Source of the DNA: Anadara kagoshimensis
Taxonomy: Eukaryota > Mollusca > Bivalvia > Arcoida > Arcidae
Reading direction: 5' to 3'
Length of the DNA stretch: 64,000 nt
Assembly (NCBI GenBank): GCA_021292105.1
Contig: CM037874.1
Span: forward strand, 16,412,615 to 16,476,614
Positions 1-64,000 of the stretch are shown piece after piece. Position 1 is the first letter of the stretch, and each line of letters begins with the position of its first letter. Both the position numbers and the translations under genes were made by a program. Below the pieces are notes generated by a model. The model saw only the letters and a program-made list of their open reading frames with translations. It had not been told where the DNA came from and did not search any database.

Positions 1-87
1 TGTTTCAAATTTTGCTGATCTATTTTCTTACCACTAATAAAAATATTTAACAAAATCAGAATATAGATGTAAAAATAAGCTAAGAAT

Positions 88-206
88 GAGCTTCAAAATG
101 GTACTTTAAATTCATAAATATCTTGGAAACTAACAAAATTATGCAAATTTCAAATTTGTTAGATTTAAGTTAAGGAAAATATTAGTTAAGGAATGATTGT
201 GAATCC
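88..206 (+). repeat. Fragment of the TTCACAATCATTCC MITE family (one end only)
   Basis: The segment ends with TTAAGTTAAGGAAAATATTA then GTTAAGGAATGATTGTGAA, matching the 3' end of the complete inverted-repeat element at 54244-54508. The 5' inverted repeat is missing, so this is a truncated copy. Confidence 0.6.
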
Positions 207-1136
207 AAGGGTGTTATTAGTTTTAATCAATACCTGTATTTTATTCAATATAAATAAATAAACACATGCAACTCAAAAATTTAAATAGGGTTCGGGAACA
301 AGTCAGATGCTTATATCAACCCGTCTCCGTCATTCATGGACTTTTAATAATAAACATTACAAAACATTATCCAGGAATTTTGAAGATGACACAATGAGAC
401 AAACGTTGTGTAATTTCGCACAATAAATGGTATACGATTTAAAAATAATTATTTTAGACTACGATTATAGCTGATTATGTATACCATCTGTGATGAAAGC
501 TGATATTTTATATAACTCAAATTACAATTACAACAGCGGAGTTCAAATTTTGGCATTTTTACAAACCCTGTCTTTTCCTGTGTTATTTTAGTTTAAAGCT
601 TTATGACAAAAGACGGTCAAAACAAGAAAACACTCCACAATGAGACAATCTTTATACCGCAGGTGTGTTTATGGTACAATTTCAAAAGGACTTGGTCCGG
701 TAAGTACGGAAAAATGCCCACGGTTAAAAGTAACGTATATTTCGCATACCATTGAAAAATACCTGAACGTCCCAAATTTGAAGTATGGATCTGTCTTTCT
801 ATCCCTTCTCTCTTACTGTTTGTTTTACTTTTATTTGGCAATTATACAATTTTTGTGGACAGGTTTTATTATTTCGTCAATCAAACGCGCCATAAAGTCT
901 TTAATTCCCTAATCCATTTTTCTTAACTGTTGTTGTTTACTCTAAGCATTATTATTTAAAGTAAACTTTTCAGCGATTGTACATCGATCTATATAAGAAT
1001 ATAACCGTATTTACTTAAATCTTAAACAACAATAAATATACCACTTTAAGAAATCTTACAAGCTAACTTCAAGAGTACTGGATTATCTATTGTCATTGTA
1101 CTATGCACTGGTGTAAACAGACTAGAAACTAGAAAT

Positions 1137-1138
<2 letters not shown>

Positions 1139-1188
<50 letters not shown>
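1139..1188 (+). repeat. (CT)n microsatellite
   Basis: About 25 uninterrupted CT dinucleotides. Similar (CT/GA)n tracts recur about ten times in the window. Confidence 0.97.
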
Positions 1189-1192
<4 letters not shown>

Positions 1193-3234
1193 TTAACTTG
1201 AAAAATGCTGCATGCCATTGTACTGTTTTCTGGTATAAACGGACAAAAAGGTTGAACACCTTCTATCCACCTCTGTAACGAATATTTGAAATAAATTAAA
1301 CGACTAGCGAAAAGAAAAATTGCTTCTTGCTTTTAGTTATAATTTGGTCTTTCTGTTATACAGAAGAGCATTCAAAATTAGTATGTGACATTTTTTTAAT
1401 GTCTCATTTTATATAGAAATGCATTATATAGTTACATGTATATATAATTACTTCTTAACTTTTATATTTATGTATCAGGAGACTGGTACATATAACAATT
1501 TCAATATTTTGATAACTTTATCATGCATTATACTTAAATAAACCATTGCCTATACCAAATTAAAAAAAATAGTAAAAATTAAAGTTTGTTCGCAACAGAA
1601 AATATACATATATTTAATGTGACTGGGCACTGTTTTTGGAGAAGGAATATTAATAATAAAAATACTGCGGTTTAGAATATTTATATTGTACATGCATTAA
1701 TTTGAGCGTGAACGAATCTCGGCGCAAATTTAAATTTGGTAAATTTACATGGACTTGAATTACTGTGAGTTGCATGAATAACCTTGCGCACCATATTTGA
1801 GAGTATTTTAACTTTGCGGTAGATTCAAATTAGTGCTACTATATATCATCGCGAAAAAATTAAAATTAATACAACGCTAAAATAGATACGCTTACAGTGT
1901 TCTATAATTTTGAAATGGTTGTATGTGGTTTATTGTGGTTTTTGCAATGGAAAAGAACAGCTAAAATTGCGGTAGATTTCAGCTTCTGAAATGTGATATC
2001 ACTGCGCCTAAATAGAAAACAGATTGTGGCGGATTAAATCTCATGCAGTGAAATCAAAAATAATAATGAATTATTGAAGATCAATTTTAATGGTTTTAAT
2101 GTTACTGGTAAGGACTTCATTAGAAATCCGTTTTAACCTCGTGATTTCTATAGAGGTATAAATCGTCTTTAATTCCTGATATTTGTATTCATAGAACATT
2201 GAGGAAGTCCCATGACATTTAATACGCTATCATATCGCTATTTTACTAAGATCAGCTCCGTTCCTAGAGGAGTTAAAATTTGTATTAAAATAGAAAAAAA
2301 AATATTGAAAGTATTCCTTATGGAGTAGGAATTGTTGTATCAGGATTAGCATCAGATACACCTGTACCAATTAATTCTGATGATTTAAGTCACGTGACTG
2401 TTACATCTCGTATCTGGTACGAAACTAAAAAGCCACAGCTCCCAACAGAGAAGAGAAAAGAGATTTACATATAATCCGCTTAACTACACAAGTTTCCACT
2501 TGAAGTAATTGAAGTATTATAAGGTTTTGTATCACAAATACGTTTTGTGAAGGAACTATATTTTCTCGCCCAGGTGGAAATTTGGAGTGCATTATCAGGT
2601 GCTTTCCGCTTTGCAGTTTTGTTTTCAACAAATGTAGTTTTCAATGTGTTATTGATCCATATTTCTGAATTCAATTCAGCGTTACGAATTGGAAATCGTC
2701 CCATCGCTGGACACATTTAATTTTTCATCGCTGTTTTTATATTTTTTCCTTTTCATTAATTTTGGGTGTGAGAGTAAGTCTATTCATCCGTCATGTTGTG
2801 TGATGTACGCTCTCGACTTACTCATAGAATAAAGCCATAAAGCCACGCATGCTGAAAATATTTTTTGAAGAATTAAGAAAAATATATAATTTTTGAAATA
2901 TCCCATTTTTAAATCATATAACAGTCCACAGATCTTTGTCTATTGCATACATTATCAGTTTTGGAAGGGATGGTTTAAGTATTAAGCACCCATTTCTGCA
3001 TTACACTGAAATGCAATATTACAACCACTTAAAATGGTCAAATGATTTCGTTGGAGCAACATTCTGATTAGAATTCTTATTTACTTAGAGAGCCTGCCAT
3101 CACAATGATTTCATATATTGTTTCATCAAATAGTTTTTTAAATTATAAAACATAGTTTGACCGGAACCGTAGATCATCAAAATCTCTCGAAACAGATAAT
3201 GGAAGGATGATTTCATTTTACTCCAATCAAAACA

Positions 3235-3293
3235 ATAATAAATAAATAAATAAATAAATAAATAAATATAAATAAATAAATAAATAAATAAAC
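3235..3293 (+). repeat. (AAAT)n microsatellite
   Basis: About 14 AAAT tetranucleotides with one interruption near the middle. It creates a spurious minus-strand reading frame of LFIY repeats. Confidence 0.95.
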
Positions 3294-4136
3294 ATTATAT
3301 TTTTTCATATGCTGCAAACTAGAAGATAAATCCATACTTGTTATAATGAATTCCGAGTCAAATAAATTTGTTTGCCAATAAACAATGTTAAAAAAAACGA
3401 ACAAACGACACACGAACAAAATATACTGTGACCAAATTTAGGCGAGCAATAGATAAATGAAAAGAATGTATTCAGGGCGTGACATAGGTATGTGTTGGAT
3501 GCCCTACGACCCCACCTAACATCCAGTGGTATCAAAATGGGCAAATTTAAAACCCAAATTCTTATTTTACCAATCAGCAACCCATCAATGAGACAAGCAA
3601 ATTTGCATTTCTAAAACCATTCTGGTTTTAGATCTACCACTTGGATGAAAATCTCCAATAAAATCACACACGTTTTGTGTGAATTTTTACTTGGTTAAGG
3701 TTCGGTTATGTATTTCATGATTCCACCCATTCTCAATTGAAAAACATTTGTATAAATATGGTAATCCCTGTACAGATCCAATTGGGTGGAGTTCTGTATC
3801 TCAGAAATTGCGCATACCAATAAACCCTTCATATGTCAAATACGTGCTTTAATATACATAACAATAAGATGTATTGCATGCATCGTTATTTTTTAATTTA
3901 TTAACATTTAATCTGCTTTGCCATTTTCAAAATAAAATTTAAGAATATAAAAATGTCACATTTTTAAAAGAATACTTCCGCATAAAATCAAAGTTAATGT
4001 TAAAATAATTTCCATTATAATGAAATGATAATAAATATTTTGATGTGTTTTTTTCAAAGTTAAAGGAGGCCAAAGCACATCAAGACAAGACAAGACAACA
4101 AGACATAAAAGACTACAGATAGCGGTAATGGGCTGG

Positions 4137-4300
4137 GTATAGTACAGGCCTGTCAAAAGTTTAACACTGCCCTAACTAATTAGTGCCGAAGCGGCAGCTC
4201 ATCTTAGCTGTATCTCTCCACAGCTTTCCGGCAGCTGTTTGATATATCTAGGCATATTTTCTGTCACTAGTTCTCCATATCTGAGCCACTAGGCAGTCGG
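4137..4300 (+). repeat. Partial MITE with GTACAGGCCTGTC terminus
   Basis: The segment starts with AGTACAGGCCTGTCAAAAGT and TTAACAC, matching the inverted repeats of the complete element at 55286-55497. The interior, with its CAGCTG/GCCG-rich part, resembles that element only loosely, and the opposite end is not recognisable. Confidence 0.45.
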
Positions 4301-4810
4301 ACTTAGACTTCTTTTCGTGAAGTTTAAGTCACGGTTAAACTTTAGGCATGTCCGTACTATACCATGCAGTAGGTCTTTTGTCCCGGGTCTTTTTTGTCGG
4401 TCTTAAAGCAGACTATGATGTCCCATTTGATGCATTCATTAAATAAAAATTTACAAACTATATATATAAATTTACGTAGATATTTTCATTAAACCCTGAT
4501 ATTTGAGCGGAATACATTATGTATAGTTTGTAAGTGTTTTTCTCCTTGATATGAATGGTTGTCTAAAATCTCATTAATCAAAAACACAACGAGCCTGAAC
4601 GAGAGCAAGTCGATTTGTTCACGCAAAACAACTAGATTTGCATGGATAACTCCGTAGTTTTCTTTTAATTCTATCTCAATATCTCTATAGTATATTTCTG
4701 TCATGTTTGGGTGGTATGGTAGATGATGGTCTGAAATGGTGCGTAGCGATCTTATGATATGTATCCCCAGTTCGATCATCTAAATTAAACAAAACTGTTT
4801 TCTTATTCCG

Positions 4811-4936
4811 TTTTCATTATTTCCCCATTTTCCTCAGTGTATTTTTTGTAACACCATTTTCATTATTTCCCCATTTTCCTCAGTGTATTTTTTCTAATAC
4901 CATTTTCAATTTTTCCATTTTCCCTTGGTGTATTTT
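4811..4936 (+). repeat. 46-bp tandem repeat, about 2.7 copies
   Basis: A unit beginning TTTTCATTATTTCCCCATTT starts at 4811, 4857 and (diverged) 4903. The first two copies are almost identical, so the duplication is fairly recent. Confidence 0.9.
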
Positions 4937-5879
4937 AAAAACAAACAAACATATCGGTCTGTGTTCAAATCACAATTTAAAAAAAAGAACGAATAAGCTA
5001 AAATGTTAAAAATCAAAGTCAAACAAATATTTTTGATATGAGAAAATAGAAAAAAATGTTCTCAAAGAAAACAAATTTCACATTACTAAAACAAAAATAT
5101 TTGGAGTTTGAAATGAATGACATGGATTTATGTTTGCTACGAGTCAAAAGTTTAACAAATATTTTCTTCTTTGAAATGACGAATCGGATTAAACTTTATT
5201 CTTCAGCTTTATTGCGAGTTATATTGTTATACTTACATATAACTATATGTTAAGACATTAACTTTACTGCCATATACCGGTAATATTTTTTGAATGTTTT
5301 GAATGATAATTTTAAAAAATGGTGTATGAGATTACTGGCCAATTCACAGATTTCCTATAATATCGTATAATATTATACTATCAATAATGAATGAGTACCA
5401 AAATGTTCTTCTTTGCTTTGAGCTTGCTACAGTTGGGTATGATGGTCATTGGGTTTCTCCAGGTTTTAAAGCCATACGTTTTGATATCATTATTATATCA
5501 TTTTTCTTATCTTGTTATTTAAATTATACCCAAAAATATATTTTTTAATCAACTAATGAGTTTAATTGGTACTAACATTATTTTCTTTAAGAATATTCTA
5601 ATTTTGCAAGACTTGGTTCGGTTGCCTATGAAGTAGTTTGAAGAATTGATTGTTGGTTCCGTATGGTAGATAAGGTCGGACCCTTTAATATGTTAATGGA
5701 ACGCCGGTTTTAATAAAAGAATGAGATGGTTAAGACCCTACAAAAATACTTGGACCACACTACAAGATATGGTTTTATTATTATTTTCAGTGGCCGTCCA
5801 AAGTTGGTATTTATATAATTGTTGATTATCTTGCCTTTTGTTTTCTTATTGTTAGCTGTGCTCTAAGTAATTTGGCTAT

Positions 5880-5937
5880 TGTCATATACCTTTTTTTTAA
5901 TTTAATCATGAAATACATTGAAAAATGGTATATGATA
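5880..5937 (+). mobile_element. Tiny MITE, TGTCATATACC class
   Basis: Inverted termini TGTCATATACC and GGTATATGATA enclose the family core TTTAATCATGAAATACATT. The flanking tetranucleotides CTAT and CCAT differ at one position, compatible with a decayed 4-bp target duplication. Confidence 0.75.
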
Positions 5938-6133
5938 CCATTGCTAAGTTCATATCTTTCTATGCTTCAGCTTCCTCTGTATCCGACATTTTTCTAGTGG
6001 AAGTAAAGTTTATGGAAAATATTACCAACACTAGTTTGATCTCAAAATGACCTCATGAAAATAGACGGGCAAACTTTATCTTTTATATTAAAAAATAAAA
6101 ATTGGATTGAAACCTAATAACAATAATAAAGGT

Positions 6134-6141
6134 AAAGCTGT
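6134..6141 (+). repeat. Left 8-bp target-site duplication of the fold-back element
   Basis: AAAGCTGT directly precedes the terminus GTAACAACTCC and is repeated exactly at 10232-10239 after the mirror-image terminus GGAGTTGTTAC. Confidence 0.9.
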
Positions 6142-6692
6142 GTAACAACTCCTAATGAAGTCCGACGCCTAATGAAGTCCGGACTTCATTAGGCGTTGAC
6201 AATTTCGACGCCTAATGAAGTCCACAGATTGGGGCTCAAGACGAGAAGACTTTTTGATATTACCAAAAAAAAGTCTCAAAATTTTACGACTTCGATTTAG
6301 ACCAACTAGAAATAGCAACGTACATTCGGGCACATACATCGTGTGCTTTGTCCAACCGTACCATACCCCGAAAAATTGTTCAGGGGGTATTTATACGAAT
6401 CACCCTGTCCGTCCGTCCGTCCGTCCGTCGGTCCGTCAAAATATCGTGTCAGCTTTACATGTGTAGCTTCCATGTCTATGAATGGATTTTAATCAAACAT
6501 GGAACCAAAGTTATTGTCCGTCTGTCCGTCCGTTCGTCCGTTCGTCCGTCTTGATGTTGGGAAAGGGAGGTATTTGTCTCTCCAAAACCGTTATAGTTTT
6601 AACTCTTTTTGGGGAGGCATAAAAGGTACCAATCGAGAACTATTGTTTAAATAATTGTAATCTAAGAATTTTACGGATGCAACTTGATTGCC

Positions 6693-6728
<36 letters not shown>

Positions 6729-7456
6729 CGATCGATTGGTTTGTTAAATGGTTTTTTTTAGATCTAGTCAAGAATATTTACTTATATCGAGACGTCACCA
6801 GCTATAGATGAAATATTTGAAGTTATTGCCTTTGAGGTGCGTACAGTGTACAGGGAGGGTCTCCAACGAGCCATACTTTCTGTGATACATTGTTATCATG
6901 TGATGCATTGGTTCATCAGGTCTTTTCCGAAGGACCCCGTGACTTTCATTGCTACATGTAAATGACATTAGCAACACCCTGCTATTGTTTTGCATTTTAC
7001 AATATTTTAATCTTGCGTGCATTACCATGCATGTAATAAGGTGCCCAAAAATAAAAATATTTATTTATTTATTTATTCTTATTTTTATCTATCTTCTCCG
7101 CTAAATTTCTCAACAAGGTTTCTTAGAATCCATCATACGTACATGTATATGAAATCAAATGTGATTTTTCCCTCAAACTTCCGTGCTTACTTTATCATCT
7201 GATGGATTTCATTAAGCTTCGAGGCAACAACACGGCTAACGATGTCCCATACTATTTCATCTTATTAAAAGTCTCCGTTTTAATCATAGTTTTGTGCAAC
7301 AGATATATGTTTATTTTTATCATGATAAAAAAGTTTTGCAGTGGCCTTTACATCAACTGTTTTAATAAGTTTAACGCGGAGGATCGTTGATATAGACAAT
7401 ATCTTGTTAGCAGTATTAGATTAAGTAGTAGTATACCTTTCTGAAGCTGAACTGCA
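6142..7456 (+). repeat. Left inverted arm of the fold-back element
   Basis: The order is terminal CGCCTAATGAAGTCC modules (6142-6224), a unique block, (CCGT)n tracts near 6413 and 6520, (TGAT)n at 6692-6738, a SINE fragment, an AAAT/TTTA tract near 7053, and unique sequence ending at the array. It mirrors 8837-10231 with small differences, chiefly microsatellite length and one fewer terminal module. Confidence 0.9.
6776..6985 (-). mobile_element. SINE body/tail fragment inside the left arm
   Basis: Read on the minus strand it gives the SINE body (AATGAAAGTCACGGGGTCCT) and tail (CTATAGCTGGTGACGTCTCG) seen in the full SINE at 43931-44262. The tRNA-like head is absent. The mirror copy is at 9350-9553. 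Confidence 0.65.
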
Positions 7457-7858
7457 TTAGGCGTCGAGGTAACATAACGCCTAATGAAGTCCCTTACTAT
7501 ATCTTATTACAAAATAAATTTCATAAGGCGTGGAGGTACCTTAACGCCTAATGAAGTCCCTTACTATATCTTTGTACATAGTGGATTTCATTAGGCGTCG
7601 AGGTAACGTAACGCCTAATGAAGTCCCTTACTATATCTTTGTGCATAGTGGACTTCATTAGGCGTCGAGGTAACTTAACGCCTAATGAAGTCCCTTACTA
7701 TATCTTTGTACATAGTGGATTTCATTAGACGTCGAGGTAACTTAACGCCTAATGAAGTCCATTACTATATCTTTGTGCATAGTGGACTTCATTAGGCGTC
7801 GAGGTAACTTAACGCCTAATGAAGTCCCTTACTATATCTTTGTACATAGTGGACTTCA
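7457..7858 (+). repeat. 67-bp array, left orientation, 6 units
   Basis: TTAGGCGTCGAGG-type starts occur at 7457, 7524, 7591, 7658, 7725 and 7792, exactly 67 bp apart. Each unit holds an inverted pair (ATTAGGCGT and ACGCCTAAT) around GAGGTAACT and could form its own small hairpin. Confidence 0.95.
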
Positions 7859-8836
7859 TTAGGCGTTACGTTACCTCGACGCCTAATGAAATCCACTATG
7901 TACAAAGATATAGTAAGGGACTTCATTAGGCGTTACGTTACCTCGACGCCTAATGAAATCCACTATGTACAAAGATATAGTAAGGGACTTCATTAGGCGT
8001 TACGTTACCTCGACGCCTAATGAAATCCACTATGTACAAAGATATAGTAAGGGACTTCATTAGGCGTTACGTTATCTCGACGCCTAATGAAATCCACTAT
8101 GTACAAAGATATAGTAAGGGACTTCATTAGGCGTTAAGTTACCTCGACGCCTAATGAAATCCACTATGTACAAAGATGTAGTAAGGGACTTCATTAGGCG
8201 TTAAGTTACATCGACGCCTAATGAAATCCACTATGTACAAAGATATAGTAATGGACTTCATTAGGCGTTAAGTTACTTCGACGCCTAATGAAATCCACTA
8301 TGTACAAAGATATAGTAATTGACTTCATTAGGCGTTAAGTTACCTCGACGCCTAATGAAATCCACTATGTACAAAGATATAGTAATGGACTTCATTAGGC
8401 GTTAAGTTACCTCGACGCCTAATGAAATCCACTATGTACAAAGATATAGTAAGGGACTTCATTAGGCGTTAAGTTACCTCGACGCCTATTGAAATCCACT
8501 ATGTACAAAGATGTAGTAAGGGACTTCATTAGGCGTTAAGTTACATCGACGCCTAATGAAATCCACTATGTACAAAGATATAATAATGGACTTCATTAGG
8601 CGTTAAGTTACTTCGACGCATAATGAAATCCACTATGTACAAAGATATAGTAATTGACTTCATTAGGCGTTAAGTTACCTCGACGTCTAATGAAGTCCAT
8701 TATGTGATAAGATAAAGTAAGGGACTTCATTAGGCGTTATGTTACCCCGACGTCTAATGAAGTCCACTATGTACATGTAACGAGATATAATAAGGGAATT
8801 CATTAGGCGTTATGTTACCTCGACGCCTAATGAAGT
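7859..8836 (-). repeat. 67-bp array, opposite orientation, about 14 units
   Basis: From 7859 the unit runs as its reverse complement (TTAGGCGTTACGTTACCTCG), again every 67 bp, with starts at 7859, 7926, 7993, 8060 and so on. The last units (after about 8690) are more diverged and one carries an insertion. The 14 versus 6 imbalance explains why the dyad centre (about 7871) is off the element midpoint (about 8187). Confidence 0.93.
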
Positions 8837-9349
8837 TCAGCTTTAGAAAGGTATACTATTACTTTATCTAATACTGCTAACAAGATATTGTCTATATATC
8901 AACGATCCTCCGCGTTTTAACTCATTAAAACACTTGATATAAAGTCCACTGCAAAACTTTTTTTTCATGGTAAAAATAAATATATTTGTTGCACATAAAC
9001 TATGATTAAAACGGATGAAATACTATGGGACATCGTTAGCCATGTTGTTGCCTCGAAGCTTAATGAAATCCATCACATGATAAAGTAAGCACGGGAGTTT
9101 GGGGGAAAAAATCACATTTGATTTCATATACATGTACGTATGATGGATTCTAAGAAACCTTGTTGAGAAATTTAGCGGAGAAGATAGATAAAAATAATAA
9201 ATAAATAAATAAATAGATAAATAAATAAATAAATAAATAAATATTATTATATTTTGGGCACCTTATTACATGCGTGGTAATGCACGCAAGATTAAAATAT
9301 TGTAAAATGCAAAACAATAGCAGAGTGTTGCTAATGTTATTTACATGTG

Positions 9350-9553
9350 CAGCTCGGCATTTAGCAATGAAAGTCACGGGGTCCTTCGGAAAAGACCTGA
9401 TAAACCAAAGCATCACATGATAACAATGTATCACAGAAAGTATGGCTCGTTGGAGACCCTCCCTGTACACTGTACGCACCTCAAAGGTAAAAACTTCAAA
9501 TATTCCATCTATAGCTGGTGACATCTCGATATAAGTAAATATTCTTGACTAGA
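9350..9553 (+). mobile_element. SINE body/tail fragment inside the right arm
   Basis: It contains CTCGGCATTTAGCAATGAAA and CTATAGCTGGTGACATCTCG followed by TATTCTTGACT, matching the tail of the SINE at 43931-44262. The tRNA-like head is missing. Confidence 0.65.
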
Positions 9554-9576
9554 TCTAAAGAAACCTATTCAACAAA

Positions 9577-9624
9577 CCAATCAATCAATCAATCAATCAG
9601 TCAGTCTTTCAGTCAGTCAGTCAG

Positions 9625-9701
<77 letters not shown>
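9577..9701 (+). repeat. (TCAA)n microsatellite with TCAG variants
   Basis: About 31 tetranucleotides, with a run of TCAG near 9600-9625. It is part of the right arm and the counterpart of (TGAT)n at 6692-6738. Confidence 0.95.
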
Positions 9702-9703
<2 letters not shown>

Positions 9704-10231
9704 TTCTCGATTGGTACCTTTTATGCCTCCCTAAAAAGAGCTAAAACTATAACGGTCTTTGGAGAGACAAATATATCCCTTTCCCAACGTCCAGACGGAC
9801 GAACGGACGGACAGACGGACAATAACTTTGGTTCCAAGTTTGACCAAAATCCATTCATAGACATGGAAGCTACATATTTAAGCTTACACGATATTTTGAC
9901 GAGCGGGCGGACGGACGGACGGACAGGATGATTCGTATAAATACCCCCTAAACATTTTGCGGGGGTATGGTACGGTTGGACAAAGCACACGATGTATGTG
10001 CCTAAATGTACGTTGCTATTGCTAGTTGGTCTAAATTGAAGTCGTAAAATTTTGAGACTTTTTTTTGGTAATATATAAAAGTCTCCTCGTCTGGAGCCCC
10101 AATCTGTGGACTTTATTAGGCGTCGAAATTGTCAACGCCTAATGAAGTCCGGACTTCATTAGGCGTTGCAATTTCGACGCCTAATGAAGTCCGGACTTCA
10201 TTAGGCGTCGGACTTCATTAGGAGTTGTTAC

Positions 10232-10239
10232 AAAGCTGT
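10232..10239 (+). repeat. Right 8-bp target-site duplication of the fold-back element
   Basis: AAAGCTGT, identical to 6134-6141. Confidence 0.9.
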
Positions 10240-10443
10240 GAAAATCTTCAGTTCTGCTTTGCTCTCTATGCACATGTATTGTTATTATTTTAAAACAATA
10301 TTAAAATGACAGTTTTTCGTTTAATAATTTCCATTATGATTCGCATAAACGATATTATACATTATAAACAGACATCTATACAACACTTGATTTGTGTAAT
10401 GTGACCATTGTGTCCTAACATAATGTAAGCAACTTCGAAGTTC

Positions 10444-10547
10444 TGTCATATACCATTTTTTGAATTTAATCATAAAATACATTCATATTGTCATATACCA
10501 TTTTTTAATGTATTTTATGATTAAGTTAATAAAAATGGCATATGACA
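10444..10547. mobile_element. Tiny MITE, TGTCATATACC class, compound copy with GTTC duplications
   Basis: It begins TGTCATATACC and ends GGCATATGACA. Inside is one truncated copy in one orientation followed by a complete copy in the other. GTTC lies on both sides (10440-10443 and 10548-10551), an exact 4-bp target duplication. It sits 200 bp from the fold-back element. Confidence 0.85.
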
Positions 10548-11269
10548 GTTCCATATATCGCTTATTCGAACCGCCGATTTTTAGAACCTCAAATTGAAGA
10601 CCCTTTCATTTCGAATAACCGAAGTTTGACTGTATTTGAAATAAAATTGGTTAACGAAGCAGATTCTCTCCTTCAGCTTATTGTGTTTTCAAGATACCAA
10701 TCTCCAATTTACGGATTGAGACAAATCTATGTAAGATCTCAATGGTTTTCAAGTCCAGATTTCTTTGTATCGATTAATTCTAGAAATTGGAAATTTTCTG
10801 GCTTCGAAAATAACATTATTCAAGGCCAATATATCATTAACATTTTATGCAGACTTGTCTTCACTTTGTGATACACAAATGAAAATAAAACCCAGTCCAG
10901 TCATAGATTACTATCTGAGAAAAGTTATTATATTTATACTAAGATTTCTAGTAGAATATTTAAAGATAGTATATTGTTGCGTTTCTATTCCATTTTTATT
11001 TGTATGATTAACATTTTTACGAACCAATACCAATGTTCTGTTGTTCAAGAATACGCAAAAATTTTCTAGTAAAATATGTTCAACGTTACTTAAAAATCAT
11101 TTACGCACAACCATGACAACGTCACCATTATCTTGACGTATGCTGTTGTTTACCACGGAGTTTTTGATTGACTTTGCACAAGATTGTAATTATTGTAAAT
11201 CGTATTTAAATAATATTTGTTGTTTTATAATTTTGTAATATGTTTTGAAGTATGTGTACTGTCATTGTC

Positions 11270-11270
<1 letters not shown>

Positions 11271-11329
<59 letters not shown>
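11271..11329 (+). repeat. (TA)n(TG)n microsatellite
   Basis: A short TA run is followed by about 23 TG dinucleotides. Confidence 0.97.
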
Positions 11330-11330
<1 letters not shown>

Positions 11331-11766
11331 GTATAGTGTAACCTCTAATACCACCTCCATGGTACAGAGTATAATAAAGAATAAAGAATCTTGATTTTCA
11401 CTGAAACCGAATGATTAAATGGGAATTGCTTCCTGTCACTTTCTGTGGCGGTTTTGGGTATCTGTTTACTTTTTCTTTAAATACTTAATATTTCCGTAAT
11501 TTATCTTAATAATGTTAAATTACAAATCGGTACTCCAAGTCTGCGTAATTTGCGTCCGTAAATGGGCCACATTCTCAACATCTACAACATATATTTATTT
11601 CCAAACAAATTGGTGATTTTTCCAATTTGAATAATTCAATACAAAGTTTATACCTACAATGTTTCCCCTAACAGATTTTCTACCATAGAAGCATTAAACC
11701 ATTCTTATTTTCACCAATCCCATAAATGCTAATCCCTGTACCAACATGGAGTGCGACAGTCCTGTA

Positions 11767-11990
11767 GGCCCCAGTTTCACAATTATTTTTAAGATTTTCT
11801 TTTAATTTAAATCAGGCAAATTCGAAATGCTTATAGTTTTTCAAATTGTTAAGATATTTGGGAATTTAAGGTGTTATTTTGAAGATCACTTCTGCATTAG
11901 TTTCGAAAAAAATACATGTACATCCATAGTTCAAGAGAGATTGCCAAATTTAAGTTAAAGAAAATCGTAGTCAAGGAATGGTTTTTAAAC
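11767..11990 (+). mobile_element. MITE of the GGCCCCGGTTTCACAAT family beside exon 3
   Basis: Starts GGCCCCAGTTTCACAATTAT and ends with TTTAAGTTAAAGAAAATCGT and AAGGAATGG, matching the two ends of the complete element at 54244-54508. Both ends are eroded. It stops about 35 bp from the exon 3 donor site. Confidence 0.7.
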
Positions 11991-12024
11991 TTGAGCTGGT
12001 GAATATTTTGTTGTTGGCACTAAC

Positions 12025-12533
12025 CTGAATGACCCGCATCGTTAGTCCAGTTTCCTGTGCCAGCTGTTCCCGGATATGACGTGTTGGTTTTGGCGTTGCC
12101 ATGAACGCAGCCTTGAGAACATCCAGTTGTTTGGCTTTGATTGTCGTTCTTGGTCCCCGTCGTTTTGTAGCCCCTCCGGATTTTCCATTAACCTCAATAG
12201 TTTCATCGCCATCATTTCCATCATTAACTAACTGGTCGTCTCGTGTTATTGAATTATCGTTTATATCACAACTTGGAGAACTACGGTTTGAGTCTGAGGA
12301 TATTTTGAGTAGGGATGAGTTATTGTCTTGTAAAGGGTCGGGACTCGATGGCAGGGAAGCCGGTTTTCCACTTGTGGCAACACTTATATCATTGCTTGAC
12401 GTGTTAGACATAATATTATCATTGGATATATCGAAATCATGACCATTGTCGTCATCAATACTAAAGTCTTTATCAGATAAATCCCCTTGTAGTTCACTCT
12501 CTAGTTCATTGTCATCATCCAAATCTGAATTAC
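12025..12533 (-). CDS. lhx1/5: lhx1/5 exon 3: acidic linker and homeodomain residues 1-46
   Basis: This exon codes residues 133-301 of the visible protein (residue 132 is split across the exon 2/3 junction). Residues 133-250 form a Ser/Asp/Asn-rich acidic linker, about twice the vertebrate LHX1 spacer. Residues 256-301 are the N-terminal arm, helices 1 and 2, and the start of helix 3: [13 protein letters not shown], then [18 protein letters not shown] and MRVIQ. The arm arginine R5, L16 and F20 of the canonical homeodomain are present. The [18 protein letters not shown] segment is diagnostic of the Lhx1/5 (Lim1) group. The acceptor ATTTTAG precedes 12533 and the donor GTTAGT follows 12025. 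The break falls between homeodomain residues 46 and 47 in phase 0, so W48 and N51, needed for DNA binding, are on a later exon outside the window. Confidence 0.95.
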
Positions 12534-13071
12534 CTAAAATGAAACAAAAATGAAATAGAATTTAGTTTAAAATTAAAGAACCGTGTTGAAGGGTTAAAAC
12601 ACGAATGCATCTTGATTGAAATTCATAAACATTTAAAATAAACCTAAATAAATATGTCTTGCATTATTCCTGAACAAGCATTGAAAGTTATATTTTATAT
12701 GCCACTTTTGAGTGATATTATTTTATGAAATTTCAAACATTAGAAAAAAACGCATTTTGAAGGAACAAAATCGGATATAAGATAAAATAAGTATAAATGC
12801 AAGACCCTTTTATCACAAAAAATCACTCCTACGAATGAAAATGTTACTTTGTTTGTTTTTTACAGTATAATCTTCAATCTCACACTTCATCGTTCATAAG
12901 TACATTACTTTTTCCATTTTAAAATTAACCCATCACGTTCCCAGATTACATATTTAGTTACATGTACCTAGTTCCGGTTCGCCATATACACAGTCCGTGA
13001 TTTTTAAAACACACTTTTTAAATGCTATTTTCATAACGTTTATTGAAAATATTCAAAAGGATCGCTTTTTG

Positions 13072-13074
<3 letters not shown>

Positions 13075-13120
<46 letters not shown>
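13075..13120 (+). repeat. (GA)n microsatellite
   Basis: About 23 uninterrupted GA dinucleotides. Confidence 0.97.
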
Positions 13121-13124
<4 letters not shown>

Positions 13125-13249
13125 ATATCTTTGGAAATAAATGGGATGAATTGTTTTTATTTTGATTATACCAATAACCTCCCATCTCTTAGTTTAAATG
13201 TTTCAATTTGTATTCAATAAATACTTAATTCTCCCCTTCAACCACTATA

Positions 13250-13420
13250 ACAGTCAATTAATATTGTGCGTACTGAAATCCAACACTTGACGGGCCTAAT
13301 TGACACTAATCATCTTAACACGTTATAATTGAAGTCAACTCGGCGGCGATAAATCGATGAGCCAAGATGAATACTGATCCAAAGTAAAGAGATACGATAA
13401 AACCGCCAAAATTTATATGT
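13250..13420. promoter_or_regulatory. Candidate intronic enhancer rich in homeodomain-like sites
   Basis: A repeat-free block in intron 2 with clustered TAAT-type sites (CAATTAATA, CTAATTGACACTAATCA, ATAATTGAAG), a GATAAATCGATGAG segment and a GGCGGCG core. It stands out from its AT-rich, repeat-filled surroundings. The regulatory role is inferred from motif density and location in a developmental regulator; there is no direct evidence of conservation. Confidence 0.25.
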
Positions 13421-13580
13421 CATCTGAATTTATTTCATCAATTTATAAATTTCATTATTTATTCATTGCATGGTGTATCTTCCAAGTGCTCATTTCGTTT
13501 GGTTTTTGAAATGATGCATTCAAATAAAAGACATGGCGGATTTAGTCTTAGAGTTTATATTTCCATTTATTTGTTTTAGT

Positions 13581-13581
<1 letters not shown>

Positions 13582-13627
<46 letters not shown>

Positions 13628-13642
13628 AAGAGAGAGAGAGAG
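13582..13642 (+). repeat. (GA)n microsatellite with interruptions
   Basis: About 29 GA repeats broken by GG and AAAG variants. It generates a spurious RERERE reading frame. Confidence 0.97.
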
Positions 13643-15489
13643 TTGCATAATTTATAAATTTATAATTTCATTTGATGTTTTCAATTTCAAAAGAAATATT
13701 CAAAATTCAAATCATTACTGATAACATGTTTCATATACTACATGTTGGAATACATTAATCAAAAAAATAAGTTTGCATATTTTTCCAATTTAATAAAAAC
13801 AAATTTTCAAATTTAGCATATGTCGCTTGTTAAATTTTTCTGAACACTGGTATTCGTTTTAAAAAATTATAAAATAAAAATAATAACAAATTCAATTTCT
13901 GCTAATTCACATATAAATTTTATCGGTACTCCATTATTATGCATCTATATGTATGGGATTCTGTGTATTGTAATCTGAATTTTACATTTATCAATGAATA
14001 CTTATCAGATTATAAAAATAAAATTGATATAAATTTTATTTAAAATAGTGTGCACTTAAATATAATTGTTTGAATAAGGCTACCTTAACGAGGGAAAAAT
14101 CGCAACCATGCATGTGCAGTGTGTATGATTGAAACTGATCATGAATATCTGTCAAGTTTAAAATGATCGATGTCTGGATGTGAAAAAAAATCTCAATTTT
14201 TTGCGTAATGAGATAGCTCAATAAATTATAATATAAGAATAGATTATTATATTTCATAATCAATTTCTGTCGCTGTAAACAATAGCTAGATTTATCAATA
14301 AAATAAAACCAGGTACATATGGTTATTCTGGGTGTAATTTTACAAGTTTAAATACAGAAAACTTTACACAGATGAAAACAGGTTGTAACTATTTTTAATA
14401 TAAAATTAAAGAGATGTAGTAATTAATGACGCTAGGGAACAACGGCTACAGATACGATCTATTTTTAAAATCTATTATTTCATTTTTTGTTTGTTTGGCG
14501 AAAATATAAGATATAATCAATGCGAAATGTTGCAATTTCAAAAATAGATTTTTTCCACGTTTAGTTAATAGAGACGGATAACTTCATTAGAAATTTGATT
14601 TTAATCTTTATATTTTTTAATTGATTTTTTTTCTTTCCGATTTTTTAAAAAGTTATTTGTGGAACTTATTTTCCTCGAAAGATATCAACATATTGATTCA
14701 GTTATGAAAAGTTTTTAAGACAAATAAACGTTAACGAGTAAAAATTCCATTTGTACCATCCACTAATTTGAAATTTAAAAAATTATCGGAATAAAGTACT
14801 TTGATCATTAAAAAATAATTTAGAATTCTCAAAATAGAAAAAAATTGGTCATCCATGGAGGGCGGATTACGGAAAAAAGAAATCTTGGTATGTATGCAGA
14901 GTGTGTCAGTTAGAAATCACTTTGTAATTCAAAAACATTTTTCCCGTTTATGATACATATACAGTTAGTTAATTTAGAGGCGTATACCTTCATTTAAGAT
15001 ATATTTTAATGCTAAATTTTGACTCTTTTAAATAAATCTCTTTTGATTATTTGTTTATAAGATTGTTGTAATTATGTAAATAATACTTGCCATCCTTTGT
15101 GTTGTTTTTAATAAACAATTTATTTGGTATTTGTGACCTTACTCTGGCTTTTGACCGTACCAGATTTGGCAAAATACAGAGTTTGAATTAGAATGTGTTA
15201 GAAATTATTTTGTAATTATGAAAAAACTCTATCTTCGGTGTTGTTTTCAATTTACAATTTCTTTGGTATTTGTGACCTTGCTCCAGCTTTTGACATTTTC
15301 GAAGTATCGGATTTTGGCAAAATAATAAACACGAAAAGTACACTACAAGACGAGAAATAAATTTTACGTATTTGATCATGAGGAGTTTTATTTAGGGCCT
15401 AAACGTTTTCCTGGGTAATTAGATTTACACGTTCTTAGACATCAATAATTGTTTTTTCTCTGTATTTATGGTAATAATCTTGTTACGAA

Positions 15490-15760
15490 AACCTAGCACA
15501 TTCTCTGTCGATAACGAGAAATGACCCCGCAAGGCACGTGAAATAGCGCATTTAATCAGAGCCGTTAATAGCTCCCTTCGGAGGATAATTCAATAAGATA
15601 AGATGTTAAACACAGTATAAATAGGACGATCCCGGACCCCTAAATTAAATTATCCTCCTCGTGAGTGTGTGTCAACACATCATTAGTATCCGCAATAATT
15701 GACTTCAAACTGTCTAAACACTTCTTTACATGGTGGTCAGACCAGATCGTGTTTGTCATG
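15490..15760. promoter_or_regulatory. Candidate intronic enhancer (GC-richer, repeat-free block)
   Basis: The stretch holds CGATAACGAGAAATGACCCC, a CACGTG E-box (GGCACGTGAAA), GTTAATAGCTCCC, AATTCAATAAGATAAGATG (GATA-like) then TTAAACACAG (forkhead-like), and CCTAAATTAAATTATCC. Base composition and motif density differ from the neighbouring intron and no repeat family covers it. Function is inferred. Confidence 0.3.
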
Positions 15761-15865
15761 TAAACCACAAAATGGAATAGGTTACAGAATTTATATACGC
15801 GTAGGAATGATGACCAGTATGTACATGCGTGTATTTGATGGTTACTGTGTTTTGGTGGTCAGTGT

Positions 15866-15923
15866 TTTCATGTGCTGATTTATAATTTTTATTAAAATAA
15901 TGCATTAAAATCAGCACATGACA
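15866..15923. mobile_element. Tiny MITE, TGTCATGTGCTGA class, with GTGT duplications
   Basis: Termini TTTCATGTGCTGATTT and AAATCAGCACATGACA are nearly perfect inverted repeats around a short AT core. GTGT occurs directly on both sides (15862-15865 and 15924-15927), a 4-bp duplication like that of the TGTCATATACC class. Confidence 0.82.
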
Positions 15924-15934
15924 GTGTTGATGTC

Positions 15935-16175
15935 CTGTATTTGATGAAAGTTTTGACGCTACAAGTGTGCATTTTATTGTCAGCGCTGAAGGTCAAGTTT
16001 AATGTTTTTTATTTGATGGCCAGTGTTGACGTTCTATATTTGATGACCACAATGTTTTTTATTTGATGGCCAGTGCTGACGTTCTGTATTTGATGACCAA
16101 AATGTTTTTTCATGCTCATTAATGATGTATTTGATGTTCGGTGCTATTGCACAGTGTATTTGATGATTAGTGTTG
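15935..16175 (+). repeat. Degenerate tandem repeat built on TATTTGATG
   Basis: Units of about 54 bp read TGTTTTTTATTTGATGGCCA then GTGTTGACGTTCT and TATTTGATGACCA. The two copies near 16000-16105 are very similar and flanked by more decayed ones carrying TATTTGATG. Confidence 0.8.
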
Positions 16176-16226
16176 AGACTCTGCAATGGAACGTCAGTGA
16201 AAACAGCAGAATTTGTACCACCCCTA

Positions 16227-16410
16227 TAACATGGCACCCAGAAGGAAAGGGGAAAATAGGTCGGCCGAAAACAAGATGACGCAGAACAACAGAGAAAGAA
16301 AGAACACAACTAGTATCGAAGAGCATGGCGTCAACAAGGGCATCTGCCAAAGACAGATCATCTTTGTTCCCAGCGGGCACGAAGAGGATAGGTGTGGCGA
16401 GGTGCTTGTT
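16227..16410 (+). mobile_element. Decayed 3' end of a LINE (non-LTR retrotransposon) ORF2
   Basis: The plus strand reads ITWHPEGKGKIGRPKTR, a stop, then RRTTEKERTQL and later ASAKDRSSL. This resembles the W-P-GKRK-GRPK-TWRR-A-DR signature at the C-terminus of many invertebrate non-LTR retrotransposon polymerases. One in-frame stop and drift after it mark it as a relic. It lies antisense to lhx1/5. The reverse transcriptase core is not visible upstream. Confidence 0.55.
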
Positions 16411-17512
16411 TTCAATAATTCAAAAATTCTCACTAAGTAAAAAAGTGTACTTAGCCGATTTTATTTGAAAAAAAATAAAGATTAGTACCTTGGCATTGGA
16501 TTTTATCACAATGAAAATTGAAAATTTAAATGACTTAAAATTAAAAGATACCAAGCGAAGGAATGCCGTACTGAGATGCAATGTAATGTACAATGAATGA
16601 CGAAACATGTAAAATTTGTTATCGCTTAGACCCAACTAAGATCAAATAAATACACGAGATATCCAGTTTTAAATTTTAGTAAACATATATTCATTTTGAT
16701 TTTGGCATTCGGGTCTGAATATTGTTATCTATTTTAACCCTATCATTTTATTTGACCCCTGACCTTAGAAAATCCGTCTTCCACATAAAAACACTGATTA
16801 AAAATAATAAAGCACCAAGTTGTTTATCTACATGTAGTTTTCCAGTTTTTTTATATTTTGATTTCAATGCCATTTTTCCTAAAATATTATGCAAATATTC
16901 GATGTTTCAACAGCCACAATGCCTTCCTGTTGTGATCGAACCCTATATCAAATCGGACCACCTTAAATAGGACCATGATTAGTGAATATCGTAAATGATT
17001 CATTAAACACATAAGTAGCCGTGTAGTTCCATATATATTTTTTTCTGGTTTGGGATATCTGATAAGATTGGGCGACGAGAGGAATGATTAATGTTAGTAC
17101 CATCAATTAATCATGTAAAGATGTATAGATTGGTAGATCACACTACACACTACCTCATCAAACATAGTTTATATCTTTGTATGAGTTGTTAAATCTCTTG
17201 ATGATATTCTACAGATCTCAGAGTCAACCAACGCCTACTTTATATATCAAATTTACATGTCAATGCTGCATTGACTAAACGTTTTAGAGCAAGTGGTTGA
17301 ATACAAAAACTGCTATTGGTGCCACTTAGTTTTTTTTAATATTGTGGTTGTTTTCTTCACTTTTTCAAATTCTCTACATATACATGTACTATAAAATTCT
17401 TTAATTTCGTGGTGTCCAATTTTCGTGGCTCTTTCAAAAATATTATTTTGTGGGTTTGTAAATTCGCGGGTCTTGACTTCCGTTTCAGGAAAATTTGCAA
17501 TACATGTGACAT

Positions 17513-17620
17513 GTGTCATGTGCTGATTTTGAATTTCTATTACAATGGTGCTTTCAAAATCAGTATAGCATGTGCTGATTTCGAATGCAATATTTCAATA
17601 GAAAATTAAAATCAAATTAA
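17513..17620. mobile_element. Damaged MITE copies, TGTCATGTGCTGATTT class
   Basis: TGTCATGTGCTGATTTTGAA starts at 17515, CAAAATCAGTATAGCATG follows, and GCATGTGCTGATTTCGAATG repeats the terminus near 17569. The structure suggests two overlapping damaged copies; element limits cannot be fixed. Confidence 0.5.
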
Positions 17621-17924
17621 GCACCATGTTTATACAATTTCGATGACATGTAAATCCGTGAGTAGGAATATCGCGAAAATTGATGATTTCAGGAATCAAA
17701 ATTGATATTTATTCTCATTTTGGACTGGAACCTAAACATTACAGCTAAAGTACATCACAATAAATAACATACACTTTGCAATTTTAAAAGTAAGCAACAG
17801 ACGCTTTTTGGACAAAGCTGATTTTCACTGCGAAATGGTAAAACAAATAACTTGATAATTACAACAATGTAAGGTAGTATTGGTTTTCGTAGTTTGAGAA
17901 TATTATTTCAACTTTTTGTTGGCG

Positions 17925-18305
17925 TTCCAGAAAAACACTTAAAGCACCACAAAATTATTGTTTATTTTCTTCATTTTACCTTAGTGATGCCTTATAGTTG
18001 GCAATTGCTTTGAAGTTTCGAAGCTTTGAGATTAGTTGGGGTTCCTGAAAAGCACTTTAAAGGGAACAAATTCGCTACAACAACATTCTTGTTTTTTTCT
18101 TGCATTTTACCTTGCTGATGCGATTTAGTGACCATTTGTTTGAAGTTTCGAAGCTTCGCGATTTGTTGGGGTTCCCGCAAAACACTTTAAACAATACAAA
18201 TTCTCTTCAACAACATTCTTGTTTTTTTTCTTGAATTTTACCTCAGCGATGCGATTTAGTGGCCATTTGCTTGAAGTTTTGATGCTTCACAATTCTAGCA
18301 GTTCT
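17925..18305 (-). repeat. 131-bp tandem repeat with exon-like cassettes
   Basis: Three units are spaced exactly 131 bp apart (cassettes at 17980-18044, 18111-18174 and 18242-18304), with a faint fourth edge near 17925. On the minus strand, the strand of lhx1/5, each core starts with GAACCCC- or GAACTGC-, ends in AAG or GAG, and is followed by GTAAAA like a splice donor. The 17980 unit is preceded by TTTTCAG. The first two listed cassettes are open in one frame (EPQQIAKLRNFK and EPQLISKLRNFK); the third has a one-base deletion and a stop. The 64-65 nt lengths do not preserve frame. Confidence 0.75.
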
Positions 18306-19808
18306 ATCATTTAATTTATTAAGTGGCACTAAATGTCAGAATAATGTTTAAACATTTAACAAACAATTCACAGTTACATATTTACGATATTTATTGCGTA
18401 TTCAGCAATTTATTTTAATTGAAAACATGGCTTTTGACTATCTATCTATTGAAAAACACGCTAAGAATTGCCAAACATTAAAAGAACGAACGCTGCTCGC
18501 TCTCTGGATACCACGTGAATCTCTTTAAAAATCAATCAAACTAGATTTTGAAACTTTTGACGTTTTTGCTTGAAATCATTTCCGACATAGAAAAGCAAAA
18601 CTTAAAACGAAGTAAAAATCCAGAAAAATGCGGATATTCATTTATCTTAATTTGTCAAGAAATGCATAATATAAACCCATGGATATCCTACAGAGCAGAA
18701 ATGACCAGACACGTGAAGAGAAATTTACACAGCTGTCAAATAGCGTTCTGGAATGTCCGAATATTAAACAAGGTAATTCATTGGTTCAGCTGTTGGAAAA
18801 CGTCCATCATAGAACAAACGACCTTGACCTTATTGCCACGTGAAGGAGATCTTCGCATCACCAAAACGATTGAAACGTAATATACCGTAGATCATGCGAA
18901 AAATGGCTTGTCCAAACGTCTGCTGAAAGATTTCCGGCGTATGGTTTCACCAAGTTTTATTTAATTAAACAAGTTAAAAACCGCCATGACGATTTTGTGA
19001 TGAAAACTTGATAAAATTATCATGTCCAGACCACTGTTTTCTGATCCTATCGAGAATTAGAAACTTCGATTTTACATGTTTTCTTAGCCGACAAAATTCT
19101 ATCCCACGTTACCCACGTAGGCGGAAATCTTGCTTCTAATACCACCGATATTGTTCTGTCAGACAGATAGGATCTTGTCAGGTATACTACAGTAAAGCAG
19201 AGCTTGTCGTTTTTTCTAGGAGTCGATTGAAAGATTAAAGCAAACATTCTTATGAAGTAGAAGTAAAAAATGTCATTATCGCGCCTAACAGCTCGTGCAA
19301 AAAACCGCCTCTTTGCTGGAGACTTGATTGCTATTGTTACATACTGTAATGGTGGTCCATGGTAAAGCTCGTGTAAGGTGGTCGAGATATCAAGATCAGT
19401 TCACTAATGACATTTATAGCATTTCAATTCTAAAAGCGTATATTCTTCGTCAAACATTTTTACTCTTTCATATTTTCATATTAATTTCTTCCAAAATGAA
19501 TACGACCTTATGCAACATCAGCATGACACCGCAGTTGTGCTTACAAAATTACCAAACCCTATCTGTTAAGATCTTAAATATGATTGCATCAATTTCATAT
19601 CAATTTGAACATGTTATTGGCGGCTTTGCAGTTTTTGGTTGGTTAGTTGTATTCACAAAAACTCATACATGTTAACATGTTTTTGCATGTTACGTGCTAT
19701 ATAACACATTTCGCCATCATTTTAATACCAATGGGTACCTTTTGTGCCCAACACTTTATTTATACCAGGTGAAGAACGATTGGTGTTGGTGTTATTCTAG
19801 ACCTTATA

Positions 19809-20044
19809 TAGGTAAACAATTTTGACCCTTTCCGTTTGACCTTTAATTTAAACATTTATTATGGGCGACTGCATTTTTGTATAGGAATCACACGGGTTTA
19901 TTTTACATAATGAGAACACTAATCACTTATCTTATGTACATATTATTACCTGTGAATCTTAACACTAACCATGTATTGGTTGGACCCTCCTATATGAATA
20001 TTCCTAATGAAAGGTCAAACGGACAGGTCAATGTTGTTTACCTA
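19809..20044. mobile_element. TA-flanked MITE (about 236 bp)
   Basis: Inverted ends TAGGTAAACAATTTTGACC and GGTCAATGTTGTTTACCTA, with a second inverted segment CCGTTTGACCTTTAATTT near the left end and AATGAAAGGTCAAACGG near the right. Both outer edges abut TA, as expected for Tc1/mariner-type integration. A relative lies at 61902-62124. Confidence 0.8.
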
Positions 20045-21779
20045 TACTGACAATTTCCTTACAAAACACAACGCTACAAAAGAATACATTAAACTACAAG
20101 AACTACCAATGCAATAAGTTATGGGACAAAATCTGCTTTTTGTAATGGATATTTAGGAATTTTGCATCTGTAGTTTTTATGAAATTCACTCGAGGTAAGA
20201 ATGCATGTTAGGGTATTATTCTACGGTTAAGTTTAAATGTTTAAATACATTACTCTTGTGTCTTGTGGCCTTCGGGTTTGTATTTGAGTCAGATGAACAA
20301 GTGTCCCCATAAACAAATGCTGATTGCAAAAGAGAAGTGACGCCTACATTTTGTACATGTAGCTGTAAATAAAACTATTAATCATAAAATAAAACGATCC
20401 AATGGGCTTTTCTCAAGAATGAAAAAGAAATTTGTTTCGTGTGAACCTCTTGAAACTTAGACCACCTCAAACCAGAAAGCTTTAGAGATACTACTCAAAG
20501 ACACTTTTGATCTCAGAAACCTCACAGTTCCACTATCAGATTGTGTCAAAACCGATTTGTAAGATACATCGTCAATCGACAGTAGCAAGATTTTGGGGAA
20601 TTTAATTTTGAAGTTTTACAAGAAAAACGCGATAATTAACTACAAGTGTTGAAAAAAATTAATACACAAAAAAGATACATGTACAATCATTATAAAACCT
20701 AAATTAAAACAATTTGATATGATAAATTAAGAAAATCAAACTTTTGTCGAATTTATGCGACAACAACAAGCAATGTTTAATCTATGAAACACGACAAGGG
20801 TATCAGTGTTTGTTCTTCAAATATTTTATATAGTAGACAGACATTTGTAACTGAAAAACATACATGACATTAGCCGGCGCAACCAAGAACACGAAATAAG
20901 TAAGCAGCAGAAACAACCAAAAATGCAAGACAAGAAAAGGCAGAAAAATACATTGCCTACTTGAAATATGTTATCTCAAATCGTTTAGGTGACTCAGTAC
21001 CAATATGCAACTCTTTCAACGCCTTGCAAGTTTAAGGAAACGTTGTCTGTGAAAGTGCAATACTGTATACATTACGCAGGAACAAAATTGGTTTCGACAT
21101 GCATGTCAATACTGTCACATTTAACAAGTGCTTTATACCAAAGATAGTATCACATAATATGCATTAAGTGACCTAAGTTGACATTGCCAAGTTTGCACTC
21201 AACATAACACACCCGTCGTCGCACCTTAGTTTCACCTTCTCTAGAACTAAACTCGGTGATGGCAGACGATATGGTGATAATGGTAAACAAAATCAAGGTA
21301 AAACAAGGTGATTTTGGGAGACATACGGACCACTTAGTGATTTTGGGAGAAATATTTTGTAATAGCTTGAACATTAAATAAATAATATAGTTTTGTCGTT
21401 TATGAAAACACATTACAGGCGTTCGCGTTTTCACAGTGACTGCATAGAAGGGCTAATAAAACCGAAAATATCAGCCTTTTGGAAGTAAAACAACAAGTAT
21501 GTCTTTCTAATCCATCAAAACATGTTTTCTTTCAATAATGATTTCACACCTTAGAAAACACCATACAATTTATAGATTGACAAAAAGAAATAATATCAAA
21601 TTGTACGGAATTTACTTAGTAATTATTCTTATGGCAAGCAAATATTTATGCTCATTTGTTTATCAATGGCGAAAAACAAGCCTTCTGTGCAAACCCATGA
21701 TATAATTAACAAAGAATTTCTTAATTATTTTTAGCAAATTATGTAAATCGTCCTTATGGAACATGTATTCCTACAAACC

Positions 21780-21870
21780 TAGATTATTTCAAATTGACAC
21801 CTTAAATTCATGAATATCTTGAAAAAGGTCATCAAAGTTTGCCAGATTCAAGCTAAGGAAACTAGGCTTG
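21780..21870 (+). repeat. Fragment of the TTCACAATCATTCC MITE family
   Basis: CCTTAAATTCATGAATATCT followed by GCCAGATTCAAGCTAAGGAA resembles the internal and 3' parts of the family (compare 88-206). No ends are preserved. Confidence 0.4.
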
Positions 21871-22344
21871 CTACAAAAATGAAACTTATGGAAATATCAA
21901 CGGTGTCAAGTCATAACTATGTCAAGTCACTATATAATTCTGTCAAACAAATTGTTAAAAAAAACTATGTAACTCGTGGTTTAATTATTTCCAGATGGCG
22001 CCTAATGCAAAAGAAATCCATATTAGAAAAACTAGCAAGTATGAATTTCTATTCAATAGGTTAATGAACATAATGTAACTTCAGAACACTGAAATATTGC
22101 GTTTTAAATATCTGAATCAAACACAAACATAACGGTCTATGTTCAAATCACAATCCCAAAAGCAAAGAAAAATCTTTGAAAACTGACAAATTTATTTGTA
22201 AACAGCTTGCTTCGTTTTATAAAGTTCCTGTAGTGGTAACAAGCTATTCTATTGTAAAAACTGTGAAACTAATACGCCATAAGCAGGGAAAGTGGCTATA
22301 TTGCTGCATAAGAATCGGTTAACAATTTTATTTTAGCGTGTCGG

Positions 22345-22500
22345 TTGTAGCTAGTAACCAGGAGGTGCTAACCTTTCCGGAGCACCCGGCCTCACTTCCC
22401 TGTTGGGAGTTGATGTGTTCAACTTAACTTGCCAGTTGTCAAAGTTTTAACTTTGTTTTGGGATTGTGATTTGGTCACTGACCAGTATATGTTCTTACTA
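22345..22500 (+). repeat. Dispersed repeat R1 (TTTCCGGAGCACCCGGCC family)
   Basis: A well-preserved copy: GGAGGTGCTAACCTTTCCGG, GAGCACCCGGCCTCACTTCC, then AACTTGCCAGTTGTCAAAG and GGGATTGTGATTTGG. Other copies lie at 24470, 42480, 44500, 45145 and 60105, with inverted fragments near 22125, 36280 and 43540. No open frame is shared; the family is of unknown type. Confidence 0.8.
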
Positions 22501-22545
22501 TACACTCATGTTATGTAAGCCTGAACTGTACTTTCATTGCCTTAT

Positions 22546-22652
22546 TACAATCCAACCTGCCTTAAAGGCCACCTCTATATAAAGGTCACCTGCTCATAAA
22601 GGCTACTTTTACTGGTTCTCTTGGTTGGCCTTTATAGACAGGTTTGACTGTA
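22546..22652. mobile_element. Small inverted-repeat element, TACAGTCAAACCTG family
   Basis: Ends ACAATCCAACCTGCCTTAAA and CTTTATAGACAGGTTTGACT are inverted repeats, with AAAGGTCACC-like words inside. Relatives are at 35591-35765 and 56735-56892. Confidence 0.65.
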
Positions 22653-23004
22653 TTATTTGTATGTTTGTACTACAGTTTCCTTTCTCAAGGAAAAACGTCA
22701 CTGGTTACTTGCATAGAAAATGAGCAATTGATTATTTTGTTCGCTGTTAGCTCGCATGCACAAAGTGCAAAAGAGCTATTGTCATACCACCGGCGTCTGT
22801 AGAAGTGTCCAATGTTAAGTTTATGGGCCATATGGGGCACCTGCTGTACAATAATGTATTCTTACACGAACGATATCTGGTAGCATTTGTCTTCTTTGTG
22901 TAAAACTTACAGTTCTATGGGAGACTAACCGCTTGTTAATGATTGCAATAATTTGTTCTGAAGATTTCAATGCAACCAACTACATGTAGATGAATTACAT
23001 AGTA

Positions 23005-23110
23005 TAACAGTTTTAATTCTACAGCATTAGACGGCAGTTTCGGAATACAATTCCTCATCAGTAGTTACCAAAATTATGAAATCAAAATGAACAAACTCAA
23101 TAAAATGAAA
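23005..23110 (+). repeat. Dispersed repeat R2 (ATTAGACGGCAGTTTCGG family)
   Basis: TTTTAATTCTACAGCATTAG, ACGGCAGTTTCGGAATACAA and TTCCTCATCAGTAGT match 40613-40740 closely. Unknown element type. Confidence 0.75.
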
Positions 23111-23199
23111 ATGCTGTCCGGTTTGCATCATTAGCCATGGCTTTGGTCCATCAAACCCCAAAACTTCCTTTACTTATACGGTTACATTCTGATTTTTTT

Positions 23200-23945
23200 G
23201 TGTCAAAATTTGTTTGACCCATATGAATCACCGAAAGGAAACTCCACTGCGTAGTATTATCCATGTAATGTATATGCAATGTGTTTGTATAAGCTTGACG
23301 CGATAACGTTTTTATCGCCTACCTACCATTCATCGAACACACATCTAGTTATACAATATTTAGTAAAACATCGGCTTTTTTTATTTAATTTTTTGACCGA
23401 ACTGAACCCCACTGAATTGTGATATTCGTGAAGTTTCTCACAACCAGTCACCGTTCATCAAACGCCAACTTTTTGGACAAAAATTTATTTGGCTCCTCCG
23501 AATTACCGAAACCCCCTAAATTATATTATGCGTGTACTTTAAGCGTTACAATAGCAGCCATTGGACTGAAATATGTTTGAAGTGTATGGATTTTCGAAAA
23601 ACCTAAGAAAAATCGAACTGAATTGTATTGTATGCACTTTCACTCTTTCATTCATCGGCTTCCGTTGTTTGTAAAAAAAAAACGTTAGCTTTTTTTTTTT
23701 TACTGACGTATGAATTCCGGAAAAATCCCACCGAATTGTAAAATCTGTGTACTTTTTCTCTGCTATTCACCGAGAACATCTCGTCCTTCAATAGTTTGTA
23801 AACATTTAATTCTGAGACATTTTGTCCGTAAATGACACTGGTATAGGATGTGATCATCTCGTCCTTCAATAGTACCAACTAGCTAATTCCGAGACATTCT
23901 GTCCGTTGATGATCTGTATTTGTATACATTGGTATAAGATGTGAT
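23200..23945 (+). repeat. Old degenerate tandem array
   Basis: Words such as CCACCGAATTGTAAAATCTG, GAATTACCGAAACCCCCTAA and GTGTACTTT recur at uneven spacing between 23200 and 23770. Two better-preserved units of about 85 bp follow, with CATCTCGTCCTTCAATAGT near 23776 and 23856 and GAGACATTNTGTCCGT in each. Confidence 0.65.
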
Positions 23946-24469
23946 ACGGTACGTATGGTCGTTATCAGTCATAACTCAACTACAGTTTATTTACTTATTA
24001 CTATATACATCGATGTTAACTCAAAAGAAAATATTTTCAAATTATTCTACTTGGTTAGTTCTACATCTTTACTTTGGTACCCTTGGCTATTTTGATAGAC
24101 CTCGTGTTTTGATATTTATGCTGGGTGTACTAAGGCAATGGTTCGTTCTAGTCTGTAATTAGCGGGCAGACTGGCGTACCATGTCAATGATATTACCTAA
24201 TATTTCGTACTTAAACAGATAAAATTCATTGTAGATGCTAATTAGAAATGACATTACAACTTTAAAACAATTTAAATATTGAAATGTCAACCTATTCCTG
24301 TTTGTGCACTTATAAATACCATAGATTCAAATATTATAATATACTTTTGTTTGTTTATGTGCTGTAAGTATTATTTATATAATTTTAAAAAATAAAGTTT
24401 ATTTATCATTCCTTCCTTTGGTATCTCTACCCATCCAATTCAATTGGGAAAAAAATACATCAGAGAAAT

Positions 24470-24605
24470 GCTCAAAATGGCTTGTTACTGGCCTCGCTTC
24501 ACTGGTGGAAGTTCATGTGTCTAACCTAACTTTTCAGTTTCAAAGTTTTTTTCTTTGCTTTTGGATTGTGATTCGGACTTGGATTAGTTTGTTTGTTTCT
24601 GATTC
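24470..24605 (+). repeat. Dispersed repeat R1, truncated copy
   Basis: TTCACTGGTGGAAGTTCATG, TTTTCAGTTTCAAAGTTTTT and TTTTGGATTGTGATTCGGAC match R1. The 5' GGAGCACCCGGCC part is lost. Confidence 0.65.
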
Positions 24606-25640
24606 CACCATTTTAGGCTTTTTTCAGATTAAATTAAAATTTTACTGGAGGGTAGAAACAGAAGGCTTTCCAAGCATCGAATAAAAAGGTTTCCAGGTGC
24701 AAAAAAATGAGTAAATCGTGCTGTTTTATTGTCTGTATATCTTCAAAAATAATTAATTCGAATAAAATATCGATTTAGTGTAACACATTTGTGTTACATA
24801 TTGTACACCTCTGAAAATAGAATGAACATGATCTTGTGTCCACAGTGTCATATTACAAATTTTTCAATTTTTCTGAATGAAATATTTCGAAAAATTATTA
24901 TTTAAAAACTTGTATTGTCGGATATTATTCTAAAAATAAATGTGTGAAACTTTGTGCTATATGTGTGTGTTGCTGGTATATGTTTACACTGTTAACACAT
25001 TTAAAAAATATCGTTCATTAATTATTCTAAAAAAGGTGTCATGTATTAATTTATTTGATACGTAATAATACTTAATTTGAGAATAAAATACTGCATGAGA
25101 ATTGTGTCAACAAAGTATTCAAAATACTTTTCAGTAAACAATTGCAAAGAAAATATTTCAAGTGAACGTAAAAATCAGTACAAGTGCAATTCACAAAGCA
25201 CCTAATACCAGATTCACTTTATTCCATAAGCATACACTCATATGATCTTACAAAAATATAACGGTACTATATGAAAAACTACCCTGACTTTGGTCAGGCA
25301 CTGGGTATGCTATCCTGCGTCGAAATCGATTTTTTCATGATAGCTCATTGCATATAAGCACATGCCAATTTCCTGAAAATGCTGCCATAATCTGAATTTA
25401 TTATTTTTTATATACTTTATCACGGAAAAATGGGGTTTTTTTTAAATAAAAGAATAGATTATTCTTACTTATACATGTACATATTTTACATTGAAAACAA
25501 TATTGGTCTGGAGATTGGTTTAGTATGTTTTGCAGTGTCTCAATAAGTCAATTTTGGCTTGACATTGCACATTCTATTGTGGAGCAGTTGCTTTATGTAT
25601 GGATGTATAAACTGTGTATTAATGTGTGACACTATAATAA

Positions 25641-25684
<44 letters not shown>
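25641..25684 (+). repeat. (TTA)n microsatellite
   Basis: About 15 uninterrupted trinucleotides. Confidence 0.97.
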
Positions 25685-25778
25685 CTATTGCATACTAACA
25701 CATGTCAATTTCAAAATGGCGTCATTTAGAAAACAAGTTAAAAATAAAAGATTAATATTATTCCAGCTTATGTACATT

Positions 25779-25838
25779 GTCATATGCCACTTTTTAAAAT
25801 TTAATCATAAAATACATTAAAAAAATGGTATATGACAA
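25779..25838. mobile_element. Tiny MITE, TGTCATATACC class
   Basis: TGTCATATGCCACTTTTT at one end and AAAATGGTATATGACA at the other, with TTTAATCATAAAATACATT between. The flanks ACAT and ATAT differ at one position. Confidence 0.8.
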
Positions 25839-26252
25839 TATATGATAATTTACAATGAAAACCAATTTTTGTCTGGAAAAAGTTTACCCCGTGCTTTTAT
25901 TATATAACTTACACGGTGGCTGTATTTTCGGTAGCAGTGATTCTAAAAATTCTTTAATGATTCCGATTTCTGTGATACAATACTCTCAGAAGACTGATTT
26001 AAAACTCCATAAACACCGTGTAGTACTATATGGTATATGTATTTTCTCACACACCACTGTTTATGTATTTTAGTCCCTGCAGAGTGACAAACATTACCGG
26101 CACAGTATGAATCAGAAAAGTGAAATAAACACACACACATATAAAGCTACTTATTTCTACAAAGATCACTGAAGTCAAGAAAATACTGTATGAAAAAGTG
26201 ATTAAAGTAGCAAAAAATTAGAAAAAAATATTATTATAACAAATAGGTGTCG

Positions 26253-26294
<42 letters not shown>

Positions 26295-26391
26295 TCATAT
26301 ACTATTTTTAATTTAATAATAAAATACATTCATATACCATTTTTTTAATGTAATTTATGATGAATTTTAAAAAATGGTCTATGACATTAAT

Positions 26392-26429
<38 letters not shown>
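26253..26429 (+). repeat. (AAT)n microsatellite split by a MITE
   Basis: (AAT)n occupies 26253-26292 and resumes at about 26393-26429. Between them lies the element at 26293-26386. Confidence 0.9.
26293..26386. mobile_element. Tiny MITE, TGTCATATACC class, inserted in an (AAT)n tract
   Basis: TGTCATATACTATTTTTAAT at the left and AAAAATGGTCTATGACA at the right. Internal words ATAAAATACATT and AATGTAATTTATGATGAA show a compound of two inverted copies. The flanks ATAA and TTAA differ at one base. Confidence 0.8.
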
Positions 26430-28599
26430 ACTGAAACTAATGATTACATAAAACTACCGACTTTAGAAACCTCAGATTTTCTGAGTTTCTACTTTAATTT
26501 GCACTCGAATTGTTGCAAAGCAAATGGAAGCTTTTTTCTATCCGATGCACAAGTTAACTAAATAATATAATAAACCTAAAAAATGCATGTCAATGAAAAC
26601 GGAATGCATCTAAAATGCATCATCTACCAGGATATAACATTTGCAAGGTGTACAGTAGAAATATATACACTTCTTAATATTAAAGTTCTAGCCATGAATG
26701 AACTTTTTAAATTGTTATACAAAATAATACGTTAGCTGGCACTGATTTTTAAAAGTTACAATTTTCTTTCGTTCGTATTCTGGACGGTATTATACGAGTG
26801 TCAGATTTTGTGTATGAAATGAACTTTATAAAACTTGTGTGATATTATGAAGATTTTTTGTCCCTACTGTTCAATTCTTTAAACCTCAGTGCAAAGTAAA
26901 CTTTTATATTACAAAGAATCAATGGCATTCTATTGTAGAGAAATTTGAATAAGTCGCCGAACAGTGACAACAAAAAAAACGATACCCATACCCAGTGATA
27001 TGATCTGACCATGCGAATAATAATAATAATAAATACAACTAAACAAAATAATTGTAAAACTAGCGAGTTTTGTGATAATAACTGAAACTACAGACTTCGG
27101 AAGAGTACTTTCTTCATTTGCATTTTCATGTACATAAGACAGAATTATTGAACACATATTGAGCATGAGAAAATTATATCATAGGCCCTGTATCTTATAA
27201 AATTTTATCTATACATTATATCTAAAAAAAAAACCAAGTATCAATGAATCTATCGTGTGATTAATAAAGAAGTTAAAATGTGGTCAGAACGTTAAAGAGT
27301 TTCAAATTATTATTCAACTCAAATCAAAGATAAATCATATTTTATAGTCTTGAGCATTTCTCAAATGTTTCTATTCAGAAGTGGATACTGAAATTATTGA
27401 ACTCAAGTGAAACATTAGATTTTATCTCAGTTAGACATGAAAAGTAAAGAAAAACATCTCTAACATCATTATTTTTATTCATGTCTTTTTTAAGTAAAAG
27501 TGGAATTAATAAAAAAAACTTCAAAATCATTTTATTCATGTCTTGTTTAAAGTAAACGAGGAATTAAGAAAAAAACTTCTAAATCATAAATTTTCTCTGC
27601 TGTGTGGATGAGAATGTGAATGTTACAAGAAAACCCATCTAAAATGATATATTTTCAATCCTTTGTGAATTGAATGCAAACTTTGATTTATTTTTCAAAG
27701 CTAACGAGTTTGAACGTTGTTCGGTATCATAGATTTGAATCAAACAAATCGATGTGAAAAGTTATAACTAAGAAAACGTGTATCAAAGTTCATTTCATTT
27801 GGGACATGATTTGAAAAAAAAATAAATGTTAGTTCATTCAGAATAGAGATTGCACGTGTTTGTTAATTTTACAGATTCAAAGAAATCTTTAATTTAAAAT
27901 AAAAAACGAAAAACGGGTTTATATATCAAGAATTCACAGATACAAGGAAATATTTTCGTGTAAAAAACGAAAAACGAATTAAAACGAAATCAAGAAATAT
28001 ATCTCTGGGTTAACATTAGAAGAAGAAATTAAAGAAATTTGAAAAATCTGAAATTATTATTTATAAAAACAGTTTACCAATACACCCTCCGGATATCAAG
28101 AGAAGTACTTTTGGCCTTGAAAAAGAATGCACAAAATCTTCAAAGGGAATTCTTCCTTTTAATGTGCTACAGATTTGAAAAAAATAAGAAAAAGGCCCAG
28201 ATGGCATACCAATTTAAAAATAAGTTATGTTCAATAAATTTAGTTTTTATATGTGTTTTTTCAATGGAGAGGGATATGTATTCATGAACGATTCATTGAT
28301 TATTTTTGATTTATTGCGTATAAATCCCAGTGAAGCAAAGTACACCCGCGTCAAATTGTACATATCAATATCGTCATAAATATATGTGTTACTTTTAATT
28401 TTTAATTTCATAATTCTGAATTACTTGTTTGTTTTGAATTTCATGATTTTTATGAAAATTTATAAGCAAACATTTCTTAAAAATCCATCAGAAAAGAAAA
28501 TATTAAATATATACTAATAAGGTGGGCAATTTTGAATATGAAAAAGTTCTAAAGTTTCTTCAGAGACAAGAATAGTATATACCTTTCTAATTTAAAATT

Positions 28600-28985
28600 A
28601 AGCTATTTTGTCCAACATTGGAAAATGATAATCTATATGGTCTATGAGACACAACCGTAGGAATGACAATTATACACTAGTGGTTATAAAAGTAACTACT
28701 TTGGATGACCATTGGGACTACAAACCCTTCTTTTTAGCCTTCCATACCAGGTCGGTTTTAAAAGGACCGACTTTGGATGACCACTGGGTTTACAAATACG
28801 ATAGCGAGTGGTGTGATCTGACAATTCTGTTACGACCCACGAGACAATCGAAATTTTTTTTGCCCAACATTGAAAAATTATTATTCCGCCGGTAATGTTT
28901 TACGAGAGACAATCGAATAAAATTTTGCCAAACATTGAAAAATGAAAATCCGTTATGTCCTACGAGACACAATATCTTATGAATC
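28600..28985 (+). repeat. Degenerate tandem repeat next to exon 2, with an exon-2-like segment
   Basis: A unit of about 60 bp (CCAACATTGAAAAATGAAAA, TCCGTTATGTCCTACGAGAC) recurs near 28612, 28862 and 28932 in decayed form. A 32-bp segment at about 28733-28765 (CTTCTTTTTAGCCTTCCATA, CCAGGTC) matches exon 2 positions 29126-29153 (TTGTTTTTAGCCCTCCGTAC, CAAGTC) with about five mismatches, suggesting a local partial duplication that took in coding sequence. Confidence 0.5.
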
Positions 28986-29000
28986 AGACTGACTACTTAC

Positions 29001-29203
29001 CCGATAATCTGTTTGAGATATAGTCCTCTTTACATATGAATTTATTATCATCTAAAATATAGAGCTCTTCTCCAGTTGAGAGCTGTTTCCGACATATCAT
29101 GCATGTAAAACACTTTAAATGGAAAACCTTGTTTTTAGCCCTCCGTACCAAGTCATTAGGCGATATCCCTTGAGAACAACCAGCACACTTTGTTCCAAAT
29201 CTC
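29001..29203 (-). CDS. lhx1/5: lhx1/5 exon 2: LIM domain 2
   Basis: Codes residues 64-132 (203 nt, with a split codon at each end). It starts [16 protein letters not shown] and ends [14 protein letters not shown]. The second LIM zinc finger has all eight expected ligands: C70, C73, H92, C95, C98, C101, C121 and D124, spaced C-x2-C-x18-H-x2-C-x2-C-x2-C-x19-C-x2-D. LIM domains of this group bind cofactors such as LDB/CLIM rather than DNA. The sequence around FGTKCAGC and STGEELYI is almost that of vertebrate LHX1/LHX5. The acceptor TTTTCAG precedes 29203 and the donor GTAAGT follows 29001. A weak partial copy of its middle may lie 240 bp downstream in intron 2. Confidence 0.96.
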
Positions 29204-29241
29204 CTGAAAATTTAAAATCATCAAAATATGAGAATTAATGT

Positions 29242-29245
<4 letters not shown>

Positions 29246-29288
<43 letters not shown>
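29246..29288 (+). repeat. (CT)n microsatellite 43 bp from the exon 2 acceptor
   Basis: About 21 CT dinucleotides on the plus strand, so the pre-mRNA carries (GA)n just upstream of the polypyrimidine tract. Confidence 0.96.
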
Positions 29289-29293
<5 letters not shown>

Positions 29294-29997
29294 TAGTAAT
29301 ATAACATGACATAACATACCAGGCCATGCATGTATTTTAAACACATTAAACATTACAAAATATCAACTTGAGAATAATTTCAATGAATTATTGATGAATG
29401 TAAAAATATGCACATCAAACCTTGTAATTTAATTAGTATTTTATTTAATGACTTGGGACTTCAAAAGTAAAGGGAAATAGTAAATAAAAGAGAATTCAGT
29501 CATACACCTACGAGTTAGGTATTGATTTCTAGTCATACAGCCAACGAGAGGCAGATCCTCTCACTCCGGTAACACGATGTTTTAATTATTAATACACATT
29601 ATAGAAAGTGTAAACATATTTAATGATCCGATTGTGCTGTAACAAGATTTGTTATTTCCGCGAATTAGGGTGTACTACATTGGTGCCATTTTGTCACGCA
29701 CATCACCTCCTAGATAAGGAAACGAAAAGAATTGTTCTTCATAAAACATTGATAAATCTTCAAACATTAGTCGCGCTAAAAGAAATTTGGACAAAGACTA
29801 AGAGACACGAATAGTTTCATTATTTATAAATTCAGGTTACGCTTTTCTAAATCTGTTCTGTAGTTTGTTAAACTATCCATATATTTTGTCCTCTCGTATT
29901 GATTACCTGAAATATTTATACATCCTAATTCTTATCTGATTAACCTGGCCATTGTGTACTAGCCAAAGGTATTTTTTTTTTAAAAAAATATTATTGA

Positions 29998-30000
<3 letters not shown>

Positions 30001-30028
<28 letters not shown>

Positions 30029-30165
30029 GAATTTTTGAGATAGTTTCGATGTCATTTTTTGGACCCAATGTTTGGTACTTTTAAAAAATTAGTGGCTTAA
30101 TCATCTAGCATCATCGTCATCATCATTATTATTATTTTACTATTATTATCATTATTATTATTATT
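30001..30165 (+). repeat. (ATT)n and (ATC/ATT)n microsatellites
   Basis: (ATT)n at 30001-30028 and a mixed CATCATTATT-type run at about 30108-30165, separated by unique sequence. Confidence 0.9.
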
Positions 30166-30269
30166 TCGAAAAAATCTTAAAAAATTCTTAATTTTTTGTA
30201 TTTCAAAATTTATTTTTCTCATAAATAAGAACAGATTTAAAAATAAAAAGACAGAAAAATAAGTGGTTG

Positions 30270-30715
30270 CAACGAAACCATTAGAAAATTACTAAATCAA
30301 AATGTGAGATTAGTATCAAAAAGCAAGACTGGGAAAAAGAATTAAGTGAGGGAGAAAAAAGAGATTTTGGACTAATTTCAGAGTAATAAACCATAACATT
30401 GAAAAATAACTAGATTAAAATGTACTATATAAATGGAAAATAAGACTGAGAAACTGAGGACAAAAGGGGGGAGGAAAAATAGGGATGTGAGGACTAATTT
30501 CTGAACTAGATTAAAATGTAGCATCTATATCAAGAAATAAAACTGAGAGAAAGGAAGGACTAGAGGAGGTAGAAAAAACGGAGAGTTAAGGACTTATTTT
30601 AGAATGAGTCAATCAAACCACTGAAAAAAAAAACAAAATAAAAGTGTAAATAAGGCTGGAGAAGGGACTAAAGGAGAAAAATTAGAACTATACGAGGAAT
30701 TATTTCAGAATGATA
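30270..30715 (+). repeat. Degenerate purine-rich tandem array, about 4 units
   Basis: A unit of about 110-120 bp carrying CTAGATTAAAATGTA, AATAAGACTGAGAAA, GAGGAAAAATAGGGA and GGACTAATTTC recurs four times with much divergence. Confidence 0.7.
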
Positions 30716-30822
30716 AAATTATGTCAAAAAATATTACAACAAATAATTACACTTATGTTACTTACACGTTATAAATCAGGCCGGTTGTTACACCAAATTT
30801 TGGAGTTAAATACATTCAAATA

Positions 30823-31285
30823 ATTGCTTGATAATCATGTGTAACTATATAATGTCAATTTGTCTTGGCTGCAACTGCATATTTGTACGTTGTCATATTT
30901 ACTTAATAAGGGGTTATAATGTGTCAAAATTGGCAAAATGGGTCTTCACAACCATTTTTCATAAAACTTTATTTTATATTTTTTTTTATTTTACTAGCTT
31001 GACAATCATGTAAATTCTTTGTCAATTTGTCCCGACTGCACATTTAAAAAACGTGTTATATTTACTTAATGAGGTGTTATAATGTTATAAAATTGTCAAA
31101 AATGAGTCTGTTTATTCATAAAAACATTTTTAAACTTTTTTATATTTTAGTTGCTTGATAATCATGTATGTCATTTTGTCCTGACTGCACATTTGCACGC
31201 TGTGTCACATTTACTTAAGGTGTTATAATGTTGTCAAAATTGGCGAAATTATCCCGTTTTTCATAAAAACATTTTTTTCAATTTT
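30823..31285 (+). repeat. Tandem repeat of about 155-175 bp abutting the exon 1 donor site
   Basis: Units start at 30823, 30997 and 31152 with TGCTTGATAATCATGT or close variants, then TTGTCC-GACTGCACATTTG, TTTACTTAA and GGTGTTATAATG. The third unit runs to within about 10 bp of the exon 1 splice donor at 31298. Confidence 0.88.
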
Positions 31286-31298
31286 TATTTTTACTTAC

Positions 31299-31489
31299 CT
31301 AAAAAAGTCCTCCCGGCAGTAAAGTTTTCCTTCTCTGGAATAACATTTATCCGTTAAGGGACATTTACAATCCAAACACTGTACGCATTTTATATGCCAA
31401 GTTCTATCTAAAACGTTTAATAAAAATCGGTCTAAAATTGGACGTTCACACACAGCACATATAGGAGCAGTTTTTCGTCCCACAACCAT
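31299..31489 (-). CDS. lhx1/5: lhx1/5 exon 1: start codon and LIM domain 1
   Basis: Start of a LIM-homeobox transcription factor of the Lhx1/5 group, a nuclear regulator which in animals acts in head, neural and nephridial patterning (role from family knowledge). Codes residues 1-63 plus two bases of R64. The ATG at 31489-31487 sits in AAAATGG and the upstream sequence has in-frame stops. The protein begins [22 protein letters not shown] domain 1 has ligands C11, C14, H32, C35, C38, C41, C58 and D61. The segment [19 protein letters not shown] is typical of Lim1/Lhx1. The N-terminus is about eight residues longer than in vertebrate LHX1. The exon ends AG before GTAAGT. Confidence 0.96.
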
Positions 31490-31985
31490 TTTTAATTTTT
31501 AATTCGTCTTTTTTCCACCCAAAACTATATAGTCGCTCTTTTTTCTCTATCCAAAAATTTCTATAGCTGTCCTTTTAAATATCTTTAAATAAAACTGTTT
31601 CAGAAATTCCGATATATTTTAAATTTGTGTAGACACATTGGTACACGAGTTATAAATCCGTAGTTTACGTGTGAAGAACAAGATCAGCAAGAGGATATGT
31701 TTGTAACAGTTTACATTAGAGTTACTCCAAGTTAGTGTTGAAGAGATTTTTCGGCAAAATGTGCAATATGTCAATCCAGACCATTTCCGGTATCTAGTTT
31801 AAAATTGTTCAATTCTTGTATGTATATCTAAATTTTTGTTCGATTGTCGTCAGCGTGTAGAAAGCAAGGGGCGTGGTATAAACCTGTCAATTCGGTGGTA
31901 TTATCAGCCTATCAGAAAAAAGAGGCGGGATGGAAATGAAATCAGCGTATCTGTGATTATAATATAGGTCCGAAATGGAATTTTC
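31490..31985 (-). promoter_or_regulatory. lhx1/5: Probable 5' leader and proximal promoter of lhx1/5
   Basis: Immediately upstream of the start codon is AT-rich sequence that could be 5' leader. At 31850-31985 the composition becomes GC-richer: on the minus strand CATCCCGCCTC (Sp1-like), TGATAGGCTGATAATACC, and GGTTTATACC next to ACGCCCCTTG (KLF/GC-box-like). The transcription start itself cannot be located from sequence. Confidence 0.4.
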
Positions 31986-32187
31986 AGTACTAGTGATGTT
32001 TTATTTTTTCCAACTGCATATTTAATGGTTTATATAAAGTTTTATTTCATAATTTCATACAAAAATTCCATCTAAATTACATATAATTTTAACTAAAAAT
32101 CAACTTAGTTAATTCACATACTTTGTTAAAATATGTCATTATTATAAGAATCATTCACGAGCGAAAACTTTTCTTCAAAATATGAAA

Positions 32188-32194
<7 letters not shown>

Positions 32195-32234
<40 letters not shown>
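32195..32234 (+). repeat. (GA)n microsatellite
   Basis: About 20 GA dinucleotides upstream of lhx1/5. Confidence 0.97.
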
Positions 32235-32237
<3 letters not shown>

Positions 32238-32753
32238 CATGTATTTATGTTCTTGTGGTTTTTTTGGTCTGGTTTTGAGTTTTTATACTGTTTCTTATAA
32301 ATGCAATAACAAGTAATGAGCTGACATTATCATTTTACAATATCATAAAAACTTAATAATAATAATAATATATAATAATAATATAAAATAATTTATAAAA
32401 CATTTTAATTTCATTTTGAGGGGGGGGGGGTTATTATTCTCTGAAAATACTTTTTCTTAAAAAAGTTATGTATCTGCTAAGAAGGTTCTGAAACATAAAT
32501 GATGAACCAAAACCATAGTTAATATTAATCTTCTTATCACAATTGCTTCCTATTACCCAGTTTTATTGAAAATGACCATCTAGCTAGTTAACATTTTTTT
32601 AGAAACAATAAACGAAAATATAAAAACAGAATTGTTATTTTTCTGTTGTTTTTTTTTTCTGAAAAACGAATTTCTTTTGCCGACATCTAAAAAATACAGA
32701 TTTAAGGGTAAACAACAAAAAAGTTTTTTTCATATAAAATTATTATTTCGGGG

Positions 32754-32806
<53 letters not shown>

Positions 32807-33536
32807 GATGATGATGATGATGATAATACTATCAATAATAATATAATCAAATGGTAATGGTTTTACCACAATTTTTTGTTGATGTAAATTGTCATTGTTG
32901 TGTTTAATATCTGCATAACGCCATTTTAGCACGAAGACGCCAAAAATCCCGTAAAATGCAACATATTATCCAGAACGTTATCCCGAAACAAAAGCTGCCA
33001 TCATCAGATTAAATGAAATTTAAGAGCTAAATATTAAATTTTTTAATCTTCAAATGATTTTTGTTATTATATGAAAATTTGAGATCAGATAACGGTCCGT
33101 TATAATTTTAATATCGTTACAATATGACAGGCGGGGGATTATATTCCCAGGAACTCGAATGCTTTTAAATTCTATCTCAAATTTGACTTTGATGTGCCAA
33201 AATTTGACTTTTAAACATCGGCCACCTCGAATGACGATTTTCACAAAAACAATGCTTTTATCAGTGACTTAAGCGTTATTGACAATGCCACGATACATCA
33301 GGATATCTGATTTTTTCGATAAAATTAATTTTTTAAATGCTCTTTTATGCATTGTCATGTATTATTATTATTTTATATGAATTATGCATTTATATGTAAC
33401 ACATGGCAACTATAAGTGAGAAACCTTTTTTGAAAAGATAATCATATACAAATCATAATGCGATGTTTGGTTTGAGTTGCCCCATACTAGGATAATTTTT
33501 CACACCAAGTTCTATCTGCAGAGACGTGCATGAGCA
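32235..33536 (+). other. AT-rich upstream stretch without recognised genes
   Basis: Contains a G10 run near 32421, an (AAT)n(ATG)n tract at 32754-32827 and otherwise AT-rich sequence. Short open frames here match nothing I recognise. Confidence 0.6.
32754..32827 (+). repeat. (AAT)n(ATG)n microsatellite
   Basis: About 17 AAT units followed by about six ATG units. Confidence 0.95.
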
Positions 33537-33540
33537 GCAG

Positions 33541-33601
33541 TGTCATGTGCTACTGTTGAATGCATTATTTACAAAAATACAAAAGTTTTTAGCACATAAC
33601 A
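33541..33601. mobile_element. Tiny MITE A (TGTCATGTGCTAC class) of a tandem insertion pair
   Basis: TGTCATGTGCTACT at the left, AGCACATAACA at the right, AT-rich core. GCAG lies directly left (33537-33540) and directly right (33602-33605), where it also serves as left flank of the next element. Confidence 0.88.
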
Positions 33602-33605
33602 GCAG

Positions 33606-33724
33606 TGTCATATTCCAATTTTTTAATTTAATCATAAAATGCATTCAAAAAATGGTATTGTCTATTGTCATATACCATTTTTTGAATGTATTTTAAGATT
33701 AAATTTAAAAAATGGTATATGACA
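33606..33724. mobile_element. Tiny MITE B (TGTCATATACC class) of a tandem insertion pair
   Basis: Starts TGTCATATTCCAATTTTT and ends AAATGGTATATGACA. Internally it is a compound: a truncated copy joined to a complete inverted copy beginning near 33666. GCAG flanks both sides (33602-33605 and 33725-33728). Confidence 0.88.
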
Positions 33725-33898
33725 GCAGTGATGGTGTTTCTGTATTTCTTATTTGGGTAATATTTTTATACGTTATTACAATTGCCATGTGTTATGCTTT
33801 GAATATCATCTTGATTATTGTCTTGTTAGTCGTTCTAGCAATTTGTATTTTTTCTGTTTTTTAAATGAATTAACATAATGAAACGTACATTCTTTCCA

Positions 33899-33962
33899 TA
33901 ATAATAATAATAATAATAATAATATATAATAATAATAATAATATAATATTATAATAATAATA
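33899..33962 (+). repeat. (AAT)n microsatellite with TAATAT interruptions
   Basis: Repeated AAT interrupted by TATAAT steps. Confidence 0.95.
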
Positions 33963-34118
33963 AATATAATACTTATTCTCACATTGCATATAACAATCAA
34001 GAGAACAATGTTACAATACAAATACAATACAATGCACAGTGGTAAAATTACATACAAATATTAACCTCTTATAAATAATTTACATAAATTTACAAAGTTG
34101 AAGAAGTATAAATTTATG

Positions 34119-34161
34119 TTTATTTATTTATTTATTTATTCATTTATTTATTATTATTATT
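34119..34161 (+). repeat. (TTTA)n microsatellite
   Basis: About eight TTTA units followed by short ATT repeats. Confidence 0.93.
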
Positions 34162-34309
34162 TGTAGTAAATGAATCATGGAATTTCTAATTCACTTACAG
34201 TATTCAATTCAATTCAATTTATTACCATAAGCTGTAAGCATATAGGTGTTACATTATATATATTTACATGTATGGCGGATATTAGTACAGCATAAGTAAT
34301 ACATAATAT

Positions 34310-34481
34310 ATACATATTATATACACAGTGTGTAGGTACAACCCTCAGTATCAGGTCGAGTCCTTTTTTCGTAGCCGTATCACACTACGAGTCGCGCTTG
34401 CGCGACGAGTAGTGATACAGCTACGAAAAAAGGACGAGACCTGATACGAAGGGTTGTACCTACACACTGTGTATATAATAT
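34310..34481. mobile_element. Long perfect hairpin, GTACAACCCT family
   Basis: Left arm ATATACACAGTGTGTAGGTA, CAACCCTCAGTATCAGGTCG, AGTCCTTTTTTCGTAGC is mirrored on the right. The tip, near 34398, is GTCGCGCTTGCGCGAC. Arms are about 80 bp each with few mismatches. A copy with shortened tip is at 36352-36476, and a right-arm-only copy begins near 39855. Confidence 0.88.
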
Positions 34482-34760
34482 TTTTATCTAACATTTACAA
34501 TTACGTTATTTAAAAAATAATAAAAACAATACTTAATGTGAAAAAATTACATTTTACCACAGAAAACCACTGAACTATGTTTTGACCGACAAATCCAAGA
34601 CTCTCTGATGACGTAACAATGAGAAAGTGCACGTGCGCTTTACCGCCAATGTTGTATCACCACACTGTGGTGATACAAGATTCTGTATTATACGTGTTCG
34701 ATAAAACTTGTATTTCACCAAATACAGACAGAAAAACTAGTCTAATGTTAGATAAAATTA
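34482..34760 (+). mobile_element. Element bounded by TTTTATCTAACATT inverted repeats
   Basis: Starts TTTTTATCTAACATTTACA near 34481 and ends CTAATGTTAGATAAAA near 34755. Inside are ACCACAGAAAACCACTGAAC, a CRE-like GATGACGTAAC, and the small hairpin GTATCACCACACTGTGGTGATAC. A second copy at 39898-40772 has the same ends and interior but carries two insertions. In both copies it directly follows the hairpin right arm, so the two parts may be one element. Confidence 0.7.
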
Positions 34761-35590
34761 AGTACATGCATATATATATGTGAATGAAAAGTAGTGGTGG
34801 ATGAACATATTGTCGAATAAACTTATATGATTTCCCGGCGCTTGCATGATTGCGTTAGAAAAGCGCCCAAATGTCTCAGTTGTTTCACATTTTCACAACT
34901 CAGAAGCTGCACCAGTTTAAAAGAAGATGGCTTATTCCAATAATATGGCTTAATGAACTTTTGACGTAAGTATAACTTTCTAAATGCATATGTTGTCTTG
35001 CATTGTTTGTTTTATTGAATAAATATAATTTACACTAACTAACATATGCTAGTTTTGATTTCAAAGTATCCAATGTCACATGACATAACATCTTTGCATC
35101 AGTTGCGTCTTTACCTCGGACACAAAGCTTAATGCAGCATTTCTTTTACTTTTCGTCCAAACCATGTACACACGTGTACAGAGATCCAAGTTAAAGTGAT
35201 GATGGTTTCAACTTTTGAATTTATTAGCAATGAACAAAAAATCTGCGAAAAAATGTCATACAATGTTGTTATCACTTTTACAAGTTTATTAAAGACATAA
35301 AAAATTAATCCACAAACAACAATACTTTAATTATTTGCACTATATTTGCAATATTATCCAACCAATATTTTTCTAAAAAATATGGATTCGTTGCGAGGGA
35401 TTGTTAATTAATTGTTTGGTATACTTTTTGCAAATATTAGTTTTAAGTTACCAAAAACTATAACAGTTTGAAAAATAATTGAAGAAAAGTTTCCATGACT
35501 GTTGAAGACAAGAAAACGTATTTGGTAAAATCTAACATAACAAGCAAGTCAAAACGATAAGCCGAAAGTTTAGGGCCAAACAGAGGAGAC
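34761..35590 (+). other. Stretch with no recognised gene or repeat family
   Basis: AT-rich. A 33-codon frame starting at 34872 stops at a GTAAGT; without partners it is not called as an exon. Confidence 0.5.
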
Positions 35591-35765
35591 ACAGTCAAAC
35601 TTGCGTATAAAGATCACCAAGGGAAACATTAAAATTTATGGGCAGGTGATCCTTATTGAGAGGTTCAAATAGCACGAAGAAAGAGCAACTGGGATAAAAC
35701 TTTACTGGCATTTAAAAGCATATAGACCTTTTAATGAGGTGGTCTTTATGGCAGGATCAACTGTA
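35591..35765. mobile_element. Small inverted-repeat element, TACAGTCAAACCTG family
   Basis: ACAGTCAAACTTGCGTATAA and ATCACCAAGGGAAAC at the left; GGTGGTCTTTATGGCAGGAT and CAACTGTA at the right. The interior GGCAGGTGATCCTTATTGAG resembles the copy at 56735-56892. Confidence 0.65.
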
Positions 35766-36279
35766 CTAAAATACATTACAATCAACCATAATATCCCAGC
35801 TATTACATGCATAACAAACAGAACAAAACATATACATTTGTACTTAGCCAATGTAGCCAGGAACACGATAAAAGAAACAAATTTTGAGACTCATGTTGTA
35901 TTGTTCGCTCACTGATAAAACAATGCTTTTCCCAAATGTGTGAGTTAAGGGACCACTGGTTGTTCAATAAGTACGACGTTTAGGTCCTACAAAGGCTCTT
36001 GTAATATATTACCGATTTTATCATTCCCCTTTTCTGGAGGTGTATGATCGGTGGTCTAAATATACAGTATTTTCTCCAAATTTTTAATAAAAGGCTCTAG
36101 GAGGAATTCAACACGCTAAGTTTGCCTAAAGATTAATTTTTAAAGGATGTGTATAAAACAGAAGTGAAAAAAATTAAATGGACCAAAAGACTTGTTTAAC
36201 CAGACAATTTGTCCTGTTGCCTTTTCTTAAGGGAAACACTGAAGACCCTTTCTCTTATGTTAACTAAACCTTAAATCTA

Positions 36280-36350
36280 ACACAGCAATACCAGTCCATG
36301 TCCAAATCACAAATCCTAAGAGCAAAGTAAAATCTTTGAAATCTAGCAAA
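36280..36350 (-). repeat. Dispersed repeat R1, inverted fragment
   Basis: ACCAGTCCATGTCCAAATCA then AAATCTTTGAAATCTAGCAA is the reverse complement of the 3' half of R1. Confidence 0.6.
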
Positions 36351-36351
36351 T

Positions 36352-36476
36352 AAATACATATTATATACACAGTGTGTATGTACAACCCTCAGTATCAGGT
36401 CGAGTCCTTTTTTCGTAGCTTGCGCGACGAGTAGTGATACAGCTACGAAAAAAGGACGAGACCTGATATAGTCTGG
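36352..36476. mobile_element. Second copy of the GTACAACCCT hairpin with lost tip
   Basis: The left arm matches 34310-34377 through TCCTTTTTTCGTAGC. The copy then jumps straight to TTGCGCGACGAGTAGTGATA of the right arm and stops after GACGAGACCTGATA. Confidence 0.85.
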
Positions 36477-36479
36477 TGA

Positions 36480-37275
36480 AAAAAACATGAAATTTTACAA
36501 TAGGGGGACATGAGTGTTCAAAGCTGGCAACATAGCTGTCTTATATCATCATAGGTTAGGGGTCAAGAATCAACCTGTTGCCAAGCTGATCGACCCTTGG
36601 TTTAGTAGATAAAAGGTCAAAGGTCAGATAGTGGTTTTTTCCCTAAAAATTAATCTTTATTAGTTTATAGCTGTCCAAATATATAATTTCTGAGATTTAA
36701 ATAAATCAAATAAATCTGTTCTCATGCAGTCATAGCATTTCATGTATTTTAACATTGACTTGGAAGCTAATTGAGACTGTTTAGGCTAAAATTTAAATAT
36801 TTCAATGTTTTCAAAATTCTGACACAAGCTTCAAGATAGAATAAAATAAAAGTATACATTCAACATCAAAGCATGAACCAAAATGCTAAAATATATTTCT
36901 TTTGTAAATACATGACTGATTAAAACAAATATATTGTTTAAACCCAGCTAATAATTTTAAATTTATTAAAAGTTAAAAATCAAAGTACTGCAAGTACTGT
37001 AATCGGCAAGGCATAGTCACGAGAATTTCTGGAATATATCAGTCACATCTAACGATTTCTTTTCATTCATCAATATCACTATCTGTGGCATTATCATTCA
37101 AAGGGTTCAACCAAGCAACGGTTCAACGGTCCCATTGCAAGTGCATACAACCACCCACTTTAAATTGTATGCCCTACATGTACATCTTGTAGTGCAGCAT
37201 GATTTATATTAATTTTACATTTCAGCAATGCATGACATGATTTTGGTAAAGGTTATTTTCTCATTAAATACCCCT
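36480..37275 (+). other. Stretch with no recognised gene or repeat family
   Basis: AT-rich sequence; nothing beyond short chance frames. Confidence 0.5.
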
Positions 37276-37580
37276 ACTGTAGCTCGATTGGTATAGCGCT
37301 CACTCCCCGTATGTGGTGAGTCCTGGGTTCGAACCCTAGTTGGGTCTGACCAAGACTTGAAATAAGGTAGTGACTGTTCTTTTGCCAAACACTCGGTATT
37401 TAGTAACGAAAGTCACGAGATCCTTTGAGAGAGATCTTAAAATCCGATGCCCCGTGCCAAGGCGGTTAAGGAACTTTTCCTGCACATTTCCCTATGTTCA
37501 CTGAAAAGGTAAAAATTTCTGCCACTGGTGACGTCTTGATATGACTGAAATACGTAAAAGCCCGTAAAACCCCATGCAAT
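37276..37580 (+). mobile_element. tRNA-derived SINE (V-SINE-like), copy 1
   Basis: The tRNA-like head has an A-box-like TAGCTCGATTGGTATAGCGC near 37280 and a perfect B box GGTTCGAACCC at 37326-37336. A shared body (TAGTGACTGTTCTTTTGCCA, CACTCGGTATTTAGTAACGA) and tail (GGTGACGTCTTGATATGACT) follow. Repeated copies with the same body show it is not a functional tRNA gene. Confidence 0.85.
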
Positions 37581-37883
37581 CAAACAATTTATAATTTTCT
37601 CATTAAAACTGTTTTTAAGTCACATTTAGACTCGCACTAACTTAACTGTCTGAGAATAATCGTGAACATCAGGAAAATACTTAACTTAAGTCCAAAAAGT
37701 TAAGTTTTGTTCATGATCCTTTGACCTGTAATTGTCTTAGGAAAGTTAAAGTTCAAAGTAAGATTTAAGCAAAAAAAAAATAATAAGTTTAATATGTGAA
37801 AAAACAACTTTTAAGTATAAAAACTAGTATTGTTCGTGGTCCTGTTGCCAGATGACAAGACAAAATTAGTAACGAAAAGTTTA

Positions 37884-38160
37884 TGGAGGATCACAAAACA
37901 AGGACGTTTTGAAACATAAACACAAAAGCGACATTGGGAATGGATAGGTCACACCATCAAGACACCTGCCAACAACATCACAAAACGAAATGGAACAAAC
38001 AAGAATAAAAGACATCTTGAGACAATTTTCTGGAATTGAAACAGAGGGGGTAAAATTGCGCAGAACAGAGCCAGTTTGAGGGATTTTGTCGATGGACTAA
38101 CCTCCACTGGGAGTGAAAGGCATACAGTACGCAAGTTAGTGAGACTAGCACCATCCGTGT
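37884..38160 (+). mobile_element. Decayed 3' end of a LINE (non-LTR retrotransposon) ORF2
   Basis: The plus strand reads LWRITKQGRFET, a stop, TQKRHWEWIGHTIKTPANNI, then after a diverged KRNGTNKNKRH part and another stop, KIAQNRASLRDFVDGL and TSTGSERH. The WIGHT-(L/I)(R/K)-P--NIT and A-(D/N)R---R-FVDGL-ST-SER signatures are typical of the C-terminal tail of an invertebrate LINE polymerase family. Two stops within 80 codons mark it as dead. Its 3' end abuts the oppositely oriented pseudogene at 38165-39330, suggesting insertion into that sequence. Confidence 0.7.
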
Positions 38161-38164
38161 GATG

Positions 38165-39330
38165 GGAGATCTGGAACAAATTCCAAGTATAACTAAATGC
38201 AGCCAAACAGCAGTTTAATAGTGTGCACGTTGAATATGTAGGTCGGTTGCATATGATGTTGGAAGCAAATTTTCAACTGTACTTTTCCCCTGAGAGGAAC
38301 AGTTTACATCGTAGATGAGAAATCTTCGCTAGGTACATTCAATGAAGGCATCTGCACTCACAAGTTCAGAAAAAATCCCTCTTGCGAGAGTGGGAAGAAG
38401 ACCTGTGTTTTCCCTGGAAACACGGAGTGCTGTATTTAGAATGTCCAGAAAGTTAATTGACAGTCTTGCAGTCTGTAATTGCATGGAATACTGGGAGCTT
38501 ATTCCTCTCCAGAGGTGATAATTTTATGCTATGAACAGGGACGAACTTTAGATGTCCCCGTCTGGAATCATACTTCCTCATTTAAAAGCAACAGAAGAAT
38601 AAGGTCATCAGTATCACGACAGACAACAACTGTTCTTTTATAGCCTTGCATGTAAGCATCAACACCATGGGGAACAATTCTAGTATCGACTTCCTTGTGT
38701 AAAGCTTTAAAAACGGTTACACTCCTTCCTCTTTATGAATTAAACATGCTGTCTGTTGGACCTCCTGATACCCTCAGCTAAGCTAAGAAGTGTCTTATAT
38801 TACTACGAGATCTTATTTGTTTTCTTGGTGACTTATAAAATCTTACCAATTTGATGGCCGAGGGACATTTTAGTTATCAATAATTCTTCTAACAGAACGG
38901 AGACCTGATCCTCTTTTATCTCTAGATGGTTTCACCTTTTATGGATTAGTTGTCATTATTATCTATCATAATGACATCAATTTTCATACATTTATCTTTC
39001 GCGTGGATAAAAACAATTTGTGCGTTTCCTAATTCGCCGAATGTATTGATGTCTTTCCGTTTTCCCAGTACTACAACTAAAGTTTGACCATTAATTGTTT
39101 TGGTAGTATTGTCTCCATGCAAACTTCTTCCTCAGGGATATTTTGAAGATCCGACTCGTCGGCTGCAGATAATAAGGGTCCAGATGTATCAGGTATAGAA
39201 AGCGACACTGGGAATAGTTCGTGATTCAACAGTTCACTAATATTTCCACCAGAAAAAGAGAACACACTTGATAGTATTATACAGATACAGTCATTATAGC
39301 TAATCAAATCTTTCAGTACCACCAGTACTT
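38165..39330 (-). pseudogene. Decayed copy of an invertebrate multi-copy protein family of unknown function
   Basis: On the minus strand, ordered blocks match a large uncharacterised protein family I recognise from many marine invertebrates. They are GGNISELLNHELFPVSLSI (about 39255), KRKDINTFGELGNAQIV (about 39050), SIKGET (about 38935), VRRIIDN and NVPRPSNW (about 38880), LHKEVDTRIV (about 38700), GYKRTVVVCRDTDDLILLLL (about 38640-38585), PVHSIKLSPL (about 38540), FHAITDCKTV (about 38490) and a final LHIQRAHY (about 38225). The order is that of the intact family. Several in-frame stops and at least one frameshift (near 39085) interrupt it, so it is non-functional. Only the first block (39077-39322) is a continuous frame. 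The family's high copy number suggests mobile origin, but that is inference. Confidence 0.7.
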
Positions 39331-39854
39331 TGATTTCTTTTTAAGAAAAAAATGGATACTTATATAAATACGGGCAATAATGATTCAGTAAAATTATTTT
39401 AACAGACTTCTCAAGTTTTGTTAAAGAATTTCAAATGCACCAATATGTTTATACTAGTATTTATTTGCCACAATTAATCATATTTGTAAAGGTCAAATTT
39501 GTGCAAGCGTCTAATCTTATTTTTCATGGAAAACTTTGAAAATAAGTGACTGAATTAGTTGGATATGACTTTCTTTTAATTTGAAGATACCACTTACATA
39601 TTTAGAAGACAAAATGTATAAAGAAAAACTTCTGTAAGCCACCTTGAATTTGTGTATAGGTTAATATTGGCATTTTCACTTTGCACCCATTGACCTTTAG
39701 CTGCCCCCACAATGGCCCCTGGGTGAAATCTTGCTTGGCAACAAGCCGATTCTACCAAAGTAAAGTTCAAAGAAGGTATTGACATAACTTGCCACCTTTG
39801 AACACGTTGTCCTCCCTACATCGAAAAATAAGCGGTTTTTTCAAAATCCTCTAC

Positions 39855-40105
39855 CAGACTAATACGAAGGGCTGTACATACACACTGTGTATATAATATT
39901 TTTATCTAACATTCCCAATTAGGTTATTTAAAATAAAAAAAATACTTTATGTGAAAAAATACATTTTACCACAGAAAACCACTGAACTATGTTATGACAT
40001 TTGTTCTACATTCTCCCTAATGACATCACAATGAGAAAGTACACGTGCACTTTACCGCCAATGTTGTATCACCACACTGTGGTGATACAAGATTTTATTA
40101 TACCT
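39855..40105 (+). mobile_element. Second copy of the TTTTATCTAACATT element, left half, with hairpin right arm
   Basis: AATACGAAGGGCTGTACATA and CACACTGTGTATATAATATT equal the right end of the hairpin at 34450-34481. TTTTATCTAACATTCCCAAT, ACCACAGAAAACCACTGAAC and the GTATCACCACACTGTGGTGATAC hairpin parallel 34482-34685. Confidence 0.75.
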
Positions 40106-40399
40106 CATTAGAAAAATACGATACTATCTGTAATTTGATTGGATCATTGGATCATGTGATCAGGGTGGAGAAAACATCGTGTATCCCTCTGAAAACATCA
40201 TATCCCACCTCTTCGGAACATCATGACGTCACAATGGAGAATCGGTCACGACGTTCTAGCGTTTGCCTCCGATGAGTTCCGATAGGAGGAAAGCAATGAA
40301 TCGGAGAAGAAATTATGTTTTCAGGCTGTCTTTTTTAAAAATATTTTTCTTTCTTTCAGTCTTTCTTATTACAATGGTCATCTTTCGGTATAATAAACA
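40106..40399 (+). other. Insert within the element copy, CRE-like site, no gene
   Basis: A stretch absent from the 34.5-kb copy. It contains GATTGGATCATTGGATCATG, a perfect TGACGTCA (CRE) near 40224, and GCCTCCGATGAGTTCCGATA. Unknown element type. Confidence 0.45.
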
Positions 40400-40540
40400 A
40401 TTTATTGCCTTTGAGTGAGGGAGATATGAACATTTGTTCACCCTTAACAAGTCACATTTCCCTCGGGCTTCGCCCTCGGGAAATATGACTTGTTGCGGGT
40501 AAACAAATGTTCATATCTCCCTCACTCAAAGGCAATAAAT
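40400..40540. mobile_element. Hairpin element, TTTGAGTGAGGGAGATATGAA family
   Basis: ATTTATTGCCTTTGAGTGAG, GGAGATATGAACATTTGTTC, ACCCTTAACAAGTCA is mirrored after a tip CCCTCGGGCTTCGCCCTCGGG near 40460-40480. Arms are about 60 bp with few mismatches. A half copy lies at 43660-43735. Confidence 0.85.
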
Positions 40541-40772
40541 GTATACTGTATCATGCGTGTACGATAAAACTTGTATTTCGTCAAATCAGATAGAAAAACT
40601 AGTCGAATTACATATAGTACCAGTTTCAATTTTACAGCACTAGACGGCCGTTTCGGAATGCAATTCCTCATCAGTAGTGCTTGGACCAAAATTATAAAAC
40701 CAAAATTATCTTGAAGATGTTGAAAAGCTACCCAAAGGACCAAAATATATTCTATATCTAATGTTAGATAAA
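40541..40772 (+). mobile_element. Second copy of the TTTTATCTAACATT element, right end, split by repeat R2
   Basis: GTACGATAAAACTTGTATTT and CAGATAGAAAAACTAGTCGA match 34697-34743. The R2 repeat interrupts at 40613-40740, and the terminal CTAATGTTAGATAAAA follows at about 40758. Confidence 0.7.
40613..40740 (+). repeat. Dispersed repeat R2, inserted copy
   Basis: TTTCAATTTTACAGCACTAG, ACGGCCGTTTCGGAATGCAA and TTCCTCATCAGTAGTG match 23005-23110. It sits inside another element, so it arrived later. Confidence 0.75.
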
Positions 40773-41396
40773 AGGAAATATTATACATGTTCTTCCTCTT
40801 TTGGCTATAAAGACATACAAAAATGCAATATTAAAATTTAATATCTAAAGTACTAATAACTAAATCACATTTATTTTGTTTTACGCCGAAGATGTCCAAC
40901 AGGTACGATCGAAATATTTTGGGTCTTGCTTACTTATCAATTAAGTTCCATGTGTTGCGGCGTGTTCTTGATGGTCTTGTCAATTAGCACAGTTGTATCT
41001 TATTGATTGCGATATCTTTACATTATATGAAACTGTTTTCTACCAAATGTAATTATACGACTATTATCACATTTGCTAAAATGACGTTACTTCTTTCTTG
41101 CTTGTGGCTATATACACGCGTGACGTCATAGAATAGCCGTACCAACGATTGGATATGCATGTCGTACACAACAGTGTTTTAAATTTATTTCAGGATTTAA
41201 AAACCAAATAAGATTTTCCAAAAATGAGAAATATAAATATGACCACTGAACTGTCTAGAAATGGCCTTTATAATTTCAATTGCCGTGCAAAGCAAACTAT
41301 TTATAACATGCTAAACTTCAATGGTTAATTGAACATGGACCAGTCTGTTTGTGTTTGATTATTACCAAGTATTGTGGATTCATGTGTCATATATAT

Positions 41397-41456
41397 TGTC
41401 ACATACCATTTTTTGAATGTATTTTATGATTAAATTAAAAAAAATGGTATATGACA
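41397..41456. mobile_element. Tiny MITE, TGTCATATACC class
   Basis: TGTCACATACCATTTTTTGA at the left and AAAAATGGTATATGACA at the right around ATGTATTTTATGATTAAATT. The outer flanks themselves extend the palindrome (ATTCATGTGTCATAT and ATATGACACATGAAT), suggesting an earlier element at the same point. Confidence 0.85.
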
Positions 41457-41796
41457 CATGAATTATCGTGGTGTTCGTATTTTTGCTGTTTTTGTGGATA
41501 CCGTCACCCAAGAATTTACATGTTAAATATATACTTATACTTAACTTTATCTAAAGTGTCAAAGGCTAATTATAATAAGTACAGCTCTTTCCCTTTTCTT
41601 TGAGTATCCATTTGAAGGCTTGCCATGCGGTGTTATTTTTACGTAGTGTATGTTCTATCCATTTCCATTTCTTGCATTATTGGTGCCTGATGTGTTGTTT
41701 TAGATTTTAAGCATTAAGCATGCAATATGTTTTATTTATTCTTTCAAAAAAGAACATACAACTTGTAACTGAAACACATACATTGCATAGTTAATG

Positions 41797-41862
41797 TGTC
41801 ATACCGGTATACAATTTTTTAAAAATTTAGTCATAAAATATATTTAAAAATGGTATATGACA
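41797..41862. mobile_element. Tiny MITE, TGTCATATACC class, with AATG duplications
   Basis: TGTCATACCGGTATACAATT at the left, AAATGGTATATGACA at the right. AATG flanks both sides (41793-41796 and 41863-41866). Confidence 0.83.
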
Positions 41863-41926
41863 AATGCCACCAAACAACGCGATATTTATACGAAATAAGA
41901 CAAGAAAAAACACGTATTGATAATTT

Positions 41927-42260
41927 GTTGCTGAAAAAGTACAATTATATATTAATGGACAATAGAGAAAACAGCTGAGAGCATAACATAATAAACTAAT
42001 ACCGTGAGACAATATAATAAAAACATCAATGGAAACCAAATGGCAATCCAGTATCAATCGAGATTGATGCTAATTTTTGCAAAGGATATACTATAGTACA
42101 AGGTTGTTGCTGAAAAAGTACAAGTAGTCGACAATAGCGAAAAAGACAAAGAACACAATGTAATAAATTACTGACATATGAAGAGAAGATAATAGAAATC
42201 TCGACGGATACCAGATATATTGACAGAATGGTAGCTGGTGGAGTGGTGCTAGTCTTTGTG
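41927..42260 (+). repeat. Tandem duplication, period about 178 bp
   Basis: TTGTTGCTGAAAAAGTACAA occurs at 41929 and 42107, followed in both by GACAATAG-GAAAA, ACATAATAAA-TA and GATA-CAGTAT words. A looser relative is at about 20816-20990. Confidence 0.75.
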
Positions 42261-42479
42261 AAAGACCATGACGGTTACTTGTATAACTACCTATTTCACA
42301 ACCAGGCGCCCAGAAACGCTATTTTATCAAATTAATTGCAAGTCTAGGCTCATCAAGACCGTCAACACAATATTGTTGTTAAGTATGATGTCTCTGTATC
42401 CAAAATTACCCTTTGTATAGTTCAATGTTCCTTTTATTCTCAGTTTCGATCAAACGCATGGCTAATGTAGATAGCTTAA

Positions 42480-42605
42480 CAGATGCTTACCCCGGAACAC
42501 CCGGCCTCAATACCCTGGTGTAAATCCACGTGTTTAACTTAATTTGCCAGTTACAAAGTTTGTTTTTTTCTATTTTGCTATTAGATCGTGAATTGGTCAT
42601 GTTTT
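42480..42605 (+). repeat. Dispersed repeat R1
   Basis: GATGCTTACCCCGGAACACC, CGGCCTCAATACCCTGGTG, AATTTGCCAGTTACAAAG. Confidence 0.75.
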
Positions 42606-43539
42606 TGATTCTATGTCTAGACTGACCAGTCTAAAGAAGTGGATAAGCAATATGTGGTATAAACTGAATGGCAAAAAATCAGCCCTTGACCTGCACTCGT
42701 CGTGTGTATTATCGTGTTATAACATGACTTCATGGTGTAGGTAAATGATATATACCGCCCATGCTGCAGTAAAAAGAAAAATATATATAGCAACACTATA
42801 GAACAAGAAAACACCCCGACAGTGTTACAATTTATCAATTTAGAAAATATTTTGATATAAAGCATAACTATTAGTCTGCCAGTCTGTTGCAGTATACATG
42901 TTTTATCATGAATATATTTGCATGCTTGTGTTTTAGTTTTTTAAAAACAGGTTCTTTTAATTACATACGATATGTTAAGAAAACTAAACTACACAGATGA
43001 ATCGCGATAAAGCACCCATGAATGTTTAAAGCTCTCAATGCTAATTAACAGCCAACAAAAGATAATTCTTGAGGGCAGCGTTTTGCGTTTGATGTCGACC
43101 TCCTACTGTTATCCTTACTGTACAATTTTATGTCCGCAGTTAACCTCCGTACTCAAGTACTGATGTAAGTAAGCACTTCATTCTGAAGTACAATATCATC
43201 GCTAAGTGTACTTCTATCCAATACAAAAGTACTAACAACATGCTTGCTTTTTACCTTGAGTGGCAAAGGCATGTACGAAATTATGGAATTTCAAAATAAC
43301 AACGTATTACATAGGGTGTGATGAAAGAAAAAAGTGCAGGTTAATGATTGTAATAGCGTGTTTTTCAAAATCAACATGTACAACAGTTGATTATTTCCAA
43401 TTTTACTTTTATGGAACATGGAAACAACCGATTACCGTATGACTTTATAATTTGATTAAGCAACTTGTATTGTGAAGAACAAAGTAACATCGAGACATTA
43501 GGAACATATTAATAACCTACCTATATAAAGATCAAATCA

Positions 43540-43640
43540 GTAAAACACGCCGGTCTATGTCGAAACTTAAGGCCTAAAAGCAAAGCAAAAACCTCAAAAA
43601 CTGACAAATTATGTAAAACACATGGACGTCCACCACCTGT
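43540..43640 (-). repeat. Dispersed repeat R1, inverted fragment
   Basis: CCGGTCTATGTCGAAACTTA, AAGCAAAGCAAAAACCTCAA, AAACTGACAAATTATG, ACACATGGACGTCCACCAC read as the reverse complement of R1. Confidence 0.65.
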
Positions 43641-43659
43641 GTGTGATATGTGACGTGTT

Positions 43660-43735
43660 AAGGGTGAATAAATGTCAATGTCTCCCTCACTCAAAGGCAA
43701 TAAATTGTTTATCATACCTAAATGAAAGATAGACA
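43660..43735 (-). mobile_element. Half copy of the TTTGAGTGAGGGAGATATGAA hairpin element
   Basis: AAGGGTGAATAAATGTCAAT and GTCTCCCTCACTCAAAGGCA match the right arm at 40490-40540, followed by AATTGTTTATCATACC as in the 40385 flank reversed. Confidence 0.7.
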
Positions 43736-43930
43736 CGGTAATACAAAAAAACTTCCAAATGGGAAGTGAGACCGGATGCTTGGCAAGCAGAAGGAAGGGT
43801 AAGCACCTCTTGTTTAGCTGGTTATATCCAGCACGCGGGAATCATTTGAGAATAAAAGAATATGGAACGAAAGTGCCATCGGACCATTGAGAAGTCATTT
43901 GTTAATCTCCCTATGTATAGTTCTTATACT

Positions 43931-44262
43931 TGTATAAGTAGCTCAGTTGATAGAGTGCTCGATCCGTAAGTGGGAGGTCGTAGGTTCGAACCCCGACCGG
44001 GTCTGACCCAAGACTTGAAAGTGGGTAGTGACTGTTCTTTCGCTAAGCACTCGGCATTACGAAATGAAATCAACGGTTCTTTCGGATGGGAACTTAAAAT
44101 GAATGAGGTTCCGTGTCACGGTGGGCTTGGCACGCTAAAGAACCCTGCTGTATAATGCCATCAGCGCAACGCGCAGGCAAAATTTCTGCACCTTCGCCTA
44201 TAGCTGGCGACGTCTCGATATCAGTGAAATATTCTTGACTGGGACGTTAAACACCATTACTC
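43931..44262 (+). mobile_element. tRNA-derived SINE (V-SINE-like), full-length copy 2
   Basis: Head with A-box-like TAGCTCAGTTGATAGAGTGC and perfect B box GGTTCGAACCC at 43983-43993; body AGTGACTGTTCTTTCGCTAA, GCACTCGGCATTACG, GGCTTGGCACGCTAAAG; tail TTCTTGACTGGGACGTTAAA followed by CACCATTACTCAACTAAAC. This is the best-preserved copy. The ACGTTAAAC tail resembles molluscan V-SINEs such as RUDI (family name from memory, not checked). Confidence 0.88.
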
Positions 44263-44499
44263 AACTAAACTCTTATACTATTATTAATCTAGTACATTAT
44301 GCTTGCTTACATGTTGACTTTGCACCTTGAAGGGATACTTTTGTAAACGGCATCATCGATGGCAGTCCTTTTTGCAATGTCAATATACACAACAAAAAAC
44401 TTCCTTCGGGGAATAAACTTGTAAACATCATTAGAATAAGTTGCAGATGATGAAGACTATGAACGGTACAATATTGTTGTTTTTGTTTTACTGAAATTA

Positions 44500-44610
44500 C
44501 CATGGTGGAAGTTCAAGTGTTTAACTTGGCTTGTCAGCTTCAAAGTTTTTACTTCGCTTTGCGGAATTGTGTTTTGTACATATATTGGTATATGTTTTGT
44601 TTTAATTACT
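44500..44610 (+). repeat. Dispersed repeat R1, truncated copy
   Basis: GGTGGAAGTTCAAGTGTTTA, ACTTGGCTTGTCAGCTTCAA and TTTTTACTTCGCTTTGCGG, lacking the GGAGCACC part. Confidence 0.65.
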
Positions 44611-45144
44611 AGTATATATACTTTTTAAAATTACATATAACGGAGTCCCCAGAATCCAGAAACAAATGCAAGGTGCTTTAAACTTGGATGTCCTGTGTTC
44701 AAAAACTCGCCATAACCTGAAAACATGTTAAATTAATATATTATAAATATGAGATAAAATTTACAGATTTTTGTATAGATTACTGATATGTCTGTGGGGT
44801 ATTTTAGTATGAAAAGGTCAATGTGTGTTTGACTTCTATCGGAAAAATCTGTTATACTGCTGACACAATTTTAATTATTTAAAATTTATCAATATATTGG
44901 CAGACACAACTAAAGCAAAATAAATTGTTTAAATGGGTCGACAAAGCTGATGTTTAGATGGATATACAATATTGTGATAGAAACAGCTCGAAAAACTGCA
45001 AACTTGCAATTATAAGAGTCACAAAGCAATAACTGTCTCGACGATGATTACATATTCACAATGGTATATATTGTGTGGACGTTAAATATTTTTATTACCG
45101 TTACCTATATAAACCGTGCATAATGACAATTACTTTATAAATTA
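44611..45144 (+). other. Stretch with no recognised gene or repeat family
   Basis: AT-rich; nothing supportable seen. Confidence 0.5.
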
Positions 45145-45260
45145 CAGGAGGTACTTACTTTTCCGGTGCATCCGGTCTCACTTCCCTAGTGGAAGGTATG
45201 TGTGAATCTGAATTTGTCAGTTTTCAAAATTTTTACTTACTATTGGGATTGTAATCAAAC
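45145..45260 (+). repeat. Dispersed repeat R1
   Basis: CAGGAGGTACTTACTTTTCC, GGTGCATCCGGTCTCACTTC, CCTAGTGGAAGG, AATTTGTCAGTTTTCAAAAT. Confidence 0.75.
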
Positions 45261-45320
45261 TCAATTTAATTAGAAACAATCTCTGAGCTATCAATACAAC
45301 ATACATGTATACCAACTTCT

Positions 45321-45323
45321 TAA

Positions 45324-45354
<31 letters not shown>
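45321..45354 (+). repeat. (AAAT)n microsatellite
   Basis: About eight AAAT units. Confidence 0.93.
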
Positions 45355-45355
<1 letters not shown>

Positions 45356-46216
45356 ATTATACTAACGAATTCACCAGTAGCCAATTTATCTGAACCATGA
45401 ATTCAATCTTTAATGAAAGTAGTAGAGGAACAAATTTGCAACATATTCAAAATCCCATCCGAAAAATAATTCCAAAAAGAAAGAAAAGAAAAATATTTAT
45501 CTAAGGTAGTTGAATACTGTATAACTGTATTGAACATGGCGTTTAAATTTATGGAATCCCATAAAATGAAATAAATTTGTAATGACATTTCTTTAAATTA
45601 ACGGGCAAGATTCGCATCTTAAAACACGATAAAACATTGGTATCCAGCCGTGCATTTAAACTGCAATTACTCCGTCCTCTAATCAGGAGACTGCTTTAAT
45701 GGTCGTTTTACGACAGAAATAACAAAGAGTTCCGTCTTTAATGTGAGCAAGTAGAATTGATAAGCCTTGATGGCAGTGAGTTATAGTAAAAATGAGCATT
45801 TGATCCTTAGGTTTAACTCCGACCAGTCATACCCATAAATGAATGGACAATTTACAGATATTGATTTTCAATACATAATAAAAATATATGCGGGAATTTG
45901 TATATGTATTAAAAACTTTTTAACTTGGTATTCATATATAAATTCATGAAAATTCGTGAACATAATTAAAATGGTGAAAATGGAAAATGGATTTCAAATT
46001 TCTAAGACGTTTGCATCCCTGTCATTAATGTGCATCTCCCCCTCTATAGATCTCTCTGGATGTTTTAACTGTGTAAAGTGTCACATTTATTAACTCTACT
46101 CCATTAAAATAACTTTCAGAGCATTTCACTTAACCCTTACCGTAGGTTTGGGAACGCGAACTTTGTCCCCATTAGACGGCGATGGCTCTAGTAATTTGTT
46201 CCAGAATCGACGTTTA

Positions 46217-46217
<1 letters not shown>

Positions 46218-46248
<31 letters not shown>
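46218..46248 (+). repeat. (CT)n microsatellite
   Basis: About 15 CT dinucleotides. Between 45355 and 47650 I otherwise see only short chance frames. Confidence 0.95.
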
Positions 46249-46251
<3 letters not shown>

Positions 46252-46842
46252 AACGGAATTGTTCTCATGAACATCGCCATCATACATAATATAATTTAAA
46301 ATTAAATTGAATTTTGCAGATAATAGGTAGCTATTTGTAAACACCTGAAATATACCTGTAAACCTGACCAGCTGAAGTCTTTATAAAATGACCAGTCTAT
46401 TCTTCGGACATTGTCCAACGACTTTTATAAATTGATTATAAAATCACCATTTTAAAGATTAAATTGGTTTCCCGAAGCGTGTTGTTTTCATTTAATAAGA
46501 AGGTGTTGTGTATGAAAACACCTGTAAATAGCTTCATAGAATCACGGGTGCCAATCATGGGACTAATGACACGGGATCACATACACAGATAAAGTAATGG
46601 TCTGTAGACTATACTCTATAAGATGGGGGTCATTTGATGTTTGTAGAGAGAAAAATGGAGGTTTACATGACAAGGAGATAGAACACAATTTACGCTTACC
46701 ATTGTATTCACCATGTCGATGTCAATATCACATGTGCATCGCCCGCGGAAAGTCACGTGCTTCAATAGAATGTTTGGCAGTTGGCTCTGTCGTGTAATTT
46801 CCGTTGCCATAGATATGTTGCTGAAAAGAATTATAAGGTTTC

Positions 46843-46843
<1 letters not shown>

Positions 46844-46875
<32 letters not shown>
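46844..46875 (+). repeat. (GA)n microsatellite
   Basis: About 16 GA dinucleotides. Confidence 0.95.
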
Positions 46876-46878
<3 letters not shown>

Positions 46879-47657
46879 AAAACTCATAATACATCACACG
46901 TTTTTGAAGTGTTTGATAATGGTGTACATGTATATATGTAGTCAACTAAAATCTAGCTCTAGTTTGGAAAGATAGAGACCGATTCCTATACATGTCTGAT
47001 TCGAATACTTCGACACTTTCCTGACACTGTATTTGATACATAGTATTCACGAATATTTTCTTTTAGTGCCTATAGTTCACGACCTTGTAGCTGAAAAAGG
47101 AATATGTATACCTAGCAACACCCAAAACAATCAAGAAAACTAAAAATAAATAAAATAATAAAGAATAAAATAACTGTAAAAGACATAATAAGTGCAATTT
47201 TTAAAAATTCTAAACTATAAACGTTGATCGACAATATTTACGTTGTATCGAATTATTTAGTTCCTTAAATCACTTTATATGCTCAATTTAGTGCACATGG
47301 CCTGAAAAACGAAATCGCACTATTCTCTCATCGGCTCATGAATTTGATTATACCCAAAGAACTTGACAATTTTGCCCGAAGGTGCAATTTTGCGTAAATA
47401 ACCGTTTTTCGAGTTGAGGGGAAATTGTGTGTTGACTTCTGTGTCACAATGTCAAACTGTAAAGTGTTTGTAGTTATGAGAAAGCTAATTATCATGACTG
47501 GTTTCCTTAAACACGCTTTGGGCACCATTACAGCTGTTCTACAGTTTTCCCGTCTACCAAATCAGCATTTTTATGAGTTCCAAAAATTGGAAATCTGACA
47601 GTCCTTATTCTCAACTATAAAGAGGAAACGGAGTCAAACAATGTTGATTAACAAAGT

Positions 47658-48025
47658 TTTTTATTATTTAGATTTTTAACATTTTTACAAAATATGAGAT
47701 AGACAAAGACAACATTCATACACACTTTCATTCACCTTTCACACATGAAAACTTTGTACAAATATCTGCAAATATAGTGCAATGACGATAAATACAGTAG
47801 TCAAAATATGAATATGTTTGAATATATATTTGTAAATTTTTTCCTTAATATTTTACATGTAACATTTAAATTCACCGAGCACCTGCAGAACATCGTTTTA
47901 TCGTAATGTCCAGTTCCCGTCCACAATGAGTTATCATCAGTGGCGTCTACCATTATCTGTTTATCACGGCGCATATTGTCCTCTTGTTTTATGCGATTTT
48001 TGCATAGAACGTGATCTTGGTAACA
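47658..48025 (-). other. Possible terminal coding exon plus 3' UTR of an unknown minus-strand gene
   Basis: On the minus strand an open frame of about 70 codons runs from about 48025 to a TGA near 47809. It includes QEDNMRRDKQIMVDATDDN, then SLWTGTGHYDKTMFCRCSV, with a composition more protein-like than neighbouring chance frames. The stop is followed by about 150 nt and an AATAAA near 47663-47668 with a TTTGTT-rich stretch just beyond, the layout of a 3' UTR and poly(A) site. No clear acceptor with a polypyrimidine tract was found at its 5' end, and I recognise no domain. The 30-bp minisatellite begins just upstream. It could be chance or a relic. Confidence 0.25.
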
Positions 48026-48047
48026 TTAATTTTTGCCACTTATAGGC

Positions 48048-48766
48048 ATGCTTCATAGCGGCTATTGTCAAATAAAGCATATTCATTTTGGTTATTGTCA
48101 AATAAAGCATGTTCATATTGGCTATTGTCAAATAAAGCATGTTTCATATTGGCTATTGTCAAATAAAGCATGTTCATATTGGCTATTGTCAAATAAAGCA
48201 TGTTCATATTGGCTATTGTCAAATAAAGCATGTTTCATATTGGCTATTGTCAAATAAAGCATGTTCATATTGGCTATTGTCAAATAAAGCATGTTCATGT
48301 TGGCTATTGTCAAATAAAGCATGTCCATATTGGCTATTGTCAAATAAAGCATGTTCATGTTGGCTATTGTCAAATAAAGCATGTCCATATTGGTTATTGT
48401 CAAATAAAGCATGTTCATATTGGTTATTGTCAAATAAAGCATGTTCATGTTGGCTATTGTCAAATAAAGAACGTTTCATATTGGCTATTGTCAAATAAAG
48501 CATGTTCATGTTGGCTATTGTCAAATAAAGCATGTCCATATTGGCTATTGTCAAATAAAGCATGTTCATGTTGGCTATTGTCAAATAAAGCATGTTCATA
48601 TTGGCTATTGTCAAATAAAGCATTTTCATATTGGCTATTGTCAAATAAAGCACGTTTCATATTGGCTATTGTCAAATAAAGCATGTTTCATATTGGCTAT
48701 TGTCAAATAAAGCATGTTTCATATTGGCTATTGTCAAATAAAGCATGTTCATATGGCTTTTGTCAA
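48048..48766 (+). repeat. 30-bp minisatellite, about 24 copies
   Basis: The unit is CATGTTCATATTGGCTATTG followed by TCAAATAAAG. Copies are 30 or 31 bp (TTCAT versus TTTCAT). Two stretches (about 48290-48400 and 48500-48590) alternate GTTCATGTTGG and GTCCATATTGG units, giving a 60-bp higher-order pattern. Because 30 is divisible by 3, both strands show long open frames (IGYCQIKHVH and LYLTIANMN repeats) that are artefacts of the repeat. Confidence 0.97.
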
Positions 48767-49200
48767 ATGCTAGTATAGGCAAGTTTGAAATTGACCATTA
48801 CCAAGTGAAGACGTGTTTTCATGTGACGTTTGCTAATTAAAGACATGTTTTAAATGGGCTATTGTCAAGTGAAGACATGTTACGCATCGCCTATTGTCAA
48901 ACACAGACATGTTATAAATTGACAAATGCCAAATGTAAACATATTTTCAAGTTTCTTGTTTTAAATTGACTTTTGTCAAACCAAGACATTTTCATACCGA
49001 CTTTTGACAAGAACAATTGTTTCATTTGCTATTGCCAACTATAGACATCTTTTCGAATTTGCTATTGACAACTGGATCTCTATAGACATGTTTTCAAAAT
49101 TTGCTTTTGCCAACTAGATTTCCATAGACATGTTTTCAAATTTGCTATTGCCAACGATAGACATGTTTCAAAGTGCCTTATACCATGTATAGGTATTTTA
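48767..49200 (+). repeat. Decayed continuation of the 30-bp minisatellite
   Basis: Words such as GGGCTATTGTCAAGTGAAGA, GCCTATTGTCAAACACAGAC and TTGCTATTGCCAAC-ATAGACATG recur at roughly 35-65 bp, indicating older, drifted units. Confidence 0.75.
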
Positions 49201-49319
49201 AATTGGCTCATTGTAAATATATACGCATATTTTAAAGTTTAAAAATGCTCGTTCTTTTTTGCATTATCTTTACAATAGATACACTGTTTTTAAAGTGGCT
49301 ACATGACAAGTACATTAAG

Positions 49320-49720
49320 TTATGTTTGTTTGTTTTTCAGCAACAAATTTCAATATTGCAAGATGACGTTACAGTTACCTTTCAAAATCAGTTTGTTTCG
49401 TGTCTGTGAAATAAATTCTAAACAATATATAATTGGAAGCATATTATCCTTCTTTAACAAACAAAATGAACTTCACAGTGAGTTCACGCTTCTCGTTGAC
49501 TTTATAACAATTGCCAAGTTCATATTTGTTTGTTCTTCAGCTACAAATTCCAATATTGTATATATGAACAAAAATGACTTTACTTAAAAATAAGTTTTTC
49601 CATATTATTTTGTGAATGAAATTGCATATATATACCGGTAATAATTGGAAGCATATTATCAATTTTTTCACAATTTTAATGAACTTCGCCATGAATTTAC
49701 ACTTGGTGTATTATCTATAT
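49320..49720 (+). repeat. Tandem duplication of about 200 bp
   Basis: TTTGTTTGTTTTTCAGCAAC, AAATTTCAATATTG and ATTGGAAGCATATTATC followed by ATGAACTTC occur near 49325-49470 and again near 49525-49690. Confidence 0.75.
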
Positions 49721-51119
49721 TTCGTAATTTAACAAGACATTTATTACGACAAAACGTCAGTCATGATTTTTGTTATTTTTACCAAGTCAAACGATAGTGT
49801 TTATCACACGTATTACAGAAACAATAACTCATATTTTCCCGTACCCAGATAAATGTCTTGACCCCTACTTCAAAAGAAGGGTGATAATTCATGTTGTTAA
49901 TTTCCTATTAGTTGTAAACGATACCGTTATAACTATCTCGGTATAGAAGGATTCCGTGTAGTAATCCTATTATAAATACTTAAGGCCATAAAGAGATGAG
50001 AAAATGTTACACAAGACCGTCGTTATAATGAGTTCATATTGATTATTTATAATCGAGGAGAACACTGTGGTTGATCCGGCAGGTGCTTGTTTCAGTGTCA
50101 ATACATCTTTCGTTTTCAGATTTTAATATCCACAAAATTTGTTTATCAGAAACATCAGATTACTTTTGTTTCCTGACCACAAATGTGTGGATTAAAAACC
50201 AGAATTGTTTGATGTGTTGTGTGATAGTGAAGGATGGCATAATCTAGCTGTTGTGAATTCAAAACGAATTTTGTTTTGTTATATGCAAAAACATTGTTCC
50301 AGTATTTGTAAGTTGCTACTTTAATTAAGTGTGTCTATAGCCATTGTGAAATCCACAAGGCTTTTGAAATATTTTAAAGGTGTACACAATTTCAAAACAG
50401 AACCTTATTAATTTTGGTTGGTTCTCACGATTTGATGAGTAAAACGTATTTCACAGGGAAATTTAACAATTAAATACGGCCTAAAATAATTTTTTTAAGT
50501 TATGTCTTTTGCCATATATATTTAATACATTTCATGAATGTAAAAACAATTTATGCTTAATATAATTTCGTGGGAATTTTAATTTTTTTGCAACAGGAAT
50601 ACAAATGTATTCAAAATTCTACGCATGACGATAAGACAACGCACTCTCTCAGCAGTATGAACCTACGTGTAGGACCAATGAATCAAGGAGCTCATTGGAT
50701 CGACATATGACTTTTTACTATGGTCAAGCATAGTGCCTTTTTGGAAGTTGACACTGTTAAAAGCAAACCATTATATATTTGCTTAGAGTTCCTATTTTTG
50801 GTTATTCTTTCTTTTCTGTTCTTTTTCGTTTTTAATTTCGAAAATGGTGTTAACAATCGTGAGTATTAGCACTTTGGTTTTATTAGTTGGCAACAATGCT
50901 AGGTTGATTTGGCAAAAACTTTTCAGAAGAAATTTAATTCTGAGTACGAACGTTTGTGTAGGGTTTTGAAACAACACTATCCGCTCATTCTATAATTATG
51001 TTTCTTTACAAAAATAAAGCAACATGCAGCAGAAATCTTACAATTTACACCTGTGGTTTTTAACATGACCACTTGGTCAAATACACTTCACATTCCAGTA
51101 TCTTCTTTGTCTTAGTATT
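49721..51119 (+). other. Stretch with no recognised gene
   Basis: AT-rich. Contains a short TGGTTGATCCGGCAGG word near 50071 resembling the 18S rRNA 5' end, too short to call. Confidence 0.5.
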
Positions 51120-52489
51120 TAGTTACTTTGGCTATTGCAAAGCACCTATATGCTTAATGTACACAACAAAATTCCTTTCAAGTTTTCAAAGTCAATTAAT
51201 CAAAGCAAATCAAGTTTGTGTCCACCTCAGTTTGGTTTAAAGGTCACTGGAAATTTTACACTTACAAATGCAATTAACAAAAAGAATACTACTGTACGCA
51301 TTCATTTTAGTTTTATGAAATGACATTTGACTATTGCGAAGTGCATATACCGCTATCAACAAAATTTCTTTCAAAGTAAATTTTCAAGGCAAAACTTATG
51401 TTTTTGTCAGTTTTGTTCTAAGGTCGTTCCAAATTTTAAACAATTTAAATGCAATGGACAAAAGTGTAATATGACATTTTATTTGGGAATTATATCATCA
51501 AATACTTTCATGATCAAAAATGGTATATGATAAAAGGAAAACTTCTATATGCAATAGTAATTTTTGAAGAGGCCCTTTAATTTTGCGAAGTACATATTTA
51601 TTGACGAAATTTCTTGCGAAGACATTTATTCAAGGCAAAGTGTATGCTTATCATTTTAGTTCTTGAATCACACAAAGTTTACACCAATGAATACATTGTA
51701 CATTTGACAAAAGGAAAACTACTATACGCAATAATTTTCAATTTGATAAAAGGCCCTTCCAAAGGGTAGTTAGTTGTTGGGAATTACATACATATTTAGT
51801 AACAAAATTCCCCCCAATGTTAATTTTTGAATAGAAGTGTGTTCTCATCGGTTTAGTTTTTGGGCAACTGGATATTTTATACTAACAAATGCAATTGACA
51901 AAAGAAATATAACTATACTTTATGCAATTGTTATAGTTTTATGAAAATGTCTTTCCCTATTGCGCAACCAATGTTCTACCAACGACAAATTTTCAATGTA
52001 AGTTTAGGTCCAAGGGCACTCGCAAGTATAAACCAACAAATGCAACAGAACTGACAAAAATAATGTTACTGTATCATTTTAAGTTTTATGAAGTTTTGTT
52101 TTGGTTCACTAGAAATGTGCACCAACAAACGCATTTGACAAAAAGGTATATAGCATTGTGCATTTATGTTTACTTTTACGAAAATATATTGAAATTAAGA
52201 TCGTTTTAAGCACATCCCAATATCTGAAGAATAATGTAAGACGGACATAATTTTTCGTGACTTGAGAAAAGTAAAATCTGACTGCAGGAAATCGTAAAAA
52301 GAATTACAGTTTACACAATCATTTTAGTTTTATGAAAGAGTCTTTGAAAAAGTATTGTGAAGTACATATTTTTAGCAACAAATTTTCTTTCAAAGTAAAG
52401 CATCCAATGTAAAATTTGTGTCTTCATCAAAAACGTTCTTGGGCCACTTGAAAGTGTGCACTAACAAAAAAAAAAAAATAAATAAAATA

Positions 52490-52524
<35 letters not shown>

Positions 52525-52620
52525 CCAACAAAAAAAAAACAAAAACACAATCTTACTCTAAGCAATTATATTTAGTTTGTTCTATGAAAGTGTATTGTAA
52601 TAAAGACAAGTACATCCAAT
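51120..52620 (+). repeat. Old degenerate tandem array, about 7 units of 170-240 bp
   Basis: Recurring blocks in fixed order: TAGTTTTATGAAA, then CTATTGCGAAGTGCATAT, AACAAAATT-CTTTCAAAGT, CAAGGCAAA-CTTATGTTT, GGTCACT-GAAATTTT and ACAAATGCAATTGACAAAA. Units begin near 51120, 51322, 51573, 51746, 51943, 52100 and 52343. Confidence 0.75.
52477..52523 (+). repeat. (AAAT)n microsatellite
   Basis: About 11 AAAT units after an A-run, inside the degenerate array. Confidence 0.94.
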
Positions 52621-53183
52621 ATCTATCTGAAGGATAATGAAAGCCGGACATTATTTTTGGTGACTTAAATCAAGTAAAGTTTGACTACAGGAAACCGTTA
52701 AAAAGTTAATGATATAACCAAAAATAGCAATAAACCCAATGATAACAATGGCAGACAAATACACGATAATCAGTAAAACAATAAAACCATGTGTATAACG
52801 TTAAACACCATTTTCTGATGAGGCTGTGGTGTAATTACAAGGTCTGTGATGACATAGGGATGACTTGATCTATATTTAAACCAATCATTATTTAGAAATG
52901 TAATTGCCAGATAATTATACCATACAAGGTTATATCTCATAACCGTGTGATTATCTTGTCTCACAGGTCCCATAACCCCTCATTTTCCAATTTTTTAGAA
53001 TTTTTCAAAAACATGACCGTAGGCAATACACAGATGTCTTGATAACCCTTCTTAAAGACCGCTTAATTCAATCGATAATCGTTTAAAAGGACTAGACAAG
53101 CAATGAAGTTAAATAAGCAGATAAACGGTCCGAGTATAAGTTTTCTAGACGTAAAATAAAAATGTTCTTCAACATATGATATT

Positions 53184-53435
53184 TGGGCCCAGTTTCACAA
53201 TTGTTTCTTAACTTAAGATTTTCCTTAACTTAAATATGGCAAATTGAACCTTACTTATTGTGTTTATTGTTAAGATGTTGAGGAATTTAGGTGCAATTTC
53301 AAAGATTATATCAAACTTACGGCATCTGAATTTTGTTTTGGCAAAATTATTTATTTCTTGTTCAAAAAGAGCTGCCCATAACTTTTGCTAAGTTGGGTTC
53401 AAGGGAAATCTTAGCTTAGGAATGATTGTGAAACT
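53184..53435. mobile_element. MITE of the GGCCCCGGTTTCACAAT family
   Basis: GGGCCCAGTTTCACAATTGT and TTCTTAACTTAAGATTTTCC at the left; GGGAAATCTTAGCTTAGGAA and TGATTGTGAAACT at the right. About 250 bp. Confidence 0.75.
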
Positions 53436-53931
53436 TATAGAAGGTTTAATACTGAGCTTGCGAAAAGGAGTCGAAGCTTGACTATCGAGCGGTTGAGATA
53501 TGTATAGCTAGTGCCCAAAAAGCTTCCAAGCCGATAGATTGCTCATAGAGATGCTCAAAACCTAGCAAGATATAGCTAACGAGGGGATCAAGATGAGCAA
53601 GTGATTCGGCACTTACTATTTAGCTTATTGTTGAACTGTCGACATGACTGTAACGAAATATGCGCAATGGTAAGAATAGATGGATCTGACCAGAAAGCGC
53701 AAAGGCAATGATTATTTTTGACTTCCAAAACTGACAATCTTGAATGATTTACACAACTATATTTCACACAAATGGAATTCTTGGTAAAATAAACAAGTTT
53801 TTTTTTACATCAAGTACATTGTACTAGTCTTTTAACACTTTAGTTCAAATGAAATTTCAGAAATTTTGAACATTAGCCAATTGCAAATTATGTCGATATT
53901 GAGATAAGAATTTATACAGATACAATGTACC

Positions 53932-54050
53932 GTAAATCGGGAAATTTTGGCTGTAGTTTAATTTTGGTTTATTTGGCACCCAACTTAAAAGTGCCAAAAT
54001 TAAACACACCAAAATAAGAAGAAATGCCAATATTTACCTGAAAATCGATG
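53932..54050 (+). repeat. Inverted-repeat-like segment GGCTGTAGTTTAATTTTGG
   Basis: GTAGTTTAATTTTGGTTTAT with GGCACCCAACTTAAAAGTGC and CCAAAATTAAAC forms a short stem. Possible small element, limits unclear. Confidence 0.35.
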
Positions 54051-54150
54051 TTCCGTAATAGAGCACTTTTATCTTAACTTGCCGGAAAACGGTCATATTT
54101 GCCGGACTTGTCCGATAAAAATTTATTTTGACCGACGTGAAAAATATATA

Positions 54151-54221
54151 TGTCATTTACCATTTGTGGAATGTACGTATTTTATAATTTTATTATTTTT
54201 TTTTTTAAATGGTATATGACA
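54151..54221. mobile_element. Tiny MITE, TGTCATATACC class, diverged
   Basis: TGTCATTTACCATTTGTGGA at the left and AAATGGTATATGACA at the right. No clear target duplication. Confidence 0.7.
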
Positions 54222-54243
54222 TTACTTTAAGCTAGTTTAAGAG

Positions 54244-54508
54244 TCAGGCCCCGGTTTCACAATCATTCCTTAGCTAAGATTTTCCTTAACTTAAATTTTG
54301 TAAAATTGCAAATCTTTATAATTTTGTCAATTTTCAAGATATTCAGGAATTTAATGTATCATCTTTAACATCATTTCTAGATTAAAACATCTGCATTAGT
54401 TTTGACAAAAAATATTGATCGGTAGTTCCAAAAAGAGATTACCAAAATTTGTGGAATTTAAGTTAAGGAAAATCTTAGCTAAGGAATGATTGTGAAACCG
54501 GGGCCTGA
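54244..54508. mobile_element. Complete MITE of the GGCCCCGGTTTCACAAT family
   Basis: Inverted ends of more than 50 bp: TCAGGCCCCGGTTTCACAAT, CATTCCTTAGCTAAGATTTT, CCTTAACTTAAATT, mirrored at 54450-54508. No open frame. Reference copy for fragments at 88, 11767, 21780 and 53184. Target duplication not evident. Confidence 0.9.
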
Positions 54509-54739
54509 TGAATAAACCAGTTAACTCTTTATTCCTTCACATACACTAATATTTCACAGTTGAAGAAATATCCACGTTCTGTTTCAGACTTATTGCAATC
54601 AATCTTACTAGGTTTTACAATAAAAAATTAACTACATGTATGTCGGCAAAAGAAACAAAAAGTTATGATAAAGAATAAGTGCTAAAAATTAATTCATTTC
54701 ATCTTTATTAGCTATAAAAAGTATAGACTTTTGTAAAGA

Positions 54740-55280
54740 ATTTGTCACAAGTAAAGAGTGTTAAGATTTCCGTGAATCTTATCTCCAACCCATTCCGACT
54801 TATCTTTTAGTTTGTGAATGATTTATTAGAAATCTGTCAATGGCGAAGAATAATAAAATCTTATCATTCCGAAACATTCGCTAATAATCTGGTATAAAAA
54901 CCCCAACACAAAGAGACCCTTACACGCACCGCCGAGTACGCCGCAAATGATCGCGCATAATTATGGCCGATTGCCGTCAAAAACCATCGCTTTAGATTTG
55001 CATCATGAAGCTTGTTTGCAAACACTGTGCCTAGAACAAAACTCAAACAATGTGACATTACACAAGTAGGTCCCAGTGGAATTTCTCGTTATTCATGCGC
55101 TAGACCTTATCACTCATTTCCACATCTGATCCTGGCGTTTATGTCAAATAGTATTAAGTTGAAGCGATGAAATGTCCCTTTAATATTGATCAGATGATTC
55201 TTGTGGACTTTAGATGGAATTTGTGGCAGATTTCTCTGTCAAAGTGATTTGATTTCTAAAATCAGACATCAGAGAGTAAT
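54740..55280. promoter_or_regulatory. Candidate distal enhancer block
   Basis: Repeat-free and GC-richer than its surroundings. It contains TAGATTTGCATCATGAAGC (octamer-like), TTGTTTGCAAACACTG (paired forkhead-like sites), CGCATAATTATGGCCG, ACAATGTGAC (Sox-like), and several GATA-like ATCTTATC/TTATCT words. About 23 kb upstream of lhx1/5. The regulatory role is inferred. Confidence 0.3.
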
Positions 55281-55285
55281 GTTTG

Positions 55286-55497
55286 TACGGTACAGTGCCG
55301 ACCTGTCGAAAATTTAACACAAAGGGGATGAAGTTTGGCTGATGAGTGACCGAAATATTAGACAGTACTCCAGAAAAACTGCATATAGATAAACAGGCGC
55401 TGCCGAAAAAGCTGTCGGGATATGACTAACGAGATGGTTTGCCTATTACTCATTAATTCGTTAGTTAAGTGTTACACTTTCGACAGGCCTGTACCGT
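55286..55497. mobile_element. MITE with ACGGTACAG termini (GTACAGGCCTGTCG family)
   Basis: ACGGTACAGTGCCGACCTGT and CGAAAATTTAACAC at the left; GTGTTACACTTTCGACAGGC and CTGTACCGT at the right. About 212 bp, no open frame. A single-ended relative is at 4137. Confidence 0.8.
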
Positions 55498-55607
55498 ATT
55501 TTACGGTATGGACCGTGATATAGAACTCAGATATCGGGGTTGTCATAGGAATTGGTCCAGATTAATGTCAGGATTGTCCTTCAGCTTTCTTATCTTACTT
55601 TCTGCAT

Positions 55608-56215
55608 GGATAAATCCCTCTTTTCTTTATCAAATATTTTTTTCTGAATCTTGCAATCCTAAAGCATGCCAATAGACCTTCGACCAGTTTATCTAACATG
55701 CTTTCTTCTCTCTTTTTTTCAATTCATCATGAAACTGATCTTGATAATTCAAATTGGTTCACTTTTGAATTCATATTCATTTAAATGAATCAAGTGCGCC
55801 TCTATGTATTTAATAAATCGCTCTTTTCTTTCTCAAATGTTTTTTTCTGAATCTGTCAACCCTTAAAACATGTTAATAGGTCTTTAAAAAGTTTTCTTTT
55901 CTTTCCTTTTCAATTTATTATGAAAGCGATCTTGATAATTTAAATCGGTTCATTTTTGAAATACTTTTAGTTTAAATGAATCATGTATACCCCTATGTAT
56001 TTCTAAGTCCAAATAAATCGTTCTTTACTTTCTCAAATATTTTTCTGAATCTTGCAATGTCAATAGCCCTTCGACCAGTTTATCTCCACTCTGTCTCCTC
56101 TCTTTTTTCCAGTTCATCATGAAAGTTGTCTTGAAAATTCAAATTGGTTCACGTTTAAATTACTTTTCATTTAAATGAATCAAGTGAGCCCCTATGTATA
56201 TAAATTCATCTTTTC
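55608..56215 (+). repeat. Tandem repeat of about 200 bp, 3 units
   Basis: CTCTTTTCTTTCTCAAAT-TTTTTCTGAATCT recurs near 55618, 55821 and 56022. Each is followed by TTCGACCAGTTTATC (or a variant), TCATCATGAAA, CTTGATAATTCAAATTGGTT and CATTTAAATGAATCA. Confidence 0.88.
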
Positions 56216-56441
56216 TTTTTATTTTAGCACAGAACAGTTCATCGTTGACAATAACGTTGAAAAATATTCAATTTTAAATACACAAAAATACCGTTTTAAA
56301 AAGATCAGCAAAGTAAAACTTTAAGATTAAGGGATAATATAATACAACAAAACAAAAATGTTTTTGCTGGAGAATTTAATTTGGATTGTATCATAATTAA
56401 ATACACTGAAAAACATTTCAGAAATGCTAAACTAGTGTAAT

Positions 56442-56507
56442 TGTCATGTGCTACTTTTGAAAACATAAAATTATTTCATAGAAAATCAAAAGTAGTAGCA
56501 CATGACA
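56442..56507. mobile_element. Tiny MITE, TGTCATGTGCTAC class
   Basis: TGTCATGTGCTACTTTTGA at the left and TCAAAAGTAGTAGCACATGA then CA at the right: inverted repeats of about 20 bp with one 3-bp slip. No clear target duplication. Confidence 0.82.
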
Positions 56508-56734
56508 TTAAGAATCAATTATGCATTCCATATTCAATATTTCAGAAAATATTCAAAGATTTAGAGAATCTGATCGACACTTTGAAACATATATGTGTCA
56601 TAATATGTGTAATAGCACATTTTGGTATGTACTTGAACGTATCATATCTCTGAAATTTAATTAATTTCATGAATGTGTTCGTTCAAATAGACTTTGTAAT
56701 GCAAGTACTAATAATGACATAAACCATATTAAAT

Positions 56735-56892
56735 ATAGTCAAACCTGTCTATAAAGGTCGACCAAGGGTAAAAGTGGCCTGAAAATAAGGTTCAAAGAAT
56801 ATACATAAAGAACAATTGGGGTACATTTCTTCTGGCCTTTATAAGCAGGTGGTCCTTATATAGAGGACCATTTAAGGCAGAGTTGGCTGTAA
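56735..56892. mobile_element. Small inverted-repeat element, TACAGTCAAACCTG family
   Basis: ATAGTCAAACCTGTCTATAA and AGGTCGACCAAGGG at the left; CCTTATATAGAGGACC, ATTTAAGGCAGAGTTGGCTG and TAATA at the right. Confidence 0.7.
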
Positions 56893-57089
56893 TACCATAT
56901 CTTTAAGGTTGGACTGTACATTAAAAACGGTATACATGTATATGACAATAGTTTACAATTATAAAACGTTTTAGAATGCTCTAACTTTTGCAAAAACATT
57001 TTTATAAACAAACTCTGAATGCTATAGATCTCTGAGGAGGATTTCTCAATCACGTGCCAATATCAAATAGAACAAATCGCTGTGTTAGT

Positions 57090-57420
57090 TCTCATCCAAA
57101 AGTCTCAGAGACAATAATTACTACCACAAGGAGATGTACGGAAATTAGTTATCGATGGATTGTGTAATTTACACTCCAAACTGACCAAATTATGACCTTG
57201 ACCTTGTTATCTGATAGTTATTTCTCCTACGTCTTCACGAACAGTTAATGAAAAATCAACAATAACCACATTTACGTCGTAATTCATCGGTCTTAATTTC
57301 CTGGTTTTACTCCCGTCTTCTCTGTTACCGCTAGAAAGGAAACAAACATAAGATATCTGCGACATGTTTACACAAACTTCCGGTTTCGGAAGCTCTTTTG
57401 TGGTGGAGATTAATTTAGTA
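57090..57420. promoter_or_regulatory. Candidate distal enhancer block with a nuclear-receptor-like double site
   Basis: AAATTATGACCTTGACCTTG contains two adjacent TGACCT half sites (AAGGTCAAGGTCA on the other strand). Nearby are CAATAATTACTACC, GAAATTAGTTATCGATGG, TGTAATTTACAC and ACAATAACCACA. Repeat-free. Function is inferred. Confidence 0.3.
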
Positions 57421-57687
57421 TAAAATGATGTGGCTCAGCTTAAATTTCTCAAAGCAGAAACAATTTTGACGGAAAATTTTATTGAGAAAAAATAAAATTG
57501 TTTTTCTCTGTAACTCAATTAGTGTTTTTATTAGAGAGGGTCTATCGAGTTTGGTAAAATTCACATTTAGAGGATAAAATTGTGTTTGAAAAGTGATTAA
57601 AATTAAAATTTTTATTTGAAAATATATTTAAATAATATATAAGTAGAAATTCAGGTACATGTACTTTGAAACTGCAATTGATTAAGT

Positions 57688-57688
<1 letters not shown>

Positions 57689-57738
<50 letters not shown>

Positions 57739-57743
57739 AGAGA
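57689..57743 (+). repeat. (GA)n microsatellite
   Basis: About 27 GA units with one slip. Confidence 0.97.
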
Positions 57744-58347
57744 TTCCGTAGAAATTGATGTACTTTTGAAAATTACAGTTCATTTGGTGAAGTGTTATCT
57801 ATATAAAGTTGACGAATGGAAGAGAATTAGATGTATTGGATCAATGGCTTTTTATAATTAAACTCAACATCGGATTTCCTTATTTTTGACATGAAAATCT
57901 TTCAAAAAGAAAATTAAAACCAAAGAAATAAATCCGAAGACTCCGTGAAACTTCCAAGTTTATGCATGTTTGGAGGCAATATATCTTACAGAATGACGGT
58001 TATTTTACCGTAGATGGTGTAGACGCGTTTCGTTTTTAATTACTTATCGATTCTTGAAAATGAGAACATCTCGATCAGCCTCCTACTTGTCTTTGTGTCA
58101 GAAAATCTCATTGGATAAGAGATAAATTTAAGTACAAATCTAACTTTTCGAACAATTTATCTCTTAAAATATTCCCAGCATAAAGATTTATCTTGAAAAT
58201 GAAATGCGAATGAAGAAACGCGTTATCAGAATAGTGAATGAATCACAAATGACATACTTTAATTAGGAATGTGAAATGTTTCTTTTTTATTATGTACAAG
58301 CCGAACTTTATTAAACCTAGATCACAAAAGGCGACAAATATACTTTC

Positions 58348-58407
58348 TGTCTTATACCATTTTGAATAAAATTAATCATAAAATACATTCAAAAATGGTA
58401 TATGACA
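58348..58407. mobile_element. Tiny MITE, TGTCATATACC class
   Basis: TGTCTTATACCATTTTGAAT at the left and CAAAAATGGTATATGACA at the right. The flanks TTTC and TTTT differ at one base. Confidence 0.8.
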
Positions 58408-58829
58408 TTTTTCTAGAAAATGGTAATATGTAATATTGTGAGATATATAAAATTGAGTTATGATTTTAATTACTATTTCATATAACAATTTCTAAACACA
58501 ACCACAAATACGAAACAGGAAACAAATGCAATTAACTGCTGAACAAAGACAAGATGAATATATATTTGCAACATATTATATATAGAAGTCCAAAATGTAA
58601 AGCATTGGACGTGATGACAAAATTATAAATTATAAATATTGGCGCAAGCATTTTTTGACGAACCACAATTTAGCATAGCATATATCTGATGAAATAAATG
58701 GGTTTCTGTAAAACTATAAACTCGAACTCGGACAGACGACCAATACAGAAGCAAGTCAAATGCGTCAAGAAGCAGCGGTCTGATGAGATTATACACATAT
58801 ATGCTTCAAAAACTCATGATTTAAGGACA

Positions 58830-59200
58830 ATTCATAATTTTTCCAAGGAAGGGACATGTATTCGTTATGCCTTTTTCAAAACGCGTCCGCTCGGTGCATT
58901 CGGACAGTTTTTTAATGTAGGATTCCTATTTAAGGGGGTTATTTATAATTTTTTTACAAAGAGGAAACGTATTCGTTATGTCCGATTAAAAAACGCGTCC
59001 GTTAAGAGTAGCGCTTAGCACACTTTGTGTTCACGCCACGAAACATCGGTCTGTTGAGACTGTATCTGGGACAAACTTTCTAGCACTTTATAAAAAATTC
59101 GGTTTTTCTATTTTAGAGATAATTTATCATTTTTGTCGAAGATGAAGATATGTTTTCGTTATGCTTTATTCAAAACGCGTCCGTTCAGTGGATTTATAAT
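58830..59200 (+). repeat. Degenerate repeat carrying AAAACGCGTCCG, three units
   Basis: TGTATTCGTTATGCCTTTTT, CAAAACGCGTCCGCTCGG (58856), CGTATTCGTTATGTCC, AAAAAACGCGTCCGTTAAG (58968) and TGTTTTCGTTATGC, TCAAAACGCGTCCGTTCAG (59151). Spacing is uneven (about 112 and 183 bp). A 106-codon frame across it (58698-59018) is not recognisable as a protein. Confidence 0.65.
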
Positions 59201-59389
59201 GTTTATTAAAGTATCATATACCGATTATAAACCTATGTTTAGTTAAGAGACGGCCGTATTTCATGTAATATATAATAATCATAAAAATGTTATAATTATC
59301 ATTAAAACATACTTGTTATAGTGTAATAAATCAAAATATGTTGTTTCAAATTTCATCATAATTCGATATAATCCCACCTTTGAAAAAAA

Positions 59390-59770
59390 TCAAGTGCATC
59401 GGCCACGTGCCATTGTATCTGAAAAACCGGAAACAGAGAGGATGTCGGGAGAAAGATCATTGTTTTAACAGAACAGCTGCATTTCAAATAAAAACTCGAT
59501 ATTCCCGATTTATCTTCTATTTCCAGATAAAAATGACATAAAATGACAGTGGGAACTTTTACATCACGTTTCCATAAAAAAACAAGGCGAGTAAATTTTT
59601 ATTCATAACGCAAAACTAATCCGAGAAATAAAAGATGGTACAACCGATCTCCGGAAATACCTTTACGAGCCATTCATCAATTGTATGAGTATGACAAATC
59701 TGTTATTAAAAAGAAGTTAATTATTTCTCATTTAGTTTAATCAGACGTTTAACCATTCCATTAACAGTTT
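59390..59770. promoter_or_regulatory. Candidate distal enhancer block with E-boxes
   Basis: GGCCACGTGCCATTGTATCT (E-box plus Sox-like), GAACAGCTGCATTT (CAGCTG E-box), CGAGCCATTCATCAATTGTA, AAGTTAATTATTTCTC and GTTTAATCAGACGTTTAACC. Repeat-free. Function is inferred. Confidence 0.27.
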
Positions 59771-60104
59771 TATACGCACTTTCTGTACACGGCAACTTTG
59801 TTAATCATTATCAAACACATTCATAAAACATCAACCGTTTTCCTCAATCTTTAGATTAGGCATGCATTATTTAAAACCACGTGGCTAGCTTTAATGAATC
59901 AAAGTCATATCGAATTCAAAAACAGATAGATTAAAGCCGATTATTAACATGCAAAAAGATAATATTGGTGTTGATATTCCGTTATACCGCAAAACATGTA
60001 ATGCGTGGACATCACGCAAACTTGTTACAGCTCATCATTCCGACCGTGTTTATCTATTCCATGTCCCTTTCATTCTCAATTTTGATTTTACATGTAGGTA
60101 GTTG

Positions 60105-60290
60105 GACAGAGGATGCTTACGATTCCGGAGCACCTAGTTCTACTGCTTGTCTCAACTTCCCCGGTGAAAGTCCACATGTTAAACTTATTTCGTCAGTTTT
60201 CAAGCTTTTACTTTGCTTTTGAGATAACTGTTTGGACATTAACCGGCATCTTTGTGTTTGATTTGACAATGTAATTGTATGTACGTATGT
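60105..60290 (+). repeat. Dispersed repeat R1
   Basis: GAGGATGCTTACGATTCCGG, AGCACCTAGTT, CAACTTCCCCGGTGAAAGTC, CGTCAGTTTTCAAGCTTTTA, CTTTGCTTTTGAG. Confidence 0.7.
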
Positions 60291-60614
60291 CCGGTTTTTT
60301 TAACCAGTGGGTTCGATATGTTTATGCTTTTTCGTGTTTTAGATCATCCCATGTTTGCTGTATAATAGTGTTTGGTTGTCTTGGTTAATGTTAAGTACAT
60401 GTTCATTAGCGAAACTTGCTTTTTTCATTAATAATTAAATCAAAATACCAAAAGCAAAGCACAACATTGAAAATGACAAATGAGTTAATAAGGTATTTAT
60501 TAATTAAAATCAAGTTTAAAGGTTTTTAATATTTCCAAACACCATCGTATTATAATACCAGTAAACTGCTGGCAAGACAGAAATCATTTAAGACGAATCA
60601 GTACGCAAAGCACT

Positions 60615-60709
60615 GTAACAACTCCTGATGAAGTCCAACGCTTAATGAAATCCGGACTTCATTAGACGTTGGACTTCGGTAGGCGTAGGACTTCATTAGG
60701 AGTTGTTAC
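60615..60709. mobile_element. 95-bp miniature relative of the fold-back transposon
   Basis: Begins GTAACAACTCCTGATGAAGT and ends ACTTCATTAGGAGTTGTTAC, with a centre AAATCCGGACTTCATTAGAC. Same termini and CGCCTAATGAAGTCC-type modules as the 4.1-kb element but no array or arms. Flanks AAAGCACT and AAAACACA agree at 6 of 8 positions. Confidence 0.87.
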
Positions 60710-60752
60710 AAAACACATTTCTATGTTCGTTCTATATGCTTCTAAAAAAACT

Positions 60753-60878
60753 ATAGCAACTACTAATAAGTCCAACGCCTCTATTAAAGTCCAGACTTCA
60801 TTACGCGTCTGGGAATTGTCAATACGTAATGGAGTCCAAGGACTTCATTGGGGATTGGCATTCATTAGAAGTTATTAC
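60753..60878. mobile_element. Decayed miniature relative of the fold-back transposon
   Basis: ATAGCAACTACTAATAAGTC and CAACGCC at the left, CATTCATTAGAAGTTATTAC at the right, with GTCCAGACTTCATTACGCGT inside. Strongly diverged; no clear target duplication. Confidence 0.7.
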
Positions 60879-61239
60879 ACAGCACATCAATCACTTGAAG
60901 AGCGTTGCTGTATGAAAGATGTTATACCAAGATAGATATGAAACGTGTTTTAAAAATATGAACGATGTGTATGACAAGAGGAAAAACAGTAATTACATTG
61001 AACAAATACCCCAAAAATTGTATTGGATTTTCTAGATTGTTATTTTAAAAGTTTTATCAATAATAGTTATTATTGTTATATGTTCAACTACATGTATACT
61101 GCACTGTATAATTTTGAATATTGTGTATACATGTATTAACATTAACACCATTTTGCTTTTAAAAAGTTCATAAAATGCATTTAAATGCAAATAATAAAAT
61201 ATTAAAAATCCAATATCCACTCAAAAATCTAACAAAGCA

Positions 61240-61620
61240 ACTCATTTTTATGTGTCACGTGACTATTTTATGTAAATAAGATGCTGTTCACTTTGCTAAG
61301 TGCATGTTTATCAAGTTTATAGTGGCTAGACTGCACCGCCCACTTCTTTAAAACTATTCACACACCGGTGCAATAAATAAACGTTCAATTTAATTTGGTT
61401 ACAGTAATTGTATGTTCCTTCGTGTAAATCAAATCGCCGTTAAATTTTGACCTGTACTGTTTGAAGTTTAATGAGCTTGTCGCCGACTTGTTTGATTTAG
61501 GTGCTAATAATTGTGGCCAAGATCTACAGGGCGTGAGAGAGAAACACCCGACTATTTAACACCCCAGATGACCACAAATAAAATACCTCGGAGTATTTCT
61601 TCTTCATCATAATTATCTTC
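61240..61620. promoter_or_regulatory. Candidate distal enhancer block
   Basis: GTGTCACGTGACTATTTTAT (E-box), GTGCATGTTTATCAAG, GCACCGCCCACTTC (KLF-like), CAATTTAATTTGGTTACAGT, AGTTTAATGAGCTTGTCGCC, GGTGCTAATAATTGTGGCCA and GATGACCACAAATAA. Repeat-free and less AT-rich than its neighbours. Function is inferred. Confidence 0.3.
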
Positions 61621-61901
61621 TCCTTCTTTTCCCTAAAGGTCCAAATTTAAAATTAAACCAATAACTTCTAGTTTTGGCAAGTTTTTTCGTGAACATATGG
61701 TATTTCATTGTTTTAACAAACTTAAACAAACGCAAGATGCAGCCGTGAATATATCTGAGTCTTCCGCGTATGGTGTATTTGTTTCAGAGTTAACGAAATA
61801 CTGGTAGTACAACTAAGCTTTTAAATCTGTTGTAGGAATGCATGAACACGAAATAACATGAATGGAAAAAAAACCATCAGGACAACAAACACTTGATTAT
61901 A

Positions 61902-62124
61902 TAGTGCGTCAAGTTTGACCTGGCCGTTTGACCTTTAAATTGAATATTCAAATACGCATGTTTATTGTATAATTTAGGGGCTATATAAAGTAGATATATA
62001 AAGACAGATGATAGTAATACTGGGTACTGACTGAATATGCTGTCTTATCTCAATCACGCAGTCTATTACCACGGTTTAATTTTCAAATTAAAGGTCAAAC
62101 GGCTAGGTAAAACTTGACGCGCTA
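61902..62124. mobile_element. TA-flanked MITE (223 bp)
   Basis: Ends TAGTGCGTCAAGTTTGACCT and GGTAAAACTTGACGCGCTA are inverted; next inward GGCCGTTTGACCTTTAAATT is mirrored by AAATTAAAGGTCAAACGGC. TA abuts both edges. The inner GTTTGACCTTTAA words are shared with 19809-20044. Confidence 0.85.
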
Positions 62125-62460
62125 TACCATAAAATGTGGCAAGTTTCTGAAGTTATGAAATCCATTAGCTCATATAACCCAATAGCATAATGATCACATT
62201 TATAAAAGAAAACGGTAAATGCAGTCATGTTTTGTTTCTGAAAAGAACTTTTTTCACCCGGGAACTTTATCGGATTTTTTGCACGTGCTTCCAAAAAACA
62301 GTGATATCATTGTAAAGATTGACATTTCGCAATATGGTGTTCTACCGTTACATAAATTATTCATCGTCAAAATTATGAAAGATATTCTTCATAAATGCTC
62401 TTATCACAAAATCTTCACACTCGGGTACAAATGTAACAATTGGTCACCATTCTGACTGGT

Positions 62461-62600
62461 GCATTGTGGGTTGTCAATTTCTTTATTATGTAAATGAGGG
62501 CTCTAGTGATTTGTCAGTAAAACGATACCTAGTAAAAACCATAAATCACATGACCCTGAAAAACATTAAATTGGGTGAAGGGTGTTTTACATAGAGGGGA
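62461..62600. promoter_or_regulatory. Candidate conserved-looking non-coding block
   Basis: GCATTGTGGGTTGTCAATTT, TTATTATGTAAATGAGGGCT, ACCATAAATCACATGACC. No repeat family covers it. Function is inferred. Confidence 0.2.
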
Positions 62601-62907
62601 TGATGGATTCATTACCCCGGCCACCCAGTCATACAGAATCAAATATCTCGCATAAATAATGTTTAATGCTAATTTGAAAAGGTTTTAAAGCATTTTTGAG
62701 GAATCTATCAGCTATTTCTGACGTGTTAGATTGGTTTAAATTTCAATGTTAAAAATATGAAGAAATGCAAGTTTTAACATCTGCATGTTTAAATATTTAA
62801 AAGGTACATAACATTTTTTTTAAAATTATCATGAATATTCATTTTTATCAATTACCATTTTATACATTAGTGGTTCATATGAAGCATAAAGATAAGTAAC
62901 AATTAAC

Positions 62908-63040
62908 ACCATCTCGGTGGCTCAGTTATATAACGCCCGCTTCGAGAGCGATTGTTAGTGTGTTCGAACCCCTGCCAGGTCTTACATAATACTTCTAAAT
63001 TTGCGTCTGGCATTCGGTTTAAGAGGACTGTATATCGACT
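62908..63040 (+). mobile_element. tRNA-derived SINE, 5' fragment
   Basis: TCGGTGGCTCAGTTATATAA (A-box-like) and TGTTCGAACCCCTGCCAGGT (B box), then CTGGCATTCGGTT. The body decays after about 130 bp. Confidence 0.6.
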
Positions 63041-64000
63041 TGTTCATCGGGTGTCAATGTGAATGAAATGGGGTGGGGGTGGTATGCTAGACTCTATGAG
63101 CTAGTACTTAATTCGCCCAGAGTGCGCGCCAGTACAGACAAACCATAAAACAATCGCACATTTCATGGACTTATTCTTCGATTGATCAGTAGAGATTAAT
63201 AAACTTTTTTCGCTGAAAAATGGCTGAAGTAACATGACAGATAATACTAACAATGACAACAACAAGTATATCAATAACAATGACGAGCACTGATATATAA
63301 AACACAAAGATTAAAACATGTTTGCATATATATACACAATTATAAGACAAAAACACCCACGAATTACAAAAACACCCACGAATTACAAAAACACAAAGAA
63401 CATTAAAAACATCAAAACATGTACATGTACCTACTTGGGAAACATTTTACAACGCACTAATCAATGAAATACAAATTATAAATAAAATTGAAATTTAATT
63501 TACAGTTGAAAGTCTGAAAGTCCGCATTCTAGCTTCTGTTACACTCTGAATAATTTATTTCCGGGTTAAAATATTGTAAACATTACTGTTTGCATGTTCA
63601 TTTTTATGTTAGTAGGATCTTCGCTGTTATTACTTGTCGGTGACTCCAGCAGTAGCATTACTTTGAGAAACTGATGGGTTTAATCTGTAGTTTTATTCCA
63701 ATTTTTATCAGTTTACAAACGAGATTTTGTAGCAAAATGGCAACTGATTTGATAAATCTGTGCCAAATTGACCATTATATGATATAAAGTCTACCAAACT
63801 AAATGAAACAATGACACTAAAATAACTCCTAGACACTTTATTTTCAAAAGAAATTTATCTTCCACGACGTTCTTTCTATTTCGTGATGTATTGTATTATA
63901 AAAACTGATAGACTCTCGTCGTAACGAGATCTGGAAGACATGATAAGAGCGAGAATTCCCCCGAGATGATACGAGATTGGTAACGATACTGTCCCGTTGG
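63041..64000 (+). other. Right edge without recognised gene
   Basis: AT-rich. Contains a short duplication of ACAAAAACACCCACGAATT near 63348-63387. Nothing else supportable. Confidence 0.5.

Follow-up and report, generated by a model that had tools for sequence, protein, structure and literature searches.

The window (the whole stretch of 64,000 nucleotides of Anadara kagoshimensis DNA analyzed here) contains at positions 6141 to 10232 what is very probably a member of a non-autonomous, foldback-type family of terminal-inverted-repeat DNA transposons (we put the probability at about 0.87). The family inserts at 6-bp targets, mostly centered on GC, which are then duplicated. It combines the features that define the foldback type, namely, long inverted repeats with internal repeats, target duplications, and many dispersed copies. 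The initial annotation of an intact-looking foldback transposon is supported by dispersed copies that carry their own duplications and by empty sites for a short copy.

Structure of the element

The features of the element, and of a second family copy in the window, are as follows.

6135 to 6140, no strand: left target duplication, AAGCTG (copy comparison)
6141 to 6223, plus strand: left end, TGTAACAACTCC, then the word CGCCTAATGAAGTCC repeated in both orientations
6224 to 7447, plus strand: left arm, with GTCC, TTGA, and ATTT simple repeats and without a long open frame (alignment to right arm)
6739 to 6958, minus strand: SINE-derived stretch of the left arm, adjoining a TTGA repeat (local alignment)
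7451 to 7894, minus strand: left portion of the central array (unit of 67 bp), in opposite orientation to the right portion
7851 to 8834, plus strand: right portion of the central array (unit of 67 bp), with higher-order periodicity at 5 units (335 bp)
8839 to 10107, minus strand: right arm (alignment to left arm)
9322 to 9576, plus strand: SINE-derived stretch of the right arm (62.6% over 262 columns)
10108 to 10232, minus strand: right end, copies of the word with one extra 42-bp unit compared to the left end, then GGAGTTGTTACA
10233 to 10238, no strand: right target duplication, AAGCTG (copy comparison)
60614 to 60710, no strand: second family copy of 97 bp, flanked by AAGCAC and AAACAC (5/6 match)
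60711 to 60879, no strand: degenerate additional copy adjoining the 97-bp copy; the joint 266-bp unit ends at CAGCAC (5/6 match) and has its left end in common with the 97-bp reading

The inverted repeat is flanked on either side by AAAGCTGT, as initially described, and this had been read as an 8-bp target duplication around an element of 4,090 bp (6142 to 10231). Comparison of copies ruled out that reading. A T precedes GTAAC and an A follows GTTAC in all 20 fetched terminus pairs, and because these bases are constant across copies, both were assigned to the element. The element therefore ends one base further out on each side, spans 4,092 bp (TGTAACAACTCC...GGAGTTGTTACA), and is flanked by a 6-bp duplication, AAGCTG, one outer base per side of the supposed 8 bp being the terminal T or A of the element itself.

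The word CGCCTAATGAAGTCC occurs in 27 exact copies within 6142 to 10231 and in none in the rest of the window; in 30 sequences simulated with a first-order model, the mean was 0.0 exact copies and 0.1 copies at ≤2 mismatches. The proposal that termini, arms, and central array all reuse this word holds for the termini and the array, while the arms are mostly other sequence, partly SINE derived: the left-arm stretch aligned locally to a SINE of the window at about 43938 to 44240 with a score of 62, compared to 26.5 for the best of 200 shuffles. Nor are the arms near-identical, as had been thought; counted from the terminus, they share 93.9% identity over 1,272 ungapped columns, with 78 mismatches and 155 gap columns. 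The array changes orientation near position 7872, away from the midpoint of the element, leaving 6.6 unit copies on its left and 14.6 on its right, and one base distinguishes the units in each of the pairs 8119/8454, 8186/8521, and 8253/8588. An open-frame scan found no ORF of ≥150 amino acids in the left arm, no open frame of the window element is longer than 136 amino acids, and the window gave no hits in scans for Rfam families and tRNAs.

A dispersed family with GC-centered targets

In the 1.1-Gb host genome, the word has 4,398 exact occurrences and the terminus 1,291 at ≤1 mismatch, with zero for the reversed control in both cases. Twenty terminus pairs on C1 to C3, selected by exact 22-bp inverted termini, showed a perfect 6-bp duplication in 14 cases, a 5/6 match in 4, and failure in 2 (L039 and L051, whose flanks do not match). 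These pairs are a fairer sample than a wider set in which 23 of 29 duplications were perfect, a rate that is biased because only pairs with at least 4/6 flank matches had been kept. With one insertion that was represented twice (L021 and L023) counted once, GC stands at the center of 15 of the 22 distinct perfect duplications, compared to 2.6% GC dinucleotides in the window (P of ∼2e-19); the other 7 have no GC center. Targets vary between copies, one of them being a tRNA-like SINE and another the hexamer TAGCTC. Copies with perfect duplications range from 67 bp to 4.6 kb, and a single 46-bp copy is flanked by TAGCAC and TAGCTA (4/6 match). Among atypical termini (106 exact, ∼100 of them inspected by eye), no forward-reverse pair lay 1 to 15 kb apart. 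The exact 22-bp terminus had no match in viral contigs, and the 30-bp palindrome of the word had none in prokaryotic genomes. Thirteen letters of the word were absent on either strand from literature texts searched by letters, a search that line-broken sequences would escape.

A count of copies and a search for empty sites had been proposed as checks on the element; the copies proved to be many, and a precise empty site was present for one 87-bp copy (L014), via paralogues of the SINE in whose tRNA-like head it sits. Joined sites were spanned by 31 rows in all, 28 for L014 (several of them views of one place), 2 for L056, and 1 for L058. All 10 aligned rows of the 28 for L014 were uninterrupted, with GAGCAC in 8 of the 10, and these uninterrupted copies of the SINE confirm the ends of the element. 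The window copy had no empty allele among the fetched loci. A second site considered for an empty allele, at about 24.19 Mb on C1 with a supposed duplication 743 kb away, gave short partial matches only and was rejected as not being the matching place.

Recent movement and history of the arms

Between two large copies, L040 and L043, there are 5 substitutions over 3,581 aligned bases, a difference of one 67-bp unit, and small indels; their left flanks are unlike and their target duplications are different. Near-identity at differing sites indicates that large foldbacks have moved recently. Recent insertion had been proposed from the similarity of the arms, an argument that the data do not support; the evidence for recency is the L040/L043 pair.

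Arm trees were built from 16 fetched elements and the window copy, minus elements with arms too short for a probe. The nearest relative of an arm was its own partner in only 1 of 30, 1 of 26, and 0 of 22 cases; support values were moderate, and ties for the nearest arm were broken by name. Likewise, the best 40 genome matches to a segment of the window's left arm (40 of 460 candidates scored) exclude the window's own right arm. The arms are thus not being homogenized within elements, the opposite of the ongoing homogenization that their similarity had suggested, and we rejected that explanation.

Candidate mobilizing enzymes

Inspection by eye of frames of ≥110 amino acids at the fetched loci recognized no transposase inside copies; a frame at L011 that looks mariner-like lies outside the foldback end. 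An autonomous element with the same ends, for which the initial annotation had suggested a search, was not found in the part of the genome examined. As no such partner was found, mobilization in trans is presumed. A DDE-type transposase or integrase would bind the terminal copies of the word (the putative binding site, repeated as hairpins), cut the target 6 bp apart, and join the 3' ends. The arms may have been born by inverted duplication of a segment already holding the SINE piece and then have diverged by several percent, whole elements having since been copied with both arm types, and the number of 67-bp units may change by slippage or unequal exchange.

The enzyme could possibly belong to another superfamily able to make 6-bp duplications, such as hAT, MuDR, or an undescribed one. 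Duplications of hAT, P, and MuDR elements are mostly 7 to 10 bp long. Six base pairs fall within the range of 4 to 10 bp that is stated in a section of one paper for hAT, Kolobok, P, and MuDR jointly and in a section of another for MuDR and IS256.

A GingerRoot/IS3EU integrase-like transposase is a more doubtful mobilizer. The passages of PMC10045372 on these groups give 6-bp duplications for GingerRoot, with termini that are mostly TA..TA and occasionally TG..CA, and TA..TA ends with usually 6-bp duplications for IS3EU. The ends of the family studied here (TGTAAC..GTTACA) fit the occasional GingerRoot form, which makes the family GingerRoot compatible without thereby establishing membership; they are not the TA..TA ends of IS3EU. 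In the genome, rva_4 (PF24764) matches in open frames fall into several families (at least 102 matches, 150 of 224 candidates scored). However, the three rva_4 families whose left end was seen start with TATGG or TACGG (TAYGG), unlike the foldback ends, and carry no copy of the word or the terminus in the pieces examined. Of the left-flank 6-mers of rva_4 elements, which are putative duplications judged by eye, 0 of 9 were GC centered, and 0 of 33 rva_4 matches on C1 to C3 lay within 20 kb of an exact terminus (such distance counts used 99 places on C1 to C3 among the 100 exact termini listed, out of 1,291 in all). Inverted SINEs beside one rva_4 frame, considered as the ends of an rva_4 element, proved to be wrong. 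A search with PF00665 gave at least 150 matches (150 of 1,594 candidates scored), which are probably mostly retroelements; 1 of the 42 on C1 to C3 lay within 10 kb of a terminus, compared to 0.37 expected.

We consider a Dada-like transposase unlikely. In the passages of PMC3706591 and PMC8869645 that deal with Dada, duplications are 6 to 7 bp long and several targets are GC-centered 6-mers (TAGCTC, TGGCGC, ATGCTA, TTGCGC, and GCGCAA among them). The foldback family likewise prefers NNGCNN, with one copy at TAGCTC itself and one in a tRNA-like SINE head, a likeness that does not thereby establish membership. Against it, other targets in those passages lack a GC center (GCGAAA, GCGAAT, and TAGTCT), Dada elements are reported to lack terminal inverted repeats, and those with clear termini lie inside small RNA genes. 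The family here has strong terminal inverted repeats, in the window copy as well as in the 20 pairs (which were selected for them), and its targets are dispersed and differ between copies, a tRNA-like SINE being one of those seen.

Polintons have long inverted repeats. It is rather improbable that the foldbacks have a Polinton-type element as their autonomous partner, with arms that correspond to its long inverted repeats. One copy, on C7, carries three frames, one for an integrase (rve, E value of 1.6e-9), one polymerase-like, and one zinc-finger-like, between a foldback array (30698131 to 30699321) and a foldback right arm that is intact together with its end at 30709767, and Polintons also make 6-bp duplications according to a section of PMC10045372. 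Nested insertion accounts for the C7 copy equally well, and we regard its Polinton-like genes as probably nested in the foldback; Polinton/Maverick elements are large and self-synthesizing, and the link is seen in this copy only. The integrase belongs to an abundant family (1,166 candidates, 150 of them scored), and on C1 to C3 its matches lay within 10 kb of termini in 0 of 46 cases and within 15 kb in 2, compared to 0.52 expected (P = 0.107); the four relatives there with ≥92% identity were >200 kb away from any exact terminus. The arm-spacing search covered the best 40 arms. Even less probable is the fuller version, in which a virus-like self-synthesizing transposon of the Polinton type has the foldbacks as its reduced relatives, the arms are its inverted repeats, and its integrase makes the 6-bp GC-centered cuts. 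If true, a Polinton-type integrase would move everything from palindromes of ∼70 bp up to elements of ∼13 kb, of which the C7 copy would be an example.

Long inverted repeats are a recognized assembly hazard, but an assembly artifact or a chance palindrome is hardly credible here: there are 78 mismatches between the aligned arms, the flanking sequences are unlike, and one architecture is seen again at many loci. Many copies at separate sites with their own target duplications, together with the empty sites of the short copy, argue strongly against an assembly artifact.

Comparison with other foldback families and significance

The non-autonomous foldback family resembles Drosophila foldbacks in layout. 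Tetris/DAIBAM of Drosophila virilis, as described in the relevant part of PMC4079207, is a foldback without coding capacity, with tandem repeats inside its inverted repeats, changing unit copy number, and short derivatives with common ends. Its duplications are 8 to 10 bp long and its ∼220-bp unit has expanded into kilobase-size satellite arrays, whereas the family here has 6-bp duplications, a 67-bp unit, and array clusters of at most ∼1.5 kb among the first ∼100 of 443 matches (by eye). According to a part of PMC3573991, Galileo, of the P superfamily in Drosophila, shares long, internally repetitive inverted repeats, subfamilies, and recent activity; its duplications are 7 bp long, its transposase is known, and its copies show signs of having exchanged sequence. 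In the family here, by contrast, duplications are 6 bp long, no transposase was found, and the arms are not homogenized within elements.

The 6-bp, mostly GC-centered duplications and the TG..CA ends point to another kind of mobilizer than that of Tetris- or Galileo-type foldbacks, suggesting that the foldback architecture has arisen repeatedly. Copies that range from 67 bp to 4.6 kb but have a single pair of ends in common offer a natural titration of what a transposase needs, and the apparently inherited pair of arm types may serve to challenge the view that arm similarity signals gene conversion or youth.

A foldback family with many copies and a 6-bp target duplication

The foldback element at window positions 6141 to 10232 (4,092 bp, flanked by AAGCTG) belongs to a real transposon family with many copies that is recently active, as the initial annotation had held for the transposon. 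The family is of a known kind; searches of the accessible literature by sequence letters did not find it. The 15-bp word reused in its ends and central array has 2,193 exact occurrences on one strand and 2,205 on the other in the 1.115-Gb host genome (reversed control, 0), and the 22-bp terminus was found genome-wide at 633 + 658 places with ≤1 mismatch (control, 0).

Twenty exact terminus pairs on chromosome-scale sequences C1 to C3 were picked by eye among 100 places listed; they span 78 to 4,639 bp with both 22-mers included. In all 20 pairs, a T precedes GTAAC and an A follows GTTAC, so that the element starts with TG and ends with CA and the duplication is 6 bp; the 8 bp first proposed took in a flanking T/A base that belongs to the element. 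At the 6-bp phase, 14 of these pairs have perfect duplications and 4 match at 5 of 6 bases, and matching flanks are absent for loci L039 and L051 (2/20). When only pairs passing a filter of 4 in 6 flank bases were considered, 23 of 29 had perfect duplications. GC forms the two middle target bases in 16 of these 23 (15/22 with an insertion seen twice counted once); it makes up 2.6% of window dinucleotides (P of about 2e-19 for the excess at the centre).

Size series and empty sites

Perfect duplications flank copies of 67, 80, 87, 106, 123, 123, 129, 204, 225, and 1,196 bp and larger ones up to 4,641 bp, the short ones consisting of hardly anything beyond two abutting ends. At 80 bp, L051 is a perfect palindrome without matching flanks; L053, which is similar, is bordered left and right by ATGCCC, and a short copy on C18 with an altered right end (L075) has, by eye, ACGCAT on both sides. 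A 46-bp palindrome was found a single time at ≤3 mismatches, on C4, with flanks agreeing at 4 of 6 bases, and is perhaps a later deletion product.

The 87-bp copy at locus L014 is inserted inside a SINE. Its joined flanks matched across the site in 28 stretches among the sequences compared, and in all 10 that were aligned (one being window 43938-44067) the site is uninterrupted, with GAGCAC at the equivalent position in 8 and one base different in the other two. These SINE paralogues are evidence, separate from the copy comparison, for both ends and for the 6-bp length. The search for empty sites that had been proposed succeeded for the 87-bp copy, not the window copy, whose joined flanks gave no uninterrupted relative among the retrieved loci.

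Arms and central array

The arms of the window copy, described initially as near-identical, are 93.9% identical in the 1,272 columns aligned without gaps, which include 45 transitions and 33 transversions; a further 155 columns contain gaps. Each contains a SINE-aligning stretch of some 220 to 250 bp, matching a SINE at about 43938-44240, and adjoined by a TTGA repeat that resembles the tail of such SINEs. The SINE-like repeat at window 43938-44240 is related both to this captured stretch and to the SINE struck by the 87-bp copy; we read it as tRNA-derived, and ARAGORN called no tRNA genes in the window.

Under homogenization, each arm would be expected to have its partner in the same element as its nearest relative. 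The partner arm was nearest in only 1/30, 1/26, and 0/22 arms for three arm segments, which argues against the ongoing homogenization that had been suggested. The 40 best matches to a left-arm segment of the window copy (40 of 460 candidates scored) were itself and 39 arms elsewhere (96 to 98% identity), and its own right arm (93.8% in about that segment) was missing among them. We infer from this that the arms diverged before the copies spread. The window right arm groups with the left arm of the copy at L049 and the window left arm with the L049 right arm; the arms of the L055 copy show the same crosswise grouping (one comparable segment for the window right arm), as expected for a two-faced element inserting in either orientation. 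In flipped orientation, the window copy is 97.4% identical to L049 and 97.7% to L055.

Copies L040 and L043 are separated by 28 Mb on C1; their duplications are different and their left flanks unlike. Across 3,581 aligned bases there are five substitutions between them, and they also differ by one complete 67-bp unit and a few small indels. Such near-identity at separate sites indicates that the family moved recently, and the unit difference that a complete unit can be gained or lost in the array. Each 67-bp unit holds the word in both orientations, either exact or with one base changed, and a stretch of two units (134 nt) folds much more stably than its shuffled versions (z, −9.4). By gapless matching, the array direction flips near 7872, with 6 units on the left and 14 on the right, where units 8119, 8186, and 8253 have counterparts five units later, at 8454, 8521, and 8588, each pair differing by one base. 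The unit pattern has 443 genome matches; the first ~100 listed form some 37 clusters, none larger than about 1.5 kb, and among these there is no sign that the array has expanded into a satellite. Separately, two stretches on C1 (L020/L022 and L021/L023, near 24.05/24.12 and 24.79/24.87 Mb) are repeated about 743 kb apart at 96 to 97% identity, representing either a segmental duplication or uncollapsed haplotypes.

Genomic setting of the window copy

The window (C18:16412615-16476614) contains the following host gene:

31459-31298, 29208-28999, 12165-12010 (within about 11971-31459), minus strand: LIM-homeobox gene, Lhx1/5 type; coding stretches with long introns

Among species-named relatives of the homeodomain exon, a snail (Lymnaea) sequence ranks first, ahead of those from an annelid, a second snail, and vertebrates, and the host is probably a mollusc. 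The minus strand of the window holds no FQNRR motif, and for this reason the foldback element probably sits within the intron after the homeodomain exon. Short palindromic sequences lie a few hundred bases from the element on each side (5882-5935 and 10443-10548), sharing TCATATACC and its complement, and are possibly another small inverted-repeat element. Elsewhere, window 48046-48768 holds ~24 tandem copies of a 30-bp unit (GCATGTTCATATTGGCTATTGTCAAATAAA), with one frame open over 150 codons.

Candidate mobilizers

No transposase was recognized by eye inside foldback copies among frames of ≥110 amino acids in the loci examined; a frame that we take to be mariner-like (L011, 2171-2503) lies beyond a foldback end, about 650 bases away. 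Some GingerRoot elements are reported to have 6-bp duplications and TG..CA ends (PMC10045372), with which the foldback family is compatible. The genome was searched with the rva_4 integrase model, which gave at least 102 matches (150 of 224 candidates scored); many of them lie in open frames several hundred residues long. Of four rva_4 families looked at, three begin with TATGG or TACGG, which are IS3EU ends, and the fourth did not reveal its end. The word and terminus are absent from the retrieved pieces of these families, and on C1 to C3, 0 of 33 rva_4 matches have any of the 99 exact termini within 20 kb. The IS3EU-like families (L061 to L064, L067, L069 to L071, and L073), with open rva_4 frames, near-identical copies, and TATGG/TACGG starts, are likely recently active. 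Dada elements fit the foldback target preference in part but are reported without terminal inverted repeats (PMC3706591, PMC8869645), which the foldback family has.

In one copy on C7, the arm match lies 10 kb from the array, versus 1 to 2 kb in the other copies listed. Three separate pieces between them, within a region covered piecewise as L076 to L079 (C7:30700900-30709850), hold an integrase frame (rve, E 1.6e-9), a 426-residue frame that we take from its motifs to be polymerase-like, although Pfam gave no match to it at 0.001, and a third that we take to be zinc-finger-like; together they look like a Polinton. The right arm of this copy runs intact over at least 768 bp to its end. Polinton duplications are 6 bp (PMC10045372), like those of the foldback family. 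Relatives of the C7 integrase are common (1,166 candidates, 150 scored), and on C1 to C3 they are not concentrated near foldback ends (0/46 within 10 kb; 2/46 within 15 kb versus 0.52 at random, P = 0.107). The Polinton-like genes are more likely a nested insertion, since with about a thousand such genes and a guessed hundred large foldbacks the number of nested cases expected at random is roughly half of one.

For the family, the points worth keeping are the 6-bp, mostly GC-centred duplication, the range down to minimal palindromes, and the inherited pair of arms.
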